This document shows positions 1 through 64,000 of a DNA stretch of 64,000 bases, one piece after another. Location of the stretch: the NCBI RefSeq assembly GCF_005849285.1, contig NZ_CP040517.1, positions 3,044,501 to 3,108,500 on the forward strand, written 5' to 3'. The translations under genes were made by a program, and so were the position numbers. Each line of letters starts with the position of its first letter. Position 1 is the stretch's first letter. The DNA comes from Luteithermobacter gelatinilyticus (lineage in GTDB: Bacteria > Pseudomonadota > Alphaproteobacteria > Sphingomonadales > Emcibacteraceae). The notes under the pieces were generated by a model, which was not told where the DNA came from, did not search any database, and saw only the letters and a program-made list of their open reading frames with translations.

Positions 1-2
1 AG

Positions 3-1079
3 GGGCTTGCCGCTGAAGATATCCGGCAAAAACTTGCACAGCAGGATCAGCGTCTGGCCACCTTGCAAGACCAGTTCGGGAAACTTGAGTTGCGGCTGGA
101 AGCACTGGAAGAAAAAAGTCAGGCAGGGCAACTTTCTTCCGTTTCAGATTCCACGCTCCAAAACGAGATTCCATTGGACAATATTCCGGTGGACAATATT
201 CCGGTGGACGATATTCTGGCCCGTCTCGAAGCGCTGGAAAAGGCCGTCGAAACCCCGGCTCAAAGTGAAACGGATCTTTCCCAGTCGGCCCGCATCGATA
301 TGCTGCTTAGTCGTATGAGTCAACTTGAAGCCTCTTTTGTGCCATTGAGCAAAGGGTTGATCGAAGCCCGCGACGCGGCAGAAGAACGCCAAAACCTGGC
401 CCGGGAAACCAAGTCCCAGGCAGAATGGCTGGCGCAGCTGGAAGGCCGGCTTGATCGGCTGGAGCGGGCTGCCGCGCGGGAGGCCAGCGATACCTGGCTG
501 GCGTTCCGCCTGTCGCGCCTGAAGGACCGGGTGCTCGCAGGTCAACCCTATCAGGAGACGCTGACACATTTTCAAGAGGCACTGGGCGAGGGTCCCCTCA
601 CACAGCTCCCCGCCGTACAGGACGCCCTGGACCGGCTTCAGCGCCACGCTGGTGAGGGCGTGGCCCCCCTCGATGATCTGCGCCGCACATTTGACACCCT
701 GGTCCCAACGGTTTTGCGGGCTGCAACCCATGTGGAAAACGGCAGCTGGTGGGATCGGTTGCTCAGCCGTCTTCGGGGTCTGATCACCGTTCGCGATCGC
801 GCGCCAAAACAGGGGGGTGTGCATGAAACCCTGCTCAAAATCGAACAGGCCCTGGCGCAGAAAACCCCGGAACACATTCTTGACCTGATTCCTTCCTTGC
901 CTGCCGAAGCAAAGCGCGCGCTCGAAAGCTGGGAAGATCGGCTGCGTGTCCGCCTTGAGGCCGAAGCGGCGCTTGCCAACCTGGAAAACATTATCGGGGA
1001 AAGCCTGTTCCAACCCGCGCCCGCCACGCCCAAGGCGCCCCGTTCTGCCGACCCTGCCGGGGAGGGCGTCCGCCAATGA
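3..1079 (+). CDS. Mitofilin-like coiled-coil inner-membrane protein, 5' partial
   Basis: The reading frame is open from the left edge of the window, so the true start and the expected N-terminal membrane segment are missing. The visible part of about 359 residues is rich in Glu, Gln, Arg and Leu with heptad-like spacing (residues equivalent to 63-480 nt), followed by a more globular C-terminal half. This matches the bacterial mitofilin-like family (COG4223), which in Alphaproteobacteria sits between hemD and hemY. The stop overlaps the hemY start by 4 bp (ATGA), implying one operon. Family members are anchored in the inner membrane and related to mitochondrial Mic60, but no enzymatic role is known. 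A 15-bp unit repeated three times at 176-220 encodes a DNIPV-type repeat. The call rests on context plus composition. Confidence 0.75.
   Translation, partial: GLAAEDIRQKLAQQDQRLATLQDQFGKLELRLEALEEKSQAGQLSSVSDSTLQNEIPLDNIPVDNIPVDDILARLEALEKAVETPAQSETDLSQSARIDMLLSRMSQLEASFVPLSKGLIEARDAAEERQNLARETKSQAEWLAQLEGRLDRLERAAAREASDTWLAFRLSRLKDRVLAGQPYQETLTHFQEALGEGPLTQLPAVQDALDRLQRHAGEGVAPLDDLRRTFDTLVPTVLRAATHVENGSWWDRLLSRLRGLITVRDRAPKQGGVHETLLKIEQALAQKTPEHILDLIPSLPAEAKRALESWEDRLRVRLEAEAALANLENIIGESLFQPAPATPKAPRSADPAGEGVRQ
176..220 (+). repeat. Three tandem 15-bp units inside the mitofilin-like gene
   Basis: The unit ggacaatattccggt occurs at 176-190 and 191-205 exactly and at 206-220 with changes. It keeps frame and encodes repeated Asp-Asn-Ile-Pro-Val. 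Slippage could change the copy number without breaking the frame. Confidence 0.8.
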
Positions 1080-2344
1080 TTCGCCTGACATTTTATATAA
1101 TCCTTGCCATTCTCCTGGCGCTGGTAGCGGCGTGGGTGGTGGCGCATCCAGGTGACGTGCGGCTGGTCTGGCAGAGCTGGGAAATTCAGATGTCCTTTGC
1201 CACTTTTGCCGCCCTTGCCCTGCTCTACAGCCTGGCCCTGTGGGGCGTGGGGCGGGTGTGGCGCATGATCAGCAACCTCGCCCCCCTGAAATCCGCCGTC
1301 CGGCGGCGGCGTCAACGGGGAGAGGCGGAACTGGATAAAGGCTGGTCGGCACTGGCGCTGGATGATCGGGAAATGGCGCGCCGGCACGCCCGCCGGGCCC
1401 GCAACAGTCTAGGGGAACGCAATGATGTCCTGAGGCTGCTCAGCGCCTGCGAAAGTGACAAAAAACGCCAGGAAATCCTGAATATTCTGCGCCGTCGGGA
1501 GGAAACGGCGGCTTTTGCGCTGAAAGAGCTTCTGGATGATGCGCTCAAGGGGGGGGACTACGGGCTGGCGCTCAGCCTCGCCCGGGAGCTGAACGACCGT
1601 CAGCCCGGCGTTGCATCCGTCTTGCGCCGGATTGTGGACATTGAAATCCATTATGGCCATTGGCAGGCCGCTGAAAAAAGCCTGATCGCCGCCCATAAAA
1701 AATCAGCTTATAGCGAGGCGGAATTCAAACATCTCTCGGCGCTATTGCATTATGTTCAGGCCGTAGAAGCGGATGTGGCCGGCCAAAAGGATCTGGCCCT
1801 CACCGAAGCCCAGACGGCGCTTAAGAAGGACGCATCCTTCCTGCCCGCGGCCAGTCTTGCCGCCCGCCTTTTGCTGACCCGGAAAGAGACCGGCAAGGCC
1901 CGAAAAATTATAGAAAACACTTGGAAAATCCGGCCCCATCCGGAACTGGCCGAACTGTTTCTGGACCTCGCGCCCCAGGAAAGCCCCACAGAACGTTTCC
2001 GGCGCGTAGATCACCTGGTCAGATTCAACCCTGACCACCGGGAAAGCCGTCATCTGCTGGCGGCCGCGGCCATTGCCGCCGGCCACTGGCCCGAGGCGCG
2101 CCAGGCGCTCGACCGCGTTGTCAAGGCGGATCAGGCCACCAGCCGGACCTGGCAGCTTTATGCACTTCTGGAACAAAAACAGAAACAGGACATGGCGGCC
2201 GCTGAATCCTATCTGGCCAAGGCCCGCACCGCGCCGGCGGAAGCAGCATGGCATTGCAAAAACTGCGGTTATCGCTCTGCCCATTATGCCGCAACCTGTC
2301 CCGAATGCCATCGTTTCGACAGTCTCGATTGGAAGGACGGCTAG
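1076..2344 (+). CDS. hemY: HemY-like TPR membrane protein
   Basis: This 422-residue protein has two N-terminal membrane helices (about residues 5-30 and 40-60) followed by TPR-like helical repeats, the organisation of the HemY_N family of heme-biosynthesis-associated proteins. It is not the protoporphyrinogen oxidase that is also called HemY in Gram-positive bacteria. The C-terminus carries a CxxC...CxxC zinc-ribbon-like motif (CKNCG and CPEC, last 30 residues), as in many alphaproteobacterial members. The start overlaps the upstream stop (ATGA). The TAG stop lies inside a CTAG that is also the left boundary of an IS5 element, so the gene is intact but any downstream operon continuation has been cut off. 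The exact biochemical role of the family is unsettled. Confidence 0.85.
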   Translation: MIRLTFYIILAILLALVAAWVVAHPGDVRLVWQSWEIQMSFATFAALALLYSLALWGVGRVWRMISNLAPLKSAVRRRRQRGEAELDKGWSALALDDREMARRHARRARNSLGERNDVLRLLSACESDKKRQEILNILRRREETAAFALKELLDDALKGGDYGLALSLARELNDRQPGVASVLRRIVDIEIHYGHWQAAEKSLIAAHKKSAYSEAEFKHLSALLHYVQAVEADVAGQKDLALTEAQTALKKDASFLPAASLAARLLLTRKETGKARKIIENTWKIRPHPELAELFLDLAPQESPTERFRRVDHLVRFNPDHRESRHLLAAAAIAAGHWPEARQALDRVVKADQATSRTWQLYALLEQKQKQDMAAAESYLAKARTAPAEAAWHCKNCGYRSAHYAATCPECHRFDSLDWKDG

Positions 2345-3195
2345 GCTGAATCGACATTCATCGCATCCATATGATTGATGCGGCGAGGAGGGTGAAGGCG
2401 AGGAAGTTGCAGGCTTTTCGATCATATCGGGTTGCGAAGCGGCGGAAATGTTTGAGTTTGTTGAAGGCTCGCTCGATGGCGTTTCGCGCCTTATAGATGG
2501 TTTTATCGTAGGGGATCTCGATTTTTCTGGTCCGGTTTGACGGGATCACCGCCTCCGCCCCCATATCCCTGATGATCTGGCGCAGGGCATTGCTGTCATA
2601 GGCTTTATCGGCCAGTACATGGCTGGCGCTCAACCCGTCAAGCAAGGCGGGAGCCTGTGTGATGTCGCCCCGCTGTCCCGGTGTCAGGATGAACCGGAGG
2701 GGGCGCCCAAGGGCATCGCTCGCCATATGAACTTTGGTGGTCAGTCCTCCTCGGGAACGCCCCAGAGCCTGATTTTGGTCCCCCCTTTTCCGGTCGCTGC
2801 CTGCTGATGGGCGCGGACCAGTGTGGCATCCAGCATCACATAATCATTGTCGGGATCCTCCACCAGGTCATTGAAAATCCGGTCCCAGACCCCGCGCTTC
2901 GCCCAGCGCGTGAAGCGCTTGTGGACAGTTTTCCACTTGCCGTAGCGGGGCGGCAGATCGTGCCAGTGGGCCCCCGAGCGCAGCACCCACAGCACCCCGT
3001 TGACAAATTGCCGGTTATCGACCGCGGTACGGCCGGGATCACCCGCCTTGCCGGGCAAGAGCGGCGCGATCCGGTTCCATTGTGTGGTCGTCAGTTCATA
3101 GCGCTTCGACATCAAAAGGGCTCCAACATTAAAGGTGAAACCCTATGAAGCACATAAAACACATCTTGTGAAGCATGAATGTCGATTGAACCTAG
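2341..3195 (-). mobile_element. IS5-family element (IS427-like), complete
   Basis: The imperfect terminal inverted repeats are ggctgaatcgacattcat on the left (from 2344) and its near-match on the right (ending 3192), with two mismatches. CTAG occurs at both ends (2341-2344 and 3192-3195), consistent with a CTAG/TA target. The element is about 850 bp and carries a two-frame transposase on the minus strand. The left CTAG contains the hemY stop codon. The right CTAG is also the first base block of the hairpin repeat at 3192. Confidence 0.85.
2358..3115 (-). CDS. IS5-family transposase, two frames joined by -1 frameshift
   Basis: Frame 1 (2741-3115) encodes the N-terminal helix-turn-helix region and the first catalytic Asp (YVMLDATLVRAHQQ). 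Frame 2 (ending 2358) encodes the second part, with DKAYDSN (second Asp) and the ERAFNKLKHFRR region (Glu). The two frames meet at an A4G6 run on the minus strand near 2777-2786, where a -1 slip fuses them in register, the usual expression mode of IS427-group IS5 elements. I therefore read this as a functional frameshifted gene rather than a pseudogene. The product would be a DDE transposase acting on the element ends. Confidence 0.8.
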
Positions 3196-3287
3196 TCTTC
3201 TGACTCTGAAATTCGTATCATATTTGTAGCAGGCTATTTGAATTTCAGAGTCAACAAGAAGACTAGTTAATTATTTGACTCTAGTGT
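3192..3287. repeat. 95-bp hairpin repeat with CTAG ends, copy A (MITE-like)
   Basis: A long imperfect palindrome (arms ctgactctgaaattc and gaatttcagagtc plus flanking gtcttct/agaagac) is bounded by CTAG at 3192 and 3263-3266. Similarity to copy B (7436-7531) extends about 20 bp further. About five differences separate the copies. No coding capacity. Copy A lies outside the island and copy B lies inside. Confidence 0.8.
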
Positions 3288-3289
3288 GG

Positions 3290-3324
3290 TGAATTGTGCC
3301 AACCTATGCACAACTCACTCTAAG
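3290..3324. mobile_element. Right-end remnant of the IS630-type MITE
   Basis: About 35 bp match the right end of the intact MITE at 57164-57429 (gaattg-gccaacctat-cacaa-tcactctaa) with three differences. The rest of the element is absent, so this is a solo end left after deletion or decay. Confidence 0.65.
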
Positions 3325-3460
3325 CTATGCCCGAAACCGGGCCTGTCCCCTGATCGCCAGTTGCTCCTGCGACACGATAAAAGCGTAAAAAACGTAATTT
3401 TTGGCTTGTCGTCAGGACTTTTTGTGCCTATTTTAGCCCCCGGTTATGAAGCACCGGCGT

Positions 3461-3536
<76 letters not shown>

Positions 3537-3540
3537 TCTA

Positions 3541-3587
3541 AAAAACCCTTTGGTATCAATGCGTTATCAAGTGCCAAAGGGTTTTTT
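3541..3587 (+). terminator. Rho-independent terminator after tRNA-Thr
   Basis: The inverted repeat aaaaaccctttgg / ccaaagggtttttt has a 20-nt loop followed by a T-run. It lies just inside the island and so replaces whatever terminator the tRNA had before integration. Confidence 0.75.
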
Positions 3588-3670
3588 ATTTGAGGTTTTC
3601 TCCCCTTGTGGTACAAAATCTCTGCTTTTCCAAGCCGTTGAAAACATTGGGAAACTTTTTTGAGCGTTTT

Positions 3671-4840
3671 TCAGCTTTGTACCAATTTTGTACCAAGGAG
3701 GCCCCCCATAGCCTGATTCACGGCCTGTTTATAGGACCCATCGTCAGGGAACAAATTCCCGTATAGGTCGTAAGTCACATTAATGGTGCTGTGTCCCATA
3801 TATTGCATAATTTCCTTTGGATTGGCTCCTTGTTTGATCATTAACGAGGCATAGGCGTGCCTGAGGTGGCGGAAGAGGTATTTTTTATGAACCTTCTTTG
3901 TTGAGTGGTCTATCTTGGCCAATCCTTTGGAGAAAAGGTGAGATGTCCAGACGCGTTTGTCCCAATTGCTCCTGTCGAGAGGCGTTCCCGCTGTTGTCGG
4001 GAAAACCAGATCATGGATAGCTTGCGGACATTCTTTCTGCCACGCCCGCAATAACTCCAGGGCGGGGACTGGAATGGGGATATTCCTGCGAGAGTTTTTG
4101 GTTTTCGGGGGACCTAACTTTTTAAGACGGTCCATGCGCTGTCGAATCAGGAGTTCCCCATTGCTAAAATCAACGTGTTTCCAGGAAAGACCCATTGTTT
4201 CTGAGACGCGGGTGCCACACATGGCGGCGAGAGTGACCATTGTATGGTCTCGTAAGCTCAGGTTCCCGCGATCTAGGATCTTTTTTAAGTCCTCCATGCT
4301 AGGGATAACGACCTCTTCATCCTCGACCCCTTTGATGGTTTGAGGAAAGCGCAGGCGGATATCTTTGACGGGGTTGGTGGCTGTGTACTCTTCCTCGACT
4401 GCGAAGGCCAGGAGAGCCCCGAATACAACCTTTATCTTGGTTAAGCGGGCTGGGGAGAGCCCACCACGCTTTAAGTCCTGAAAGAAACGTTTTAATTCCG
4501 GGGTAGTGAATGTATTGGGGTCCCGATGGGCGAATTCAGGGTAGATGTGGTTTCTGAGTACTCCTTCATAATCCCTGTGAGTAATCTCCTGTAAACCGTT
4601 GGTCTTACATTCCTCGATGTAAAGTTTCCCGATTTGCTCAAGGGATAAGTGTCCAGCATCAGGTAAGAATTCACGCCGTTCAACTTTAAGGGTAACCTCG
4701 TCACGGAACTTCTGGGCTTCTTTGCGAGTTCTGAAGAACTTGGATCTCCACTTTCCATTCAGATCTTTATAAGAAACGCGGTACCGAGTTTGTGAAGCCC
4801 CGCTTGGCAAGGTTCTGGTTTGTTTGGATAAAGAGGCCAT
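3671..4840 (-). CDS. int: Tyrosine recombinase (island integrase)
   Basis: This 389-residue phage-type integrase has an N-terminal AP2-like arm-binding region (about residues 1-55), a SAM-like core-binding domain (about 65-170) and a C-terminal catalytic domain. The catalytic set is visible: Arg in CGTRVSE, Lys in PPKTKNSRR, His-x-x-Arg in FRHLRHA, His in YMGHSTI and the nucleophilic Tyr in VTYDLYGNL. The gene ends 135 bp from the attL core and points toward it, the classic arrangement. Its last codons are built from a 22-bp sequence (3676-3697) that recurs beside attR and is a candidate arm-type binding site. It should catalyse integration into, and excision from, the tRNA-Thr gene. Confidence 0.95.
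   Translation of the reverse strand: MASLSKQTRTLPSGASQTRYRVSYKDLNGKWRSKFFRTRKEAQKFRDEVTLKVERREFLPDAGHLSLEQIGKLYIEECKTNGLQEITHRDYEGVLRNHIYPEFAHRDPNTFTTPELKRFFQDLKRGGLSPARLTKIKVVFGALLAFAVEEEYTATNPVKDIRLRFPQTIKGVEDEEVVIPSMEDLKKILDRGNLSLRDHTMVTLAAMCGTRVSETMGLSWKHVDFSNGELLIRQRMDRLKKLGPPKTKNSRRNIPIPVPALELLRAWQKECPQAIHDLVFPTTAGTPLDRSNWDKRVWTSHLFSKGLAKIDHSTKKVHKKYLFRHLRHAYASLMIKQGANPKEIMQYMGHSTINVTYDLYGNLFPDDGSYKQAVNQAMGGLLGTKLVQS
3676..3697. promoter_or_regulatory. Candidate integrase arm-type site, left
   Basis: Two direct copies of ttgtaccaa(t/g) lie within 22 bp and are repeated identically at 36957-36978 near attR. The site overlaps the last codons of the integrase gene. By analogy with lambda-type attP, such direct repeats flanking the core are integrase arm sites. 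Confidence 0.6.
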
Positions 4841-4894
4841 TTTTATGATTTTTTTGAAGTTTATGTTAGAAGAATTCTGAGAAAGTGACTGAAA

Positions 4895-5365
4895 TCACTT
4901 TAAACTCTCCCAAATTGGAAATTTCCCGGTCTTCAAGGCAGCTATGTAGTACTCCCTTGGGTAGAACGGATTCATGATATATAACTCTTTTAGGTTGTTT
5001 AAATGAAGAGGATATAAACCATTAAGGTATTCTATGACGATCTCCAAGGAAGGTTTAGGAAACTTTGTGCGAAGATGATGAATTGGATTTATGCAACCAT
5101 GGGTATAACATCTCCTGTAAAGGCGTTGACGTGAATACAGCTTGTCACCGTAGTGCTGGTGCAGAAGTCGAGGGATACTCTGGTAAGCTTTTCCGCCAGC
5201 GTTCAGGCGGGGATGACCATTCCAAAAAGGACCAGACCAGACCCAACAACGCTTTCTGTCCATGAGCGGCCATTCGGTGGGATGGGTGCCTAAAAGACGG
5301 TCCAAGTCCAAGTCTTTTGGCAAGTTCTTCTTCAAAGCGAGAAGGATTTTCTCATCCATAATCAT
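4895..5365 (-). CDS. Hypothetical protein with degenerate HNH-like C-terminus
   Basis: This 156-residue protein has no family I can name with confidence. The central part resembles the HNH-endonuclease pattern seen in phage and mobile-element proteins. CWVWSG starts the domain, RLLHQHYG stands where many carry an RLAYE-type segment, and GCINPIHHL resembles the closing CxNPxHL zinc/HNH motif. The usual first His (DHxCxNRxC) appears replaced by RRCYTHGC, so catalytic activity is doubtful. The gene lies between the integrase and an AT-rich palindromic region and is transcribed with the integrase. It could be a DNA-binding accessory protein. Function unknown. Confidence 0.6.
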   Translation of the reverse strand: MIMDEKILLALKKNLPKDLDLDRLLGTHPTEWPLMDRKRCWVWSGPFWNGHPRLNAGGKAYQSIPRLLHQHYGDKLYSRQRLYRRCYTHGCINPIHHLRTKFPKPSLEIVIEYLNGLYPLHLNNLKELYIMNPFYPREYYIAALKTGKFPIWESLK

Positions 5366-5509
5366 GCTCCTTTATAAAAAGAGGGTGGTTTTACCGGTAT
5401 TTTTAAGGGCCCAGGACCGGGAGGGGGAAGGGGTGAATCTTGCGAATATCCTAAATACGCAAATAAAACTTTCAAGTGTGTATTTATGTAGTTTTTCACT
5501 CATAGATTC

Positions 5510-5531
5510 TACAGTACACAAAAATACTGTA
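5510..5531. promoter_or_regulatory. Palindrome TACAGTA-N8-TACTGTA
   Basis: This perfect 7-bp inverted repeat with an 8-bp spacer resembles a dimeric repressor operator. It sits 145 bp upstream of the minus-strand gene starting at 5365. Confidence 0.5.
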
Positions 5532-5550
5532 AAATAGGGGGTCTGCGAGA

Positions 5551-5586
5551 ACCCTATTGTACACAAGAATATATGTACAATAGGGT
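5551..5586. promoter_or_regulatory. Palindrome with 13-bp perfect arms and 10-bp spacer
   Basis: ACCCTATTGTACA (5551-5563) and its exact complement (5574-5586) flank CAAGAATATA. The inner part (TGTACA-type arms) echoes the neighbouring palindrome at 5510. There is no T-run, so an operator is more likely than a terminator. Confidence 0.55.
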
Positions 5587-6135
5587 GTGCTGGAATCCGA
5601 TATTATGGAAAATTTTGGGGAATAGGTTTAGAAGTTTCTAATTTAGTAATTTCTAATATAGAGCAGAAATCCTTGATTTTTTTATATTAGAAAATTCTAA
5701 TACGCGTATAAGGCCTTATATATCTATCTATCTTTTCTATATTATTTATTTATTTATAATTATTTAAATTACCTTACAAATAAAAAAAGGAAATAAGGGT
5801 TTATACTAGGAAAGAAAAAAACAGTTTTACCCCCCCGGGCTTGGGCCCCCTCCACCTCCACTTCTGGTCAAACCTCCCCGCCCGGTCTCGGAGCAATATA
5901 CGCCTCTGGTCTCGGGGCCTCGATCCCTCCCCCTTCTGGTTCTTGGCCCCGACCATTCAATTTTCCATCTCAATTTCCGGATCATTTCAAGGGAAAACTC
6001 CACCGCCAATTAACGAAACCACCTCTCAGAGGGGTAAGGTACCCGACAACACTTTCTCATCAATTTTCAGGCGCGAAATTCGATCGAAATGGGGGAAGGG
6101 GAAAACCATGACAAAAACCCCTCCCCCACCCCGGC

Positions 6136-6588
6136 CTAGGCTTGGACAAAGCCTAGGTGCTTGAACCTATTGGTTTTTGTTACGGTTCCGTCGGGGTTTT
6201 TCACCTCGACGCTTTCCCGCCTTGAGAAGGCGTAAAGGGGCTTGATTCCCCTTAGTTTCAGGGCCTTTTCAAGGTGGGGCATCAGGTAGGGTGCTCCCCC
6301 GATCATGGCATAGGCACAGCCCTGTCCTGCGGCGATATCCGCGAGCTCTCGGGCCCGATCCTTTAATTCCCTCTTCGAGGGAATAGCCGTAAACGTGAGC
6401 AGGTTAACAACCTGCTTCCCCAACCCGGTCCCCAACCCGCTTCCGGACCCCACCGGGTCATAGATTTCGATCACGGGAATTTCCCCGTTTCTCTGATCAT
6501 CCGTCACCTGATGCTGGGTCAGGTTCAGGACGGCGTTCTGGCGGGTTGCAATACTCAACCCTTTGAAATCAATACACTTTTTCAACAT
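6136..6588 (-). CDS. Conserved mobile-element protein of unknown function
   Basis: This 150-residue protein opens with a VLNLTQHQVT-type segment (about residue 20) and ends with GIKPLYAFSRRESVE followed by a KTNRFKHLGFV tail. I recognise this overall pattern from small proteins scattered through phages and plasmids, but no function is established to my knowledge. The middle has an AMIGGAPYLMPHLEKALK segment that could form a substrate-binding loop. It belongs to a run of small minus-strand genes (7000 to 6136) at the left end of the island. Confidence 0.65.
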   Translation of the reverse strand: MLKKCIDFKGLSIATRQNAVLNLTQHQVTDDQRNGEIPVIEIYDPVGSGSGLGTGLGKQVVNLLTFTAIPSKRELKDRARELADIAAGQGCAYAMIGGAPYLMPHLEKALKLRGIKPLYAFSRRESVEVKNPDGTVTKTNRFKHLGFVQA

Positions 6589-6603
6589 TCTTTTTCTCCA
6601 TTA

Positions 6604-6687
6604 TTAGGCGAGTACATACCAGTAAACAATCACCCAGGCCAGATAGATCCACCCCGCCCAGGTCAGTCTCCACAGCCACTTATCCAC
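6604..6687 (-). CDS. Possible 27-residue single-pass membrane microprotein
   Basis: The frame begins with GTG overlapping the stop of the upstream gene (GTGGATAA junction), which would allow translational coupling. It encodes a Trp- and Tyr-rich hydrophobic helix (MDKWLWRLTWAGW then IYLAWVIVYWYVLA) with a basic N-terminus. It ends 15 bp before the next gene. No homologue is known to me, and the only support is composition, coupling and fit into a gap. Confidence 0.35.
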   Translation of the reverse strand: MDKWLWRLTWAGWIYLAWVIVYWYVLA

Positions 6688-7000
6688 GGACCTTTGCCCC
6701 CCATTTTTCGGCCAGATCCAGGACCTGTTTTCGGTCCGCCCTGCTGAATTTCTGGTACTCAATGGTCCCATCCCGGTGGCGAATGATCACATCTCGCCCC
6801 AATTTGTCGGCGAGCGTAATTCCCCGCACAGGACCGTCAAGGGGTTTGGGTCCAACCCAATCTTCAGGGTAAACCATACAATCCAAAGTAGAACAGTAAA
6901 TTCTCTCGCCGGACCTGGATCTGGCCCTGGGCCGTTTCGGGGTCAATTCAACCGAAAGTTGCTTGAATATTTCATCGGCCCATTTCTCCACCGTTTCCAT
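6680..7000 (-). CDS. Hypothetical protein, 106 residues
   Basis: The open frame extends to 7213, but its first 50 or so codons run through sequence related to the MITE at 57164. I therefore place the start at the ATG at 7000, giving METVEKWADEIF as N-terminus, with a GGAAA about 13 nt upstream. The C-terminal half contains GRDVIIRHRDGTIEYQKFSRADRK, reminiscent of short beta-hairpin nucleic-acid-binding proteins, but I do not recognise the family. Two Cys (IYCSTLDC) are spaced CxxxxxC. It is first in the small minus-strand gene run of the island. Start choice is the main uncertainty. Confidence 0.5.
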   Translation of the reverse strand: METVEKWADEIFKQLSVELTPKRPRARSRSGERIYCSTLDCMVYPEDWVGPKPLDGPVRGITLADKLGRDVIIRHRDGTIEYQKFSRADRKQVLDLAEKWGAKVRG

Positions 7001-7079
7001 GCGAGAAATAAGTTTCCTGTCTCCAAACACATCAAATGTGCTGGAGTTATGGTTATGTTTCAGATCTACTTTGCCGGGA

Positions 7080-7256
7080 CAGGTCTGGTTCAGGATCAAG
7101 GGATTTGGCGCCGGTATGGTCAAGCTGAATCCCGCAGAGGTTGCGCCAGAAGACTGTGGAGAGATCGGCCGGCAGGCCTTTGGACTGGCGGTTTGTGGCC
7201 ATTCACTTTGCAAACATTTGGGTCAAACGCCCGGCCCGATACCCCACCACATCGCG
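7080..7256. mobile_element. Diverged internal part of the IS630-type MITE
   Basis: The block caggtctggttcagg...tttggcgc near 7080-7110 and the block ggcccgat-cccc...caccgtcttccgc near 7230-7256 align in order with the interior of the MITE at 57164-57429. The middle is strongly diverged and no terminal repeats are recognisable. It is an old decayed copy. Confidence 0.55.
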
Positions 7257-7435
7257 CGGCACCGTCTTCCGCTACGCTCCATACGGCTCATGAGAGAACA
7301 TCACGAGATTGCGACTGGACCTAAAATCGGGGGGATCAAGCAACACATCCATTCGCCAACCTTCGCACTGAGCCGGGCCGCCCCATAACACCCCATAACA
7401 ATGGACCAGGCAGTAACAATGACGATGATCTCAGC

Positions 7436-7531
7436 CTAGTCTTCTGCCTCTGAAATTCGTATCATATTTGTATCAGACTATTTGAATTTCAGAGTCAACA
7501 AGAAGACTGGTTAATTATCTGACTCTAGTGT
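7436..7531. repeat. 95-bp hairpin repeat, copy B
   Basis: Near-identical to 3192-3287. The second CTAG is mutated to CTGG at about 7507. Noncoding palindrome. Confidence 0.8.
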
Positions 7532-7537
7532 GATTTT

Positions 7538-7613
7538 TAGTGTGATTTTTAAATTTGAAGTTCCTAAGTCGTATGACATAGTCAATAACAGGAACTTCAA
7601 ATTCACCACACTA
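7538..7613. repeat. Second MITE-like hairpin with TAGTGTG ends
   Basis: The left arm (7538-7565) tagtgtg...aaatttgaagttcct is complementary to the right arm (7590-7613) aggaacttcaaattcaccacacta. The left terminal 12 bp are duplicated at 7526-7537. It lies 9 bp beyond the hipA stop, so the transcript of hipA would run into this hairpin. Confidence 0.65.
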
Positions 7614-7621
7614 GGTCCAGC

Positions 7622-8935
7622 CTAGGTGATGATCGCTTCCAGCTGGCGCAGGCGGCGGCGGTAGCCGCCAATGATCGACTCGGTGAGGCCATGTGGGAAA
7701 CCGTTCGGCAGCGCGGCCAGCGTTTTATCGATAGCTTTGTCGCTGCGATCCAGCAGCTCTGCGAACAGCTCCTGGACGATGTTTTTGCCCATGCCGCAAG
7801 CTTCGGCCGTTTCCAGAAAGTGCCGGGGAGAAATTCTATGCACGAGGTAATGCCGGCTTTTACCGATGGCCATTGCCATTTTCATCTGACGTTGCTGCAG
7901 CTGCTTCGCGTCATAGAGTGGCTGGACCGACATGACATCGTAAAACGGCGTTAGAGAAAACCGGCTGCGCGGGTACAGGAACAGGCTGAAATTCTTGGCG
8001 TGACCGTCGGTCGCGGCGAGCAACCAGAACACAATCGCGGCCTTCATGATCCGCCGCTGATCCTCAAGGGGCGTATCGCTGCTGGTGAACAGGCCAATCA
8101 GCCCAGCCAGGCCCGGGCCACCATCGCTTTCATATTTCCGGGCCGGCGGAACCGACAACGCCTGGCAGCAATCTTCCTGCGGCAGGCGCAGCAGCCGTTT
8201 ATCCGTGGTCCAGAGCCGGTCGAACCGCTTGACGACGAGCACTTTCCTGTTGCCAAAGCGCGCGATTGCAGTCTCGGCAGCCGGCAGGCCGAGCGCATTC
8301 ATCAGCGTCATGCACAGATGCTCGTTCTCGACCGAGAGTGAAAGGTCGATGCCGTCCGGCCGCTTGCCGATCTCCGGTTTGAAGATGTGGGTGGTCGCCG
8401 TTGTGCCGTGCGGGATATGCCACTGGTCCTTCCAATGCAGCAGGGCGGTTTTTTCCTGCGCGCCCGCCAATGAAATCCGGAATTCTTCATCCGCGCCAAT
8501 GCCGAGCGGACTATTGCCAAGGTCTCCTAGCAGCGCGGCGATCTCATCGTCACTCACGGGCCTTGCGTCGATCCCGCCGGGCGGTCCCGGGGCAATGTCT
8601 TCGGGCAAGAACTGCAGGGCGCCGACGCAGTCGCGGCCGATTGCGCTCAGCAGGTTGAAGGCATCGGTCCCATCGGCCCGGGCGCGTTCGGCAAGCTTGC
8701 GGCGGATATCGGGATTATCCGGGAGCAGATTATCGAACACCGCGATCACCGGCGCGCCGATATAGCGATCCTCGCGCAGCGGCAGCGAGAGGGAGATCGG
8801 GAAAGCATCCTCCCAGGACAGCCAGCTGTCATCATACTGGAAATCGACGGCGCCGCTCGCGGCCTTGCGCAGCTGGCCGACCAACCGGCTGTTCAGATAA
8901 ACCGCAAGCGGGGCATGTCTTTTGCGGCGGGCCAT
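7622..8935 (-). CDS. hipA: HipA-family serine/threonine kinase toxin
   Basis: I place the start at the ATG overlapping the hipB stop (ATGA), giving 437 residues, close to the 440 of E. coli HipA. The open frame to 9304 is only run-through of hipB in another frame. Visible motifs are SLAGAQEK (residues 155-162, P-loop with the likely autophosphorylated Ser), TDGHAKNFS (309-317, catalytic Asp310 and Asn315) and TPFYDVMS (metal-binding Asp333). E. coli HipA phosphorylates glutamyl-tRNA synthetase and induces dormancy, and HipA kinases elsewhere use other aminoacyl-tRNA synthetases. The target here cannot be read from sequence. The stop is TAG within a CCTAGG next to the hairpin at 7538. Confidence 0.93.
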   Translation of the reverse strand: MARRKRHAPLAVYLNSRLVGQLRKAASGAVDFQYDDSWLSWEDAFPISLSLPLREDRYIGAPVIAVFDNLLPDNPDIRRKLAERARADGTDAFNLLSAIGRDCVGALQFLPEDIAPGPPGGIDARPVSDDEIAALLGDLGNSPLGIGADEEFRISLAGAQEKTALLHWKDQWHIPHGTTATTHIFKPEIGKRPDGIDLSLSVENEHLCMTLMNALGLPAAETAIARFGNRKVLVVKRFDRLWTTDKRLLRLPQEDCCQALSVPPARKYESDGGPGLAGLIGLFTSSDTPLEDQRRIMKAAIVFWLLAATDGHAKNFSLFLYPRSRFSLTPFYDVMSVQPLYDAKQLQQRQMKMAMAIGKSRHYLVHRISPRHFLETAEACGMGKNIVQELFAELLDRSDKAIDKTLAALPNGFPHGLTESIIGGYRRRLRQLEAIIT

Positions 8936-9189
8936 CAGAACAGCCCCTCGATATCCTCGGGCTTGGCCTGGCTGCGCGGCCGGACGACAAGTTCCAGATC
9001 GAGCGCGGCCAGGGCGGCAATGACCGTGGCAAGCTGCGTGGCCGGGGCGCCGTCCTCCAGCTTGGAAATGGTCGCCTGGCGCAGATGGATTTTTTCGCCG
9101 AGCTGGGATTGCGTCAGGCCCTGTTGCTTGCGGACCCGGCGCAGGATGGCGCCCAGCTGTTTTTCTGATCTGGCAATCTGTTCGGTCAT
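8935..9189 (-). CDS. hipB: HipB antitoxin, HTH-XRE repressor
   Basis: This 84-residue protein has a central HTH_3 domain (QLGAILRRVRKQQGLTQSQL then RQATISKLEDG, residues about 11-50) and a short C-terminal tail ending EGLF. Its stop overlaps the hipA start. By family knowledge it neutralises HipA and represses its own promoter. Three matching palindromes lie immediately upstream (9212-9283). The same intergenic region drives the divergent gene at 9333, so HipB could also affect the restriction operon. Confidence 0.92.
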   Translation of the reverse strand: MTEQIARSEKQLGAILRRVRKQQGLTQSQLGEKIHLRQATISKLEDGAPATQLATVIAALAALDLELVVRPRSQAKPEDIEGLF

Positions 9190-9211
9190 GATCCTGTCCT
9201 TTTATAGCTAA

Positions 9212-9283
9212 TATACGTAAATGCGTATAAAATGTCAATATACGCGAAAGCGTATAAGTCATTCTTATGCGCGAACGCGTATA
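9212..9283. promoter_or_regulatory. Three HipB-type operators spaced 27 bp apart
   Basis: The 18-bp palindromes TATACGTAAATGCGTATA (9212-9229), TATACGCGAAAGCGTATA (9239-9256) and TATGCGCGAACGCGTATA (9266-9283) have start-to-start spacing of exactly 27 bp. A weaker fourth (9296-9313, TACACAAATGTGTA core) follows. They fill the 143-bp region between divergent hipB and the RHH gene. E. coli HipB binds TATCC-N8-GGATA sites of similar geometry. Confidence 0.85.
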
Positions 9284-9332
9284 AATGATATTCAGACTAC
9301 ACAAATGTGTATCCGTTGGTTACACTGCGGCG

Positions 9333-9530
9333 ATGGAAAAAGATGTCGGGTTTCGCATCAGGCTTCAGCGCGAGCTGCGCGAGAAATTTCTGGCAGCCTG
9401 CCACGCAGAGGACAAGTCGGCGGCGCAGGTGATCCGGGAGTTCATGCGAGAATATGTGTCCAAGCGCCGCCCCTCAACGGAATCGCCGGCGCAACAATCG
9501 CCCGAAAATCGCGATAGAGGTAATTTGTAG
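9333..9530 (+). CDS. Small ribbon-helix-helix protein preceding hsdM
   Basis: This 65-residue protein begins MEKDVGFRIRLQRELREKFL. That is a short beta strand followed by two helices with the AAQVIREFMREYV pattern of Arc/CopG-type DNA-binding proteins, then a disordered Pro/Gln/Asn tail. I use the ATG at 9333 rather than the upstream in-frame start at 9285, because the latter would translate through the fourth operator-like site. It ends 18 bp before hsdM, so it is probably the first gene of the restriction operon. Possible roles are timing control of R-M expression or an antitoxin, but no toxin partner is adjacent. Confidence 0.75.
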   Translation: MEKDVGFRIRLQRELREKFLAACHAEDKSAAQVIREFMREYVSKRRPSTESPAQQSPENRDRGNL

Positions 9531-9548
9531 ACCAGGAAAAGAGGCACT

Positions 9549-11154
9549 ATGACACGCCGAAAGTCAGAATCGAAATCAAGCAGCAAAGGCAAGGCCAAGA
9601 AAAATAACGGCCAGCTGGGTTTTGAGGCACAGCTCTGGGCCGCCGCCGACAAGCTGCGCGGCAATATGGAGCCGTCGGACTACAAGCACGTCGCCCTTGG
9701 CCTGATCTTTCTCAAATACATCTCCGATGCCTTCGAGACAAAACGTGCGGAACTGCTCAAGGAGGAACTGGCCGATCCGGAAGACCCGGAGGAATACCTC
9801 GCCGAGAACGTCTTCTGGGTGCCTAGGCAAGCCCGCTGGTCGCACCTTCAGGCCAACGCCAAGAAGCCCGAAATCGGCAAGCTTATTGACGACGCCATGC
9901 TGGCGATTGAGGCCAAGAACGAAAACCTCAAGGGCGTTCTGCCGAAGGACTACGCGCGCCCGGCGCTGAACAAGGTGATGCTGGGTGAGCTGATCGACCT
10001 GATCAGCGGCATCGGCATGGCCGAGGAAGCCGACCGTTCAAAAGACATCCTCGGGCGCGTTTACGAATATTTCCTCGGGCAGTTTGCCGGCTCGGAAGGC
10101 AAACGCGGCGGGGAGTTCTATACGCCGCGTTCCGTCGTGCGGCTTCTGGTCGAGATGCTGGAGCCCTACAAGGGCCGCGTCTATGACCCGTGCTGCGGCT
10201 CCGGCGGCATGTTTGTGCAAAGCGAAAGGTTCGTTGAGGAACACGGCGGGCGCATCGGCGACATCGCCATCTACGGGCAGGAAAGCAACTACACAACCTG
10301 GCGGCTGGCCAAGATGAACCTCGCGGTGCGCGGCATTGACGCCGACATCCGCTGGAACAACGAGGGCAGCTTCCATAAGGACGAATTGCCGGACCTGAGG
10401 GCCGATTACATTCTCGCCAATCCGCCCTTCAATATCTCCGACTGGGGCGGGGAGAGATTGCGCGAAGACGCCCGCTGGAAGTTCGGCGTGCCGCCCGTGG
10501 GCAACGCCAACTATGCCTGGCTTCAGCATATCTATCACCACTTGGCACCCACCGGCACGGCGGGCGTGGTGCTCGCCAATGGCTCCATGTCCTCGGCGCA
10601 AAGCGGCGAAGGCGAGATTCGCCGCGCGATGGTCGAGGGCGACGTGGTGGATTGCATGATCGCCCTGCCGGGTCAGCTCTTCTACTCAACCCAGATTCCC
10701 GCCTGCCTGTGGTTCCTGGCGCGGGACAAGAAGAACGGCACGTCCTCAAGTAGCGAAGCGGTAGGACAACGACAAAGCTTCCGCGACCGGCGCGGGCAGG
10801 TCCTGTTTATCGACGCCCGCAAGCTCGGCCACATGGTGGACCGCACAAGGCGGGAATTTTCCGATGAGGACATCGCGAAGATCGCCGGGACCTATCACGC
10901 CTGGCGCGGGGAGGAAGGCGCGGGCGACTATGAAGACGTGCCGGGCTTTTGCAAATCCGCCACGCTGGAGGAGATCAGAGCCCACAACCACGTGCTCACC
11001 CCCGGCCGCTATGTCGGCGCGGCGGCGGCCGAAGAAGACGACGTGCCGTTTGAGGAACGCTTCGCGGAGCTGAAGGAAACCCTGGCGGAGCAGTTCGCCG
11101 AAGCCGAGGAGCTCAGCGCGCTTATCCGGAAGAAACTGGAGGAGGTCGGTGCGC

Positions 11155-11162
<8 letters not shown>
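9549..11162 (+). CDS. hsdM: Type I restriction-modification DNA methyltransferase subunit
   Basis: This 537-residue N6-adenine methyltransferase subunit has the N-terminal HsdM_N helical domain ([14 protein letters not shown], about residues 24-150), the SAM-binding motif [11 protein letters not shown] at about residue 213 and the catalytic NPPF motif at about residue 291. [18 protein letters not shown] before motif I is characteristic of HsdM. With HsdS it methylates the recognition sequence, and with HsdR it forms the restricting complex in the cytoplasm. The stop overlaps the hsdS start by a few bases. It is the first large gene of a coupled operon continuing to 19647. Confidence 0.96.
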
Positions 11163-12425
<1,263 letters not shown>

Positions 12426-12429
<4 letters not shown>

Positions 12430-13223
12430 CGGTGGCGGTTGGAGAAACGGTGTACAACGAAGGCAAGGCCCCGTGCTCCGGGCTTGGCCTGACATGGTCG
12501 GACGATGACCTTGATGCAGCAATGAAGGGGCCAGTTGTCGCGATCTTGTTCGACGATGTGGGCAAGGCTGATATCGAAGATATTTTGACCGGACTTGCCG
12601 AGACCGAGTTTGAGCAGGAGGGGCTTCGCCGGGTTCTCGCTGATCCGGATGATATCGAGGACTGGCGCATTGGGGAGGCGATTGCCGAGACTTATCTGAC
12701 CGATCACCGCGATTGCTACTTCCCGTGGCCCGATGGACGTGACGAACGCAAGCGGGGTTCCAGCCTGCCCGGTGCTGATCTCGTTGGTCTCCATAACGAT
12801 GGCCAAGGAAACTGTTTGGCTTTCGGAGAGGTCAAAACCTCTTCCGAGGACAAGCATCCACCCGGCGCCATGCATGGCCGCACCGGACTCAAGCAACAAC
12901 TCGAAGACCTCAGGGACAACGTTTCGATACGCGATGACCTGGTTAAGTATCTCGGGTTTCGTGCCAAGGGTGCAAAATGGATTCATCTGTTTCAGCAAGC
13001 CGCGCAGCGTTACCTGAGGAATAACTCCGACGTGCAACTTTACGGATTCCTCGTCCGCGATGTTGAGCCGCACAAAAATGATCTTCGGGCACGGGTTAAA
13101 AAGCTTGCCGAGGACTGCCCCGGCGGTACGAGGATTGAGCTCCTCGCTCTGTACCTTCCGAAGGGCAGGATCGAGGGTATTGGCAAAGCTGCTGTCGCGG
13201 CCAGGGCAGGAGGCGCGTCATGA
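12426..13223 (+). CDS. PD-(D/E)xK nuclease, HamA/AbpA-like candidate
   Basis: This 265-residue protein starts at the ATG overlapping the hsdS stop and ends overlapping the helicase start (ATGA at both ends). The active-site pattern of the PD-(D/E)xK fold is visible. Glu84 is followed by Asp118 (SLPGADLVGL) and Glu135-x-Lys137 (LAFGEVKTSS). Pairing of such a nuclease with a Ski2-like helicase matches the Hachiman (HamA-HamB) and AbpA-AbpB antiphage systems, where HamA has a DUF1837 nuclease domain. Assignment to DUF1837 itself is inference from motif order and partner, not from a profile search. It is not an HsdR piece, since a complete hsdR follows. Likely job: the effector nuclease unleashed by the helicase on foreign or damaged DNA. 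Confidence 0.65.
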
Positions 13224-16200
13224 CCCTGTCCATGAATGCCCTTGAAGCTCTAAGAAATCACTGGGCCGTCAGTGCGATCGGCGTGGATGATCTTGAGCGG
13301 GCCGAACGGCTTGTGCACGAACATCTCGCCCGCCGCGCGGTTGGTAAGCAAATCGCCTTTTCGTTTACCTCATGTAAAGATGACGATGCTTTGCTGGAGC
13401 GGGTCGCGCTCGCTTATGAAATGGCGGCGATTGAAGGGCTGGATGAGCTGAGCCGTCCGGCGGGCGAGAACGTGGCGTTGCGCGATCAAGCGACCGCTGC
13501 GTCGTTCCGTGCTTTTGATATCCGTCGTTTATTACCTGTCCCAACGGAGACGCATGACCGGATCTTCTTTGTCCTGCAACTTTCTGCCATTGCCTATTGC
13601 GGAGACCGCTGGTCTGACCTTCGCCGCTGGTACAAGGAAAATGCGGAGGCCCTGAGGGCGCCGAGCGTTGCGGAGACGCCGTGGGACCGTCGCCTTCTGT
13701 ACCGTCTTTTCCATTGCTGGGTCCGGCTGTTCCGCAAGGATGGTTGGGATGATCTTGACCGGATCAGGGAGATCATCGCCGGGCTGCGCGACGATCAAAA
13801 GACCTTCGAGGAAGCAAGACTTCAGAATGGCTCGCATGCGAAGGACCGGGCAATCGCCCTACGGCTCGCGGCGCTTTATCACTGGGCCAAGGGAACGGAG
13901 CTTGTTGCCCATTACATGCTTCAAGGGCAGCCAGCAAACCCGTTCGGCTCGATAGACAAACATTTCGACGGTGCGATCAAGGCGGCGACAGCCTCGGGGG
14001 ACGCACAGCATGAGATTATACTGCGCTGGTTACATGCAACCGCGCGGATCATGATCACCAACTCGCTTTGGTGGGCGACACGCGCCGTCAATTCGCGGAC
14101 ATCAGATTTTGTCCGCTCTTTGACGCATCGTGAACATCAGGCGATGTTCGAACTTCTGCCGCCCCAGCGGGCAGCCCTTCTGGAACAAGGACTGCTCGAT
14201 CAGGCCAAGACGGCCATCGTGGTCGACATGCCGACCTCGGGTGGGAAAACCCTGCTCGCGCAATTTCGTATCCTTCAGGCTTTAAATCAGTTCGATGCGA
14301 AGAAAGGCTGGGTTGCTTACGTTGCACCCACACGCGCTTTGTCCGCGCAGATCACGCGTCGGCTGAGAAAGGACTTTGAGCCTATCGGCGTCCGGGTCGA
14401 GCAATTGACAGCGGCAGTCGAGGTAGACGCCTTCGAGGAAGAGCTATTGGCGGACAACGATCAGCCATTCCATGTACTTGTGGCGACACCGGAAAAGCTG
14501 TCCCTCGTCATCCGCAACAAGAAGGTCGAGAACCGCCCACTTGCGCTCGTTGTCATGGACGAAGCGCACAACCTTGAAACAGAAGGTAGGGGACTTAGAA
14601 TTGAGTTGTTGCTTGCGACAGTGAAGAGGGATTGCCCGCAGGCAAACTTCCTTCTCCTCATGCCATTTGTCGAAGGATCAGAATCGGTCGCCCGATGGCT
14701 GGCACAGGATATAAATGCCGGTCAGGCGATCAGCCTCGGCACGACACCCTGGAAACCTAACGAACGGATCATTGGGCTCTATAGTGCGGTTCCGGATGAT
14801 AGCCAGCGCGGTGGATGGCGTCTCAATTTTGAGACCTTAACCGCAACCCAAAAGGCTATGCCGCTTCATGGCATGCACCGCGTTGGCGGCGTGAAGCCGA
14901 TTGACGTTCCCAAGAGTGAGGTTCTTACCAAGGGCCAGCAGAAAGGCTTCGGTCTTCAGACGGCAGCCATTGCGACGGTCATGTCCGCCCGTGGCACGAG
15001 CGTCGCGGTCGCCAATAGCATTCGCACTGTGTGGAAAATGGCCGCCAAGGCGGCTGAAAGCTTACCCGATCTAGATACGGTCCCGTCGGATATCAAACTG
15101 GTCCAGGATTTTCTGCGCACGGAGATCAGCCCTGACTTCCAGCTTATCGCCATGCTGGATAAGGGGGTCGGCGTCCACCATGCCGGTCTTTCCGACGATG
15201 TTCGCGCCCTTATGGAGTGGCTTGCGGAGACCGGAAGCCTGCGGATGCTTTGCGCGACCACTACAATTGCGCAGGGGATTAATTTTCCGGTTTCGTCTGT
15301 TTTCCTGCAAACGCACAAATACGCTTACGGGCAAGAAATGTCGCCGCGTGAGTTCTGGAACCTTGCTGGTCGTGCAGGCCGCATCGGCCATGACAGTGTC
15401 GGCGTAGTAGGTCTTGCAGAAGGCTCCAGCCGGGAGTCTCTCATCGAGTTTGTGAGCCGCAATACGGGCGCCCTGGTCTCGCGCCTTGTGTCGCTACTGA
15501 ACGATCTTGCCGCTCAAGGCCAATTGGCAAATCTTTCAGAGATTCTCTGGCAGGACCAGTGGGAAGATTTCCGCTGTTACGTTGCGCATCTCTGGGCGGA
15601 GAAAAAGAACCTCGATGCCGTTCTATCGGACTCCGAGCAGCTCCTTCGTCAGACCTTCGGTTACACGTCGCTGCGTAACGATCCCGCGCAACGGGAAAAA
15701 GCGGACGCATTGCTCGATGCAACGCAAGCTTACGCGCGCAAGCTAGCCGATATGCCTGAAGGCATTGCCGAGCTTGCAGATTCGACGGGTTTCTCGCCGG
15801 AAGGCGTGACGAAAGCGATGACGGGACTTGGCACTCTTGAAACCAAGCTCACCCCCTCGGATTGGGCGCCGGACAGCCTTTTCGGCGAAGGTGGCAAGAT
15901 CGCTGATTTGTACGGCGTGATGCTGAAAGTGCCGCAATTGCGGCAGAAGCTTGAGGAGATCGGCGGCGTAGGTTTTGACCGAACCCGCATATCTGACATC
16001 ACGCGTGACTGGGTGAATGGCAAAGAGATTGACACCATAGCGAAAGAATACTTCAGCCGGGAAAACGACGATGAATCTGGAACGGCAGCGATTACGGATG
16101 CCTGCCGCGCGATATACCGCGCAATTGTCAACAACGGCACTTGGGGTGTTTCCGCGCTAAGCCGTGTTTCCGGTATCGACTTTGACAGCCTGCCTGAAGC

Positions 16201-16495
16201 CGAGCGTCGAAGGATCAATGCGCTTCCGGCGATGATCTATCACGGCGTACGCACAGAAGAGGCGGTGCTGATGCGCATGAATTCCGCGCCACGCAGCGCG
16301 GCGGAAAACCTTGGAAATTTGTACCGCGAGACAGTCGGCGACGGCGATGTTCGGTATTCCGTTGGACAGGCTCGCCAGTTCCTCAAGAACATGAGTGACC
16401 GTGACTGGCAGCGCGCCCGCCCTGACAACGCGGCACTCTCCGGCAGCGGCTACAAACGCGTTTGGGAATTACTTTCCGGGGAGGCGGGTGAATGA
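13220..16495 (+). CDS. Ski2-like SF2 helicase, HamB/AbpB-like
   Basis: This 1091-residue protein has an N-terminal helical domain of about 330 residues that I do not recognise. The first RecA domain has motif I MPTSGGKT (about residue 340), a [10 protein letters not shown] Ia motif and the DEAH box ([10 protein letters not shown], about 447). The second has [28 protein letters not shown] and the motif VI stretch [10 protein letters not shown]. These are Ski2/Brr2-type features rather than those of HsdR. The long helical C-terminal region probably contacts the partner. Both neighbours overlap by ATGA, so its dosage is tied to the nuclease upstream and HsdR downstream. HamB proteins scan and unwind DNA to activate HamA, and that role is inferred here. 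Confidence 0.75.
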
Positions 16496-19400
16496 CCAAA
16501 TTCGCCGAAAGCCATGTTGAAGACGCTGCGCTCGAATGGCTTTCGGGTCTGGGCTATCGCGTTATACACGGGCCGGATATTTCCCCCGATGGGCCAGCGC
16601 CCGAGCGTGTCAGCTATGACCAGGTGCTGCTGCTTGAGCGTTTTCGCACCGCGCTTGCGCGGATCAATCCACACCTGCCCGCTGACACGCTGGAAGAGGT
16701 GCTGCGCAAGGTGCAGCAGGTGGAAACGCCGTCGCTGGTCGAGGAGAACCGCCGCCTGCATCGCTACCTTGTCGAGGGCGTGCCGGTTGAGATCACGCGG
16801 GAGGACGGCAGCATTGGCGGGGATACGGCTTATCTGATCGACTATAGCGACCCTGACAATAATGACTGGCTGGCCGTTAATCAGTACACGGTCATTGAGA
16901 ACAGGAACAACCGCCGCCCCGATGTGGTGCTTTTCGTCAACGGCCTGCCCCTGGCCGTGATCGAACTGAAGAATCCCGGTGATGAGAACGCAACCCTTGA
17001 GGGCGCCTTCAACCAGCTCCAAACCTACAAGGATCAGATACCGTCACTTTTCCGCACCAATGGCGTTCTTGTCACGTCCGACGGAATCATGGCGCGCGTC
17101 GGTTCGCTGACCGCAGATATCGAGCGCTTCATGCCCTGGCGCACGGTGGATGGAACCGAAGTTGCGCCTAAGGGCACGCCAGAGCTGGGCACGCTTATCG
17201 AAGGCGTGTTTGAAAAGAACCGATTTTTGACCCTCATTCGCGACTTCACGGTTTTTGCCGATACGGGCTCCGGCCTTGTCAAGATCGTGGCTGGGTATCA
17301 CCAGTTTCATGCGGTGCGCCATGCCGTCGAGCGCACGATTGCCGCGTCCCGGCCTGAAGGCGACCGGCGCATTGGGGTTATCTGGCACACCCAGGGCTCC
17401 GGCAAGAGCCTGCTTATGGCCTTCTATGCCGGGCAGATCATCGCTCATCCGGCAATGGAGAACCCGACCGTCGTGGTGATCACCGACCGCAACGACCTGG
17501 ACGACCAGCTCTTCGGCACGTTCGCCAATTGCCGCGACTTGCTGCGCCAGACACCGCAACAGGCCGATAGCCGCGAGGATTTGCAAAAGGTGTTGTCCCG
17601 CCCTTCAGGTGGTGTGATTTTCACAACCATCCAGAAGTTCTCGCCGGAGCGTGGCGAAACCGACTATCCAGTTCTGACCGAACGCCGGAATGTTGTGGTG
17701 ATTGCCGATGAGGCGCATCGCAGCCAGTACGGGTTCAGAGCCAAGGTCGAACGCAAGACCGGCGACATTTCCTACGGCTTCGCCAAGTATTTGCGCGATG
17801 CCTTGCCGAATGCCTCTTTCATCGGTTTCACCGGCACCCCCATTGAGAAGGAGGATGTGAACACCCCCGCCGTGTTCGGGGAATATATCGACGTGTACGA
17901 CATCAACCGGGGTGTTGAGGACGGCGCGACCGTCCCGATCTACTACGAAAGCCGCCTGGCGCGTATTGAGCTGGATGAGGACGTGGCCCCGCTTATCGAC
18001 GACGAAATCGCCGAGCTGACCGAGGACGAGGCCCTCGCCGAGCAGGAAAAGCTGAAGCGCAAATGGGCAAATATCGAGGCTGTCGTCGGGGCCGAGAAAC
18101 GCCTTGCCTTGGTAGCCCAGGACCTGGTGCAGCATTTCGAGGATCGCGTCGCCGCCATGGACGGCAAGGCCATGATCGTCTGTATGAGCCGCCGCATCTG
18201 CGTTGCCCTCTATGACCAGATCATCAAGCTGCGCCCGGAATGGCACAGCGATGATGACGAGAGCGGCGTTATCAAAATTGTCATGACCGGCGCTGCGTCC
18301 GACCCGAAAGAATGGCAGCCGCATATTGGTAACAAGGCCCGCCGCGAGCTTCTCGCCAAGCGCGCCAAGGACCCCAACGACCCGCTCAAGCTCGTGATCG
18401 TTCGGGATATGTGGCTCACCGGCTTTGACGCGCCGTGCATGCACACGATGTATATTGACAAGCCGATGCGTGGGCACGGGCTGATGCAGGCCATTGCCCG
18501 CGTGAACCGGGTGTTCCGCGACAAGCCAGCGGGGCTGATCGTCGATTACATCGGCATCGCGCAAAACTTAAAATCGGCCCTCAGTCAGTATTCACGCGCC
18601 GACCAGCAACACGCGGGCATCGACGAGGCCGAAGCCATCGCCGTAATGATGGAGAAGTACGAAATCGTCCGGGATATGTTCGCCCAGGATACCAAGGGAG
18701 GTTTCGATTATCGCGCTGGTTTGACCGGATCGCCGCAGGAGCGGCTTACTGTCCTGGCCGGGGCGATGGAGTGGGTGCTGGACATGCAGCATCGGGCTGC
18801 GGCAAAGGAAACCACGAACGAGGGCAAGAAACGCGCGCATCGCCGCTTCAGTGATGCTGTGCTGGCGCTATCGAAAGCCTTTGCTCTTGCTGCCGCCAGC
18901 GACGAAGCGCGCGACATCAGGGACGAGGTCGGCTTCTTCCAGACCATTCGCGCCGCGCTCACCAAAAGCGCGCCGGGTGCGAGTAAAACATCTGCCGAGC
19001 GAGACCTCGCAGTGCAGCAGATCGTCAGCCGTGCCGTCATCTCAACCGAGATTGTCGATATCCTTGAAGCCGCCGGGGTGGAGACACCTGACATCTCCAT
19101 CCTTTCCGACGAGTTCCTCGCAGAAGTTCAGGGGATGGAGAAAAAGAATCTTGCCATGGAAGCCCTGCGCAAACTTATCAACGGTGAGATACGCTCACAA
19201 AGCCGCGTCAACGTTGTGCAGACGCGCGCCTTCTCGGAACGGCTAGAGGACGCCATTGCCCGTTACCACTCTAATGCCATCACGACGGCGGAAGTCATTC
19301 AGGAGCTGATCAAGCTGGCGAAGGACATCCGGGCCGCGCACCAACGCGGAGAAGAAGAGGGACTTAGTTTGGAGGAGATTTCCTTCTATGACGCCCTGGC

Positions 19401-19647
19401 CCAGAACGAGAGCGCTATCGAGGTCATGGGGGACGAGAAGCTCCGTGTTATCGCCCACGAGCTTCTGAATAGCCTTAAAACCAATGCTTCGGTAGATTGG
19501 CAGCACCGCGAGGCCGCGCGTGCACGCATGCGTGTTCTGGTCAAACGTATCCTGCGCAAATACGGCTACCCGCCAGACCTTCAGGATGCCGCTGTGCAAA
19601 CGGTGTTGCAGCAGGCGGAAGTTCTTTCAGCGAGGTGGGCGGCATGA
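16492..19647 (+). CDS. hsdR: Type I restriction endonuclease subunit R
   Basis: This 1051-residue protein has an N-terminal PD-(D/E)xK nuclease with Asp144 (RRPDVVLFV) and Glu158-Leu-Lys160 (AVIELKNP). The SF2 translocase follows, with Walker A HTQGSGKS (about residue 299-306), DEAH (about 406, [11 protein letters not shown]) and the GFTGTPIE motif III. A helical C-terminal domain should bind HsdM. Length and order are normal for HsdR, so the enzyme appears intact. The ATG overlaps the helicase stop. It should translocate and cut unmodified DNA in complex with HsdM and HsdS. Confidence 0.96.
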
Positions 19648-19723
19648 GCATCTTATTATTGGCGCGTTGCGATTCTACGGGCAATAAGCCGAATGGACAG
19701 AAATAAGACGATTGGAAATCGCC

Positions 19724-21193
19724 ATGGCTAATTCATTACAGACGATTGCTGAAAAATTTTTGGCATTGTCGGAGGTGCGTGCTTCGACGATAGAACGTGT
19801 TCAAAAGATTAGGGGCAAGAATGAGAACCAGTTTGACCTTTCCAAGGAAGCTCCTGGTGTTGGGCGCTCTCTTGCCCAGATTGATGCCCGTATCATGGCG
19901 CTTTGCGAGATGGCACCCAATTCCGAAGCGGATAAGGAATCTGACTCTTTTCTGATTCCAGAATCACTTATAAACGGGGTTATCAAGCCCCTCGAACAAC
20001 TCACGGGTCAGTACCAGTCGATTTTAGATGGTTTTTCAAACATTGAGAAAAACGGTGGTCCAGGAAACTTAAACCCCGACGACCTCACGCTCCAAAGTGC
20101 CAACGGACAAGTTAACCTTCAACTCGGACCAATTTTTCAACATATATGGAATCATTCGGAAGCGGTTCTTCTAGCCTACTATCCTTTGCTGAATTTGGTT
20201 GGTGTCAAGGAGCTGCCGGATTTCTCAGCAGCCTTGGACGCTTTTTCCATTGCCATGGAGGAAGTACATAGACAGCGTGCTGAATTGCAGGAACTCAATC
20301 GGGCCGCCCAGGCCGACCGAGAGAAAATTGGGGAACTTCAGGCGCAGAGCGCACCCCTGAGAGATGAGATAGAGCGGCTGAAGACGGAGAGCGATAAGGA
20401 TCGCAAGACACTTTCTGAATACACAAACGAGGGCACACAGTCCATAACAGCCATTCGCGGAACTACGGAACAGGCTGAACAACTGCAAGTGCAAGTCGAT
20501 AGCTACAAAGCGACGTTTGAGAATTTCCAGAAGCAGCTGGATGCGCGGGGAAAAACTTTCGAAACTGGGAAGAAACAACAGGATGAATTAATCGAAAATC
20601 TTCGAGAGATCGAAGATGACACCAAAAGGTTGACAGAGCAGGCAGAAGCCATGCTAACCGGCGCTACGGTTGCCGGACTGGCTGGTTCGTTTGGAGAGCT
20701 TCGTGACAATATTTCTAGCGAATTGAAGACCGCCCGGCGGGTGTTTTATTTTGCAATATTCTTGCTCTTCCTCTCTGTAATTCCGCTTGTTGCCTACGTT
20801 GTACCGGGGTTTGCGAGCCTGTTTGGATTTGACGCGATAGTTGCGCCCAATTTGCCGCGGGAGGCGGGGACACTGGAGTTCTTTGGGCAAATCATTGTGC
20901 GAGCACTCTTGCTGCTACCAGCAGCATGGTTCGCTAAATTTGCAGCAACACGTCATGCCGTCTTATTTAGGCTGAAGGAGAACTATGCATACAAATATTC
21001 GGTTGCTGCCTCAGTGGAAGGGTTTAAGAAGCAGGCTGAACCATTCAAAGATGGTATCGCAGCGGCAACTTTCTTTGAACTGACCTATAACCCAGCAGAT
21101 CGAATGGAATCCAAGAGCCATGAGGAACGCCACCCAAATCCGGTCATGGATTGGATCATGAAGAAGATCGGCGCTACTTACGATGGAAAGTAG
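19724..21193 (+). CDS. Coiled-coil protein with two C-terminal membrane helices
   Basis: This protein has 489 residues from the ATG at 19724 (GGAAA at 19714-19718 gives a proper spacing). An upstream TTG at 19712 is less likely. Residues about 1-180 look globular and helical. About 185-330 form a long charged coiled coil with repeated Gln/Glu/Leu. Two membrane segments follow: FYFAIFLLFLSVIPLVAYVV (about 345-365) and a second around IIVRALLLLPAAWFA. A basic cytoplasmic segment then contains ENYAYKYSVAASVEGFKKQ. It lies 76 bp downstream of hsdR on the same strand. I do not recognise a named family. The architecture (sensor-like coiled coil plus short membrane hairpin) suits a defence membrane effector or scaffold, but this is inference from position and shape only. 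Confidence 0.7.
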   Translation: MANSLQTIAEKFLALSEVRASTIERVQKIRGKNENQFDLSKEAPGVGRSLAQIDARIMALCEMAPNSEADKESDSFLIPESLINGVIKPLEQLTGQYQSILDGFSNIEKNGGPGNLNPDDLTLQSANGQVNLQLGPIFQHIWNHSEAVLLAYYPLLNLVGVKELPDFSAALDAFSIAMEEVHRQRAELQELNRAAQADREKIGELQAQSAPLRDEIERLKTESDKDRKTLSEYTNEGTQSITAIRGTTEQAEQLQVQVDSYKATFENFQKQLDARGKTFETGKKQQDELIENLREIEDDTKRLTEQAEAMLTGATVAGLAGSFGELRDNISSELKTARRVFYFAIFLLFLSVIPLVAYVVPGFASLFGFDAIVAPNLPREAGTLEFFGQIIVRALLLLPAAWFAKFAATRHAVLFRLKENYAYKYSVAASVEGFKKQAEPFKDGIAAATFFELTYNPADRMESKSHEERHPNPVMDWIMKKIGATYDGK

Positions 21194-21640
21194 AAGATAT
21201 CCTTTCCATTAGAGCCACAACTCTGCCACCATCAAATCTCGCAATGATCCTTGCTTGTTTCTGATCTTTGTGTGTCCGGCAAAGCCGCAACTGGCTGTCG
21301 TGAACCAAGCCCCGGCTATGCCGGGTCTTGGCCTTCCGGCGTCCATCCCTCGCGGTTAGGGCGGCTGCGCCGCCTCTGTTGAGCGGCCCTCGGGCCACTT
21401 CTTCTTTGTCTTGTCTTTGGGGCCTGCGGCCTCGTTTGTCTTGTCTTTGGGGCCTGCGGCCTCGTTTGTTTTGTTTTTGGGGCTTGCAGCCCCGGGGCCG
21501 TCAAGGTCAGGCCCTTCGTTTCTCTTCGGGCGGAAACCGCAGGGCCGTGTAGTCCCCCGGATCAGGTCCGGGGTCCGGCCCGCACAACCCGGCGGTTTCC
21601 AGCCTGTGACGGCCCAACCCCCGCTCATTGCCGCGTGGCT
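21194..21640. other. Noncoding GC-rich low-complexity stretch
   Basis: No credible gene lies between the membrane protein and the IS630 element. The sequence is a chain of short GC palindromes (for example ggcggctgcgccgcc near 21360 and gcccggaag-type words) and includes the 30-bp tandem repeat at 21405-21494. Open frames on both strands here are repetitive and not gene-like. Confidence 0.6.
21405..21494. repeat. Three tandem 30-bp repeats
   Basis: The unit begins tttgtcttgtctttggggcc and ends tgcggcctcg. Units 1 (21405-21434) and 2 (21435-21464) are identical, and unit 3 (21465-21494) is diverged. Each unit contains a ggcctgcggcc palindrome. There are no spacers, so it is not a CRISPR. Confidence 0.85.
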
Positions 21641-22697
21641 AGAGTGAATTGTGAAAAGGTTGGGTCGGAAAGGGGTTCCCTTTTTGCTTTATTTGTGATT
21701 CAAGATAGGGGCTGGATAAGGAGGCCAGTCTCTATGCCGAAAGCGCTTGATCAGGATTTGCGTGACCGCGTTATTGATGCGGTTCTTGTTGAGGGGATGA
21801 GCCGCCGTGGAGCAGCAGCGCGCTACGGCGTCAGTGCCTCCACCGCTGTGAAGTGGTTGCAGGCCGTGACACAGGACAAACGCCGCCATCCTGTTGGTAC
21901 AGGTGGGCATCGCCCTTCAGCCCTGCCTGCTGTACAGGACTGGCTTGTGACCCGGATCGAAGAACAACCAGACCTCACCCTTGAAGCTCTGTGTGGCCTT
22001 TTACAGGATGAGCATGGTGTTCGTGCGGACCCGGGCATGCTTTCCCGCTTTTTCCGCACGATCGGTATCAGCTTCAAAAAAAACCGTATTCGCCAGCGAG
22101 CAGGACAGGCCTGATATTGCCTTCAGGCGTCAACAGTGGAAGAAATACCAGAAGCGGATCACATCTGAACGACTTGTCTTTGTCGATGAGACCTGGGCCA
22201 AGACCAATATGACCCCCACCCATGGCTGGAGCCCAAGGGGCCGGCCTTTGAAGGCTCAGGCACCGGGGGGGCACTGGTTGACCATGACCTTCATTGCAGC
22301 ACTGCGTCATGACGGCATCACGGCGCCATGTGTCTTCGACGGCCCCATCAACGCGGAACGCTTCCTCGCATGGGTGAAACAGTTCCTCGTGCCAACCCTG
22401 AAGCCTGGCGATGTCGTGATCCTCGACAATCTCTCGTCCCATAAAGGCAAGGCTGTCAGGGAGGCGATCCGGAACGCTGGCGCAAGGGTGTTCTTCCTGC
22501 CGCCCTATAGCCCGGACCTCAACCCCATCGAACAGGTCTTTGCCAAACTCAAACGACTGCTAAGGAAGGCAAAGGAAAAAACCAAGGAAGCAACATGGAA
22601 ACGCATTGGGACACTCCTCGATGAATTTTCACCACAGGAATGCGCCAACTATCTCAGAAATGCAGGTTATGCCTAAACCTATTAACAAAAGACTCTA
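21640..22697 (+). mobile_element. IS630-family element
   Basis: Terminal repeats start tagagtgaattgtgaaaagg on the left, and the right end reads tagagtcttttgttaatagg in inverse orientation. TA occurs at both junctions (21640-21641, 22696-22697), the standard TA target duplication of IS630/Tc1-mariner elements. The length is about 1.05 kb. The left end is nearly the same as the ends of the MITE at 57164. Confidence 0.85.
21734..22676 (+). CDS. IS630-family transposase with frameshift
   Basis: The first frame (21734-22114) encodes the paired-type HTH region (SRRGAAARYGVSASTAVKWL). The second frame (through 22676) encodes the DDE catalytic domain, with VFVDETWAKT (first Asp), VVILDNLSSHK (second Asp) and PDLNPIEQVFAKLK (Glu). 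The frames meet in an A8 run at about 22076-22083, the usual place for programmed frameshifting in this family. The junction sits in GISFKK, which continues in the second frame. The transposase could also act on the MITE at 57164. Confidence 0.82.
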
Positions 22698-22808
22698 GAG
22701 GCTGTTCCCCTACCGACGCGGAGCATCGAAACCTCCTCAGTTATTTGACAGGTTTTGAATAAAGATCATATTTCGCCGGATTGGAAAGCTCTTTTGTGAG
22801 TTTACGGC
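22698..22808. other. Short spacer between IS630 and the Hhe-type gene
   Basis: No gene and no clear hairpin seen. Confidence 0.4.
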
Positions 22809-25800
22809 CTAGCAGTCTACTTCCGCCAGAATATCAAAAACTCTCTGACTATATTTTCTGAACTGGTTCAAGTCTATCGCATCTCCTCGCAGATGAGGGG
22901 GAACAAACTGCAGAAACTCGTCGCCATTTGTAGGCAAAGTCTCCAAAAGACATTCTATCATCTCATTGCGAAGCAACCCCTTAGACCGATCAGAATCAGG
23001 GCATTCAACATAGATAACATTCTCACGCAGATCTATAAGTTTGTCTTTGGCTTCCTCTATTGAAATTCTTCCATTTTTAAGAGAGGAGGATAGATTAGCT
23101 CTTTCTTTGGTGTCCTGATCGGGTTTTTGTTTGTTTGCATTTTCAGGTTCAAAGTTCTCTGATTTATTTATTGTCTCTTTAGGTTTCTGAGCCTTAAGAG
23201 CTTTTTGTTCCTGTTTTTCCCGACGTAGACGATCACGCTCCCTTAGCGTTTCAATACGCTCACATATTTTTTCAACCTGACGCTCACTATCCTCAAACCA
23301 ATCAGTTGACCAGATGCGCTCAATTTTCCACCCCATCCTCTCTAGAACCAATTGTCTCAGGCGATCGCGATCACGAACTGACTTTGCTGAATGATAAGTT
23401 GCTCCATCACATTCAATTCCAAGAATAAATCCGTCATCCTGGTCCGGGTGTTTTACAGCCAAGTCGAGGAAATACCCCGCTACCCCTAATTGGGCGACAC
23501 ACTCATAGCCTCGTGAAGACAAAGCCTCCGCAATAGCAATCTCGAAATCACTATCTGGCGCTTCCCCTGTATGAGTACTTGTTTCCAACTGCCCTGTCTC
23601 GGCATAGGCAAGAAAGTTTTTCAAAGCGACCAGACCTTTCTTGGCATTAATGGCCAGCTTAATATCATCGGATCGCATAGAACTGATGGAAATGATCCGC
23701 TTCTTTGCCCTGGTAAAAAGGACATTCAGTCGTCGCCAACCTGTTTCACCTGTAATTGGACCAAAGCGATTCATAACCTTGCCACTGTCGGGATCTGGGC
23801 CATAAGTGAAAGAAATCATCATCACATCTCGCTCATCGCCCTGAACGTTTTCAAGATTCTTGATAAAAAACCTTTCTGAACCTTGCGCACGACGTTCAAG
23901 ATACACTTCTGCAAGTGGGCTTTTTTGTAGAAGACGATAAAATTCGTCCTCTATAAGCTGTTGCTGGGCAGAGTTCAAAGCCACAATACCAAGGCTATTC
24001 GCCGTCCCTGACTCCATAAATTCAATTGCTCTTTTGGCTACATAACGGGCCTCAACAGGGTTTTTCCCCTTTCTACATGTCGCCTTAGGAACATACTCAA
24101 AACTTATACCTTTATCCTCCGACCTGGTTGTAGGAGATGGAAATACAACCAAATCATTATTATAAAAGTACTTGTTAGAAAAGGAGATCAGATCTTCAGA
24201 TTGGCTTCTGTAATGCCAGCGCAACCTTCTTGCCGGCTGGAAAATGGGGATTGCCGCATCCAAAATGCTTTCTGCTTCCTCAACTTCTGAAGTATCGTCC
24301 TCATCCTCTTCCGCCTCCACTGTGCGATTAAAGAAATTCGTTGGAGGAAGCTGTTTGGGGTCACCCACAATGATTACCTGCTTAGCCCTTGCAATACATC
24401 CTATTGCATCCTCGGGTTTCATCTGGGACGCTTCATCCATAATTAGCAGATCGAATTCCAATTCCCCTGCCGGAATATATTGCGCCACAGATAATGGCCC
24501 CATCATCCAACAGGGTTTTAAGACCTGCAAAGACCTTCCTGCCCGTTTAATTAATTGCCTAATTGTTACCCGGCTTTTGGGTTTGGTAACGATATGATTG
24601 ATAAGAGATAGTTCTGTTTTGTCCTTTACCCGGGGACCTTGAACCCCGGAGGGTACCTTCAATACATCAAGTCTGCCCGCAATCCCTCGCTTATTCAGGT
24701 CTTGGATTTTACTATCAAGACTTTTAAATGAACTGCGCAATTCGTCTAGAAAATCTCCATTTAATCCTGACAAAAATTGATCATTGACTGCTAGCCTATC
24801 GGCATGGGGGTAATAAGTCAGAAACGCCAGTCCGTTTTCCGCGTCTTCCTTCGCCAAGTCTCCTTGCTCCACAAGCTTTACTAGTCTTGATAGCCCCAGA
24901 TTGTCTACCCGTTCCCTATTCCGCTTGTAAGTAATCCAATCGCTAAGGAGAGTTGGTAATGCCATGGCATTCTTTAAGCATTCACGGAAGTGCTCATAGT
25001 CCCTAACTCCATTAGAATCTTTAAACCAGTGGACTTGATCAAGATAGTAATCTTGAGCGATCTTTTCGGAATCCTCTATAAAATTCTTGAGCTTGGGGAC
25101 CGCAGAATTTGACCACTTAATGAGTTGTACAATGATTTCCGGTGTTGATGATTTAAAAATCGCTTCTCTGATGGAATCCAAGATCAATATTTCATTCAAT
25201 TTTCTGGCAAAATTAATAGCTATATTCACTTTATTTGCATCCGTCGAAACGCCAGAAAAAACTTCCCCTAGAATATCCTTTGCGAATTCATTTTTGTTGA
25301 TTTCATTTTCGAGATTTCTTGCTTCAATACCCGCTTCCATCGCAAATCGATATTGCTCAGAGGTAATCGAAGTGGATTTTAATTTGACCGGCAATCCTAC
25401 TATAAGCGATCTGAGTTTTGCGGCTGAGTTTTTAATATCTTCAACAAGTGTCGTCAGTTCTTCCTTAGGATCTAGCTCTCTATTCAAGTGCTCTAAGCAC
25501 CAATTCAGGGCACTAAGAACCTCCTCACCTTTTCCTGCAAGGCCATATTGCTGCAAGCGAGAAAGTGATTTAAGGGTGGACACCTCCATTTCCAATATTT
25601 TATCCGCGGACCTTGCCGCCAAAGAAAAACCGAAACCCAATTTCGCTCTGACAGCTTTATACCATTCTCTTAGAGCTTTCAAACCAACAATGTCTGTATC
25701 AAGACCCTTAAATAAGTCCTGCCAGACTTCCCTGTATTCCTCGTTGGCTTCAAGGGCCTGTTTTTTCTCCTTAAAATCTGCAATCTCCAGAAGGAGCTCA

Positions 25801-28370
25801 GATATTGAGCCCCCCTTTGGATATTCCCCTTTCAAAGTCGATTTAAACAAACCTCTAGCTTTCCACCATTTTGGGGCAAAAAACCGGGTAACAGAACTGT
25901 TCTCCAATATAGAAGCAGCTTCCAAGATTTGTGATTGAGGCAGATCTTCATAACCAGAAAATGATAAGTCGAGTTTGAACTTCTGGTTTTTCAAAAGATC
26001 AATCTCATCTGACATGCTTTCCAAGAGTTGATCGACATCTTCATCAAAGACGTTACTCCGATAATTGAGTTTATCTTGGGGGGCTGTGGAACTTAACTCA
26101 ATAATAACCTTAAGCAGCTCAAGTGTTTCGACAGTTAAAGCATCAGGCAGTCCAAATAACTCCAGACAATTTTTCCATTCCTGTTCTGTCTTAGACAAAA
26201 TTCCATAAATGGAGGATATTTTATCCAAAATTTCATCGCTGTGACTTAACAGGCTTTTAGGGCTTAAAATCTGACTCGCAATATTAAACGCTTCTTCAAG
26301 ATATTGCTGGTCATCATTTATCAGATAGGTTTCTCCTTCAAAGTGTTCATGAAACCTAGATAAGCACTCTTCATATTTCTGGACTTGAAGTAAAAAGCCC
26401 TCTAGTTGGTTTATGTTTTCTTCATCATATAATTTATTTACAACAGACCATTCCGGCATTTTGGGTAACAATGCCAATTGAGACTCAAGATCCACAAGAG
26501 ATTCATAGATATCTGACCTATTGCCAACTTCCTGGCCAATCAAATATGAAAGTTTGACAACCTCATCCCGGCATTCGTCAAAAATGCTATGTAGGGCCTG
26601 AAAGGCATCCAAAATTGAAGATCTATCACGAACCCTAAGATCTGGTTTGTTGAGCCCAAACCAGGGAGATTTGTTGACAGAACCGGATTCGCGCTCAATA
26701 GTCTTAATAGACCTTAATAATATCCTGAGCGCCTCAAGTCTCTGAAAATAACGCTCCGCCGAAAACTTCTCATCCCATTTTTTTGCAATGCCTTCGAGGG
26801 CTGGGCATTTCTCTAAAACACTTCTTTTATATCTTGTCGCTTTATGGAAAAGAGAAAATGGCGAAAGTTCAATTCCCCCGATTTCCGTATGTAAATATTC
26901 CGTATATCTCTTTAATTCATCGCGTTTGGCATGCAGCTTTTTAAGTTCACCATCAAGTTCCGACGGGACCTTAAACTGGCCTCGTTTCTTTAGCCGGTTT
27001 TCTAGGTCAGTTACCAATGCCCCCTTTTGAGTTTTGTGTGAATGAAGCTCAAGAGTAAAGTCTCCTAAACCGGCCTCATTTAATCTACGCCTTACAACTT
27101 CCAACGCTGCTAATTTTTCTGCAACAAATAAAACTTTCTTCCCACCTGCAAGTGCAGAGCCAATCATGTTTGTAATAGTTTGAGACTTTCCGGTTCCCGG
27201 TGGCCCCTCCACGACTAAGTTACGCCCTTGCAAAGCATCAATGATCACGCTGTGTTGGGAGCTATCCGCATCTGTTATCAAAGGAATGTTAGCGGCGTTA
27301 CCTTCCAGGTTATCCACATCGTATTCCTGAGCAAACTCTAACCCGACGTCTTCCCCTCCAAGGAAAAACCTTTTAACCAAAGGATGATCTATGATATTAT
27401 TTTTTACAGGCCATCGCTCTGGATCGATATCAAGGTAAAGCAACTGTTTACCAAACTGTAAAATGCTTAGAATGATATGTCGTCTTATTTTCCAGTTGGG
27501 CTTATTTCGGATGATCCTCTGCACCTTAGCCCAATATTTTTCAGGCATTTCATTTTCGATTTTTAGGTCAGGAAGATCGATGGCAAACTCTTTTAATTTT
27601 TCCTGGAGACTAAGGTTAACCTGCAAATCTTCCCCCGAATAGGATAGGGCATACCTAAACATCCCATCCCTACTCTTTTTTTGCCTTTCTAACTGGACGG
27701 GAAGCAAAAGTAATGGAGCAAGGAAGCTTTTTTCCGAATTATCGTCGTCTGTCCATTCTAAAAACCCAAAGGAAAGGAACAACATATTGCTCCCAGTTTC
27801 TTCAACAGCGGTTCGACTTAAGGAAGACAACCTTGCTGCAACAGCTTGAAGATCCTTTGGGTACAGCAAGGTTTGTATTTTATTATCTTGATGCTTTCTG
27901 GAGTTGGTTTCGTCTGTTTTTTGGGGAAGCTCATAGTCAACACGAATCCCTTTCCAACGCGCGTAGGCCTCGACCGGAGGTATAGGAATTTCTCTTTCGT
28001 TCCTGAGTTTTTCTAATTGGTCCGGCGTATCTAGAAGGTGCTTATGTTCTTTCCAAAATGATAGTTTCTCCTTCGCCTTAACCGGCAGAGGAACAGGCTC
28101 AAGAATGGATACGCCACCATTTATAAAATTTTCAAACAACTGGTCTGGCAATTCATCAATAACTCTCAAGGTCGAGCGAGCATAATATCGGAAATTCAAA
28201 AGGCGGTTGGATTTTGATAAATCTAGTAGCCTTTTGCGAAGTCGCTCCAACCCAGAAGCAACATCTCCCGTCAAATAGTCTGGTTTCTCCACAGATCCAG
28301 CATCGGCAATTGGTTTACCTTGAGAGAAATTCTCCGCAAGATTTACATTGTCTACAGCATTTTCACTCAT
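22809..28370 (-). CDS. Hhe-type defence protein: DUF4011-SF1 helicase-Vsr-like nuclease
   Basis: This protein has 1853 residues from the ATG at 28370 (AGTAGG upstream). An in-frame extension to 28505 is possible but has no ribosome site. Residues about 40-330 match the DUF4011 pattern (LRKRLLDLSKSNRLLNFR at its start). An SF1 helicase split by a very long insertion follows: Walker A EGPPGTGKSQT at about 388, DEAS at about 1310 (LIMDEASQMKPEDA), GDPKQLPPT, and the C-terminal motif LNVLFTRAKKR. Near residue 1650 is a PD-(D/E)xK/Vsr-type nuclease (ILGIECDGATYHSAKSVRDRD) and a helical C-terminal end. This order is that of the single-gene antiphage system Hhe described among defence islands. The gene is clearly lower in G+C than the neighbouring R-M operon, pointing to separate acquisition. 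It stands alone on its strand. Confidence 0.88.
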   Translation of the reverse strand: MSENAVDNVNLAENFSQGKPIADAGSVEKPDYLTGDVASGLERLRKRLLDLSKSNRLLNFRYYARSTLRVIDELPDQLFENFINGGVSILEPVPLPVKAKEKLSFWKEHKHLLDTPDQLEKLRNEREIPIPPVEAYARWKGIRVDYELPQKTDETNSRKHQDNKIQTLLYPKDLQAVAARLSSLSRTAVEETGSNMLFLSFGFLEWTDDDNSEKSFLAPLLLLPVQLERQKKSRDGMFRYALSYSGEDLQVNLSLQEKLKEFAIDLPDLKIENEMPEKYWAKVQRIIRNKPNWKIRRHIILSILQFGKQLLYLDIDPERWPVKNNIIDHPLVKRFFLGGEDVGLEFAQEYDVDNLEGNAANIPLITDADSSQHSVIIDALQGRNLVVEGPPGTGKSQTITNMIGSALAGGKKVLFVAEKLAALEVVRRRLNEAGLGDFTLELHSHKTQKGALVTDLENRLKKRGQFKVPSELDGELKKLHAKRDELKRYTEYLHTEIGGIELSPFSLFHKATRYKRSVLEKCPALEGIAKKWDEKFSAERYFQRLEALRILLRSIKTIERESGSVNKSPWFGLNKPDLRVRDRSSILDAFQALHSIFDECRDEVVKLSYLIGQEVGNRSDIYESLVDLESQLALLPKMPEWSVVNKLYDEENINQLEGFLLQVQKYEECLSRFHEHFEGETYLINDDQQYLEEAFNIASQILSPKSLLSHSDEILDKISSIYGILSKTEQEWKNCLELFGLPDALTVETLELLKVIIELSSTAPQDKLNYRSNVFDEDVDQLLESMSDEIDLLKNQKFKLDLSFSGYEDLPQSQILEAASILENSSVTRFFAPKWWKARGLFKSTLKGEYPKGGSISELLLEIADFKEKKQALEANEEYREVWQDLFKGLDTDIVGLKALREWYKAVRAKLGFGFSLAARSADKILEMEVSTLKSLSRLQQYGLAGKGEEVLSALNWCLEHLNRELDPKEELTTLVEDIKNSAAKLRSLIVGLPVKLKSTSITSEQYRFAMEAGIEARNLENEINKNEFAKDILGEVFSGVSTDANKVNIAINFARKLNEILILDSIREAIFKSSTPEIIVQLIKWSNSAVPKLKNFIEDSEKIAQDYYLDQVHWFKDSNGVRDYEHFRECLKNAMALPTLLSDWITYKRNRERVDNLGLSRLVKLVEQGDLAKEDAENGLAFLTYYPHADRLAVNDQFLSGLNGDFLDELRSSFKSLDSKIQDLNKRGIAGRLDVLKVPSGVQGPRVKDKTELSLINHIVTKPKSRVTIRQLIKRAGRSLQVLKPCWMMGPLSVAQYIPAGELEFDLLIMDEASQMKPEDAIGCIARAKQVIIVGDPKQLPPTNFFNRTVEAEEDEDDTSEVEEAESILDAAIPIFQPARRLRWHYRSQSEDLISFSNKYFYNNDLVVFPSPTTRSEDKGISFEYVPKATCRKGKNPVEARYVAKRAIEFMESGTANSLGIVALNSAQQQLIEDEFYRLLQKSPLAEVYLERRAQGSERFFIKNLENVQGDERDVMMISFTYGPDPDSGKVMNRFGPITGETGWRRLNVLFTRAKKRIISISSMRSDDIKLAINAKKGLVALKNFLAYAETGQLETSTHTGEAPDSDFEIAIAEALSSRGYECVAQLGVAGYFLDLAVKHPDQDDGFILGIECDGATYHSAKSVRDRDRLRQLVLERMGWKIERIWSTDWFEDSERQVEKICERIETLRERDRLRREKQEQKALKAQKPKETINKSENFEPENANKQKPDQDTKERANLSSSLKNGRISIEEAKDKLIDLRENVIYVECPDSDRSKGLLRNEMIECLLETLPTNGDEFLQFVPPHLRGDAIDLNQFRKYSQRVFDILAEVDC

Positions 28371-28754
28371 AGCAAACAACCTACTTGTTTTGATTTCATC
28401 GCTTCCACAGACTGAAGTCCCCCTAAGATGAACTACATATTTCGGTGTGGAGTTTTTCCAAACAGAAAGGAATTTATCCAGCGTTCTTGGTAAAGCAGCC
28501 TGCATGCCCCATACTGTTCATGATCTGCTTCTATTTCGCTTATTCGGCCTTGACCTACCAAGCTGTCTGGAAGAGAAAAAAGCTAGAATCGTTTTCTTGC
28601 CCCCACGATCAAGCATTACACAAATTATGGAAACGTTCCAATTTTCAAGTTGTTCTCTTAAACCACCACTCCCCCTCTCTAATATAGTCATTATAAAAAA
28701 AACGATAAAACAATCAAAGCATTAAATGGCTAATCTCGGATACCACAACTCTAC
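28371..28754. other. Upstream region of the Hhe-type gene
   Basis: This 384-bp AT-rich region has no convincing gene. Overlapping plus-strand frames at 28445-28725 have poor codon composition. It must contain the promoter of the minus-strand Hhe gene, but I cannot point to clear -35/-10 boxes. Confidence 0.4.
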
Positions 28755-29603
28755 CTAGGCTCAGGACCTATTAATTTTTTTTAGGCTTCCCAAACAGGTG
28801 AAACTCTGATTCAAAGAGGTGGAAGGAGTATCCACCATATCAGATTTGTATTATTTGAGTGAAGAGCAGCTTGCCCGCATTCAGCCTTTTTTCCGCTATC
28901 GCACGGCGTGCCCCGTGTTGATGACCGCCGGGTGATCAGCGGGATCATCCATGTGCTGAAGCGGGGGCTTCAGTGGCGTGATGCGCCGAGAGAGTATGGC
29001 CCTCACAAGACTTTGTATAATCGCTTCAAGCGCTGGAGCGAGAGGGGAGTGTTCGACAGGATATTCACAGAGTTGGCGTCTCGGGATGTCCCGGACCAGC
29101 TCCAGATAGACGCCACACACCTGAAAGCGCACCGGACGGCCGTCAGTCTGGCAAAAAAGGGGATGTTCCCCGCCACATTGACCGCACAAAAGGCGGGTTG
29201 AACAGCAAGCTGCATGCTGTATGCGACGGCGAGGGCCGGCCTCGCCTCCTGTGTCTCACTCCTGGCCATGCCAGTGACGTCAAGGGGGCTGCCATCCTCG
29301 CCCCCAACTTACCCGCCGCCGAGCATCTGCTGGCCGACAGGGGCTATGACGCCGACTGGTTCAGGGGCCATCTGAAAGAGCGCGGCATCAAGGCTTGTAT
29401 TCCGCCAAAGAAAAACCGCAAGCAGCCTATCGAGTTTGACAAAACCCTCTACCGCCAACGCCACAAGGTCGAGAATATGTTCGGCAAACTCAAGGACTGG
29501 CGCCGCAGCGCGACACGGTACGACCGATGTGCCCATACATTCATGGCCGCCATCAAAATCGCCGCCATCGTTATATGGTGGATTTAATGAGTCCTGAACC
29601 TAG
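28755..29603 (+). mobile_element. IS5-family element, copy 1
   Basis: The ends are ctaggctcaggacctattaa on the left and ctaggttcaggactcattaa (inverted) on the right. CTAG is present at 28755-28758 and 29600-29603. The length is about 849 bp. It belongs to a different IS5 subgroup from the element at 2341. Confidence 0.85.
28837..29587 (+). pseudogene. IS5 transposase with lost start codon and 5' frameshift
   Basis: The expected start (SDLYYLSEEQLARI...) is preceded by a good AGGAG, but the codon is ATA at 28837. A T-run at 28882-28888 is one base short, so the N-terminus is out of frame with the rest. From 28908 the frame is good: VDDRRVISGIIHVLKRGLQW, then the first catalytic Asp in LQIDATHLKAHRT. 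A -1 slippery AAAAAAG near 29151-29157 leads into the second frame (to 29587), with LADRGYDADWF and RHKVENMFGKLKDWRR. The slip is normal for the family. The start and T-run lesions are what suggest inactivity. Confidence 0.7.
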
Positions 29604-29774
29604 GTCGTAAACTCATAAATATGATCCAGTTTAGGCTTGCATCCGTGCCATAAACCTGGTTTATTTGGTCTCGCAGTTGAGGTACATATCGGCGTATAAG
29701 GCCGGTAATGGTAATTGGTTATGTACAAAATCATGCCCCGAAGATGAGTTTGAGGCAGAGGGTATTACAGTGGA
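29604..29774. promoter_or_regulatory. Probable promoter region of the metal-efflux operon
   Basis: No gene. This region lies directly upstream of the small exported protein and czcC and is intact behind the IS5 element. No regulator gene is adjacent, so the controlling protein, if any, is elsewhere. No defined operator is recognised. Confidence 0.35.
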
Positions 29775-30095
29775 ATGATCAGGTTAATCACATTGCTGAT
29801 GATGCTTGCCTTGGTGGCAGTCCCGGTCGTTGATATCACTGTTCTGGATGCCGCTCCACTGGAAGTCTCCAATGTACATATAGACGCGAATCAAGATCGC
29901 AGTGACATTCCGGAAAACCTTCCCTTTGATAATTGTGTCAACCATTGTGGCTGCCACGCCCTTCATCACATGGCCTATCTTGTTCAGACGGTTAATATGC
30001 TCCCCTTACCGTTATCGGGGCCAACTTTACCTCATCAGAGCAATAATCTGGAATCCTTGAATTCGGGACCGCCCGTACCACCTCCATTAGCCTGA
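29775..30095 (+). CDS. Small exported Cys/His-rich protein heading the czc operon
   Basis: This 106-residue protein has an N-terminal hydrophobic signal segment (MIRLITLLMMLALVAVPVV) followed by a short soluble region. It contains CVNHCGCHALHH (about residues 53-64), a dense cluster of three Cys and three His typical of soft-metal binding, and a Pro-rich tail. It is followed 88 bp later by czcC on the same strand. I infer a periplasmic metal-binding or sensing accessory to the efflux pump. No family name is certain. Confidence 0.65.
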   Translation: MIRLITLLMMLALVAVPVVDITVLDAAPLEVSNVHIDANQDRSDIPENLPFDNCVNHCGCHALHHMAYLVQTVNMLPLPLSGPTLPHQSNNLESLNSGPPVPPPLA

Positions 30096-30182
30096 ACTCT
30101 CAGCGTTTCGAATAATGCACGCGTTGTCATCGCTAGCGTGCACTGTCTTTCTAAAGACTTCCTGAAATTGAGAGTTTAATGA

Positions 30183-31451
30183 ATGATCAGATTACAGACT
30201 GCGCTGTTGAGCGCATTTTTCGCAAGCATTTTGCTTGTCGGGTTGCCCGCGTTCGTACTTGCGGAAACTACAAAACACATTGATCCAGCTCTTCGCAAGT
30301 TCGCCGTTCAAATTCTTACTGAGCATCCTGCAATCAGAGCCGCCGAATCAGAAGTCGAATCGGCCAAGGCACACGCACGTGTTCAGGAACAACCGCTTTA
30401 TAATCCCGAACTTGAAATCGGCTATGAGGACGTCGGTGACGAAGAGAAAACAAAAAAGCTTGGCCTCTCGCAGACCATTGATCTCTGGGGCAAGCGCTCT
30501 GCGCGATATGGTGTGGCCGAAGCAGAACTGAGTGCTGCAAACGCGCGGCTTGCCATCGCGCGCAAAACGCTTCTTGCAGACCTTTTAAAGGCGTTGTCTG
30601 GCTATGAAGCAGCAAAATCCACCCTAGCGATAGCGTCAAAACGGGTCTCGTTGAATCAGGAATTTGTAGAACTTGCCGAGCGTCGGTACGAGGCGGGAGA
30701 CCTGACACAGTCCGATTTTCTCACTGCGAAATTGACTTTTGCTGAAGCGCGGGCCGCCGAGAGTGCTGCGATGGCCGATTTTTCCCGAAGAGAAGAACAG
30801 CTCTTGGCCATTACCGGTGGTAAGTTACCGCCTGCACTTCTTTCAGAAAGCCCGCCATTTGAAGATACGCCTTCGCCCGAGACTATCGTTGTAGAAACAC
30901 TGCCCGAACTTCAAGTCAGCTCAGCCGAAGTGAAGGCTGCGCGGTCGCGCGTCCGGGTTGCTCGCAAGAACAGATACCCCGACCCAACACTCGGTTTCAG
31001 TATCGGCGAGCAGGAGACATTCGAGCCTCTAATGCCCAAAAACTCCCAGACAGTAATCGGTTTAAGGCTTTCGATCCCTTTACCGGTAAGAAACACCTAT
31101 AATGCTGAAGTCGATGTTGCGAGTGCCGATGCGATTACACTGGAGCAAAACTGGCGCAATCTCCGGAGACAAATTGCAGCCCGGCTTGAAGCCAGCCACA
31201 AACGATATATGACAGCCCGCACTGCATGGGCGAAATGGGAGCAGCAAGGCGCTGTGCTGCTGGAAGAACAGAGGACACTACTTCAGAGACTCTTTGAATC
31301 CGGTGAGATCAACGCCGTCGATTATATCGTCCAACTGGATCAGACATTCGCGACTGAAAGCGCGGGCATTGAACTGCGTGACCAGCTTTGGGTCACTTGG
31401 TTTGACTGGCTTGAAGCCTCGGCATCGCTCGGCGAATGGATGGAGAACTGA
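30183..31451 (+). CDS. czcC: CzcC-like outer-membrane efflux protein
   Basis: This 422-residue TolC-family protein has a cleavable signal peptide ending at FVLAE (about residue 28). Two long alpha-helical repeats follow, with the family pattern HPAIRAAESEVESAKA and the matching second-half segment around ELQVSSAEVKAARSRVRVA. GLSQTIDLWGKRSARYGVAE is a hallmark of metal-type TolC proteins. It forms the outer-membrane channel of a tripartite heavy-metal RND pump with the next two genes. There is a 1-bp gap to czcB. Confidence 0.92.
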   Translation: MIRLQTALLSAFFASILLVGLPAFVLAETTKHIDPALRKFAVQILTEHPAIRAAESEVESAKAHARVQEQPLYNPELEIGYEDVGDEEKTKKLGLSQTIDLWGKRSARYGVAEAELSAANARLAIARKTLLADLLKALSGYEAAKSTLAIASKRVSLNQEFVELAERRYEAGDLTQSDFLTAKLTFAEARAAESAAMADFSRREEQLLAITGGKLPPALLSESPPFEDTPSPETIVVETLPELQVSSAEVKAARSRVRVARKNRYPDPTLGFSIGEQETFEPLMPKNSQTVIGLRLSIPLPVRNTYNAEVDVASADAITLEQNWRNLRRQIAARLEASHKRYMTARTAWAKWEQQGAVLLEEQRTLLQRLFESGEINAVDYIVQLDQTFATESAGIELRDQLWVTWFDWLEASASLGEWMEN

Positions 31452-31452
31452 C

Positions 31453-32631
31453 ATGAAAAACAAGATCAAACAACCAATATCCCTTCTAATTTTATGCGCA
31501 CTCTTGGTTTTCGGTTCATTCTCGATTACGATCCCGGAGACTTCAGCAACAGCGCAGGCTTCGAAAGATACTTATGAGGAGCATGATGAGCATGAGGGGG
31601 AAAAAGAAGAACAAAGCATTCTCAGACTCTCTGCTGCCGAACGTAAAGCCAAAGGCATAACCAGCCAGTCGGTAACGTTACAAAACTTGACCGAAGAAGT
31701 CGTCGTGCCCGGTGAGGTCACGCTCGATCTATATCGATCAGTCCAAATCACGCCTCGAATTACTGCCCAGGTCGTCGCCCGCCACGCAAAACTCGGCGAC
31801 AAAATAGAAGCCGGACAACCGCTCGTTACGCTAACCAGCGTAGACATGGCTGAGGCCCAAAGCGCGTTGATCGTTGCAACGCGCGAATGGAACCGTGTCC
31901 GTGAATTGGGGCGCAAGGTCGTTTCTGAGCAACGCTTCATAGAGGCGCAAGTTTCCGCCGAAAAAGCGCGGGCCAATGTTCTTGCCTACGGAATGGCCCC
32001 GGAACAGGTTGACACCTTTGTCAAAGCCGGGGACGCCTCAAAGGCAAGCGGCACTTTTGAATTGCTGGCTTCTCAGGCGGGAACAGTCGTCAGAGACGAT
32101 TTCGTTATCGGCGAAGTTGTGGAGCCTGGACGCAAGCTGTTCCAAATCACTGACGAGAGCCAGGTCTGGGTTGAGGCCCAATTTACGCCGGAACAGGCTA
32201 CTCATGTTGAAATCGGCGCGTCTGCCCGCATCATCATCAAAGACGGGCATGAAGTGCCTGGCAAAATCGTACAGGCGTATCATACGCTGGATGAAACAAC
32301 ACGTACGCAGCCCATTCGCATCGCCGTTGATAATACGCAAGACGTGCTGCATCCCGGCGAGTTTGTAAATGTCGCGGTTTCTATCGGGGACGGCAAGCCG
32401 GTGATCGCTGTACCCAAGAAAGCGGTAATACTGATGGATGGAACGCCAACCGTATTTCTGCTTGAAGGAGATGAATTTCACCCGACACCGATCAAAACTG
32501 GCGAAAGCCGGGCTGACTGGGTTGAAGTCATCGATGGCTTGCATGAAGGCGATGAGATTGCCGCCACCGAAGTCTTCCTCCTCAAATCGCTCATTCAAAA
32601 GTCACAGATGGGCGAAGGCCATGCGCACTGA
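31453..32631 (+). CDS. czcB: CzcB-like periplasmic adaptor protein
   Basis: This protein has 392 residues from the ATG at 31453, just after the czcC stop. A signal peptide or membrane anchor (about residues 8-28) is followed by an acidic His-rich linker (EEHDEHEGEKEE), common in metal adaptors. Then come the lipoyl/barrel-sandwich halves, a short helical hairpin (SALIVATREWNRVRELGRK) and beta-barrel and membrane-proximal domains. The C-terminus ends GEGHAH, a possible metal ligand. It connects CzcA with CzcC across the periplasm. There is an 11-bp gap to czcA with AGGAGA as ribosome site. Confidence 0.92.
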   Translation: MKNKIKQPISLLILCALLVFGSFSITIPETSATAQASKDTYEEHDEHEGEKEEQSILRLSAAERKAKGITSQSVTLQNLTEEVVVPGEVTLDLYRSVQITPRITAQVVARHAKLGDKIEAGQPLVTLTSVDMAEAQSALIVATREWNRVRELGRKVVSEQRFIEAQVSAEKARANVLAYGMAPEQVDTFVKAGDASKASGTFELLASQAGTVVRDDFVIGEVVEPGRKLFQITDESQVWVEAQFTPEQATHVEIGASARIIIKDGHEVPGKIVQAYHTLDETTRTQPIRIAVDNTQDVLHPGEFVNVAVSIGDGKPVIAVPKKAVILMDGTPTVFLLEGDEFHPTPIKTGESRADWVEVIDGLHEGDEIAATEVFLLKSLIQKSQMGEGHAH

Positions 32632-32642
32632 GGAGAAAAGCA

Positions 32643-35600
32643 ATGCTCAATAAACTTGTTGAAATATCACTACAGTACAAATTTCTCGTCATTATCGCCT
32701 TTTTGGTGATCGGTTTTTTCGGGTGGCGTGCTGTCAATACGGTTCCAATTGACGCCTTCCCAGATGTAACGCCGGTTCAGGTGAACATCTATACTGAATC
32801 CCCCGGTCTGGCTGCCGAGGATGTCGAGCAGCTTCTTACTTTTCCAATTGAATCCGGCATGGCGGGCCTTCCCGGTGTTGAACAAATTCGCTCGGTCAGC
32901 CTGTTCGGACTGTCCTATGTCGCAGTTTATTTTGAAGACGACATGGACATTTATTTCGCCCGCAGGCTGGTCATGGAGCGGCTGGCCGAAGTAGAGGACC
33001 GCATTCCCGAGGGTTACGGGACGCCGGAAATGGGGCCCAACACGTCAGGGCTCGGCCAGGTTTTCTGGTACACGCTTGAGCGGGCGGATGAAAAGCTGGT
33101 TGGCGACATCACGGACATGGATCTGCGGACTTTGCAGGACTGGTCCATTCGCCTAATTCTACGCACCGCAGCAGGAGTTGATGATGTGACTTCCTGGGGT
33201 GGGCAAGAACGTCAGTTTCAGGTCCAGATCGATCCGCTCAAGCTTATTAAGTACGGACTTGGCTATCGTGATGTCATGGAGGCAATTGAGACCAACAACC
33301 GTCAGGTAGGTGGCCAGTATATTGATCAGGGGCCAGAGCAATTTCTCGTTCGCGGCCTCGGTCTTGTAAAGAATGAACAGGATATCGGGAGCATCGTTCT
33401 CAAGGTCGAAGACGGAACGCCGGTTTACCTTCGCAACGTTGCGGAGATCAAGCAGGCTCCGGCGCTTCGTTTTGGTGCTGTGACCCGCGACGGCGAGGAA
33501 GTTGTCCTCGGCATGGCATTATCACGCATCGGCGAGAATGCGAAAAATGTTGTCGATGCCGTGAAGGGTAAACTTTCGATTGCCGAACAGGCCTTGCCCG
33601 AAGGCGTAAAACTACGGCCGATCTATGATCGTACAGACCTCGTCGAGAAGGCTGTTTCAACGGCGGAACGCGCATTGATTGAAGGCTCAATCCTTGTGGC
33701 TATCGTCCTTTTCCTGTTCCTGGGAGAGCTTCGGTCAGCCCTTGTCGTAATTGCGGCTCTGCCACTGGCCATGCTGATTGCCTTTATTTTTATGGAGCAG
33801 GCCGGGTTGTCGGCCAATTTGATGTCGCTCGCGGGCCTTGCAATCGGTATCGGTATGATGGTCGATGGCGCTGTCGTCATGGTGGAAAATTCATTCAGGA
33901 TCATGGCGGAACGTAAAGCCGAAGAGGGAAAAGTACGACGCACAGCTGCAGTATTGACCGCTGCGCGTGAAGTCGCCAACCCGATTGCGTTCGCGATCCT
34001 GATCATCATTGTCGTATTTTTGCCTCTGTTTAGCCTTCAGGGGTTGGAGGGCAAGCTTTTCAAGCCGATGGCGTTCAATATCAGTTTCGCCATGGCCGGA
34101 TCACTCGTGTTGACGCTCACGATCATCCCTGTACTTGCGGCACTGATTCTCAAGCCTAAGGAAGAGCGTGACACACTGTTGGTACGATGGATCAAACGGG
34201 GATACTTGCCTCTTCTGTCCTGGTCACTTGCTAACAAGCGGAAGGTTGTCTTGACGGCTATGGCGCTTCTGATCGGAAGCCTGTCGCTTTTCCCTTTTTT
34301 GGGGAAGGAGTTCATGCCGCAGTTGCAGGAGGGATCGATAATGTGGCGCGTCACGTCCATTCCTTCCACCTCACTGGATCAATCAATCAAGATTTCTAAA
34401 GACATCGAAATGGCGCTTTCCGAATATTCTGAAGTTGAAACAACTGTTGCCATGATAGGTCGCGCTGAAAAAGGTGAAACCGCCGATGTCAATTACATGG
34501 AAATATATACAGCATTGAAGCCTCATGATAAATGGAGCTCGGATCGCTCCTTTGAGGAGTTGGCCGAAGCCATGCGAGAAACGCTTGAAGAGGTTGTTCC
34601 TACTTCGGTCGTCGCGTTCACCCAACCGATCCAGATGCGTGTGGAAGAGCTTATCTCGGGTGTGCGCGCCACATTGGCGGCAAAACTGTATGGCGAGGAT
34701 CTGGGAGAACTCGACCGCCTAAGTCGGAAAATTAAAAATGTGATAGCGGGCGTGCCCGGTGTTGCGGATTTATCTTTAGAAGCGAACCTGGGCAAACCGC
34801 AGGTCCGCATCGAGGTTGACCGCTCGCAGCTTGCCCGTTATGGGCTGAATGCCGATGACGTTCTGACTATTGTCCGAACCGGTATCGGGAACGAACCTGT
34901 TTCCACTCTCATCGAGGGTGTAAAGAGGTTCGATATCACGGCAAGACTTAGAGACTCTTCAAAGCAATCCGTTGATTCCATCAAAGCCATCCCCTTACGC
35001 ACAGCGGACGGTGCGGTCATTCCCCTCTCCCGAGTCGCGGATGTTTCTGTCGCAGAAGGCTATTCCTTTGTTCGCCGTGAGCAATTGCAACGCTACTCCG
35101 TCATCCAAATGGATGTCCGTGGCCGCGACGTTGACGGCTTTGTGCGGGATGCCAACAAAGCGATTGAGCAGAATGTCAAACTCCCGCCGGGCTATTGGAT
35201 CGAATGGGGCGGTTCCTTTGAAAACCAGCAGCGGGCGTTGACACGGCTGGCAATCATCGTTCCGTTGACGATTTTCTTTATCTTCGTTCTGCTCTATACG
35301 GCGTTCAATTCTATCCGCTACGCGACACTAATCATCGCCAACGTGCCTTTCGCCACAATTGGCGGCCTCATTGCGCTTGCGGTTACCGGCCAATATATCT
35401 CTGTGCCGTCTGCAATCGGTTTTATCGCTGTCTTTGGCGTGGCCATGCTGAACGGAATTGTGCTGGTCAGCTTTATCAACGAACTTCGTGAAAAGGGACT
35501 CGGCGTTGCGGAGGCGGTCAGGCGGGGGACAGAGCTAAGACTCAGGCCGGTGCTAATGACGGCCAGCGTAGCGATCCTCGGCCTTGTTCCGATGCTGCTG

Positions 35601-35786
35601 TCATCCGGTGTGGGGGCCGAAACACAACGTCCTCTCGCATCGGTCGTTGTCGGAGGACTGATCTCTTCGACATTTCTCACTCTCGTCCTGCTGCCGGTCG
35701 TCTATGAGTGGATGGAAACCCGAGACGCAAGACACAAACTCGAACGAGGACGTAGGTTCATAATTTCTAAGCCAAATGCGCATTGA
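32643..35786 (+). CDS. czcA: Heavy-metal efflux RND transporter, CzcA family
   Basis: This 1047-residue protein has 12 predicted membrane helices and two large periplasmic loops, with an N-terminus (LVEISLQYKFLVIIAFLVIGF) typical of HME-RND pumps. In TM4 the motif reads AIGIGMMVDGAVVMVEN at residues 400-416. Asp408 and Glu415 of Ralstonia CzcA are kept, but the essential Asp402 of the Zn/Co/Cd group is Gly here. The motif is thus of the xIG-x3-DGA-x3-VEN kind, whose substrates are less well defined, so I do not assign the metal. The last ten residues (RFIISKPNAH) are translated from the end of an IS5 copy, which has replaced the native C-terminus. Confidence 0.92.
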   Translation: MLNKLVEISLQYKFLVIIAFLVIGFFGWRAVNTVPIDAFPDVTPVQVNIYTESPGLAAEDVEQLLTFPIESGMAGLPGVEQIRSVSLFGLSYVAVYFEDDMDIYFARRLVMERLAEVEDRIPEGYGTPEMGPNTSGLGQVFWYTLERADEKLVGDITDMDLRTLQDWSIRLILRTAAGVDDVTSWGGQERQFQVQIDPLKLIKYGLGYRDVMEAIETNNRQVGGQYIDQGPEQFLVRGLGLVKNEQDIGSIVLKVEDGTPVYLRNVAEIKQAPALRFGAVTRDGEEVVLGMALSRIGENAKNVVDAVKGKLSIAEQALPEGVKLRPIYDRTDLVEKAVSTAERALIEGSILVAIVLFLFLGELRSALVVIAALPLAMLIAFIFMEQAGLSANLMSLAGLAIGIGMMVDGAVVMVENSFRIMAERKAEEGKVRRTAAVLTAAREVANPIAFAILIIIVVFLPLFSLQGLEGKLFKPMAFNISFAMAGSLVLTLTIIPVLAALILKPKEERDTLLVRWIKRGYLPLLSWSLANKRKVVLTAMALLIGSLSLFPFLGKEFMPQLQEGSIMWRVTSIPSTSLDQSIKISKDIEMALSEYSEVETTVAMIGRAEKGETADVNYMEIYTALKPHDKWSSDRSFEELAEAMRETLEEVVPTSVVAFTQPIQMRVEELISGVRATLAAKLYGEDLGELDRLSRKIKNVIAGVPGVADLSLEANLGKPQVRIEVDRSQLARYGLNADDVLTIVRTGIGNEPVSTLIEGVKRFDITARLRDSSKQSVDSIKAIPLRTADGAVIPLSRVADVSVAEGYSFVRREQLQRYSVIQMDVRGRDVDGFVRDANKAIEQNVKLPPGYWIEWGGSFENQQRALTRLAIIVPLTIFFIFVLLYTAFNSIRYATLIIANVPFATIGGLIALAVTGQYISVPSAIGFIAVFGVAMLNGIVLVSFINELREKGLGVAEAVRRGTELRLRPVLMTASVAILGLVPMLLSSGVGAETQRPLASVVVGGLISSTFLTLVLLPVVYEWMETRDARHKLERGRRFIISKPNAH

Positions 35787-36588
35787 AGCGAGGTGGAGGA
35801 CAGCAAGAAAATTTTCCGGCTTTTTGTCGTACCGTGTCGCGCTGCGGCGCCAGTCCTTGAGTTTGCCGAACATATTCTCGACCTTGTGTCGCTGACGATA
35901 CAGGGCTTTGTCATAGGCGATCTGCTGGCGTCTGTTGCGCTTTGGAGGGATGCAGGGGCTGATCCCGCGCTTGATGAGGACCTCCCTGAACCAGTTGGCG
36001 TCATAGCCCTTGTCGGCCAGCAAGTCCCGTGACGGCGGCAGGTGCGGCGCGAGCATGGCCGCGCCCTTGAAATCGCTGGCATTGCCCGACGTCAGGCACA
36101 GGAGACGCGGCCTGCCTTCACCGTCACAAACCGCATGCAGCTTGCTGTTCAACCCGCCTTTTGTGCGGTCAATGTGGCGGGGAACATCCCCTTTTTTGCC
36201 AGACTGGCGGCCGTCCGGTGTGCTTTCAGGTGTGTGGCGTCTATTTGTAATTGTTCGGGCACGCTGTTCGATAATAACTTTTTGAATATTCTATCGAAAC
36301 ACCCATTTTCAATTCAACGGACGAACCGGTTATAAAGGGTTTTGTGGGGACCGTATTCTTTCGAACCATCTCGCCATTGCAGCCCTCGCTTAGAACGTGA
36401 ATCATCCCGCGAAAAACCCGACGGTCATCAACTCGTGGGACACCGTGGGACTTGGGAAAATAAGGGGAAATGCGATTAATCTGCTCTTCTGAAGATAATA
36501 AATGTCATTGAGGGCAACCTCCTTTGCCATAGTGGATCAGAAATCGGGAAATTGGGGAATCTCCTGATTTAATAGGTCCGGAGCCTAG
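35753..36588 (-). mobile_element. IS5-family element, copy 2, decayed
   Basis: It is related to the element at 28755. The right end is ggctccggacctattaaat in inverse orientation with CTAG at 36585-36588. The left end, gtaggttcataattt, is degenerate. The left end lies inside the 3' end of czcA. Confidence 0.75.
35775..36508 (-). pseudogene. Degenerate IS5 transposase
   Basis: Read on the minus strand, pieces of the family sequence are clear: a frameshifted YYLS(S)EEQINRIS start, SHGVPRVDDRRV, EYGPHKTLYNRF, LQIDATHLKAHRT and, in the second frame, LADKGYDANWF. There is an early frameshift and a premature TGA where the family has Trp (about 36328). The natural stop is lost, so the frame runs into antisense czcA. 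Inactive. Confidence 0.8.
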
Positions 36589-36627
36589 GACGAATTCCAC
36601 TGACACGTTGAAGTCTTGGAGACCAAG

Positions 36628-36850
36628 CACGTCTACACCAAACCGTGTTCCCCCTCAACTCAAGGGAATAGTAGAAAGGTCTCATAGAACCGATCAGGAA
36701 GAATTCTATCAATTACTGACATACAAAGATAACGCCGATCTGGAGAAAAGCTGACCGTGTGGGAACAATTCTACAACTTTACCAGACCTCACACAGCGTA
36801 TATTGGCAAAACGTTCCATGGAGCGATGGGAGATCGGTTATTATGACAAC
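36628..36850 (+). pseudogene. Fragment of an IS481-type transposase C-terminus
   Basis: With frame changes, the plus strand reads VERSHRTDQEEFYQLLTYKD and then LTVWEQFYNFTRPHTAYIGK, the C-terminal end of the rve integrase-core domain of IS481-like transposases. Only about 220 bp survive, with at least two frameshifts and no ends recognisable. Confidence 0.65.
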
Positions 36851-36956
36851 ATGAAGTGCCCGGCAATCCCGTACTCCATCACAGAGTCACAGTTAACTTT
36901 TTTCAGGTATAGGTTGAATTGTGTGCGTAAATAGGACAATCATATGCAGAATCAGT

Positions 36957-36978
36957 TTTGTACCAATTTTGTACCAAG
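36957..36978. promoter_or_regulatory. Candidate integrase arm-type site, right
   Basis: 22 bp identical to 3676-3697, 35 bp inside the attR core. In the excised circle the two copies would flank the core as direct repeats. Confidence 0.6.
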
Positions 36979-37013
36979 ATCACCTAACCGATTGAAATAT
37001 ATGAATTTTACTC

Positions 37014-37062
37014 CGCATTCGTAATGCGTGGGTCGTAGGTTCAAGTCCTATCATCGGCACCA
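37014..37062 (+). other. attR core of the genomic island
   Basis: 49 bp identical to the 3' part of tRNA-Thr (3488-3536). The 5' half of a tRNA is missing, so this is the junction remnant and not a gene. Confidence 0.93.
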
Positions 37063-37291
37063 CTCCTCTATACCTCTCTTTTTCCCCTTAATTTCATGAT
37101 CCTTCCCCGATGTCCTGAAGAAGCAATTGTGACACACCATCGGTTTATGACACAAACTCAAACGAACCATGCCCATACTCTGTACCCCCTAAAGTTGGTA
37201 CATCTGTTGCGCAGCCCCCCGATGGAAAAATAAAGGCCGGGATGGTCCCGGCCTTATTGACAGTTTTACTCAGGAAAGTATCCCGCTTAAG
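37063..37291. terminator. Intergenic region with terminator of the minus-strand M14 gene (hairpin 37233-37255)
   Basis: AAGGCCGGGA-TGG-TCCCGGCCTT is followed on the minus strand by TTTATTTTT. It lies 36 bp beyond the stop of the peptidase gene. The rest of the region shows no gene. Confidence 0.8.
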
Positions 37292-39895
37292 TTAAGAAGG
37301 ATCTTTTGGCTTTTCAAAAATCTTGGAGAAAAACAGGCTGTTGAGGAACAGCTTTTTGGTGCCATAGAAATAGGCCCGGAAATTGGGATTATCGCTGAAC
37401 AGCACCACACTGCCCTGTCCGAGCCGTTCGGCCACCGCCATGGCCCGACCCGCCAGCTTGCGCTGATTTTCGGCGGAGGCATACCCGCTAAGCAGGGCGT
37501 TTTCCGGGATCTCCACCACTGTGGCGTATGGATTTTTCGGTCGCTCAAAGGCAATCAGCGTGTTGCGATGACTGGCAATATCCCGGCGGACATACCCATA
37601 ACCAATGGGATGGGTGATATCCAGATCCCCAGCCATGATCGCCCCGCCGATAATTTCCAACGCCTCCAAGTCTTCCTTGTCGCCGTAATCCTGCCGCGCC
37701 GGGGGAGTGTCCTTTTCTGCTTCGTCTTTGGAAACAAGGGATGTTTCAAGCTCCAGAAGGTTTTCCCCCGCCCAGCGCGCGCCCTGACGCAACGCCACCA
37801 GCGTCCCGCCAGAACGGACCCAGTTATCCACTTTTTTCGTGATCGTCTCGTCTAAGGATTTATAGGAACCGCCCACCATGATGATATGGGTGTATCCGGA
37901 CAGATCCAGCTTGCCCAGTTTCCGGCGATCATACAACACCACCGGCATTTTCATCTGGTGATCCAGCAGGTGCCAGACCTCGCCCGCATCATAGGCGCTC
38001 ACCCCTTCTCCCACCAGCAGCAAAACCTTGGGTTTTGTGAGCGCCGCATGATACGGACTGCCCAGGTCCATGCCCGCCATCGGGGTATGGGAACTGTCCA
38101 GCGCGTAAACCGGGATCCCGTCCTCACGGGCGATGGTGCGGACCAGCTCATGAATCCTCTCGACATCCTGCCCGGCCTGCCAGCCCACCGGCACCACAAT
38201 ACTGCCCCGGCCCATCTCTTTCACACCATTCCCGGTGGTGATTTTGAAGGGTTTGGTGGCCACGCGCGCATTAACCCCCGCCTTAAGCAGCCGGTACAGC
38301 GCCCGCGGGGCGTAATACGGGCTCCAGGAAAAGACATAACCACTGCGGGCCTTTTCCGGCGCCGGCATTACAGGAAATTCCGCCCGGGCCTCCTGGCCCA
38401 GCGTATAAGACCGTCCCTTGACCGGCGTATAGTCCAGACCGAAGGCCAGCGGCAGAGTCCAGCCGGACACGTCATAAAAAGTATTGTTCTCAAAGGTAGT
38501 GATCTTTTCGAAAATACCCTTGATCAGGCGATACTGATCCTGACCGGTTTCCACCACATAGGAATTGACGGCCCGGAAAAGCTTGCCGTTCACTTTCAGG
38601 TCCCGGCCCAACCGATAAGTCCGAATTTGATGCCGTTCCAGAAGATCCAAAAAATGGTAGGCCCGCGCCGAATCCTCGGGCACGGCAAAAACATATGCCT
38701 TGATATCGTCGCGGGCCGCCAGCTTGCGGGTCTCGCGCACAAACTCCCGCTGATAATTCAGCAAGTCCTGCCGCATATCCGCGGCGGATTTCAGAAGCGC
38801 CAGGCTGGTGCGGAACTGGGTGCGGATATTGTCCCGGAAAGACAGAATGCCATAAGGCGTTTCCAGCAGCCCATTGGTGCGCGCCTGTTCAAACAGGATT
38901 CCGATGCTGCCGTTGACATGAGGATAGGTGGAGCCTTTGCCAATATAGAAGTTATCATAGGATTCTTCGTTGAAATACAGGCGGGATTCGTTGTCCATAA
39001 AGGCGCGCGGCCCATCCACCACCTTGTTCAGCAACTGCATGGACTTTTCCGGAATCAACGGAAAGATGCGGTCCGGGGCACCGGGATGAAAATAATAGGT
39101 CTTGTGAGAGCCCATTTCATGATAATCGGCCAGTATGCTGGGTTTCCATTCGTGGAATTTGGCGACCCAGCCCTTGGGCTCCGGATGCTGCAACAACAAC
39201 CATTGCCGGTTGAGATCGAACCAGTAATGGTTGGTGCGCCCACCCGGCCAGAAGGTATTGTGGATGCGGGCGTTGGGATCGGTCACCGGCACATCCGCCC
39301 CGTGCATCCAGTTCCAGGCGGACTGGCGGCTGCTGCCGTCCGGATTGAAGGAGGCGGTGAGCAAAATCACGCTGTTTTTCAGAAGCCGGTCGATTTCCGC
39401 CCCTTGAGCCGCCGCCAGATGATAAGCTACAGGCATGGCGGCGTCGGTGGAGCTGACCTCGGCCCCGTGAACCCCATAATTAAGCCAACTGATGACCGGC
39501 GTATCTGGCCCTACCTGCTGCTCCGACTCCGGATCCCTCAGCGCCAAATGGGCCTGTCTGATTTCCTCAAGGCGGGCATGATTTTCCGGCGCCGTGATGG
39601 TGAGCGTGACAATGGGACGCTTTTCATGGCTATAAGCGATAATTTCAGAAGATACCCGATCGGAAACTTCCGCCAGTTTCAGCAAATACTGCACCAGCAG
39701 ATCATTACGGGTAATACGATATCCCAGTTCATGGCCAATAAACGCCTTCGGCGTGGGAATGGCCGGATCATAGGTCACGCCTTGCGGATAAAAACTTTTG
39801 TCCCGGGCGGTTTGTGCCTGCGCCCCCACACCGGCGCTGACAACCAGAACAAGGCTGGCGATCACACTAAACAGTATTCGACTGATTTTTCCCAT
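37292..39895 (-). CDS. Secreted M14-family zinc carboxypeptidase
   Basis: This 867-residue protein has a signal peptide ending near AQAQ (residue 28). The M14 catalytic domain spans about residues 50-390. Zn ligands His143 and Glu146 are in GVHGAEVS, the substrate-binding NPDGSSR and DLNRQW motifs follow, then the third Zn His in LADYHEMGS and the general base Glu in GILFEQART. A long C-terminal part of unknown role includes a class-I-amidotransferase-like segment (VLLLVGEGVSAYDAGEVWHLL). It lies 33 bp downstream of the M14/aminoacylase fusion gene and is probably in the same operon. It would trim peptides in the periplasm or outside the cell. Confidence 0.88.
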   Translation of the reverse strand: MGKISRILFSVIASLVLVVSAGVGAQAQTARDKSFYPQGVTYDPAIPTPKAFIGHELGYRITRNDLLVQYLLKLAEVSDRVSSEIIAYSHEKRPIVTLTITAPENHARLEEIRQAHLALRDPESEQQVGPDTPVISWLNYGVHGAEVSSTDAAMPVAYHLAAAQGAEIDRLLKNSVILLTASFNPDGSSRQSAWNWMHGADVPVTDPNARIHNTFWPGGRTNHYWFDLNRQWLLLQHPEPKGWVAKFHEWKPSILADYHEMGSHKTYYFHPGAPDRIFPLIPEKSMQLLNKVVDGPRAFMDNESRLYFNEESYDNFYIGKGSTYPHVNGSIGILFEQARTNGLLETPYGILSFRDNIRTQFRTSLALLKSAADMRQDLLNYQREFVRETRKLAARDDIKAYVFAVPEDSARAYHFLDLLERHQIRTYRLGRDLKVNGKLFRAVNSYVVETGQDQYRLIKGIFEKITTFENNTFYDVSGWTLPLAFGLDYTPVKGRSYTLGQEARAEFPVMPAPEKARSGYVFSWSPYYAPRALYRLLKAGVNARVATKPFKITTGNGVKEMGRGSIVVPVGWQAGQDVERIHELVRTIAREDGIPVYALDSSHTPMAGMDLGSPYHAALTKPKVLLLVGEGVSAYDAGEVWHLLDHQMKMPVVLYDRRKLGKLDLSGYTHIIMVGGSYKSLDETITKKVDNWVRSGGTLVALRQGARWAGENLLELETSLVSKDEAEKDTPPARQDYGDKEDLEALEIIGGAIMAGDLDITHPIGYGYVRRDIASHRNTLIAFERPKNPYATVVEIPENALLSGYASAENQRKLAGRAMAVAERLGQGSVVLFSDNPNFRAYFYGTKKLFLNSLFFSKIFEKPKDPS

Positions 39896-39928
39896 CGTTA
39901 CAGAACCTTTTATCGGTATTTACATGAC

Positions 39929-42664
39929 TTATTGTTGTTTTTTAAGGGCTTTGCCCGCTAGCATGCCTGTATATCGGCCCTTGTCAATAACAACCTGTCC
40001 ATTGACCAGCAGCCATTCGACTCCCTCACTCAGTTTTTCCGGCGCCAGATAATCGGCTTTGGGTCGAAACCGGTCCGGATCGAAAATCACGATATCCGCC
40101 GCATATCCAGGCGCCAGATATCCCCGGTCCCTAAGCCCGAAAGTCTCCGCTGCAAATCCGCTGCTGCGATAAATAAAATCGGGCAGGGAAAGCAGATGCT
40201 CATCGGCCACATAGGTGGCGTATTTTTTCGGGAAGCTGGCATATTTTCGCGGATGCCCCGTGCTGCCATCGGACGAGGTCATCACCCAGGGCTGTACCAT
40301 GAACCGGCGGATATCTTCCGCCGTCATGTTGAAACTGGCCACCCGGGCATTGCCGGAAAGGACAATATCCAGCGCCACACTCACCGGATCTTTCCCCTGT
40401 TGCGCAGCAATTTCCGCCAGGGTGCGGCCGCGCAGATCGGGCCGGCGCGGATCGGTAATCAACAGGGAATGTGCCCCGCCACGTCGGCGCAGATTATCGG
40501 TCATCTCGGCCCGGATGCGCTCTGCAAGAGCCGGATCCCTGAGCCGTTCATGGTATTTTTCGGTCGATCCGGCCATCACCCAGCGCGGAATGAGCGCCCC
40601 GGCGATGCTGGTGCCGGAAGCGGTCCAGGGATACTGGTCGGCGGTCACCCGAAGGCCATCCGCCCGCGCTTGTTCCACCATCGTAATGATTTCGCGGCTT
40701 TTGCCCCAGACATCCGCGCCCAACGCCTTGAGGTGGGCGATATGGACCGGTAGACCGGCGGCCCGGCCCACCTCAATCACTTCCCGAATGGCCGCCACAA
40801 GACCAATGTTGTAACTGCTTTCATCCCGGATATGGCTGTCATAAACACCGCCATATTGCCCTGCCACGCGCGCCAGGGCGACAACCTCCTCGGTGGTGGC
40901 GTAATTGCCGGGCACGTAATAAAGCCCGGTGGACAGGCCCAGCGCCCCCTCGCCCATGGCCCGGGCCACAAGTTTTTCCATACGGTCCAGTTCCGCAGGC
41001 GTCGCGGTCCGGTTTTCAGTGCCCATAACGGCACGCCGCACACTGCCATGTCCCACATACAGCGCCACATTGGTGCCAATGCCCTGGCTTTCATAAAAGG
41101 CGAGACGTTCTCCCACATTGACCGGCCCCCCGCCATCATTGCCACAAAAGACGGTCGTCACCCCCTGGGTCAGATAGTTGAGATTGGCCTTGCCGTTTTC
41201 CTGATCCAGATCGCCGCAGGCATGGGTGTGAGGGTCGATAAAACCGGGGGCGACAACCTTCTCCCCCGCCTCTATAATCCTGCGGGGCGCCAGCCCCTCG
41301 GGCAGGGTCGGACCACGATAGATGACTTGACCCTCATGCACCACAATCACGCCCTTTTCCGGCGCGCCGCCCTCTCCGGCATAAATGCGGCCGCCCCGGA
41401 TCAGCAGATCAACCGGCCGAGCGGTGGCTGGTTTCCGGGGGCCGGTCTGACCGGCTTTGCGGGCGGCCAACATGAGTTTCATCATTTCCTCGGCCGCGAC
41501 CACCGCCTGCCGACGCAATCCGGCCCGATCCGCCGTATCGGCAACTTCATAAGTGATGGCGGGCACTCCGAACCGACTATATACATAATTTTTCAGGGTC
41601 GGCTTGCCGGTTTGTTTACGCGGTTCCAAGGCTAAGGGCTGATCCGGCAGGCGTTTGCGAATGGCGTGATGCCATTGCCGGGCGAAATCTTCGGGGCGGG
41701 TCTTGTCTTCGGCCGCCTGAACATATAACAGGCTGTCCCAGGTGGAATGAAAGTCCAGCACCAGCGCCAATTGCCCGCCTTCCTCCGCCGCGAGCCGGTC
41801 CAGTTCCGCCTTGACAAGTTGCGTTTCCGGTTGAGTAAACGGTCCCCAATCCCGATTCAGATCCTTGCCCCGGGCATTGCTGCGCCAATGGCCGGACGCC
41901 ACCCCGTCCGGATTGAGATTGGGCACGGCCACAATGCGGAAATTCTGGCGGAACTCCCGGGCCAGGGTGGAGTCTCCAAATACTGTTTCCGTAAACGCCA
42001 GCATGGCCTGCGCCCCGGTCACTTCCGGCGGATGCTGCCGGCCGATCAACAAAATGGTCTGCGCATCATCTTTATCCGGACGGTTTTCCAGTTTGAAGAT
42101 TTCCCGTCCTTCACTGGATCGGCCCAGCCGGCTAAGCTCAAGGTCCGGCTTTTCCACCAGTTTCTCCTGCCACAGCATATAGTGCCGGTTGGTGAGAAGT
42201 TCCTGCGCGGCAACCCAGAGCGGTGCCTGATCCAGATCCAGAGTCATGGTGACCTGCCGCCCGTCATGTCGTACCGAAACATCCTTGTCCGGCAACCGTC
42301 GCCAGTTCTGGCCATCCCGGCTGACCTTGGGCCGATAACGATGTTTGCCCGCCGCGTAGTCCAGGGTCACTGTGATGGTTTGCGATGTTGCAGAATCAAT
42401 ACGGAAAGCATACCAGGGGCTGGGGTTGACGGGCTTCACTTCGGGCCGGATCAGGAGCCGGTAGCCCATCGCCGTCTTTTCACAGGCCGACAGCCGGGCC
42501 CCAGGAAAATCCGCGTGAAAGGCGATATCGCCGAAGGCGCACCCCTCAAGCGGCGCAGCCGGCGCCGACAATGCCGCTGCTGCATAGAGGATAATCCCCC
42601 CCAGACCCCGCATAACAACAGCCCGGACGAATGAGGGCTTCGTGACAATCCCTGATCTTTTCAT
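39929..42664 (-). CDS. Fusion of M14 carboxypeptidase and D-aminoacylase-type amidohydrolase
   Basis: This protein has 911 residues from the ATG at 42664 (AGGGGGA ahead). The in-frame extension to 42814 lacks such a site. Residues about 5-40 are a signal/anchor segment. About 160-410 are an M14 domain: Zn ligands in RQHPPE, then NLNPDG, LNRDWG, VLDFHST and the Glu in ITYEV. From about 420 to the end is an N-acyl-D-amino-acid deacylase/D-aminoacylase domain: GFIDPHTH metal motif, CGNDGGGP, DSHIRDES, HIAHLKALG and SSDGSTGHP with the metal Asp. Both active sites look complete. One chain could cleave a terminal residue and deacylate the D-amino-acid product. It is located between a TonB receptor and another M14 peptidase. 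Confidence 0.88.
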   Translation of the reverse strand: MKRSGIVTKPSFVRAVVMRGLGGIILYAAAALSAPAAPLEGCAFGDIAFHADFPGARLSACEKTAMGYRLLIRPEVKPVNPSPWYAFRIDSATSQTITVTLDYAAGKHRYRPKVSRDGQNWRRLPDKDVSVRHDGRQVTMTLDLDQAPLWVAAQELLTNRHYMLWQEKLVEKPDLELSRLGRSSEGREIFKLENRPDKDDAQTILLIGRQHPPEVTGAQAMLAFTETVFGDSTLAREFRQNFRIVAVPNLNPDGVASGHWRSNARGKDLNRDWGPFTQPETQLVKAELDRLAAEEGGQLALVLDFHSTWDSLLYVQAAEDKTRPEDFARQWHHAIRKRLPDQPLALEPRKQTGKPTLKNYVYSRFGVPAITYEVADTADRAGLRRQAVVAAEEMMKLMLAARKAGQTGPRKPATARPVDLLIRGGRIYAGEGGAPEKGVIVVHEGQVIYRGPTLPEGLAPRRIIEAGEKVVAPGFIDPHTHACGDLDQENGKANLNYLTQGVTTVFCGNDGGGPVNVGERLAFYESQGIGTNVALYVGHGSVRRAVMGTENRTATPAELDRMEKLVARAMGEGALGLSTGLYYVPGNYATTEEVVALARVAGQYGGVYDSHIRDESSYNIGLVAAIREVIEVGRAAGLPVHIAHLKALGADVWGKSREIITMVEQARADGLRVTADQYPWTASGTSIAGALIPRWVMAGSTEKYHERLRDPALAERIRAEMTDNLRRRGGAHSLLITDPRRPDLRGRTLAEIAAQQGKDPVSVALDIVLSGNARVASFNMTAEDIRRFMVQPWVMTSSDGSTGHPRKYASFPKKYATYVADEHLLSLPDFIYRSSGFAAETFGLRDRGYLAPGYAADIVIFDPDRFRPKADYLAPEKLSEGVEWLLVNGQVVIDKGRYTGMLAGKALKKQQ

Positions 42665-42824
42665 CTGTTCCCCCTGTTTGATCTGTATCCTGTCTTTTGT
42701 GTGTCTTGTCTTATGTGCAATGGCGTGGGCGCCGCCCCCAAAAGGTGAAGAAAAAGGTGGCGATGGGAATCGCCACCCCAAAGTATACAAGATGCCTCTG
42801 ATGACAAAGATCATCTTGTCAGAC

Positions 42825-45800
42825 TTAGAAGTTCGCTCTCACTGACGCATAAAAGAACCGGCCTTCGGCGCTATGCAGGCTGGCCTCATAGCCATAGGTT
42901 TCATCCGTGACCGGCGGCTGTTTGTCAAAGATGTTCCTCACGCCGAGACGGATGCGGGTGCCTTCCAGCGTCCCTTCGTCAAAGGTGTACTGACCATAGA
43001 GGCTGAACGTCATCCAGTCATCCACCCGGAAGAATTCCTTGGTTTCATCCTGCTGCACGGAGGTATCGAAAAATGCCCCGACATATTTGCCGTACAGTCC
43101 CGCGCCCCAGTTGTCATACCGCCAGGTGATGGTCCCGGTGGCCTGCCATTTCGGCCGCCCATCCATTTCGATCAGATCGCCGGAATCCGCAACCACAATA
43201 CCCAGCGCAGAGAGACGTTTCTCCGGCTCGGACGGTTCCTGGAACGCGGTGATCAGATAAGCTGCATTCACCTTGAAGCGGAAGTCGCCAAGCGGGGTAT
43301 CATGCAGATTGTAATAGGCCCCCAGATCCAGCCCCTCCGTCGTGCGGGCATTCAGATTCTGGAACTGGCCGATCACTTCAATAATATCGCCCACCGGTGC
43401 CAGTCCGGACCCGGCATAAAAGTCGATATCGTCCTGGGTCACCTCGTCGCGGATGACAAAGTCGCTGGCCCCACCTTCCAGACGGTCGGCAAAATCCAGC
43501 GCCGCAATGGCATCGGCATCCAAAATGCCCACAAGGCCGTCCTGCTCAACCCGCCAATAATCTATGGTCAGGGTCAGGTCCTCGGCAAATTCCGGTGTGA
43601 ACACCGCCCCGATGGTATAGTTCACATCATTTTCGGGCTCCAGATCTTCATTGCCAAGACGCACATTGGTCACGCTATCATTGCCGCTACAGGTCAGAAT
43701 ATCGTCCCGATCGCCCTTATTGACTTCGGCCTGGCAGCGATAAAAATCGTCTACCGTGGTCTGACGGGTAATTCTCTGGGTATGCAGCTGTTCCAGATTG
43801 GGGGCACGGAACCCTTCGGAATAGGCGGCGCGGACCTGCATCCAGGTGGTCGGGAACCAGGACAGGGCGAATTTCGGTTTAAACACGCTGCCTACATCGG
43901 AATAATGTTCAAACCGACCGGCAAGCTGCAGATCCAGACTGCGCACCAGCGGAATGTCCATGTCTTCATTCACCAGCGGCACGGCCAGTTCGGCAAAGGC
44001 GGAAAACACCTCCCTTGCCCCTTCAGCGTCCGGCGTATCGCTGGAGCCGACCACATCCGACCTGTTGACCAGTTCGCCGGTCACCTGATCCACAAAGGTG
44101 ATGGTCCCGTCAAGACGATCATCCCGATCGTCCAGGAAAGTCTCGCGACGTCCTTCAACCCCGAGCGCGATGCCCACACTGCCGGCCCACAACTCGGTCA
44201 GATCCGGATTCGAGAGCTTGAAGTCCGCCAGTGCCAAGGTGGTTTTGCTGAAACGCGTTACGTCAATCAGAAAACTGTTGATGGTGTCCGGATCGTTGGG
44301 GGTCGCGTCTCCCACATTGACATTGTTCGGATCACCCCCATTAAACGGGTTATAGGCTGAAGGATCGGTGCGGTTGATGGCCTGTTGCAGCAGAGAGCTG
44401 CTGACCCGGTTATGGGTGGTGTCCAGGGTGGTGGCTTCCGAATAAAGCACCGCACTGTCCCAGTCCCAGGTGCCGAACGTGCCGCGCAGCCCGGCCAGGG
44501 TACGGAAGGTTTCGTTATCCACGTCAATTTCTCGCACCCCGGCATCCACCACGCGGTAGCGGGTCATTTCGATATCCAGTCCTTCGGCCGGAATGTCAAA
44601 GCCGTCTACCCGGTTCGGATTTCCAACCGCGCCGAGCGGATTCCAGTAGGCATCCTTGGAAATGGTGATCGGTGCCGAACTCAGCATGGCGCTTTCCGCC
44701 CGGTTTTTGGTGGATTCGGCCCGGTAATAGCTCAACTCGCTGTAAAATTCCAGACCGCTGTCGAATTCGTGATTAATGAACACGAACGCATTGCCCCGTT
44801 CCGTGTCGGGAATCATCTGACGGGAGGTGTTGGTGTCAAACCGCTGATCCCGGCTGATGGTGCCGCTGTCGATACACAGGCCGCCTGGCAACACGCAGTC
44901 CTGATTGCTGTCTTCGGGATCCACGGGTTCAATATGGAAAACTCCGCCTGACGTGGTCAGCCCGGGAACGCCCTGCGATGCCTCGAAACGTCCCCAGGGC
45001 GTTGTCGTGGACCGGTTGTCAAACTGGGTATCGCCGGCAAATTCCGTATCCTCAAAGAAGGGCCGCCGGTCCGCCGACGCGGAAAAAGGCAATTCACTGG
45101 CATCAACTCCCGTGCCTTTGTAATAGTTCAACGCCAGGGAAATATTGGTCTTGTCCTCATTAAGGTTCCAGCCTCCCAGGAAATCGGCCTTGAATTTGGA
45201 TCGGCTAGTGTTTTCCGCTTCGCCATATTCCACATTCACGCGATAGCCTTCAAAGTTGTCTTGCATAACCGTATTGACCACGCCGGCCACCGCGTCGGTG
45301 CCGTAAATGGCAGCGGCGCCGTCATGCAGAACCTCGACCCGCTGGATTCCAGACACCGGAATGGTGTTCACATTCACGGTGGTCACAGGCACGGAATCTT
45401 CCGTCTGGGTGCCGGGATGCTGCACCAGACGGCGGCCATTGAGCAACACCAGCGTATTTCCGGTTCCAATACCACGCAAATTGATGGAAGCCACATCCCC
45501 GCGTGCCGCGTTCACCCCGCCGCTGACCGTGTCTGTCCCGTTAAAATTGATATTGCCGTTGGATGGCAGGGAGCTGAACAGTTCCGACCCAGAGGTGGCG
45601 GCAATGGCGTCAATATCTTCCTGACGGATCAGGGAAACCGGCAAAGAGTCCGTCACCTTGGCGCCCTTGATCTGGGACCCAACAACGATCACTTCTTCCA
45701 GTTCCGTCGCTTCATCGACCATTGCCACCTGCTGGAGCTGTTCTTGCTCCTGTTCTTGTTCCAAGGCCTGGGCCTGGGCGGCAGCAAATCCCATACCGCA

Positions 45801-45869
45801 GACCGACGCCAGCAGCACAGAGGTGAGAGTCCTGTATCCGGATTTGTTGTGTTCTGGTTTATTGCTCAT
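42825..45869 (-). CDS. TonB-dependent outer-membrane receptor
   Basis: This 1014-residue protein has a signal peptide (SVLLASVCGMGFAAAQAQA, about residues 16-35) and a short Gln/Glu-rich linker. The TonB-box/plug region follows (EVIVVGSQIKG, then INLRGIGTGNTLVLLNGRRL and RVEVLHDGAAAIYGTDAVAG). A large 22-strand barrel ends in aromatic Phe (FFYASVRANF). It is of the long type with an N-terminal extension that often imports peptides or oligosaccharides. It lies 160 bp upstream of the M14/aminoacylase gene. A perfect 8-bp palindrome 134 bp before its start is a likely LysR site. Substrate is inferred from neighbours as D-amino-acid-containing peptide. Confidence 0.92.
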   Translation of the reverse strand: MSNKPEHNKSGYRTLTSVLLASVCGMGFAAAQAQALEQEQEQEQLQQVAMVDEATELEEVIVVGSQIKGAKVTDSLPVSLIRQEDIDAIAATSGSELFSSLPSNGNINFNGTDTVSGGVNAARGDVASINLRGIGTGNTLVLLNGRRLVQHPGTQTEDSVPVTTVNVNTIPVSGIQRVEVLHDGAAAIYGTDAVAGVVNTVMQDNFEGYRVNVEYGEAENTSRSKFKADFLGGWNLNEDKTNISLALNYYKGTGVDASELPFSASADRRPFFEDTEFAGDTQFDNRSTTTPWGRFEASQGVPGLTTSGGVFHIEPVDPEDSNQDCVLPGGLCIDSGTISRDQRFDTNTSRQMIPDTERGNAFVFINHEFDSGLEFYSELSYYRAESTKNRAESAMLSSAPITISKDAYWNPLGAVGNPNRVDGFDIPAEGLDIEMTRYRVVDAGVREIDVDNETFRTLAGLRGTFGTWDWDSAVLYSEATTLDTTHNRVSSSLLQQAINRTDPSAYNPFNGGDPNNVNVGDATPNDPDTINSFLIDVTRFSKTTLALADFKLSNPDLTELWAGSVGIALGVEGRRETFLDDRDDRLDGTITFVDQVTGELVNRSDVVGSSDTPDAEGAREVFSAFAELAVPLVNEDMDIPLVRSLDLQLAGRFEHYSDVGSVFKPKFALSWFPTTWMQVRAAYSEGFRAPNLEQLHTQRITRQTTVDDFYRCQAEVNKGDRDDILTCSGNDSVTNVRLGNEDLEPENDVNYTIGAVFTPEFAEDLTLTIDYWRVEQDGLVGILDADAIAALDFADRLEGGASDFVIRDEVTQDDIDFYAGSGLAPVGDIIEVIGQFQNLNARTTEGLDLGAYYNLHDTPLGDFRFKVNAAYLITAFQEPSEPEKRLSALGIVVADSGDLIEMDGRPKWQATGTITWRYDNWGAGLYGKYVGAFFDTSVQQDETKEFFRVDDWMTFSLYGQYTFDEGTLEGTRIRLGVRNIFDKQPPVTDETYGYEASLHSAEGRFFYASVRANF

Positions 45870-46002
45870 TGTAGCGTGTTTCCTCCATTTTCGGATAAGC
45901 TGAATTTTTGTGGCGACGGCCTGAGCGCGGCGCGCGAACTTTTACCGAATTCTGTTATCGCCGATCCGCTCAGCACATACCAATAATAGTCGTTTTGTTT
46001 TC

Positions 46003-46019
46003 CATAACCTCAGGTTATG
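46003..46019. promoter_or_regulatory. Candidate LysR operator upstream of the TonB receptor gene
   Basis: CATAACCT-C-AGGTTATG is a perfect 8-bp inverted repeat around one base and contains the T-N11-A signature of LysR-type sites. A similar site occurs at 50461-50477. It lies 134 bp upstream of the TonB receptor start codon. Confidence 0.6.
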
Positions 46020-46039
46020 ACATGCAGGCCAGCGGCGCA

Positions 46040-47044
46040 TCAGACAGCCCCTCCGGCCCCGCTTCCCCACAAACCGGTCGGCAGGGGGCCGATGATGCCA
46101 TCTTGGATACTCAAGCCCGGGGTGCGGTCCCGGGCCATCCACAACGGCCCGTCCAGATCTACAAAATCCGCATCATGCGCCAGCATCAAGGCCGGCGCCA
46201 TGGCCAGCGAGGTGCCAACCATACAGCCGACCATAATCCCGAACCCCATTTTCCGGGCCTGTTTCTTCAGCGCCAGCGCCTCGGTAAGCCCGCCGCTTTT
46301 GTCCAGTTTGATATTGATGACCTGATATTTGTCCTTGAGCCCCGCCAGATCCTGTCGCGTGTGACAGGATTCATCAGCACACACTGGCACCTGTCCCTGA
46401 AACTCCGCCAGACCGTCATCTTGTTCCGCTGGCAAAGGCTGCTCCAGGAGATCCACCCCCAGCGCCGCCAGCGGGGCGTCCACCTCGCGCAGGACATCCA
46501 TGTCCCAGCTTTCATTGGGATCAAGGATCAGCCGTGCCTTTGGCGCAGCCTTACGGATCGCGCTCACTCTGGCAATGATGTCCTCCCGATCCAGCTTCAC
46601 TTTAAGCAGCGGACAATGGCGCAGCCGGGCGGCTTTTTCCGCCATCCTTTCCGCACTATCGATGCCCAGAGTGACGGCCGTAACCACCTTCTGGTTCTCA
46701 GGCACCTCCAGCAGGCGTGCCACCGTCGTGCCTTTCCAGCGGGCCTGTTGGTCCCACATGGCGCAATCCAGCGCATTGCGTGCCGCCCCCGCCGGCAGAC
46801 TGTCCAGAAGATCCTCGCGGCTGAGTCCCCCCGCCAGGTCATCCCGCAGCCTTTCCACCGCCTCGAGAACCGTCTCCACGGTCTCGTCATAACGGGCATA
46901 GGGCACAGCCTCGCCGCGTCCGCGCACGCCCAGACAGTCGAGCATTGCCACCACCACCTGTGCCTCGGTCTTCACCCCGCGGGAAATCCTGAATGGCGCC
47001 ACCAGCGGCCAGGTTTCGGACATGACAAACAGTTTCTGCTCCAT
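46040..47044 (-). CDS. dgcA: N-acetyl-D-glutamate racemase / dipeptide epimerase
   Basis: This protein has 334 residues from the ATG at 47044, 1 bp after the dgcN stop. It is an enolase-superfamily member with the muconate-lactonizing-type barrel: the Lys-x-Lys of LLKVKLDRED (about 150), metal ligands Asp in LILDPNESW, Glu in LLEQPLP and Asp in VCADESCH, and the opposite catalytic Lys in INIKLDKSGG. The family includes L-Ala-D/L-Glu epimerases. Next to dgcN it matches DgcA of the marine D-glutamate catabolic pathway, which racemises N-acetyl-D-Glu to N-acetyl-L-Glu. Epimerisation of murein-derived Ala-D-Glu is the alternative. Confidence 0.85.
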   Translation of the reverse strand: MEQKLFVMSETWPLVAPFRISRGVKTEAQVVVAMLDCLGVRGRGEAVPYARYDETVETVLEAVERLRDDLAGGLSREDLLDSLPAGAARNALDCAMWDQQARWKGTTVARLLEVPENQKVVTAVTLGIDSAERMAEKAARLRHCPLLKVKLDREDIIARVSAIRKAAPKARLILDPNESWDMDVLREVDAPLAALGVDLLEQPLPAEQDDGLAEFQGQVPVCADESCHTRQDLAGLKDKYQVINIKLDKSGGLTEALALKKQARKMGFGIMVGCMVGTSLAMAPALMLAHDADFVDLDGPLWMARDRTPGLSIQDGIIGPLPTGLWGSGAGGAV

Positions 47045-47045
47045 A

Positions 47046-48056
47046 TTACCGGTCACCTCCGTCAAGGCCGTCCACAATTGCCGCCACCCCAAAACGTAGC
47101 GGGTCCACGCACGGCACCCCAAATTCCCGGGCATAACGGGCGCAGATGTCCCGGGCTTCCGCTTCCGACACGGCGGAACTGTTGAGCGCAAGGCCCCCCA
47201 GCCGCACCCGGGGATTGGTCCGGGCCGCCAGTTTCAGGTTCAGCTCTATCACCTCTCCCAGCGGCGGCACATCATAATCGGGCAGCCCCCGCATATGCGC
47301 ACGCCCCAGTTCATGACACAATACGATTACATCCGCCTGCGCTCCGTGCAGCAGGCCCAGACTGACCCCGGCATAAGACGGATGAAACAGCGACCCCTGT
47401 CCTTCAATCAGGTCCCAGTGGTCCTCCTCTTGGGCCGGGGAAAGATGCTCCACGGCTCCGGAAATAAAATCGGCCACCACGGCATCCACGGACAGGCCGC
47501 TGCCCGCAATCAGGATACCAGTCTGGCCGGTCGCCCGGAAGTCCACCTTCATACCGCGGGCCCGCATTTCCTTTTCCAACGCCAGCGTCGTGTACATCTT
47601 GCCGACGGAACAGTCCGTGCCCACTGTCAAAAGCCGCCGGCCGGAACGGCGGGCCCCGGTGCCCACGCCCAGCGGAATTTGCGGATGACGCACGTCAAAA
47701 ATATGGCGCCCCAGCGCAGCCGCCCGGTCACGAATTTCCGGAATATCCGCGAGCTTCTGGTGCAGGCCGCTGGCCACATCCAGGCCAGCCTCAAGCGCCT
47801 CAAGCACCACGGCGATCCAGCGCTCGGACAACACGCCCCCGGCATTGGCCAGGCCGAGAATAAAGGTCCTGGCCCCCCGGGCTGCCGCCTCTTTGACGTC
47901 AAGCTGCGGCAGCCCTAGGCTTATTTCGCATCCCTCCAACCGCACCTCGCCCACACATTTTTCGGGCCGCCATTGGGCAATCCCGCGCGAGGTTTTCACA
48001 GAAAGAGGATCTTTTGCATCACCCAGAAACAACAGATAAGGTGCAGCAATTTCCAT
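47046..48056 (-). CDS. dgcN: DUF1611-family N-acetyl-D-glutamate synthase
   Basis: This 336-residue protein has two DUF1611 halves. A Walker-A-like segment VGTDCSVGKMYT (about residue 145) starts the C-terminal P-loop half. GQTGILIAGSG and HWDLIEGQGSLFHPSYAGV follow, characteristic of the family. In Pseudoalteromonas DgcN acetylates D-glutamate so that DgcA can racemise it. The 1-bp spacing to dgcA supports the same role here. The gene begins 41 bp after the CapA-like gene and is likely in one transcript with it. Confidence 0.83.
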   Translation of the reverse strand: MEIAAPYLLFLGDAKDPLSVKTSRGIAQWRPEKCVGEVRLEGCEISLGLPQLDVKEAAARGARTFILGLANAGGVLSERWIAVVLEALEAGLDVASGLHQKLADIPEIRDRAAALGRHIFDVRHPQIPLGVGTGARRSGRRLLTVGTDCSVGKMYTTLALEKEMRARGMKVDFRATGQTGILIAGSGLSVDAVVADFISGAVEHLSPAQEEDHWDLIEGQGSLFHPSYAGVSLGLLHGAQADVIVLCHELGRAHMRGLPDYDVPPLGEVIELNLKLAARTNPRVRLGGLALNSSAVSEAEARDICARYAREFGVPCVDPLRFGVAAIVDGLDGGDR

Positions 48057-48096
48057 AATATGATCAGTCCTTATAATTTTTTGTTGATGATTTATG

Positions 48097-50331
48097 TTAT
48101 TTGCCCGCCGCCAGCGGCAGAAGGCGACCCAATATCGTCAGTTTTGTTATGTTATTGTCCGGTTTTTCCGTCCGCAGATAATCAGCCCGCGTAATGGCAA
48201 CAGGGGCCCGTTCAGAAGAGTCGGCTTCCGGGGTCATCTCTCCATCGACCCCGAACCATTCCACCAGCGCCAGATCATCCAGATACACCATCCCCCCACG
48301 ATCCAGCTCAACCACCGGCATGAACCCGCGTATGCGACTGTCCGGCAGCCTGAAATCCAGGGCAAAAGGCTGCCAGCCAGACCGGGCCAGGGTCACCTGG
48401 CCCACCACATCACCGGCGGGCTGCCGTAAGGCCCTGGCGCGGGAGCTGCCGTTCTCCCACAATTTAAGTTTGACGCTCAGACGCTGCCCGGGCTGTCCGT
48501 ATACGTAACCGACAAGGCTGAGACGGGCCCCCTCGGCAAAATTCATCCGCCGCAGAAAGGACCTCGGTTCCAGCTGCGCCCCCTTACCGGAAAGCTGATA
48601 CGCCCAGACGCCGCGATGGACTTGTTCCTGGGTGAACCGGCCCGCGCCGGTGTCCCGCCAGCTGCGATCCTCAAGACCCCACAGGCCCTGTTGCTCAAAA
48701 TCCCCGAAATACATATGGTTGTGTCCCAGCAGAAAGGGCAGGCGTTGCCCAGCTTCCCCGTCAATCCGGACCGGAAAAATCAGCGGGACGGAAAAACCGG
48801 TGCGCTCCGGACTCTGCGCGGCGGCCATGGCGATAATGCCGGTGGACGGCACCCCAACCTCCAGCCGCGTCACGGGAATACTGTCCGGCTGCTGGGGCAG
48901 GATCACGCCATGCCCTCCGGAGCGCCCCATTATCAGCCCGTTTTCCCCAGACAGGCTGGCCAGCCGGCGCAATACGGTCCGACGCACCTGTCCCACCGCC
49001 GGCGTCGGGCGATAGTTTTTGAGATAAAGCGGCACCACCTCCGCCCGGTGAAAGTGCTCCCCATCCATCCACACATAAAGCAGCAGGGACGGAAAAGTTT
49101 CATACCGGTATTGATCAAACACAAAATTTCCCAGGGAATAGGCCAGAAGCTTGCCTTTATACAGATCGAAACCCTGACTGACATGGGGATGATGGCCGAT
49201 CACCAGGTCCGCCCCCTGATCCACAGCCAGGCGCATGCGCTCTAGGGTGGTTTCACTGGGCCGATAGCTATATTCCCGGGACCCGTGATACTGGACCACC
49301 ACCGCTTCACCGTTTTTCGCTACAGGACTTACTGCCCGGATAATATTTTCCGCCCGGCCATGCGCCGCGCCACCTTTGGCTTTCCCTTCAGCTGCCTGAT
49401 GCGGCGTGAAATTGCCTTTCCAGCCCACAAACCCGAGATGATGGGTCATGACCCCGGCGATCATCTCCCGGTGCGCCCGAAGCGCTTCCGTCTCATGACG
49501 CCCGCCGCCGGAAAACCCCACAGAGGACTTTTTTAGCGCTGCCAGCGTCGAGGCCATGCCCTCGTCCAGATAATCATAAACATGATTGTTGCCCAGGCTC
49601 ACATGATCGACACCAGCCCCTTCCAACGCCGCCAGAAAGGCGGTCGGGGAATAAAAGGTATAGGCTTTGCCGGCCTTCTTCCTGGGCGGAGTGTCCATCA
49701 ATGCGGTCTCCAGATTGACCGAGGCAAAATCCGCCAGTTCCAGATACTCCCGCACAGACGCCAGAACAGCCCGCGCTGCTTCCACCTCATGGCCCGGCCG
49801 AAGTATCTGTTCCTCCCCGGCGAAAGGGGTACGATACCGACGCCCCATCATGGCGTCACCGCCAAAGACCATCAACATCCGACCAGCTTGGCGCCGGACC
49901 AGTACGACAGGGGGAAATTCCAGCCCCTCCTTGCCGGCAGCCAGTTCGGCCGGGGAAAAACTCTGCACCATATCATAATATCCCGGTGCCGAATATCTAA
50001 GCCGCATCACTGCCCGGGCAGTCTCGGAAAACTGGAACCGTCCGCCATGGCCGTCAACCACACGACCGTTTTCCAGCGTCACCTGAAAATTCCGAAGCGG
50101 CGCACCGTTTTCGTCCACCACCTGCCCAGCAAAGACTATTGCTGTCGTTTCAGCAGATGCCGGCAGAGACGCGGCCGCCAGAGACGAAACCCAAGAACCT
50201 GAGATCAGTCCCCCCCACAGCAACACGCCGGCAACAAACCGTCTCACCTGATATCCGCGCGCTCTATCCTTACACCGGAAAGACGGGGAAGCTGTTTGGG
50301 GACCGGTTCCGAAATCTGTGGTGTTCATCAT
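48097..50331 (-). CDS. Secreted CapA-family metallophosphatase-like protein
   Basis: This protein has 744 residues from the double ATG at 50331 (AGGGA just ahead). An in-frame start at 50376 is less likely. Signal/anchor residues are about 35-55. A carboxypeptidase-regulatory-like beta domain follows (FAGQVVDENGAPLRNFQVTL). The CapA/PgsA calcineurin-like fold comes next, with GGDAMMGRR, ADFASVNLETAL, SLGNNHVYDY, GHHPHVSQG and YSLGNFVFDQ, and the C-terminal 250 residues look like carbohydrate-binding jelly-roll material. CapA homologues are linked to poly-gamma-glutamate, and together with dgcN-dgcA this hints at a D-Glu polymer. Phosphatase activity is unproven for the family. Confidence 0.85.
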   Translation of the reverse strand: MMNTTDFGTGPQTASPSFRCKDRARGYQVRRFVAGVLLWGGLISGSWVSSLAAASLPASAETTAIVFAGQVVDENGAPLRNFQVTLENGRVVDGHGGRFQFSETARAVMRLRYSAPGYYDMVQSFSPAELAAGKEGLEFPPVVLVRRQAGRMLMVFGGDAMMGRRYRTPFAGEEQILRPGHEVEAARAVLASVREYLELADFASVNLETALMDTPPRKKAGKAYTFYSPTAFLAALEGAGVDHVSLGNNHVYDYLDEGMASTLAALKKSSVGFSGGGRHETEALRAHREMIAGVMTHHLGFVGWKGNFTPHQAAEGKAKGGAAHGRAENIIRAVSPVAKNGEAVVVQYHGSREYSYRPSETTLERMRLAVDQGADLVIGHHPHVSQGFDLYKGKLLAYSLGNFVFDQYRYETFPSLLLYVWMDGEHFHRAEVVPLYLKNYRPTPAVGQVRRTVLRRLASLSGENGLIMGRSGGHGVILPQQPDSIPVTRLEVGVPSTGIIAMAAAQSPERTGFSVPLIFPVRIDGEAGQRLPFLLGHNHMYFGDFEQQGLWGLEDRSWRDTGAGRFTQEQVHRGVWAYQLSGKGAQLEPRSFLRRMNFAEGARLSLVGYVYGQPGQRLSVKLKLWENGSSRARALRQPAGDVVGQVTLARSGWQPFALDFRLPDSRIRGFMPVVELDRGGMVYLDDLALVEWFGVDGEMTPEADSSERAPVAITRADYLRTEKPDNNITKLTILGRLLPLAAGK

Positions 50332-50460
50332 GTTTCCCTGAAACCTGTTGCCTGAGTCTGTCAATGAGTCTGTCAAAGCAGCACTTGTTGCGGCACAAAA
50401 TTCATGCCCCCAGCTTAACGGCCGTGTCCCGTCCGGAAAAATTCATTCCTTTGGAGCGCT

Positions 50461-50477
50461 CATAACCGCAGGCTATA
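50461..50477. promoter_or_regulatory. Candidate LysR operator upstream of the CapA-dgcN-dgcA operon
   Basis: CATAACCGCAGGCTATA is an imperfect copy of the palindrome at 46003, with T-N11-A spacing kept. It lies 130 bp upstream of the CapA-like start and overlaps the end of the lysR gene. Confidence 0.55.
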
Positions 50478-51387
50478 GCGCCTGGGCATCCGGAGCCACC
50501 AACAGGGTGGATTGATAGGTTGCGCGAAAATAGTCCAGAAACCGCTCACACACCTTGGACAGCGGCCGGTTTTCCGCATACAGCCCCTTGACGGTATAGC
50601 GGATCGCCGGATCGAACCCCGTATGATGCACTGTGCCGGGACCCGCCGCCTGGGCCGTCAGGTGATCCACGATCGCCACACCCACGCCATACCCCACCAG
50701 ATTCTTGGCGATATAATAGGTCTGGGCGGTCACAATGGACTCGAAAGCCAGGCCCCGGGACATGATTTCGTGAAACAGAATGTCTGACAGTGGGCCGCTG
50801 TCCTTGATGCTGATCACTTCTTTGCCTTTCAGGTCTTCCAGTCGCAGGCGGGCGGGCGGATCAGGAAAATCCTTGTCGTTATAGACACAAACAAACTCCC
50901 CTTCGCCAATATCATATTCGCGAATGCCGGCCACGGCGGGTGGGCTGAACGCCAGGCCGATGTCGTTTTCCTGTTCATAAAGGGAGCCGATCAGGCCTTC
51001 AAAATGCTGGGTGCGGATGTCAAAGGTCACATGGGGATAACGTTTCCGGAAGCCGGCAATCGCCCGCGGCAGGATATCCAGCCCCACGGCTGGCATGGCC
51101 GCCAATCGGATATGGCCCGATTTGCCGTCGCGCAGATTGCGGGCCTTGTTCTGCAGGGAGAGGACCTTGTCATAAACGGTCTTGACCTCACCAAATAACG
51201 CATGGGCCTCTTCCGTGGGGATCATCTTGCCCCGGATACGCTGAAACAACGGATAGCCCAGCTGATCCTCCGCATGGTGCAACACCTTGCTGATAGACGG
51301 CTGGGATACATTCAGCTTGCGGGCGGCCCCGCTGACCGTACCGCAGCTGTAAACGGCATAAAAAACCTCGATATGGCGCAAACGCAT
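50473..51387 (-). CDS. LysR-family transcriptional regulator
   Basis: This 304-residue protein has an N-terminal winged HTH (MRLRHIEVFYAVYSCGTVSGAARKL region, recognition helix around VSQPSISKVLHHAED) and a C-terminal periplasmic-binding-protein-like effector domain from about residue 90 (KSGHIRLAAMPAVGLDILPR). It sits between gabT upstream and the CapA-like gene downstream, all on the same strand. Palindromes of LysR type are found ahead of two operons in this locus, so it is the natural candidate regulator. Effector unknown, perhaps D-glutamate or a derivative. Confidence 0.9.
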   Translation of the reverse strand: MRLRHIEVFYAVYSCGTVSGAARKLNVSQPSISKVLHHAEDQLGYPLFQRIRGKMIPTEEAHALFGEVKTVYDKVLSLQNKARNLRDGKSGHIRLAAMPAVGLDILPRAIAGFRKRYPHVTFDIRTQHFEGLIGSLYEQENDIGLAFSPPAVAGIREYDIGEGEFVCVYNDKDFPDPPARLRLEDLKGKEVISIKDSGPLSDILFHEIMSRGLAFESIVTAQTYYIAKNLVGYGVGVAIVDHLTAQAAGPGTVHHTGFDPAIRYTVKGLYAENRPLSKVCERFLDYFRATYQSTLLVAPDAQAL

Positions 51388-51465
51388 GTTGTAACCCCGC
51401 TCCTGTTCACCGCAATTGATTTTGAACAGATCAGGGCCGCTTGCAACTTCTTTTTTTAACTCCTG

Positions 51466-52752
51466 TCACACCAACCGTTTCAGCACCTGGTGCAGAATAT
51501 CCATGCCTTCATGAAGCAGCTTATCGGAAATGGTCAGCGGACACAGGAAACGGATCACATTGCCCCGTGTCCCGCAGGACAGCAGGATCAGACCATCTTC
51601 CGCCGCCTCCCGCACCACAGCACGGGCCAGATCCGCATCCGGACGCTGCGCCTCCCGGTCCTTGACCAGTTCCACCGCAACCATCGCCCCCAGTCCCCGG
51701 ACTTCTCCAATACAGGTCAGTTGGTTGTCTTCAGCCATTTCCTGCAGACGTCCCCTGAGAAGGGCGCCCACCTCGTTGGCGCGCGCCATCAGATTGTCTT
51801 CCTGGATCACCTCCAGCACCGCCAGCGCCGCCGCGCAGGCCAGCGGCGATCCCGCATAGGTCCCGCCCAAACCGCCGGGTTGGGCCGCATTCATGAGGGC
51901 CGCCTTGCCGGTCACTGCCGACAGTGGAAAACCGCCTGCCAGGCTTTTGGCCAAGGTCATCAGATCCGGCTCAATGCCGGCATATTCGGTCGCAAACATT
52001 TTACCGGTGCGGGCAAAACCCGTCTGGATTTCATCCACGATCAGCAAGATCCCGTGTTCATTGCAGATTTTCCGGAGCGCCTGCAAAAATGTCGGCGGAG
52101 CCACATTGAAACCGCCTTCCCCCTGAACCGGTTCGATAATGATCGCCGCCACCCGCGAAGGCTCCACATCCGCCTTGAACAGCTGATCCAGCGCCTTCAG
52201 GGCCGCATCCTCACTGATCCCCAAATAGGCATTGGGGAAGGGGGCATGATAAATTTCCGCCGGAAAAGGCCCGAACCCAGCCTTATACGGCGCCACCTTG
52301 CCGGTTAGCGCCATACCCAGCATGGTGCGGCCATGAAACCCGCCGCCAAAAGCAATGACGCCAGAGCGGCCAGTGGCCACCCGGGCAATTTTGATGGCAT
52401 TTTCCACGGCTTCCGCACCAGTGGACAGGAACAGGGTCTGTTTCGGGCTGTCGCCGGGCACAAGGGTATTGAGTTTTTCGGCCAGTTCGATATAGCCGTC
52501 ATAGGGCATGACCTGAAAACAGGTGTGGGAAAACCGGTCAATCTGGGCTTTTACCGCCTCAATGATTTTGGGATGATTATGCCCCGTATTCAACACCGCA
52601 ATGCCGCTGGCAAAGTCAATATACCGTTTGCCTTCCACATCCCAGATTTCGCTGTTGCTGGCCCGGGCGGCAAATTTCGGCAACAGGGTGGCGACGCCAC
52701 GGGGCACGGCCTGTTCGCGACGATTTTGCAGATCTGTGTTCTTCAAGGTCAT
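51466..52752 (-). CDS. gabT: 4-aminobutyrate--2-oxoglutarate aminotransferase
   Basis: This protein has 428 residues from the ATG at 52752 (AAGGAAAT ahead). A TTG 15 bases upstream is not needed. It is a class-III aminotransferase with FASGIAVLNTGHNHPKI, the STGAEAVENAIKIAR phosphate-binding segment, VDEIQTGFARTG and the PLP lysine in TLAKSLAGGFPL. It transfers the amino group of GABA to 2-oxoglutarate, giving glutamate and succinic semialdehyde, the substrate of the next enzyme encoded upstream (gabD). Related omega-amino acids (5-aminovalerate) are possible substrates. Confidence 0.9.
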   Translation of the reverse strand: MTLKNTDLQNRREQAVPRGVATLLPKFAARASNSEIWDVEGKRYIDFASGIAVLNTGHNHPKIIEAVKAQIDRFSHTCFQVMPYDGYIELAEKLNTLVPGDSPKQTLFLSTGAEAVENAIKIARVATGRSGVIAFGGGFHGRTMLGMALTGKVAPYKAGFGPFPAEIYHAPFPNAYLGISEDAALKALDQLFKADVEPSRVAAIIIEPVQGEGGFNVAPPTFLQALRKICNEHGILLIVDEIQTGFARTGKMFATEYAGIEPDLMTLAKSLAGGFPLSAVTGKAALMNAAQPGGLGGTYAGSPLACAAALAVLEVIQEDNLMARANEVGALLRGRLQEMAEDNQLTCIGEVRGLGAMVAVELVKDREAQRPDADLARAVVREAAEDGLILLSCGTRGNVIRFLCPLTISDKLLHEGMDILHQVLKRLV

Positions 52753-52801
52753 GATATTTCCTTTCAACCAGTTCGTTCGGCGGCATCGCAGCGGGAGCCG
52801 T

Positions 52802-54256
52802 TCACAGACCGCCCAGACAGAGATATTTCAGTTCCAGATAGTCCTCGAGACCGTATTTGGAGCCTTCGCGGCCCAGGCCGGATTCCTTGACGCCGCCAAA
52901 CGGCGCGGCTTCATTGGACAGGATGCCTTCGTTAATGCCGACCATGCCATAGTCCAGTCCTTCGGATACCCGCCAGATACGGCCCATGTCCCGCGCATAA
53001 AAATAGGATGCCAGGCCATAAGGGGTATCATTGGCCAACGCGATGGCCTCCTCTTCGGTGTGGAACCGATACAGCGGGGCCACGGGACCAAAAATTTCTT
53101 CCGAAAAGATTTCCATCTCGGCAGTGACATTGGTCAGAATGGTCGGAGCATAAAACAGCCGCCCCGCCGCCGCACGCTCTCCGCCGGTGATCACCTCGGC
53201 CCCCTTGCGGACCGCATCATCGACCAGCCGCTCTACCTTGGCCACCGCGGATTCGTTGATCAACGGCCCACTGGTGGCATCGGGCTGCGTATAGGGGCCG
53301 GGATTCAGGCCCGCCACCGCCTCTTTCAGCCGGGCGGCAAAGGCATCATAGATGCCGTCCTGCACCAAAATCCGGTTGGCGCAGACACAGGTCTGTCCCG
53401 AATTGCGGTATTTGGACGCCATCGCCCCGGCGACAGCGGCATCCAGGTCGGCATCGTCAAACACGATAAAGGGCGCATTGCCGCCCAGCTCCATGGACAC
53501 TTTCTTGACCGTGTCCGCCGCCTGCTGCATCAACAGCTTACCCACCCGGGTTGAGCCGGTGAAGCTGATTTTCCGCACCAGCGGATTTGACGTCATCTCA
53601 CCGCCGATGGCCGTCGCGTCGGTGCCGCAAACCACATTAAATACCCCGGCCGGCAGCCCCGCCCGGTCCGCAAGTTCCGCCAGCGCCAACGCCGACAGCG
53701 GGGTTTCCTCACTGGGTTTGACCACAATCGGACAGCCGGCAGCCAGCGCCGGGGCCGCCTTGCGGGTGATCATGGCACTGGGAAAATTCCACGGGGTAAT
53801 GGCCGCCACCACACCGACCGGCTGTTTCAGGGTCAGAATGCGTTTATCCGCCGCCGGCGCGGGGATCACATCCCCATAGATGCGTTTGGCTTCTTCCGCA
53901 TACCATTCGATATAGGACGCCCCATAAAGAATTTCCCCCCGGGATTCGGCAAGGGGCTTGCCCTGTTCAGCGCTCATCAGCACCGCTAGATCTTCCTGGT
54001 GTTCGATCATCAGCCCATACCACCGCCGCAGCAGTGCCGCCCGCTCCTTGGCGGTTTTGGCCCGCCAGGCCGGGAAGGCTGCAGCGGCGGCCTGAATGGC
54101 CGCCCGGGTTTCTTTCACTCCGCCGTCCGCCACATCGGCCACCCACGCCCCATCCGCCGGATTGGTGACGGCAAATGTTGTCCCCATGGCAGACTCCTGC
54201 CAGGCCCCATTAATATAGGATTTATCCCTAAGCAGCGCCGGATCCTTCAGCACCAT
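52802..54256 (-). CDS. gabD: Succinate-semialdehyde dehydrogenase
   Basis: This protein has 484 residues from the ATG at 54256, which has GGAGAG five bases ahead. A further ATG at 54268 lacks a site. It is an NAD(P)-aldehyde dehydrogenase with [14 protein letters not shown], catalytic Glu in [10 protein letters not shown], catalytic Cys in [10 protein letters not shown] and the C-terminal [18 protein letters not shown]. Length and the GGxKESGxGREG end fit GabD. It oxidises succinic semialdehyde to succinate. It is followed after 49 bp by gabT, so the pair forms a GABA catabolic operon. Confidence 0.92.
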
Positions 54257-54395
54257 GCGACTCTCCATATGTTCTCATACTGATCGTTCCGGATGATAAA
54301 AAACCTGATCCCCCAAAACCATATATCCAAGGTTATAGAGCGAAACATTTCGACAGGGTTTCAGCAGCGCCGGCCCCCACAAAGAAATGCGCCGG

Positions 54396-55247
54396 TCAGG
54401 AGGTTTCGGGCCGCGCCTGATAGGCCAACAAAGGATCCTCGTCCCCGTCTCCGGGCATGGTGGACATCGCCCCGATAAACAAGGAAAACAGTTCCGTCTG
54501 GGAACCGATATCCAGCTTGGCATAAATATTGTTGCGGTGAATTTTCACGGTTCCGGGAGAAATGCCCATGCGGGCCGCTGTGGATTTCACGGAATGCCCC
54601 ATCAGCAAAAGCTGCATCACTTCCCGTTCCTTGACAGACAGGACGGAACTGGCAAAGCGGGACATGCCCCGCAAAAACCGGCGGTTGGCGTCCTGACCCG
54701 CGGCCGTCTCCATACCCGCCCCCGGCCCCGCCCAGTGGCGGCGACACAGTTCCGATAGAACCGGTTCCATATTTTCAAGAAGAGTCCGTTCCTGTTGCGA
54801 AAAAGCCGGCTTGCCCCGCGCCCGGCCCAACGCCAAGGCAATCAATCCCGCCGGTTCTGCGTTAATAAAAATATTCACCTCATCATCCAGATCAGCATAT
54901 TTGTAATAACTGCGGAAATAGTCGCTCTGGGTGAAATGATCGGGAGCCACGGCCGCAAGCGGATAAACACCGCTACAGGCCCCCTCCAGAAAAAGGCGAT
55001 AAAACGGGTCCAGCAGATAAGCCCCTTCAAGGTAAAAGCGTACATCCCTGCGCCGGCCTGAATGCAGCCGGGCATAAAGTAGCTCGGGGCGGTCTTCCCC
55101 CCGATAGGAAAAAACCAGAAAACTGTCCAGCGCCAGCACCCCGGCCAGACATTCCGCCAGTAACGCCGGGAATTCCGCACGACCCGCCACACGGTACAGA
55201 CGGACAATATTTTCATTCCATTCGCGGGAACCGGGATCCAGGTTCAT
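54396..55247 (-). CDS. LuxR-type HTH transcriptional regulator
   Basis: This 283-residue protein has an N-terminal sensor-like domain of about 190 residues without a recognised ligand signature. The C-terminal GerE-type HTH (about 205-260) reads LSVKEREVMQLLLMGHSVKS and MGISPGTVKIHRNNIYAKLD. There is no phospho-receiver domain, so it is not a classical response regulator. It lies 139 bp upstream of gabD on the same strand and may control it, since proteins of this type often regulate the adjacent catabolic operon. Confidence 0.85.
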   Translation of the reverse strand: MNLDPGSREWNENIVRLYRVAGRAEFPALLAECLAGVLALDSFLVFSYRGEDRPELLYARLHSGRRRDVRFYLEGAYLLDPFYRLFLEGACSGVYPLAAVAPDHFTQSDYFRSYYKYADLDDEVNIFINAEPAGLIALALGRARGKPAFSQQERTLLENMEPVLSELCRRHWAGPGAGMETAAGQDANRRFLRGMSRFASSVLSVKEREVMQLLLMGHSVKSTAARMGISPGTVKIHRNNIYAKLDIGSQTELFSLFIGAMSTMPGDGDEDPLLAYQARPETS

Positions 55248-55308
55248 GCCAACCTCATGTCCTTGCCTCTAGACCTTATCCCGAAAGCGTAATCACAGGA
55301 CGGGACTA

Positions 55309-56415
55309 TTATGCTTCTTCTTCCATAATCTTTTTAACCGGGGACTGTCGAGCAAAAAGCTTTTCTATCCCGGCGGACAAGGAACGGGAAGCCGGCCTCT
55401 TCCGCCCATAAGAGGCCGCCACCATTTCAGCCAGGATGGAAACGGCAATTTCCCGGGGCCCCGTCGCACCGATATCCAGCCCCACCGGCCCGGAGAGGCG
55501 CGCCAGTTCCGGGGACGATACCCCGGCGGCAACCAGCCGGGCCAGACGTTTTTCCTGGGTCCGACGACTGCCCAACGCACCAATATAAAAAGCCGGCGTC
55601 TCAAGGGCCCGCAACAGCGCCGCATCATCGAGTTTTTCATCATGGGTAAGCGCGACCACGGCCGTGCGCGCATCCACTCGGTGGCGGTCAAGTCCCTCAT
55701 CAGGCCAGTCCGCGCATAAGAGAGCGTCAGGAAACAGATCTTCCCGCAAATAGGCCGGCCGCGGGTCCAGAATGATCACCTCATAACCGGCCAGCGCCGC
55801 CATGCCGGCCAGATATTCGGCAATGTGCACCGCGCCAATGATAATCAACCGCCGCCGCGGCAGAATAGGGTGCAGAAAAATTCTTTGCGGCCCCTCCTCA
55901 ACCAGCTGACAATGCCCGCTTTTCATGGCGGCCTCAACTTTTTCCAGCAGGGCCGGCATGGCTTTATAATTGTTACGATCTCGTAACGGGGTGTCCTGTA
56001 GCCGCTGCGCGCCTGTCGCAAGATCGGTCATCAGCAAACAGGGGGTGCGCTCCCTCAGATGATCTTCAAGGGTGCGAAACAGGGGGTAATCCACGGCCGG
56101 GATCAGCGGCTGCAGGAAAATTTCCACCGCCCCGCCGCAGGGCAGCCCCACCGTCCAGGCCATATCGCCATCCGGCCCGAACCGCAACCGCTTCGCACGC
56201 CCCTGTTCCAGGACATCCGTCACTTCGGCCATTACCGCCCCTTCCACACATCCGGCGGAAACGGAACCGATAAATTCCCCTGTCTCGCGAATGAGCATGC
56301 GGCTGCCCGGCGGACGCGGCGAAGAACTGGAGACCTCTATAACGGTCGCCAGCGCCAGTCTTTGCGGGGCCTCAAGCCAGGCCCAGATCTTGTCATGCAA
56401 GTCAAACAGCATCAT
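55309..56415 (-). CDS. XdhC/CoxI-family molybdoenzyme maturation protein
   Basis: This protein has 368 residues from the ATG at 56415 (AAAGGATG ahead). A longer frame to 56484 exists. The N-terminal XdhC/CoxI region (LATVIEVSSSSPRPPGSRML, SVSAGCVEGAVMAEV) and a C-terminal Rossmann domain (IIIGAVHIAEYLAGMAALAG, GALGSRRTQEKR) match XdhC proteins. These bind molybdenum cofactor and load it into xanthine-dehydrogenase-type enzymes. No molybdenum hydroxylase is present in the window, so its client is elsewhere. It ends EEEA close to the luxR-type gene. Confidence 0.85.
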   Translation of the reverse strand: MMLFDLHDKIWAWLEAPQRLALATVIEVSSSSPRPPGSRMLIRETGEFIGSVSAGCVEGAVMAEVTDVLEQGRAKRLRFGPDGDMAWTVGLPCGGAVEIFLQPLIPAVDYPLFRTLEDHLRERTPCLLMTDLATGAQRLQDTPLRDRNNYKAMPALLEKVEAAMKSGHCQLVEEGPQRIFLHPILPRRRLIIIGAVHIAEYLAGMAALAGYEVIILDPRPAYLREDLFPDALLCADWPDEGLDRHRVDARTAVVALTHDEKLDDAALLRALETPAFYIGALGSRRTQEKRLARLVAAGVSSPELARLSGPVGLDIGATGPREIAVSILAEMVAASYGRKRPASRSLSAGIEKLFARQSPVKKIMEEEA

Positions 56416-56585
56416 CCGCATCCTTTGTTTGAGCAGAGCATAACAACAAAAGACCCTTTCTTCAGCAAAAGACTTTTCCCTCACCGTCCGACTCTCTATT
56501 CAGGCCCTATATTCAGTCTTGATGGCGAGACGACGCCTGTATATGGTGAGACTGAACATTGTGGGCGGAAACAGCGGACAGGCTT

Positions 56586-57164
56586 ATGAAACTGATTATC
56601 GGCATTGCCGGCGCCAGCGGCGTCATTTACGGTATTCGTCTTCTGGAAGCGCTGCGGCAGATGAAACAGGTGGAAAGCCATCTGGTCATGACCGCCACGG
56701 CGCGCATGAATATTGGCCTGGAAACCGATTACACGCCGCGCGCGGTAGAGGCGCTCGCCGATGTGGTCCATAAAAACGGCAATCTGGCCGCCAGCATCGC
56801 CAGCGGCTCTTTCCGCGCCGACGGCATGATCGTCGCCGCCTGTTCCATGAAAACCCTGTCCGCCATTGTGCATTCCCATGCCGATGATCTGCTGACCCGG
56901 GCGGCGGATGTGATCCTGAAGGAACGCCGCCGGCTGGTGCTGATGCCGCGCGAGACGCCGCTGCATACCGGCCATTGCAGGCTTCTGTATGAGGCCAGCC
57001 AAATGGGCGCCGTTATTGCCCCGCCAAGTCCGGCTTTTTACATTCGGCCCCGCTCCCTTGAAGATGTCATTGATCATGCCGTGGGCCGCATTCTGGATCT
57101 GTTTGACCTCGACTGCGGGCTGGTCCGCCGCTGGCAAGGCCCCCCGGCTTCGCCGGAAACCTAG
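56586..57164 (+). CDS. ubiX: UbiX-type flavin prenyltransferase
   Basis: This protein has 192 residues from the ATG at 56586. It is a flavoprotein-fold enzyme with IAGASGVIYGIRLLEAL (FMN-binding), MIVAACSMKTLSAIVHSHAD, LVLMPRETPLHTGH and the C-terminal PAFYIRPRSLEDVIDHAVGR. It makes prenylated FMN for UbiD-type decarboxylases. It is most likely in ubiquinone synthesis, although a hydroxyarylate decarboxylase partner is possible. The stop TAG is made by a MITE insertion: without the element the codon would be TAA. Divergent from the XdhC-like gene. Confidence 0.88.
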   Translation: MKLIIGIAGASGVIYGIRLLEALRQMKQVESHLVMTATARMNIGLETDYTPRAVEALADVVHKNGNLAASIASGSFRADGMIVAACSMKTLSAIVHSHADDLLTRAADVILKERRRLVLMPRETPLHTGHCRLLYEASQMGAVIAPPSPAFYIRPRSLEDVIDHAVGRILDLFDLDCGLVRRWQGPPASPET

Positions 57165-57431
57165 AGTGAATTGTGCATAGGTTGACCCATTCTGCCGGTC
57201 AGGTCTGGTTCAGGAGCCAGGGGTTTGGCGCAGGCCATACTGGCGGTACGGCCAAGCCAAAGGCCGCCGGAACTGGACCAGATCGGCCCGGCCCTTCGGG
57301 TTGGCGGCTTGGGGCCGCTCACCTTGTCAGACGCCTGGCCCGATGCCCCGCATCGCCCGGCGCCGTCTTCCGCGTGAGGCGGGCCACAATCCGCCAACAG
57401 AATTGAGCCAACCTATTCACAATTCACTCTA
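57162..57431. mobile_element. IS630-type MITE, intact
   Basis: 266 bp (57164-57429) flanked by TA duplications. The terminal inverted repeats of 22 bp, starting gagtgaattgtgcataggtt and its partner, have two mismatches. They correspond to the left end of the IS630 element at 21640. It contains no transposase, only GC-rich palindromic DNA. It is inserted exactly in the TAA stop codon of ubiX. Confidence 0.85.
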
Positions 57432-57572
57432 AAATACCTTACTCTGGCCTCAAAGGTGAGGGAAAGGGCGTCGCGGATGCACCGCAGAAAATTTTATGGT
57501 ACAGTGGGGCTCAGGTGATCCTTCTGACTCACCACAAAACAGAGACCCGTACCGGGTTTCGGGGGAGCGGTC

Positions 57573-58868
57573 ATGACCACACTCGACCCAATATCTGCAC
57601 TGATAGCTAGCGCCCTTCTGGAACAGTACAGGGCCGTCAGGGCATATACCGAATCCCTCTGTGTCCCTCTGGAAATTGAAGACTACGTGATCCAGCCCAG
57701 TCCCGAGGTCAGCCCACCCAAATGGCATCTGGCCCATACCACCTGGTTTTTTGAAAACTTTATTCTCAACGCCTTTGATCCGGACTATACCCTTTTTCAC
57801 CCCACCTTTCCCCGACTGTTTAATTCCTATTACAAATCCCAGGGCGACCACTGGCTTCAGGGCGAACGGGGCCAGCTGTCCCGGCCCACCGTGGCAGAAA
57901 TTTACCGTTACCGCCATTCTGTGGACCGAAAGCTGGCCGCCTTTCTCGCCCCGTCCCGCCATCCTCCGGAAACGGCGAAACGTCTAGCCGAGATCCTCGA
58001 AATCGGTCTGCATCATGAACAGCAGCACCAGGAACTGCTGATCATGGACATCAAATATATTTTTGGGCACGACTCGCTCAAGCCGGTCTATGCGGACAGA
58101 TCACTTGACGACCCGCCCCCCCTTCCCGCCGCACGGTTCATTTCTGTAGCCGGCGGCCTTGTGGAAATTGGCCATGATCCCGCCGCCGGTGGATTTGCCT
58201 ATTGCAACGAAACCCCGCGCCACCGGGTGTTTCTGGAAGATTTCCAACTTCAGAACCGGCCCGTCTCCAACGGGGAATATCTCGCCTTCATGGAAGACGG
58301 CGGTTATGAAAATCCGCTGTTGTGGAAAAGCGACGGCTGGGATCATCTGCACCAAGGCGGCGACAAAAAACCGCTCTACTGGGTCAGGCAGGACGGCGCC
58401 TGGTATGAATTCACCCTGTATGGCCTGTCCCCGCTGCGCCTGAATGCCCCCCTGTCCCATATCAATTTTTACGAAGCCGATGCCTATGCCTGCTGGGCCG
58501 GGGCACGGCTGCCTACGGAATTTGAATGGGAACGGGCGGCCACCCTTCATCCCTCCGACGACACAATACAACCGCAGCAGGACATCCATTATGAAACCCG
58601 TTATCAGGACAGCGGCAGTGATTTTTTCAATCTGCACGGTACGTGCTGGCAATGGACGTCAAGCGCCTATCTGCCCTATCCCCGCTATCGGCGTCCGGAA
58701 GGGGCACTGGGAGAATATAACGGCAAGTTCATGATCAATCAAAAAGTGCTGCGCGGCGGGTGTTATGCCACACCCCCAGGGCATTACCGCCCCACCTATC
58801 GCAATTTCTTTTACCCCCATCAGAAATGGGCCATCACCGGCCTCAGGCTTGCCAAGGATATGACGTAA
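57573..58868 (+). CDS. egtB: Ergothioneine biosynthesis sulfoxide synthase
   Basis: This 431-residue protein has an N-terminal DinB-like domain with WHLAHTTWFFE, then HHEQQHQELLIMD, the His-x3-His-x-Glu iron site. A C-terminal formylglycine-generating-enzyme-like domain follows (GGLVEIGHDP, ENRPVSNGEYLAF-type segment, AGARLPTEFEWERAA, RGGCYATPPGHYRPTYRNF). EgtB joins cysteine or gamma-glutamylcysteine to hercynine using oxygen and non-heme iron. It is followed 9 bp later by egtD. No egtA, egtC or egtE is adjacent, as is common in Proteobacteria. Confidence 0.93.
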   Translation: MTTLDPISALIASALLEQYRAVRAYTESLCVPLEIEDYVIQPSPEVSPPKWHLAHTTWFFENFILNAFDPDYTLFHPTFPRLFNSYYKSQGDHWLQGERGQLSRPTVAEIYRYRHSVDRKLAAFLAPSRHPPETAKRLAEILEIGLHHEQQHQELLIMDIKYIFGHDSLKPVYADRSLDDPPPLPAARFISVAGGLVEIGHDPAAGGFAYCNETPRHRVFLEDFQLQNRPVSNGEYLAFMEDGGYENPLLWKSDGWDHLHQGGDKKPLYWVRQDGAWYEFTLYGLSPLRLNAPLSHINFYEADAYACWAGARLPTEFEWERAATLHPSDDTIQPQQDIHYETRYQDSGSDFFNLHGTCWQWTSSAYLPYPRYRRPEGALGEYNGKFMINQKVLRGGCYATPPGHYRPTYRNFFYPHQKWAITGLRLAKDMT

Positions 58869-58877
58869 GGATATGTC

Positions 58878-59864
58878 ATGCTGACACAAAAGACTGCTGC
58901 CCGGGATCTGGACTATCTGGAACAGGATGACTTTGCCAAGGCGGTCCGACAGGCCCTATCAGGCCGCAAAAAACGCCTGCCCAGCAAATACCTGTATGAC
59001 GACCGCGGCAGCGCCCTGTTTGTGGAAATCACAAAACTGCCGGAATATTATCTGACCAATTGTGAAACGGAAATTTTCCGCACGCTGTCCCCGGCGATTA
59101 TCGACTGCCTGCCGGACAGCGTGGATGAAATTGTCGAACTGGGCTGCGGCGACGGCCAGAAAACGGAAATCCTGCTCAACTCTTTTGCGCGCCGCAAACC
59201 AGGGCTGAAATTCGTACCGGTGGATATTCACCCCGCCTCGGTCAAGAAGATTGGAACGCGCATCTCATCGGTTCTGTCGGATGTCGAGGTTTCGGGATAT
59301 GTGGGCGACTATTTTGCCTATCTGAATGAAAAGCCCCCAATCCCTGATCACGCGCGCCTGTTTTTGTTCCTGGGCTCTAATATCGGCAATTTCGATCCGG
59401 ATGAGGCGGTGCATTTTCTCTGCAAATTGCATGACCTACTGGATCAGGAGGATTATCTTCTGATCGGCATGGATCTGAAAAAGGAGGTGCCGGTTATGCA
59501 GGCCGCTTATGACGATTCACAGGGCGTGACCACCGCCTTTAACCTCAACCTGTTGCACCGGATGAACCGGGAACTGGACGCGGATTTCGATCCCGGCAGC
59601 TTTTATCACCATGCCTGCTATAACGCCGAACTGGGCGCCATGCAGAGCTTCCTGCTGTCCCGCAAGACACAGGACGTACATCTTGCGGCCCTAGGCATGA
59701 CTGTCCATTTTGACCTGCTGGAGGCCCTGCATGTGGAAAATTCCTTTAAATACAGTTTTCAGGACATCCATGCCCTGGCTCAACATGCCGGCTTCCATGT
59801 GGTAGAAAACTTTCTTGATTCAAAAGCCTATTTTACAGACTCGCTCTGGAGGAAAAAACCCTAA
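58878..59864 (+). CDS. egtD: L-histidine N-alpha-methyltransferase
   Basis: This 328-residue SAM-dependent methyltransferase has KYLYDDRGSALFVEITKLPEY, which is highly characteristic of EgtD, and SAM motif I VELGCGDGQKTEI (about residue 90). It has LFLFLGSNIGNFDPDEAVHFL and YNAELGAMQSFLLSRKTQDV near the C-terminus. It trimethylates histidine to hercynine, the substrate of EgtB. Operonic with egtB. Confidence 0.94.
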   Translation: MLTQKTAARDLDYLEQDDFAKAVRQALSGRKKRLPSKYLYDDRGSALFVEITKLPEYYLTNCETEIFRTLSPAIIDCLPDSVDEIVELGCGDGQKTEILLNSFARRKPGLKFVPVDIHPASVKKIGTRISSVLSDVEVSGYVGDYFAYLNEKPPIPDHARLFLFLGSNIGNFDPDEAVHFLCKLHDLLDQEDYLLIGMDLKKEVPVMQAAYDDSQGVTTAFNLNLLHRMNRELDADFDPGSFYHHACYNAELGAMQSFLLSRKTQDVHLAALGMTVHFDLLEALHVENSFKYSFQDIHALAQHAGFHVVENFLDSKAYFTDSLWRKKP

Positions 59865-59912
59865 ACCTTGTCAGGTTTGAACCTCATCCGGCTTTTGGCA
59901 CGAGACATAAAA

Positions 59913-59936
59913 AGGGCCTTCCCGAAGGAAGGCCCT
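59913..59936. terminator. Terminator hairpin between convergent egtD and pckG
   Basis: Perfect 10-bp stem AGGGCCTTCC-CGAA-GGAAGGCCCT with a TTTT tail on the minus strand (pckG side). It may serve both transcripts. Confidence 0.85.
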
Positions 59937-59969
59937 GATAGCCTGTCAAATAAAGAACAGGCCTATGGT

Positions 59970-61772
59970 TCAGGCGCTAAGCCGGGTTTTGGCCTGCTGG
60001 CGCTGTTCCTCCAGCGCCGTCGGCAGACGGTCACTGAGTTTATCAAATAGGTTTTTCTGATCTTCCACCTCGATCTCGGTGCTTTCCCTGTCGAACTGCA
60101 TCAGCTTGTTAAACCTGTCCGCGCCGTAATCCAAGCCGGTCCAGTTCAGATCGTCATAAGAGGGTACCTTGCCCAACGGCGTGGACTGGGCGCCCTTGTC
60201 CCCCTTGATGCGGCCCACGATCCATTCCAGAACCCGCATGTTCTGACCGAAACCGGGCCACATGAACTTACCGTTCTCATCCTTGCGGAACCAGTTGACC
60301 CGGAAGATTTTCGGAAGGTGAGTGGCCCGGTCTTTCATGTCCAGCCAGTGCTGCCAGTAATCGCCCATATTGTATCCGCAGAACGGCAGCATGGCCATGG
60401 GATCGCGGCGAATCGCGGCCTGGTTGTCAGCAGCGGCGGTGGCTTCGGACCCGACGGTCGCCGCCATGTAAACGCCCTGCTCCCAGCTTTCGGCTTCATA
60501 AACCAGCGGGAAGGTCTTGCTGAGCCGGCCGCCGAAAATAAACGCGTCAATCGGCACCCCATTGGGGTCTTCCCAAGCGGGATCAATGCTCGGACACTGG
60601 CTGGCCGGGGCCGTGAAACGGGCATTGGGGTGTGCGGCGGGACGGCCGCAATCCGGGGTCCAATCATTCCCCTGCCAGTCAATCAGATGGGCCGGCGGTT
60701 CCTTGGTCATGCCTTCCCACCACACATCGCCGTCATCGGTCAGCGCCACATTGGTAAAGATGGTGTTGCGGGAAATGGTTTCCATGGCCGCCGGGTTGGA
60801 GTCATAAGAGGTGCCCGGCGCCACCCCGAAAAATCCGGCTTCCGGATTAATCGCATACAGACGGCCGTCTTCCTTGGGCTTGATCCAGGCGATGTCATCC
60901 CCCACAGTCCAGACCTTCCAGCCTTCATACCCTTTCGGCGGAATCAGCATGGCCAGATTGGTTTTCCCGCAGGCGCTCGGGAAGGCCCCGCTGACATAGG
61001 TTTTTTCCCCGTCCGGCGATTCAATGCCGACAATCAGCATGTGTTCGGCAAGCCAGCCTTCATCCCGGGCCATAACGGAAGCAATGCGCAGCGCCACACA
61101 TTTTTTACCCAGAAGCGCATTGCCGCCATATCCGCTACCATATGACCAGACTTCGCGGGTTTCCGGGAAATGGGAGATGTAGCGGTTGTCCGGATTGCAG
61201 GGCCAAGGCACATCCTGCTGCCCGTCTTCCAGCGGGTAGCCCACGGAATGCAGACATTTGATGAACGGCTTGTCTCCCAGCACATCGAGCACCCGAGAGC
61301 CGATGCGGGCCATGATTTTCATGTTCACCACCACATAGGGGGAGTCGGAAATCTGCACCCCGATCTGGGCAATGTCAGAGCCCAGCGGCCCCATGCTGAA
61401 CGGGATCACATACATGGTCCGCCCCCGCATGCAGCCCTTGTAATGGCCGATCATTTCCTCTTTCAGCTGTTTCGGGTCCCGCCAGTTATTGGTCGGGCCA
61501 GCATCTTCTTCCCGGGCGCTGGCGATAAAGGTGCGGTTCTCCACCCGGGCCACGTCCCGTGGATCCGACCGACACAGAAAAGATCCCGGACGCTTTTCCT
61601 CATTGAGTTTGATAAACACACCCTGGTCCACCAGGTCCTGACAAAATCTATCATATTCCTCTTGGGAGCCATCACACCAATATATCCTGTCCGGCTGGCA
61701 TAATTCGGCAATTTCCTGCACCCAGGCAATCAGCCCCTGGTTGGTTACATGTTCGGGTATGTTCAACGTCAT
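59970..61772 (-). CDS. pckG: Phosphoenolpyruvate carboxykinase (GTP)
   Basis: This 600-residue protein of the GTP-type family has [15 protein letters not shown], the P-loop/active-site motif [15 protein letters not shown] with catalytic Cys, [25 protein letters not shown] and the PEWAD-type region [13 protein letters not shown]. It interconverts oxaloacetate and PEP for gluconeogenesis from amino acids and TCA intermediates, which suits a cell living on peptides. GGAG lies nine bases ahead of the ATG. A 9-bp inverted repeat about 105 bp upstream may be regulatory. Confidence 0.96.
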
Positions 61773-61876
61773 TCTTCAGGCTCCAGAATAGAATAAATTT
61801 AATGCATTATTTTATCGGATTGAGTGTCATCAAAGTGATGTCCGCATTATCAGGGTCAGACCCCCCTTAACTACAG

Positions 61877-61904
61877 CACGGACATAACCCGTGTCATGTC
61901 CGTG
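61877..61904. promoter_or_regulatory. Inverted repeat CACGGACAT-N10-ATGTCCGTG upstream of pckG
   Basis: Perfect 9-bp arms, 105 bp ahead of the pckG start codon. Without a T-run it reads as an operator rather than a terminator. The binder is unknown. Confidence 0.4.
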
Positions 61905-62203
61905 TCCCTCCCGGCGTATCCAGAAGCCTGCACCCGCGCTTACCCGGAAAACAGCTATTTCCCCAGCCATTTTCCCAACACCTGCCGTGCAGTTTTCGCG
62001 GCCGGTAAATACGTCATTAATTTTTTATTACATGCGGTCATGATTTCTAAGCCATGCCTTGACATCCTGTCAACCCGCAGAGGCCAAGATTCTGCACCCG
62101 GGCGGTGAAAAGTCCTGCCCCGTGAAAGGCCCCGGAACGCCCCCACGATTAAAGCCAAGATGGAAAGGGAGATATCGGGGTATTGTGTCAGGGTATTACA
62201 TTA

Positions 62204-62268
62204 TTACGGAATCGAAATAATATTTTTCCTCTCACACCGCTTATCATCCTATTGTTACGGAATCGAAA
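62204..62268. repeat. Two direct repeats TTACGGAATCGAAA, 51 bp apart
   Basis: Identical 14-mers at 62204-62217 and 62255-62268, about five helical turns apart, between pckG and the 3' end of the HlyD-like gene. They could be regulatory or a small repeat family. Confidence 0.5.
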
Positions 62269-62301
62269 CATTAAGGGTTGTCTTCACATAGGATCGGATA
62301 T

Positions 62302-63507
62302 CTAACGCGATACGACCCGAATGCCATCAACCACGTCATTGCCGGGGTGCAGGATGATGGTCTCCCCCGCCGCCAGACCGGCCAGGATTTCTGCCTGTCG
62401 GTCATTGCGCCGGCCCACCGTTACCGGCCGCAAAATTGCCCGGCCGCCTTCAACCGCAAAAACCGCCCAGCCTTCTTCCTGTCGAAACAGGGCCGACAAA
62501 GGCACCTGCACCACATTTTCCGCCCGGTCCACAATGATTGTGGCCTCCACCCGGTAGGCATCACCCAGACTGGCCCATTTTTCCACCGGATCCGTGAAAT
62601 CCAGAATGACATTCACCCGCTGTTCCTCAACCCCTAGCGCCGAAATCTTGGTAAAGCCCGACGGTTCCACCCGGCGCACCACCGCCTTCAGATCCTCCCC
62701 GCCGCCCCAACGACGGATCAGGGCTGCATCGCCCGGCTGAACCCGCACCGCATCGGTCGACAATAGTTCGATGACAATTTCCAGATCCCGCGGATCACCA
62801 ATTTCCACCAGCGGTGTGCCACGCGCAATCACCCCTTCATTTTCATGATAAAGGCGCAGAACCCGGCCATCCACCGGAGCCCGCACACACACCTGACAGG
62901 CCGCCTGCTCCGCGGGCGGGGGCGTTCCCGGCTGCACCAGCCGCGCCTGGGCCGCCGCCAAGCGCCCCTCATTCAGGCGCCGGTCGGAAATCGCCTTTTC
63001 CAGCTCCGCCTCTTTGCTGCGCAAATCAGCCTGGGCTCGCTCCAGCGCGGCATCGGATACATTACCCCGTTGATACAGCACCTTGGTGCGGACATAATCG
63101 GACCGTGCCAATTCCAGATCTGCTTCGGCCTTTTTGACCTGCGCCCGGGCCAGGGCCAGGGCAGCTTCCGCCGCCTGCACTTCGGCGCGGGCTTCCTGCT
63201 CTGTGCGCTGGTCCAGGAAATCCGGATCGGCGGGACTCATATTGGCAATGACTGTTACGCCAGAACGCACTTGATCACCCGGGTCGATCTCCACCCGGGT
63301 AACCCGGCCATCAATGGGGGCGGACACCACATAAATATCCCGGATCCGGGTCTTGCCTTCACCATCCAACCCGATCACCACATCGCCGCGGGTGACTTGC
63401 GCCATATCCACCGGTAACGGCCGCGGCCAGAAAGCAAAGGCCAGAAGGGCCAACACCACAACGCCGGCCAGAAGTTTTATGCCCTGTTTCAGTAATGCAC
63501 GTGTCAT
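62302..63507 (-). CDS. HlyD/RND-type periplasmic adaptor
   Basis: This protein has 401 residues from the ATG at 63507 (AGGGGAGG directly ahead). One N-terminal membrane helix (LLAGVVVLALLAFAFW) is followed by a biotinyl-lipoyl-like half (IDGRVTRVEIDPGDQVRSG), a coiled-coil hairpin rich in Ala/Glu (about 95-190), the second lipoyl half (APVDGRVLRLYHENEGV) and a beta-barrel. It follows an FtsX-type permease gene after 10 bp, so it is probably the adaptor of an ABC export complex of MacA/DevB kind. The hairpin contains one Cys pair (ACQVC). Substrate unknown. Confidence 0.88.
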   Translation of the reverse strand: MTRALLKQGIKLLAGVVVLALLAFAFWPRPLPVDMAQVTRGDVVIGLDGEGKTRIRDIYVVSAPIDGRVTRVEIDPGDQVRSGVTVIANMSPADPDFLDQRTEQEARAEVQAAEAALALARAQVKKAEADLELARSDYVRTKVLYQRGNVSDAALERAQADLRSKEAELEKAISDRRLNEGRLAAAQARLVQPGTPPPAEQAACQVCVRAPVDGRVLRLYHENEGVIARGTPLVEIGDPRDLEIVIELLSTDAVRVQPGDAALIRRWGGGEDLKAVVRRVEPSGFTKISALGVEEQRVNVILDFTDPVEKWASLGDAYRVEATIIVDRAENVVQVPLSALFRQEEGWAVFAVEGGRAILRPVTVGRRNDRQAEILAGLAAGETIILHPGNDVVDGIRVVSR

Positions 63508-63517
63508 GACCTCCCCT

Positions 63518-64000
63518 TTATTCAAAGCCCTTCAAGGCAGTTACCAGATCCAGGCGCGCCACCTGCCGCCAAACCAGAAAAAACGACACCAGCGAACATC
63601 CTGCCACAATTAGCGCCGCCAGCCCATAGGTCTGCGGCGTGATGATCACCGGCAGCCGAAACAATTCGGCTTCCAGCGAGGCCGCCAGCGCTTCCGCCAG
63701 GCCGCGCCCCAAAACCATACCCAGGGGCAGCGCACACACGACAATCACGGACATTTCCCCAAACAGCAACCAGGCCACCTCCCGATTGGTCAGGCCCAGC
63801 ACCCTGAGCGCCGCCAGTTCCCGCCCCCTTTCGGACAGGGCGATACGGGCGGTATTATAAATCACCCCGAAGGAAATGATCGCCGCAAACAGAACATTGA
63901 CGGTGACCGTGATCATCAGGCTTTCAGCCACGGTTTCCTTGAAACTTTGTCGCGCCTCCTGCAACAGCGACAGAGCGGCCACCATCGGGGTTTCCCTTAT
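63518..64000 (-). CDS. FtsX-like ABC transporter permease, partial
   Basis: The frame is open to the right edge of the window, so only the C-terminal 160 residues are visible. They show the FtsX-domain pattern: VTVNVLFAAIISFGVIYNTARIALSERGRELAALRVLG (shown in parts: IISFGVIYNTARIALSERGR), then a membrane segment (MSVIVVCALPLGMVLG) and the last helix (LAALIVAGCSLVSFFLVW). It lies immediately upstream of the HlyD-like adaptor. The ATPase should be in the DNA beyond the window. Confidence 0.85.
   Translation of the reverse strand: MRETPMVAALSLLQEARQSFKETVAESLMITVTVNVLFAAIISFGVIYNTARIALSERGRELAALRVLGLTNREVAWLLFGEMSVIVVCALPLGMVLGRGLAEALAASLEAELFRLPVIITPQTYGLAALIVAGCSLVSFFLVWRQVARLDLVTALKGFE

Follow-up and report, generated by a model that had tools for sequence, protein, structure and literature searches.

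DgcN and DgcA form a known intracellular route for the consumption of D-glutamate (D-Glu), and strain CF6-2 of Pseudoalteromonas is reportedly the one used in the 2023 DgcN-DgcA paper of Yu et al. Among the literature matches listed, no paper dealt with the way in which such bacteria release D-Glu from peptidoglycan or polyglutamate. D-amino acids from peptidoglycan have been counted as part of the refractory organic matter of the sea (PMC10845958). In microcystin-degrading sphingomonads, the mlrE-mlrF cluster for a D-residue peptide has been described as placing a peptidase gene beside a so-called D-aminoacylase gene; in these accounts the genes are separate and MlrE is called a dipeptidase, and the likeness to the gene analyzed here is one of description (PMC4520899, PMC6256522). 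The individual domains have better known counterparts. BcCCP (4B6Z), PaCCP (4A37) and human CCP5 combine an N-terminal beta domain with an M14 catalytic domain and its zinc ligands, and the bacterial CCPs and CCP5 are cytosolic. D-aminoacylase from Alcaligenes faecalis (1M7J) and the Bordetella N-acyl-D-glutamate deacylase (3GIP) share a fold, two beta-site His, an HxH motif, a catalytic Asp and a substrate-holding Tyr/Lys/Tyr/Arg set, and carry Cys as a zinc ligand.

The stretch of DNA analyzed here (the window) comprises 64,000 nucleotides from Luteithermobacter gelatinilyticus. An earlier note, made from its letters, had proposed that an M14 carboxypeptidase and a D-aminoacylase domain are joined there in one secreted chain with both active sites complete, which could free a terminal residue and then hydrolyze an N-acyl-D-amino acid, an activity pair not known to its author as a characterized enzyme.

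Results

Two hydrolase domains in one chain

On the minus strand, an open frame of 911 codons runs uninterrupted from 42664 to 39929, where the plus strand is interrupted by stops, and a purine-rich ribosome site, CAGGGGGAACAG, precedes its start. Both folds lie in the one chain according to Pfam (Pepdidase_M14_N, Peptidase_M14 and Amidohydro_3), and the fusion of an M14D carboxypeptidase with a D-aminoacylase-like amidohydrolase is real. Its parts are as follows:

39929..42664, minus strand: fusion gene, M14D carboxypeptidase plus D-aminoacylase-like amidohydrolase, 911 aa (open frame, Pfam, ribosome site)
42554..42664, minus strand: probable signal peptide, residues ~1-37, boundary by eye (hydrophobic stretch)
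42209..42469, minus strand: CCP-type N-terminal domain PF18027, residues 66-152 (Pfam, fold match to CCPs)
41462..42166, minus strand: M14 catalytic domain, residues 167-401 (Pfam covers 167-328, the remainder by alignment)
41420..41461, minus strand: linker of about 14 residues (402-415), without a second leader peptide by comparison with relatives
39932..41419, minus strand: D-aminoacylase-like domain, residues 416-911 (Pfam 463-893, alignment, predicted fold)

That two genes had been joined by a sequencing or assembly error near residue 415, which the earlier note named as its refuter, is very improbable. The highest 12-residue Kyte-Doolittle value between residues 390 and 425 is 0.8, and the first 45 residues of the separate amidohydrolase genes of 39 relatives reach maxima of 1.51 to 2.9; the leader of the second gene is thus absent at the junction, and an indel error would not delete it. 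Codon-position GC runs unbroken over the junction, and the source genome is a single contig, 99.3% complete. A frameshift or assembly error was rejected on these grounds, even though the samples searched yielded no further genome carrying the fusion and the 60 relatives drawn included none of the source genus.

Conservation was read from alignments whose rows were hand-chosen for spread, each containing the window sequence: A1 (with 22 of 40 amidohydrolase frames), A2 (20 of 27 carboxypeptidase frames), A4 (44 of 80 carboxypeptidase-locus frames) and A5 (24 of 35 amidohydrolase frames of those loci). A joint alignment of the halves on the full chain misplaced M14 rows (12–19% identity) and was discarded, and each domain was modelled on its own. 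The N-terminal hydrophobic stretch resembles a signal peptide by simple hydropathy, and two positions behind it are conserved as Cys, C42 in 21/21 rows of A2 and 32/45 of A4, and C61 in 21/21 and 41/45, a pattern that would be in keeping with export and disulfide bonding. The single chain with two catalytic domains stands as proposed earlier, and its export, probably to the periplasm, is predicted from hydropathy.

The carboxypeptidase half

By its domains, fold and catalytic residues, the N-terminal half is assigned to peptidase family M14, subfamily M14D (CCP), with a predicted carboxypeptidase (for example deglutamylase) activity. Peptidase_M14 matches at 167-328 with 57.8 bits (cut-off 21.6) and Pepdidase_M14_N (PF18027) at 66-152 with 26.1 bits (cut-off 23.2). 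The zinc ligands H211, E214 and H306, the terminal-carboxylate residues R261, N270 and R271 and the catalytic E373 are all kept in 21/21 rows of A2 and 45/45 of A4. Over model residues 3-371 it matches bacterial CCPs and the deglutamylase CCP5 with Z scores of 34.1–38.2 and rmsd of 2.5–2.8 (342–359 residues aligned, 17–24% identity), and the remaining fold matches shown (ranks 12–50) reach Z ≤27.2 over 237–262 residues. The fusion shares the two-domain layout and zinc ligands of these enzymes but differs in being probably exported and joined to an amidohydrolase.

At the S1' pocket, Lys358 is present in 21/21 rows of A2 and in 41/45 of A4, two further rows having Arg. BcCCP has a Lys at the base of the same pocket, one residue further on in the alignment, which has been interpreted as matching an acidic substrate; toward a glutamate derivative, that enzyme is described as showing no more than low activity (PMC3940198). 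The conserved Lys suggests that the carboxypeptidase half targets a residue with an acidic side chain.

The amidohydrolase half

Amidohydro_3 matches at 463-893 with 77.5 bits (cut-off 29.7). The model of this half (pLDDT 91.8) has the D-aminoacylase fold: the nine best Foldseek rows comprise D-aminoacylases, an N-acyl-D-Glu deacylase and OngB, with TM scores by query of 0.79–0.83. Key residues are H479, H481, D510, Y583, H611, H644, K646, Y678, D799 and R806, among which the HxH pair (H479, H481) and the catalytic D799 are conserved in 23/23 rows of A1 and 25/25 of A5. All the shared elements listed above for 1M7J and 3GIP are found again, at 30% identity, except that the clade examined has Asp510 where those enzymes have the zinc ligand Cys. 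Asp510 aligns with metal ligand Cys96 of D-aminoacylase, so that the metal site is filled but non-canonical and departs from the Cys/His/His zinc site of amidohydrolase subtype V. The Asp occurs in 109/109 matches of at least 45% identity, some genes being counted in several loci.

The statement that both active sites are complete consequently holds in that all catalytic positions are filled and conserved in the aligned rows, with the qualification of the Asp at a Cys ligand position; the metal-ligand positions are occupied in both domains. Among the eight substrate residues, traced here except for Leu116, Ser291 corresponds to Gly684 and Leu370 falls in a gap. Arg295 of the Bordetella enzyme, which holds the gamma-carboxylate and confers D-Glu specificity, has an uncertain counterpart in the fusion: the nearest by eye is R694, beside an insertion, which is Arg in 18/23 rows of A1 and 16/25 of A5. 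To our knowledge, activity has been measured in neither the carboxypeptidase nor the amidohydrolase clade.

Gene neighborhood

The fusion gene lies among the following features:

37292..39895, minus strand: second M14-family protein, 867 aa, starting 33 bases past the fusion gene (Pfam)
42754..42779, minus strand: terminator-like hairpin, placed between the receptor and fusion genes (consensus scan; weak evidence alone, with 20 such sites in the region vs 16.3 expected)
42825..45869, minus strand: TonB-dependent receptor, relatives of which also lie near the split pair
46040..47044, minus strand: DgcA, N-acetyl-D-Glu racemase (NF042940, 457.5 bits, cut-off 400), start set at the ATG after dgcN, the listed frame beginning at 47191
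47046..48056, minus strand: DgcN, N-acetyltransferase (NF041892, 527.8 bits, cut-off 480)
48097..50376, minus strand: PGA_cap domain protein, a recurrent neighbor (PF09587, 179.1 bits, cut-off 27)
50473..51387, minus strand: LysR-type regulator, DgcR-like by position only (Pfam and position)

DgcN, DgcA and the TonB receptor point to D-glutamate, whose conversion to L-Glu by DgcN/DgcA is predicted for the source organism. In Pseudoalteromonas sp. CF6-2, the order is TonB receptor, amidohydrolase (L3Q70_RS17260, 59% identical), M14, NhaC, dgcR, dgcN and dgcA. This locus has in common with the source the receptor, the amidohydrolase, a large M14 protein, the LysR regulator, dgcN and dgcA. Its M14 gene, which follows the amidohydrolase, is a 53% relative of the gene at 37292..39895 and not of the fused M14 domain; the 31 kb examined hold neither a relative of the fused M14D domain nor a fusion, and there is an NhaC-type transporter gene.

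A rare fusion of a common gene pair

A survey of how widespread the fusion is, as suggested in the earlier note, found it in the source genome alone among the samples searched. No other fusion was present among the matches listed for 60 relatives and for an order sample of 396 genomes, in a class sample of 385 genomes (E ≤1e-150), in a phylum sample of 398 genomes (E ≤1e-80), or in the best 80 of at least 562 confirmed carboxypeptidase loci; the three samples overlap, each includes the source genome, and two candidates per genome were scored. Viral contigs held no stretch matching the search patterns, and among 153 plasmid records from tblastn none had 80% of the query covered in one place. 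Matches in two genomes of the order sample, G097 and G088, span both halves but hold 2 and 1 stop codons, respectively, and are thus adjacent genes in one frame. No report of the fusion or of the cassette discussed below was recognized from titles and abstract openings among the matches listed.

As two adjacent genes, on the other hand, the pair is common, so that the pairing itself is not unique. In 29 of the same 80 loci, mostly from alpha- and gammaproteobacteria, the amidohydrolase gene begins −17 to +12 bases from the carboxypeptidase end on the same strand (approximate spacers, starts being taken as the first ATG after a stop). It is usually directly downstream, often overlapping, and has its own leader, which is missing in the fusion. 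Exceptions have it on the opposite strand (L110, L136, L160), elsewhere (L152) or behind an intervening gene or gap (L102, L111). At the threshold used, 45/80 carboxypeptidase loci are without an amidohydrolase, 11 of these having less than 1.5 kb downstream, and 13/37 amidohydrolase loci of a second set are without a carboxypeptidase; neither half, then, strictly needs the other nearby. Among the matches listed, those of genome G002 are closest to both halves, and there the halves lie at two distant loci. Forty regions outside the 80 loci were chosen partly because both halves matched, and were therefore not used for rates.

D-amino-acid genes accompany the amidohydrolase

The best 80 of at least 562 carboxypeptidase loci were divided into 33 with and 47 without the amidohydrolase. 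A D-amino-acid dehydrogenase or DgcN/A was present in 25/33 vs 5/47 (nominal p 3e-9) and an SDF-family or GltS symporter in 14/33 vs 1/47 (nominal p 6e-6), p-values that overstate the association, since the dehydrogenase and symporter queries were taken post hoc from amidohydrolase-bearing loci and the two groups are unlike in taxonomic make-up and in the length of their contigs. PGA_cap-domain genes, as in the source cluster, occurred in 12/33 vs 2/47. The SDF symporters score far under the GltP and DctA cut-offs, glutamate and dicarboxylate carriers being indistinguishable, and a clear GltS was seen in one locus only. Most often the partner is a D-amino-acid dehydrogenase of the general kind (23/33), with DgcN/A in only 2/33, so that a D-amino acid other than D-Glu could be released. 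Among 20 control loci of amidohydrolase paralogues, hand-picked from the matches, DgcN/A occurred in 3/20, showing that some paralogues also adjoin Dgc, and DadA and SDF/GltS symporters each in 0/20.

Discussion

Our main explanation, to which we give a probability of about 0.5, is that the protein would be an exported, probably periplasmic bifunctional hydrolase freeing D-Glu from gamma-linked glutamyl peptides, either muropeptides or poly-gamma-glutamate. The neighboring TonB receptor would bring peptides across the outer membrane; the M14D half would strip an acidic terminal residue from the D-Glu gamma-carboxyl; next, the amide on the D-Glu amino group would be cleaved by the D-aminoacylase-like half, releasing for instance L-Ala or gamma-glutamyl; and free D-Glu would enter the cell for conversion to L-Glu by DgcN and DgcA. 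The released D-amino acid is most likely D-Glu. Counting against this explanation are the low activity described for BcCCP, the Asp in place of the zinc Cys, the changed substrate residues, the uncertain D-Glu Arg, the low DgcN/A count, the poor specificity of the symporter matches, the carboxypeptidase loci that lack an amidohydrolase and the split halves in G002. The substrates put forward earlier, muropeptides and poly-gamma-glutamate, fit the neighborhood, which narrows the product to a D-amino acid; two successive activities on one substrate are likewise favored by the neighborhood, the activities themselves being predictions from sequence and model.

The two candidate polymers give two versions of this explanation, each of which we regard as quite possible at somewhat below even odds. 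On a mixed D/L poly-gamma-glutamate, the M14D half would take terminal L-Glu and the amidohydrolase terminal D-Glu, so that one chain could shorten the polymer whichever residue comes next. The S1' pocket looks suited to acidic residues, the M14D fold is common to a deglutamylase, D-Glu catabolism genes lie alongside, PGA_cap genes recur in the source cluster and in amidohydrolase-bearing loci, and a related M14 in Porticoccus (L132) has a gamma-glutamyltransferase gene downstream. PGA_cap is, however, a family name and not a demonstrated function, and the ten window proteins scanned gave no match to a poly-gamma-glutamate hydrolase family. In a muropeptide scavenger, the M14 half would split the bond between gamma-D-Glu and diaminopimelate or lysine, and the amidohydrolase that between L-Ala and D-Glu. 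The known gamma-D-Glu-DAP carboxypeptidases MpaA and Csd4 belong to other M14 branches, the S1' Lys is no less suited to Glu than to diaminopimelate, and no further muropeptide-recycling family was matched among the same ten proteins. Yet L-Ala-D-Glu is itself an N-acyl-D-Glu, the score of DgcA lies above the cut-off of the L-Ala-D/L-Glu epimerase model as well (348.5 bits vs 343), and D-Glu has been described as fundamental to peptidoglycan (PMC10845958).

It is unlikely, in our judgment, that the halves act on unrelated substrates and were joined by an accident of adjacency in a general peptide-scavenging operon. The restriction of the fusion to one genome of the samples searched and the many unpaired loci would agree with such an accident, but the pair is adjacent, often overlapping, in 29/80 loci, and D-amino-acid genes track the amidohydrolase. 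If instead the main explanation is true, the fused protein frees D-glutamate from cell-wall or polyglutamate material as food. The fusion is a natural hint that two hydrolases share one substrate, and it names candidate genes testable in the cultured strain CF6-2. Should the amidohydrolase clade prove active, a family described by Cys/His/His would gain an Asp/His/His site, and through the M14 half an exported bacterial relative of the deglutamylases would acquire a substrate. More tentatively, and with clearly less confidence, the pair might be the missing outer part of D-glutamate catabolism in the sea, as a recurrent cassette of a TonB receptor, an M14D peptidase, an Asp/His/His amidohydrolase, a D-amino-acid dehydrogenase or DgcN/A, and a symporter of the glutamate/dicarboxylate type. 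This cassette would extract D-Glu from polymers and, in the source, would be condensed into a single chain that carries two exo-hydrolases of complementary stereochemistry and an amidohydrolase metal site of a new type.

Carboxypeptidase loci were also checked for other partners, 15 of 16 giving output, mostly as N-termini compared by eye. While no partner common to the remaining loci was seen among these 15, the gammaproteobacterial loci L113, L119 and L130 share their next two genes.

One reading frame encodes both hydrolase domains

The fusion gene is a single frame of 911 codons, and its product carries Peptidase_M14, a CCP-type N-terminal domain and Amidohydro_3 (Pfam) in one chain, in agreement with the earlier note, which had described an M14 carboxypeptidase joined to a D-aminoacylase domain. 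As its top NCBIfam match, an amidohydrolase subfamily model, scored 186 bits against a cut-off of 340, far under it, no curated NCBIfam family names the fusion protein. The ATG at 42814 was set aside as an alternative start; a purine-rich ribosome site precedes the ATG at 42664.

Features of the fusion gene and its surroundings
42664 to 39929, minus: fusion gene
37292-39895, minus: second M14 protein, 867 aa, adjoining the fusion gene
48097-50376, minus: protein with a PGA_cap domain and, at its N-terminus, a carboxypeptidase-regulatory-like domain
42754-42779: terminator-like hairpin of 11 pairs, separating the receptor gene from the fusion gene
37233-37255: terminator-like hairpin, 10 pairs, 3' of the second M14 gene

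The possibility that two genes had been joined by an error near residue 415 was not borne out. The linker between the domains spans about 14 residues and lacks the second gene's leader, and codon-position GC is continuous across the junction. Since a base error can remove a stop but not a leader, we take the fusion to be the probable product of a deletion. The separate amidohydrolases of relatives start with a hydrophobic leader, with a lipoprotein-like Cys in many.

Separate genes in relatives

The two halves are separate genes in relatives. Among the 80 named carboxypeptidase loci (the best 80 of 562 confirmed, retrieved by a 21-sequence profile), the amidohydrolase gene lies directly 3' of the carboxypeptidase gene on the same strand in 29, with a spacing of -17 to +12 bases and an overlap of exactly four bases in 11 of these pairs. 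It is present in another arrangement in six further loci and absent at the same threshold in 45, of which 11 have less than 1.5 kb of sequence downstream. In genome G002, the closest relative of both halves among the matches listed (63% and 53%), they lie at distant loci. A second fusion was not found in overlapping samples of 396, 385 and 398 genomes, with two candidates scored per genome, nor in the best 80 of the 562 loci, where no open frame containing the M14 half exceeds 566 codons. The fusion is real and rare, and it is functionally informative because the joined genes are frequent neighbours.

The carboxypeptidase half

The predicted model of residues 38-410 is confident (mean pLDDT 95.3). 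Human CCP5 and bacterial CCPs are its best matches, with Z scores of 34.1-38.2 and an rmsd of 2.5-2.8 across 342-359 residues; the remaining M14 entries among the matches listed ranked behind them, with Z scores of at most 27.2 across 237-262 residues. In the aligned rows of both carboxypeptidase alignments (A2, 21 rows; A4, 45 rows), the zinc ligands, the residues for the terminal carboxylate and the catalytic Glu do not vary. C42 and C61 are both Cys in 21/21 rows of A2, and Cys in 32/45 and 41/45, respectively, of A4.

By profile alignment, Lys358 falls on BcCCP Ser329, the position of carboxypeptidase A Ile255, one residue before BcCCP Lys330; it is Lys in all 21 rows of A2 and Lys in 41 and Arg in two of the 45 in A4. 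From this conserved lysine we infer that the terminal residue taken would be acidic. The authors of the BcCCP report (PMC3940198) interpret Lys330 as fitting an acidic residue. As the activity they describe on a glutamate derivative is only low, an acidic preference stays putative for the family.

The amidohydrolase half has a variant metal site

The model of this half (pLDDT 91.8) best matched D-aminoacylases, N-acyl-D-glutamate deacylase and OngB. Seven of the eight substrate residues of characterised D-aminoacylase were traced by alignment: five have invariant counterparts (Y583, K646, Y678, D799 and R806), Ser291 corresponds to Gly684 and Leu370 to a gap. The His pair H611 and H644 and the HxH residues H479 and H481 are invariant in both amidohydrolase alignments (23/23 in A1, 25/25 in A5). 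At the zinc-ligand Cys position the fusion has Asp510, as do 109 of 109 matches of at least 45% identity, a count in which genes recur across loci. The note's view that both active sites appear complete held insofar as the catalytic positions are filled in both halves, the one at this Cys by a non-canonical residue. The Asp510 clade probably acts like a D-aminoacylase; as it lacks this Cys, a defining feature of subtype V amidohydrolases, we do not file it there.

Distant paralogues have Asp, Cys, Trp, Gly or others at this position. Trp, Gly or Val replaces Cys/Asp in L022 (the same gene as L178), L023, L025, L032, L182, L192 and other loci, within motifs such as GEGW/GEGV, possibly reflecting another metal arrangement.

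A cluster with D-amino-acid genes

The minus-strand neighbours of the fusion gene encode a TonB receptor, the second M14 protein, DgcA, DgcN, the PGA_cap protein and a LysR regulator; DgcA and DgcN exceed curated cut-offs. The second M14 gene begins 33 bases beyond the fusion gene, and its product's C-terminal part has only ThuA/DUF4350 matches, under cut-off. Relatives of this M14 protein stand beside the amidohydrolase in L055, L056, L058 and Pseudoalteromonas sp. CF6-2, where receptor, amidohydrolase, second M14, dgcR, dgcN and dgcA are grouped in one locus. The two hairpins may mark attenuation inside the cluster. An amidohydrolase relative (37%) in Haladaptatus halobius keeps the usual Cys and lies near DgcN-/DgcA-like genes; a stop interrupts its gene as recorded.

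The commonest partner is D-amino-acid dehydrogenase, found in 23 of the 33 named amidohydrolase-bearing loci, often between receptor and carboxypeptidase; others are an SDF-family symporter (13), a YjgF-type protein (5), DgcN/A (2) and GltS (1). The scores of the SDF proteins do not separate glutamate from dicarboxylate carriers, as they fall far under the cut-off of each. A dehydrogenase or Dgc protein occurs in 25/33 loci with the amidohydrolase versus 5/47 without (19/24 versus 3/33 in loci of at least 14 kb), and an SDF or GltS symporter in 14/33 versus 1/47 (12/24 versus 0/33), with Fisher values that are nominal. As the partner queries were drawn from the amidohydrolase-bearing group and the groups differ in taxonomy, this association is strong but not clean evidence. 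The PGA_cap protein, weakly similar to the lasso-peptide epimerase MslH (54 bits against a cut-off of 700), has counterparts in 12/33 loci with the amidohydrolase versus 2/47 without.

Of 20 D-aminoacylase-like paralogues from outside the clade, three (L179, L180, L191) also lie near DgcN/DgcA relatives. In Porticoccus sp. W117 (L132:11606-13342), a gamma-glutamyltransferase gene lies about 0.5 kb downstream, after receptor and M14D gene. Three gammaproteobacterial M14D loci that lack the amidohydrolase (L113:11129-12979, L119:11189-13024 and L130:11047-12888) have the next two genes in common.

A proposed route to D-glutamate

Domain and neighbourhood facts agree on a single product, a D-amino acid, most likely D-Glu because DgcN/DgcA adjoin the fusion gene. 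In peptidoglycan, L-Ala acylates the nitrogen of D-Glu and a gamma linkage joins D-Glu to the residue that follows; in poly-gamma-glutamate the N-acyl group is gamma-glutamyl. One activity would remove the residue on the gamma side of D-Glu and the other the acyl group on its nitrogen, together freeing D-Glu from either polymer, and the fusion would be such a pair. We give a probability of roughly 0.5 to an exported, probably periplasmic bifunctional hydrolase that frees D-Glu from gamma-linked glutamyl peptides, a value held down by the low specificity of the symporters.

The parent polymer could quite possibly be poly-gamma-glutamate, towards which the acidic S1' pocket and the PGA_cap neighbours lean; peptidoglycan fragments, favoured by natural abundance, are likewise a credible source. 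That the halves act on unrelated substrates and were joined by accident seems unlikely, with the loci lacking one of the halves on its side and the 29 adjacent pairs on the other. Both component families and the downstream pathway are already known. A broader and more tentative form of the D-Glu-releasing reading is that the pair represents the outer half of marine D-glutamate catabolism, a recurrent cassette that here would be one chain with a new amidohydrolase metal site; the symporters' low specificity weighs on this form too. We would pursue next the variant metal site and the D-amino-acid cassette that recurs.

Other genes in the window

By eye, the N-termini of two genes at 57573-59864 resemble ergothioneine-type EgtB and EgtD, and genes at 30183-35786 resemble a heavy-metal efflux system.
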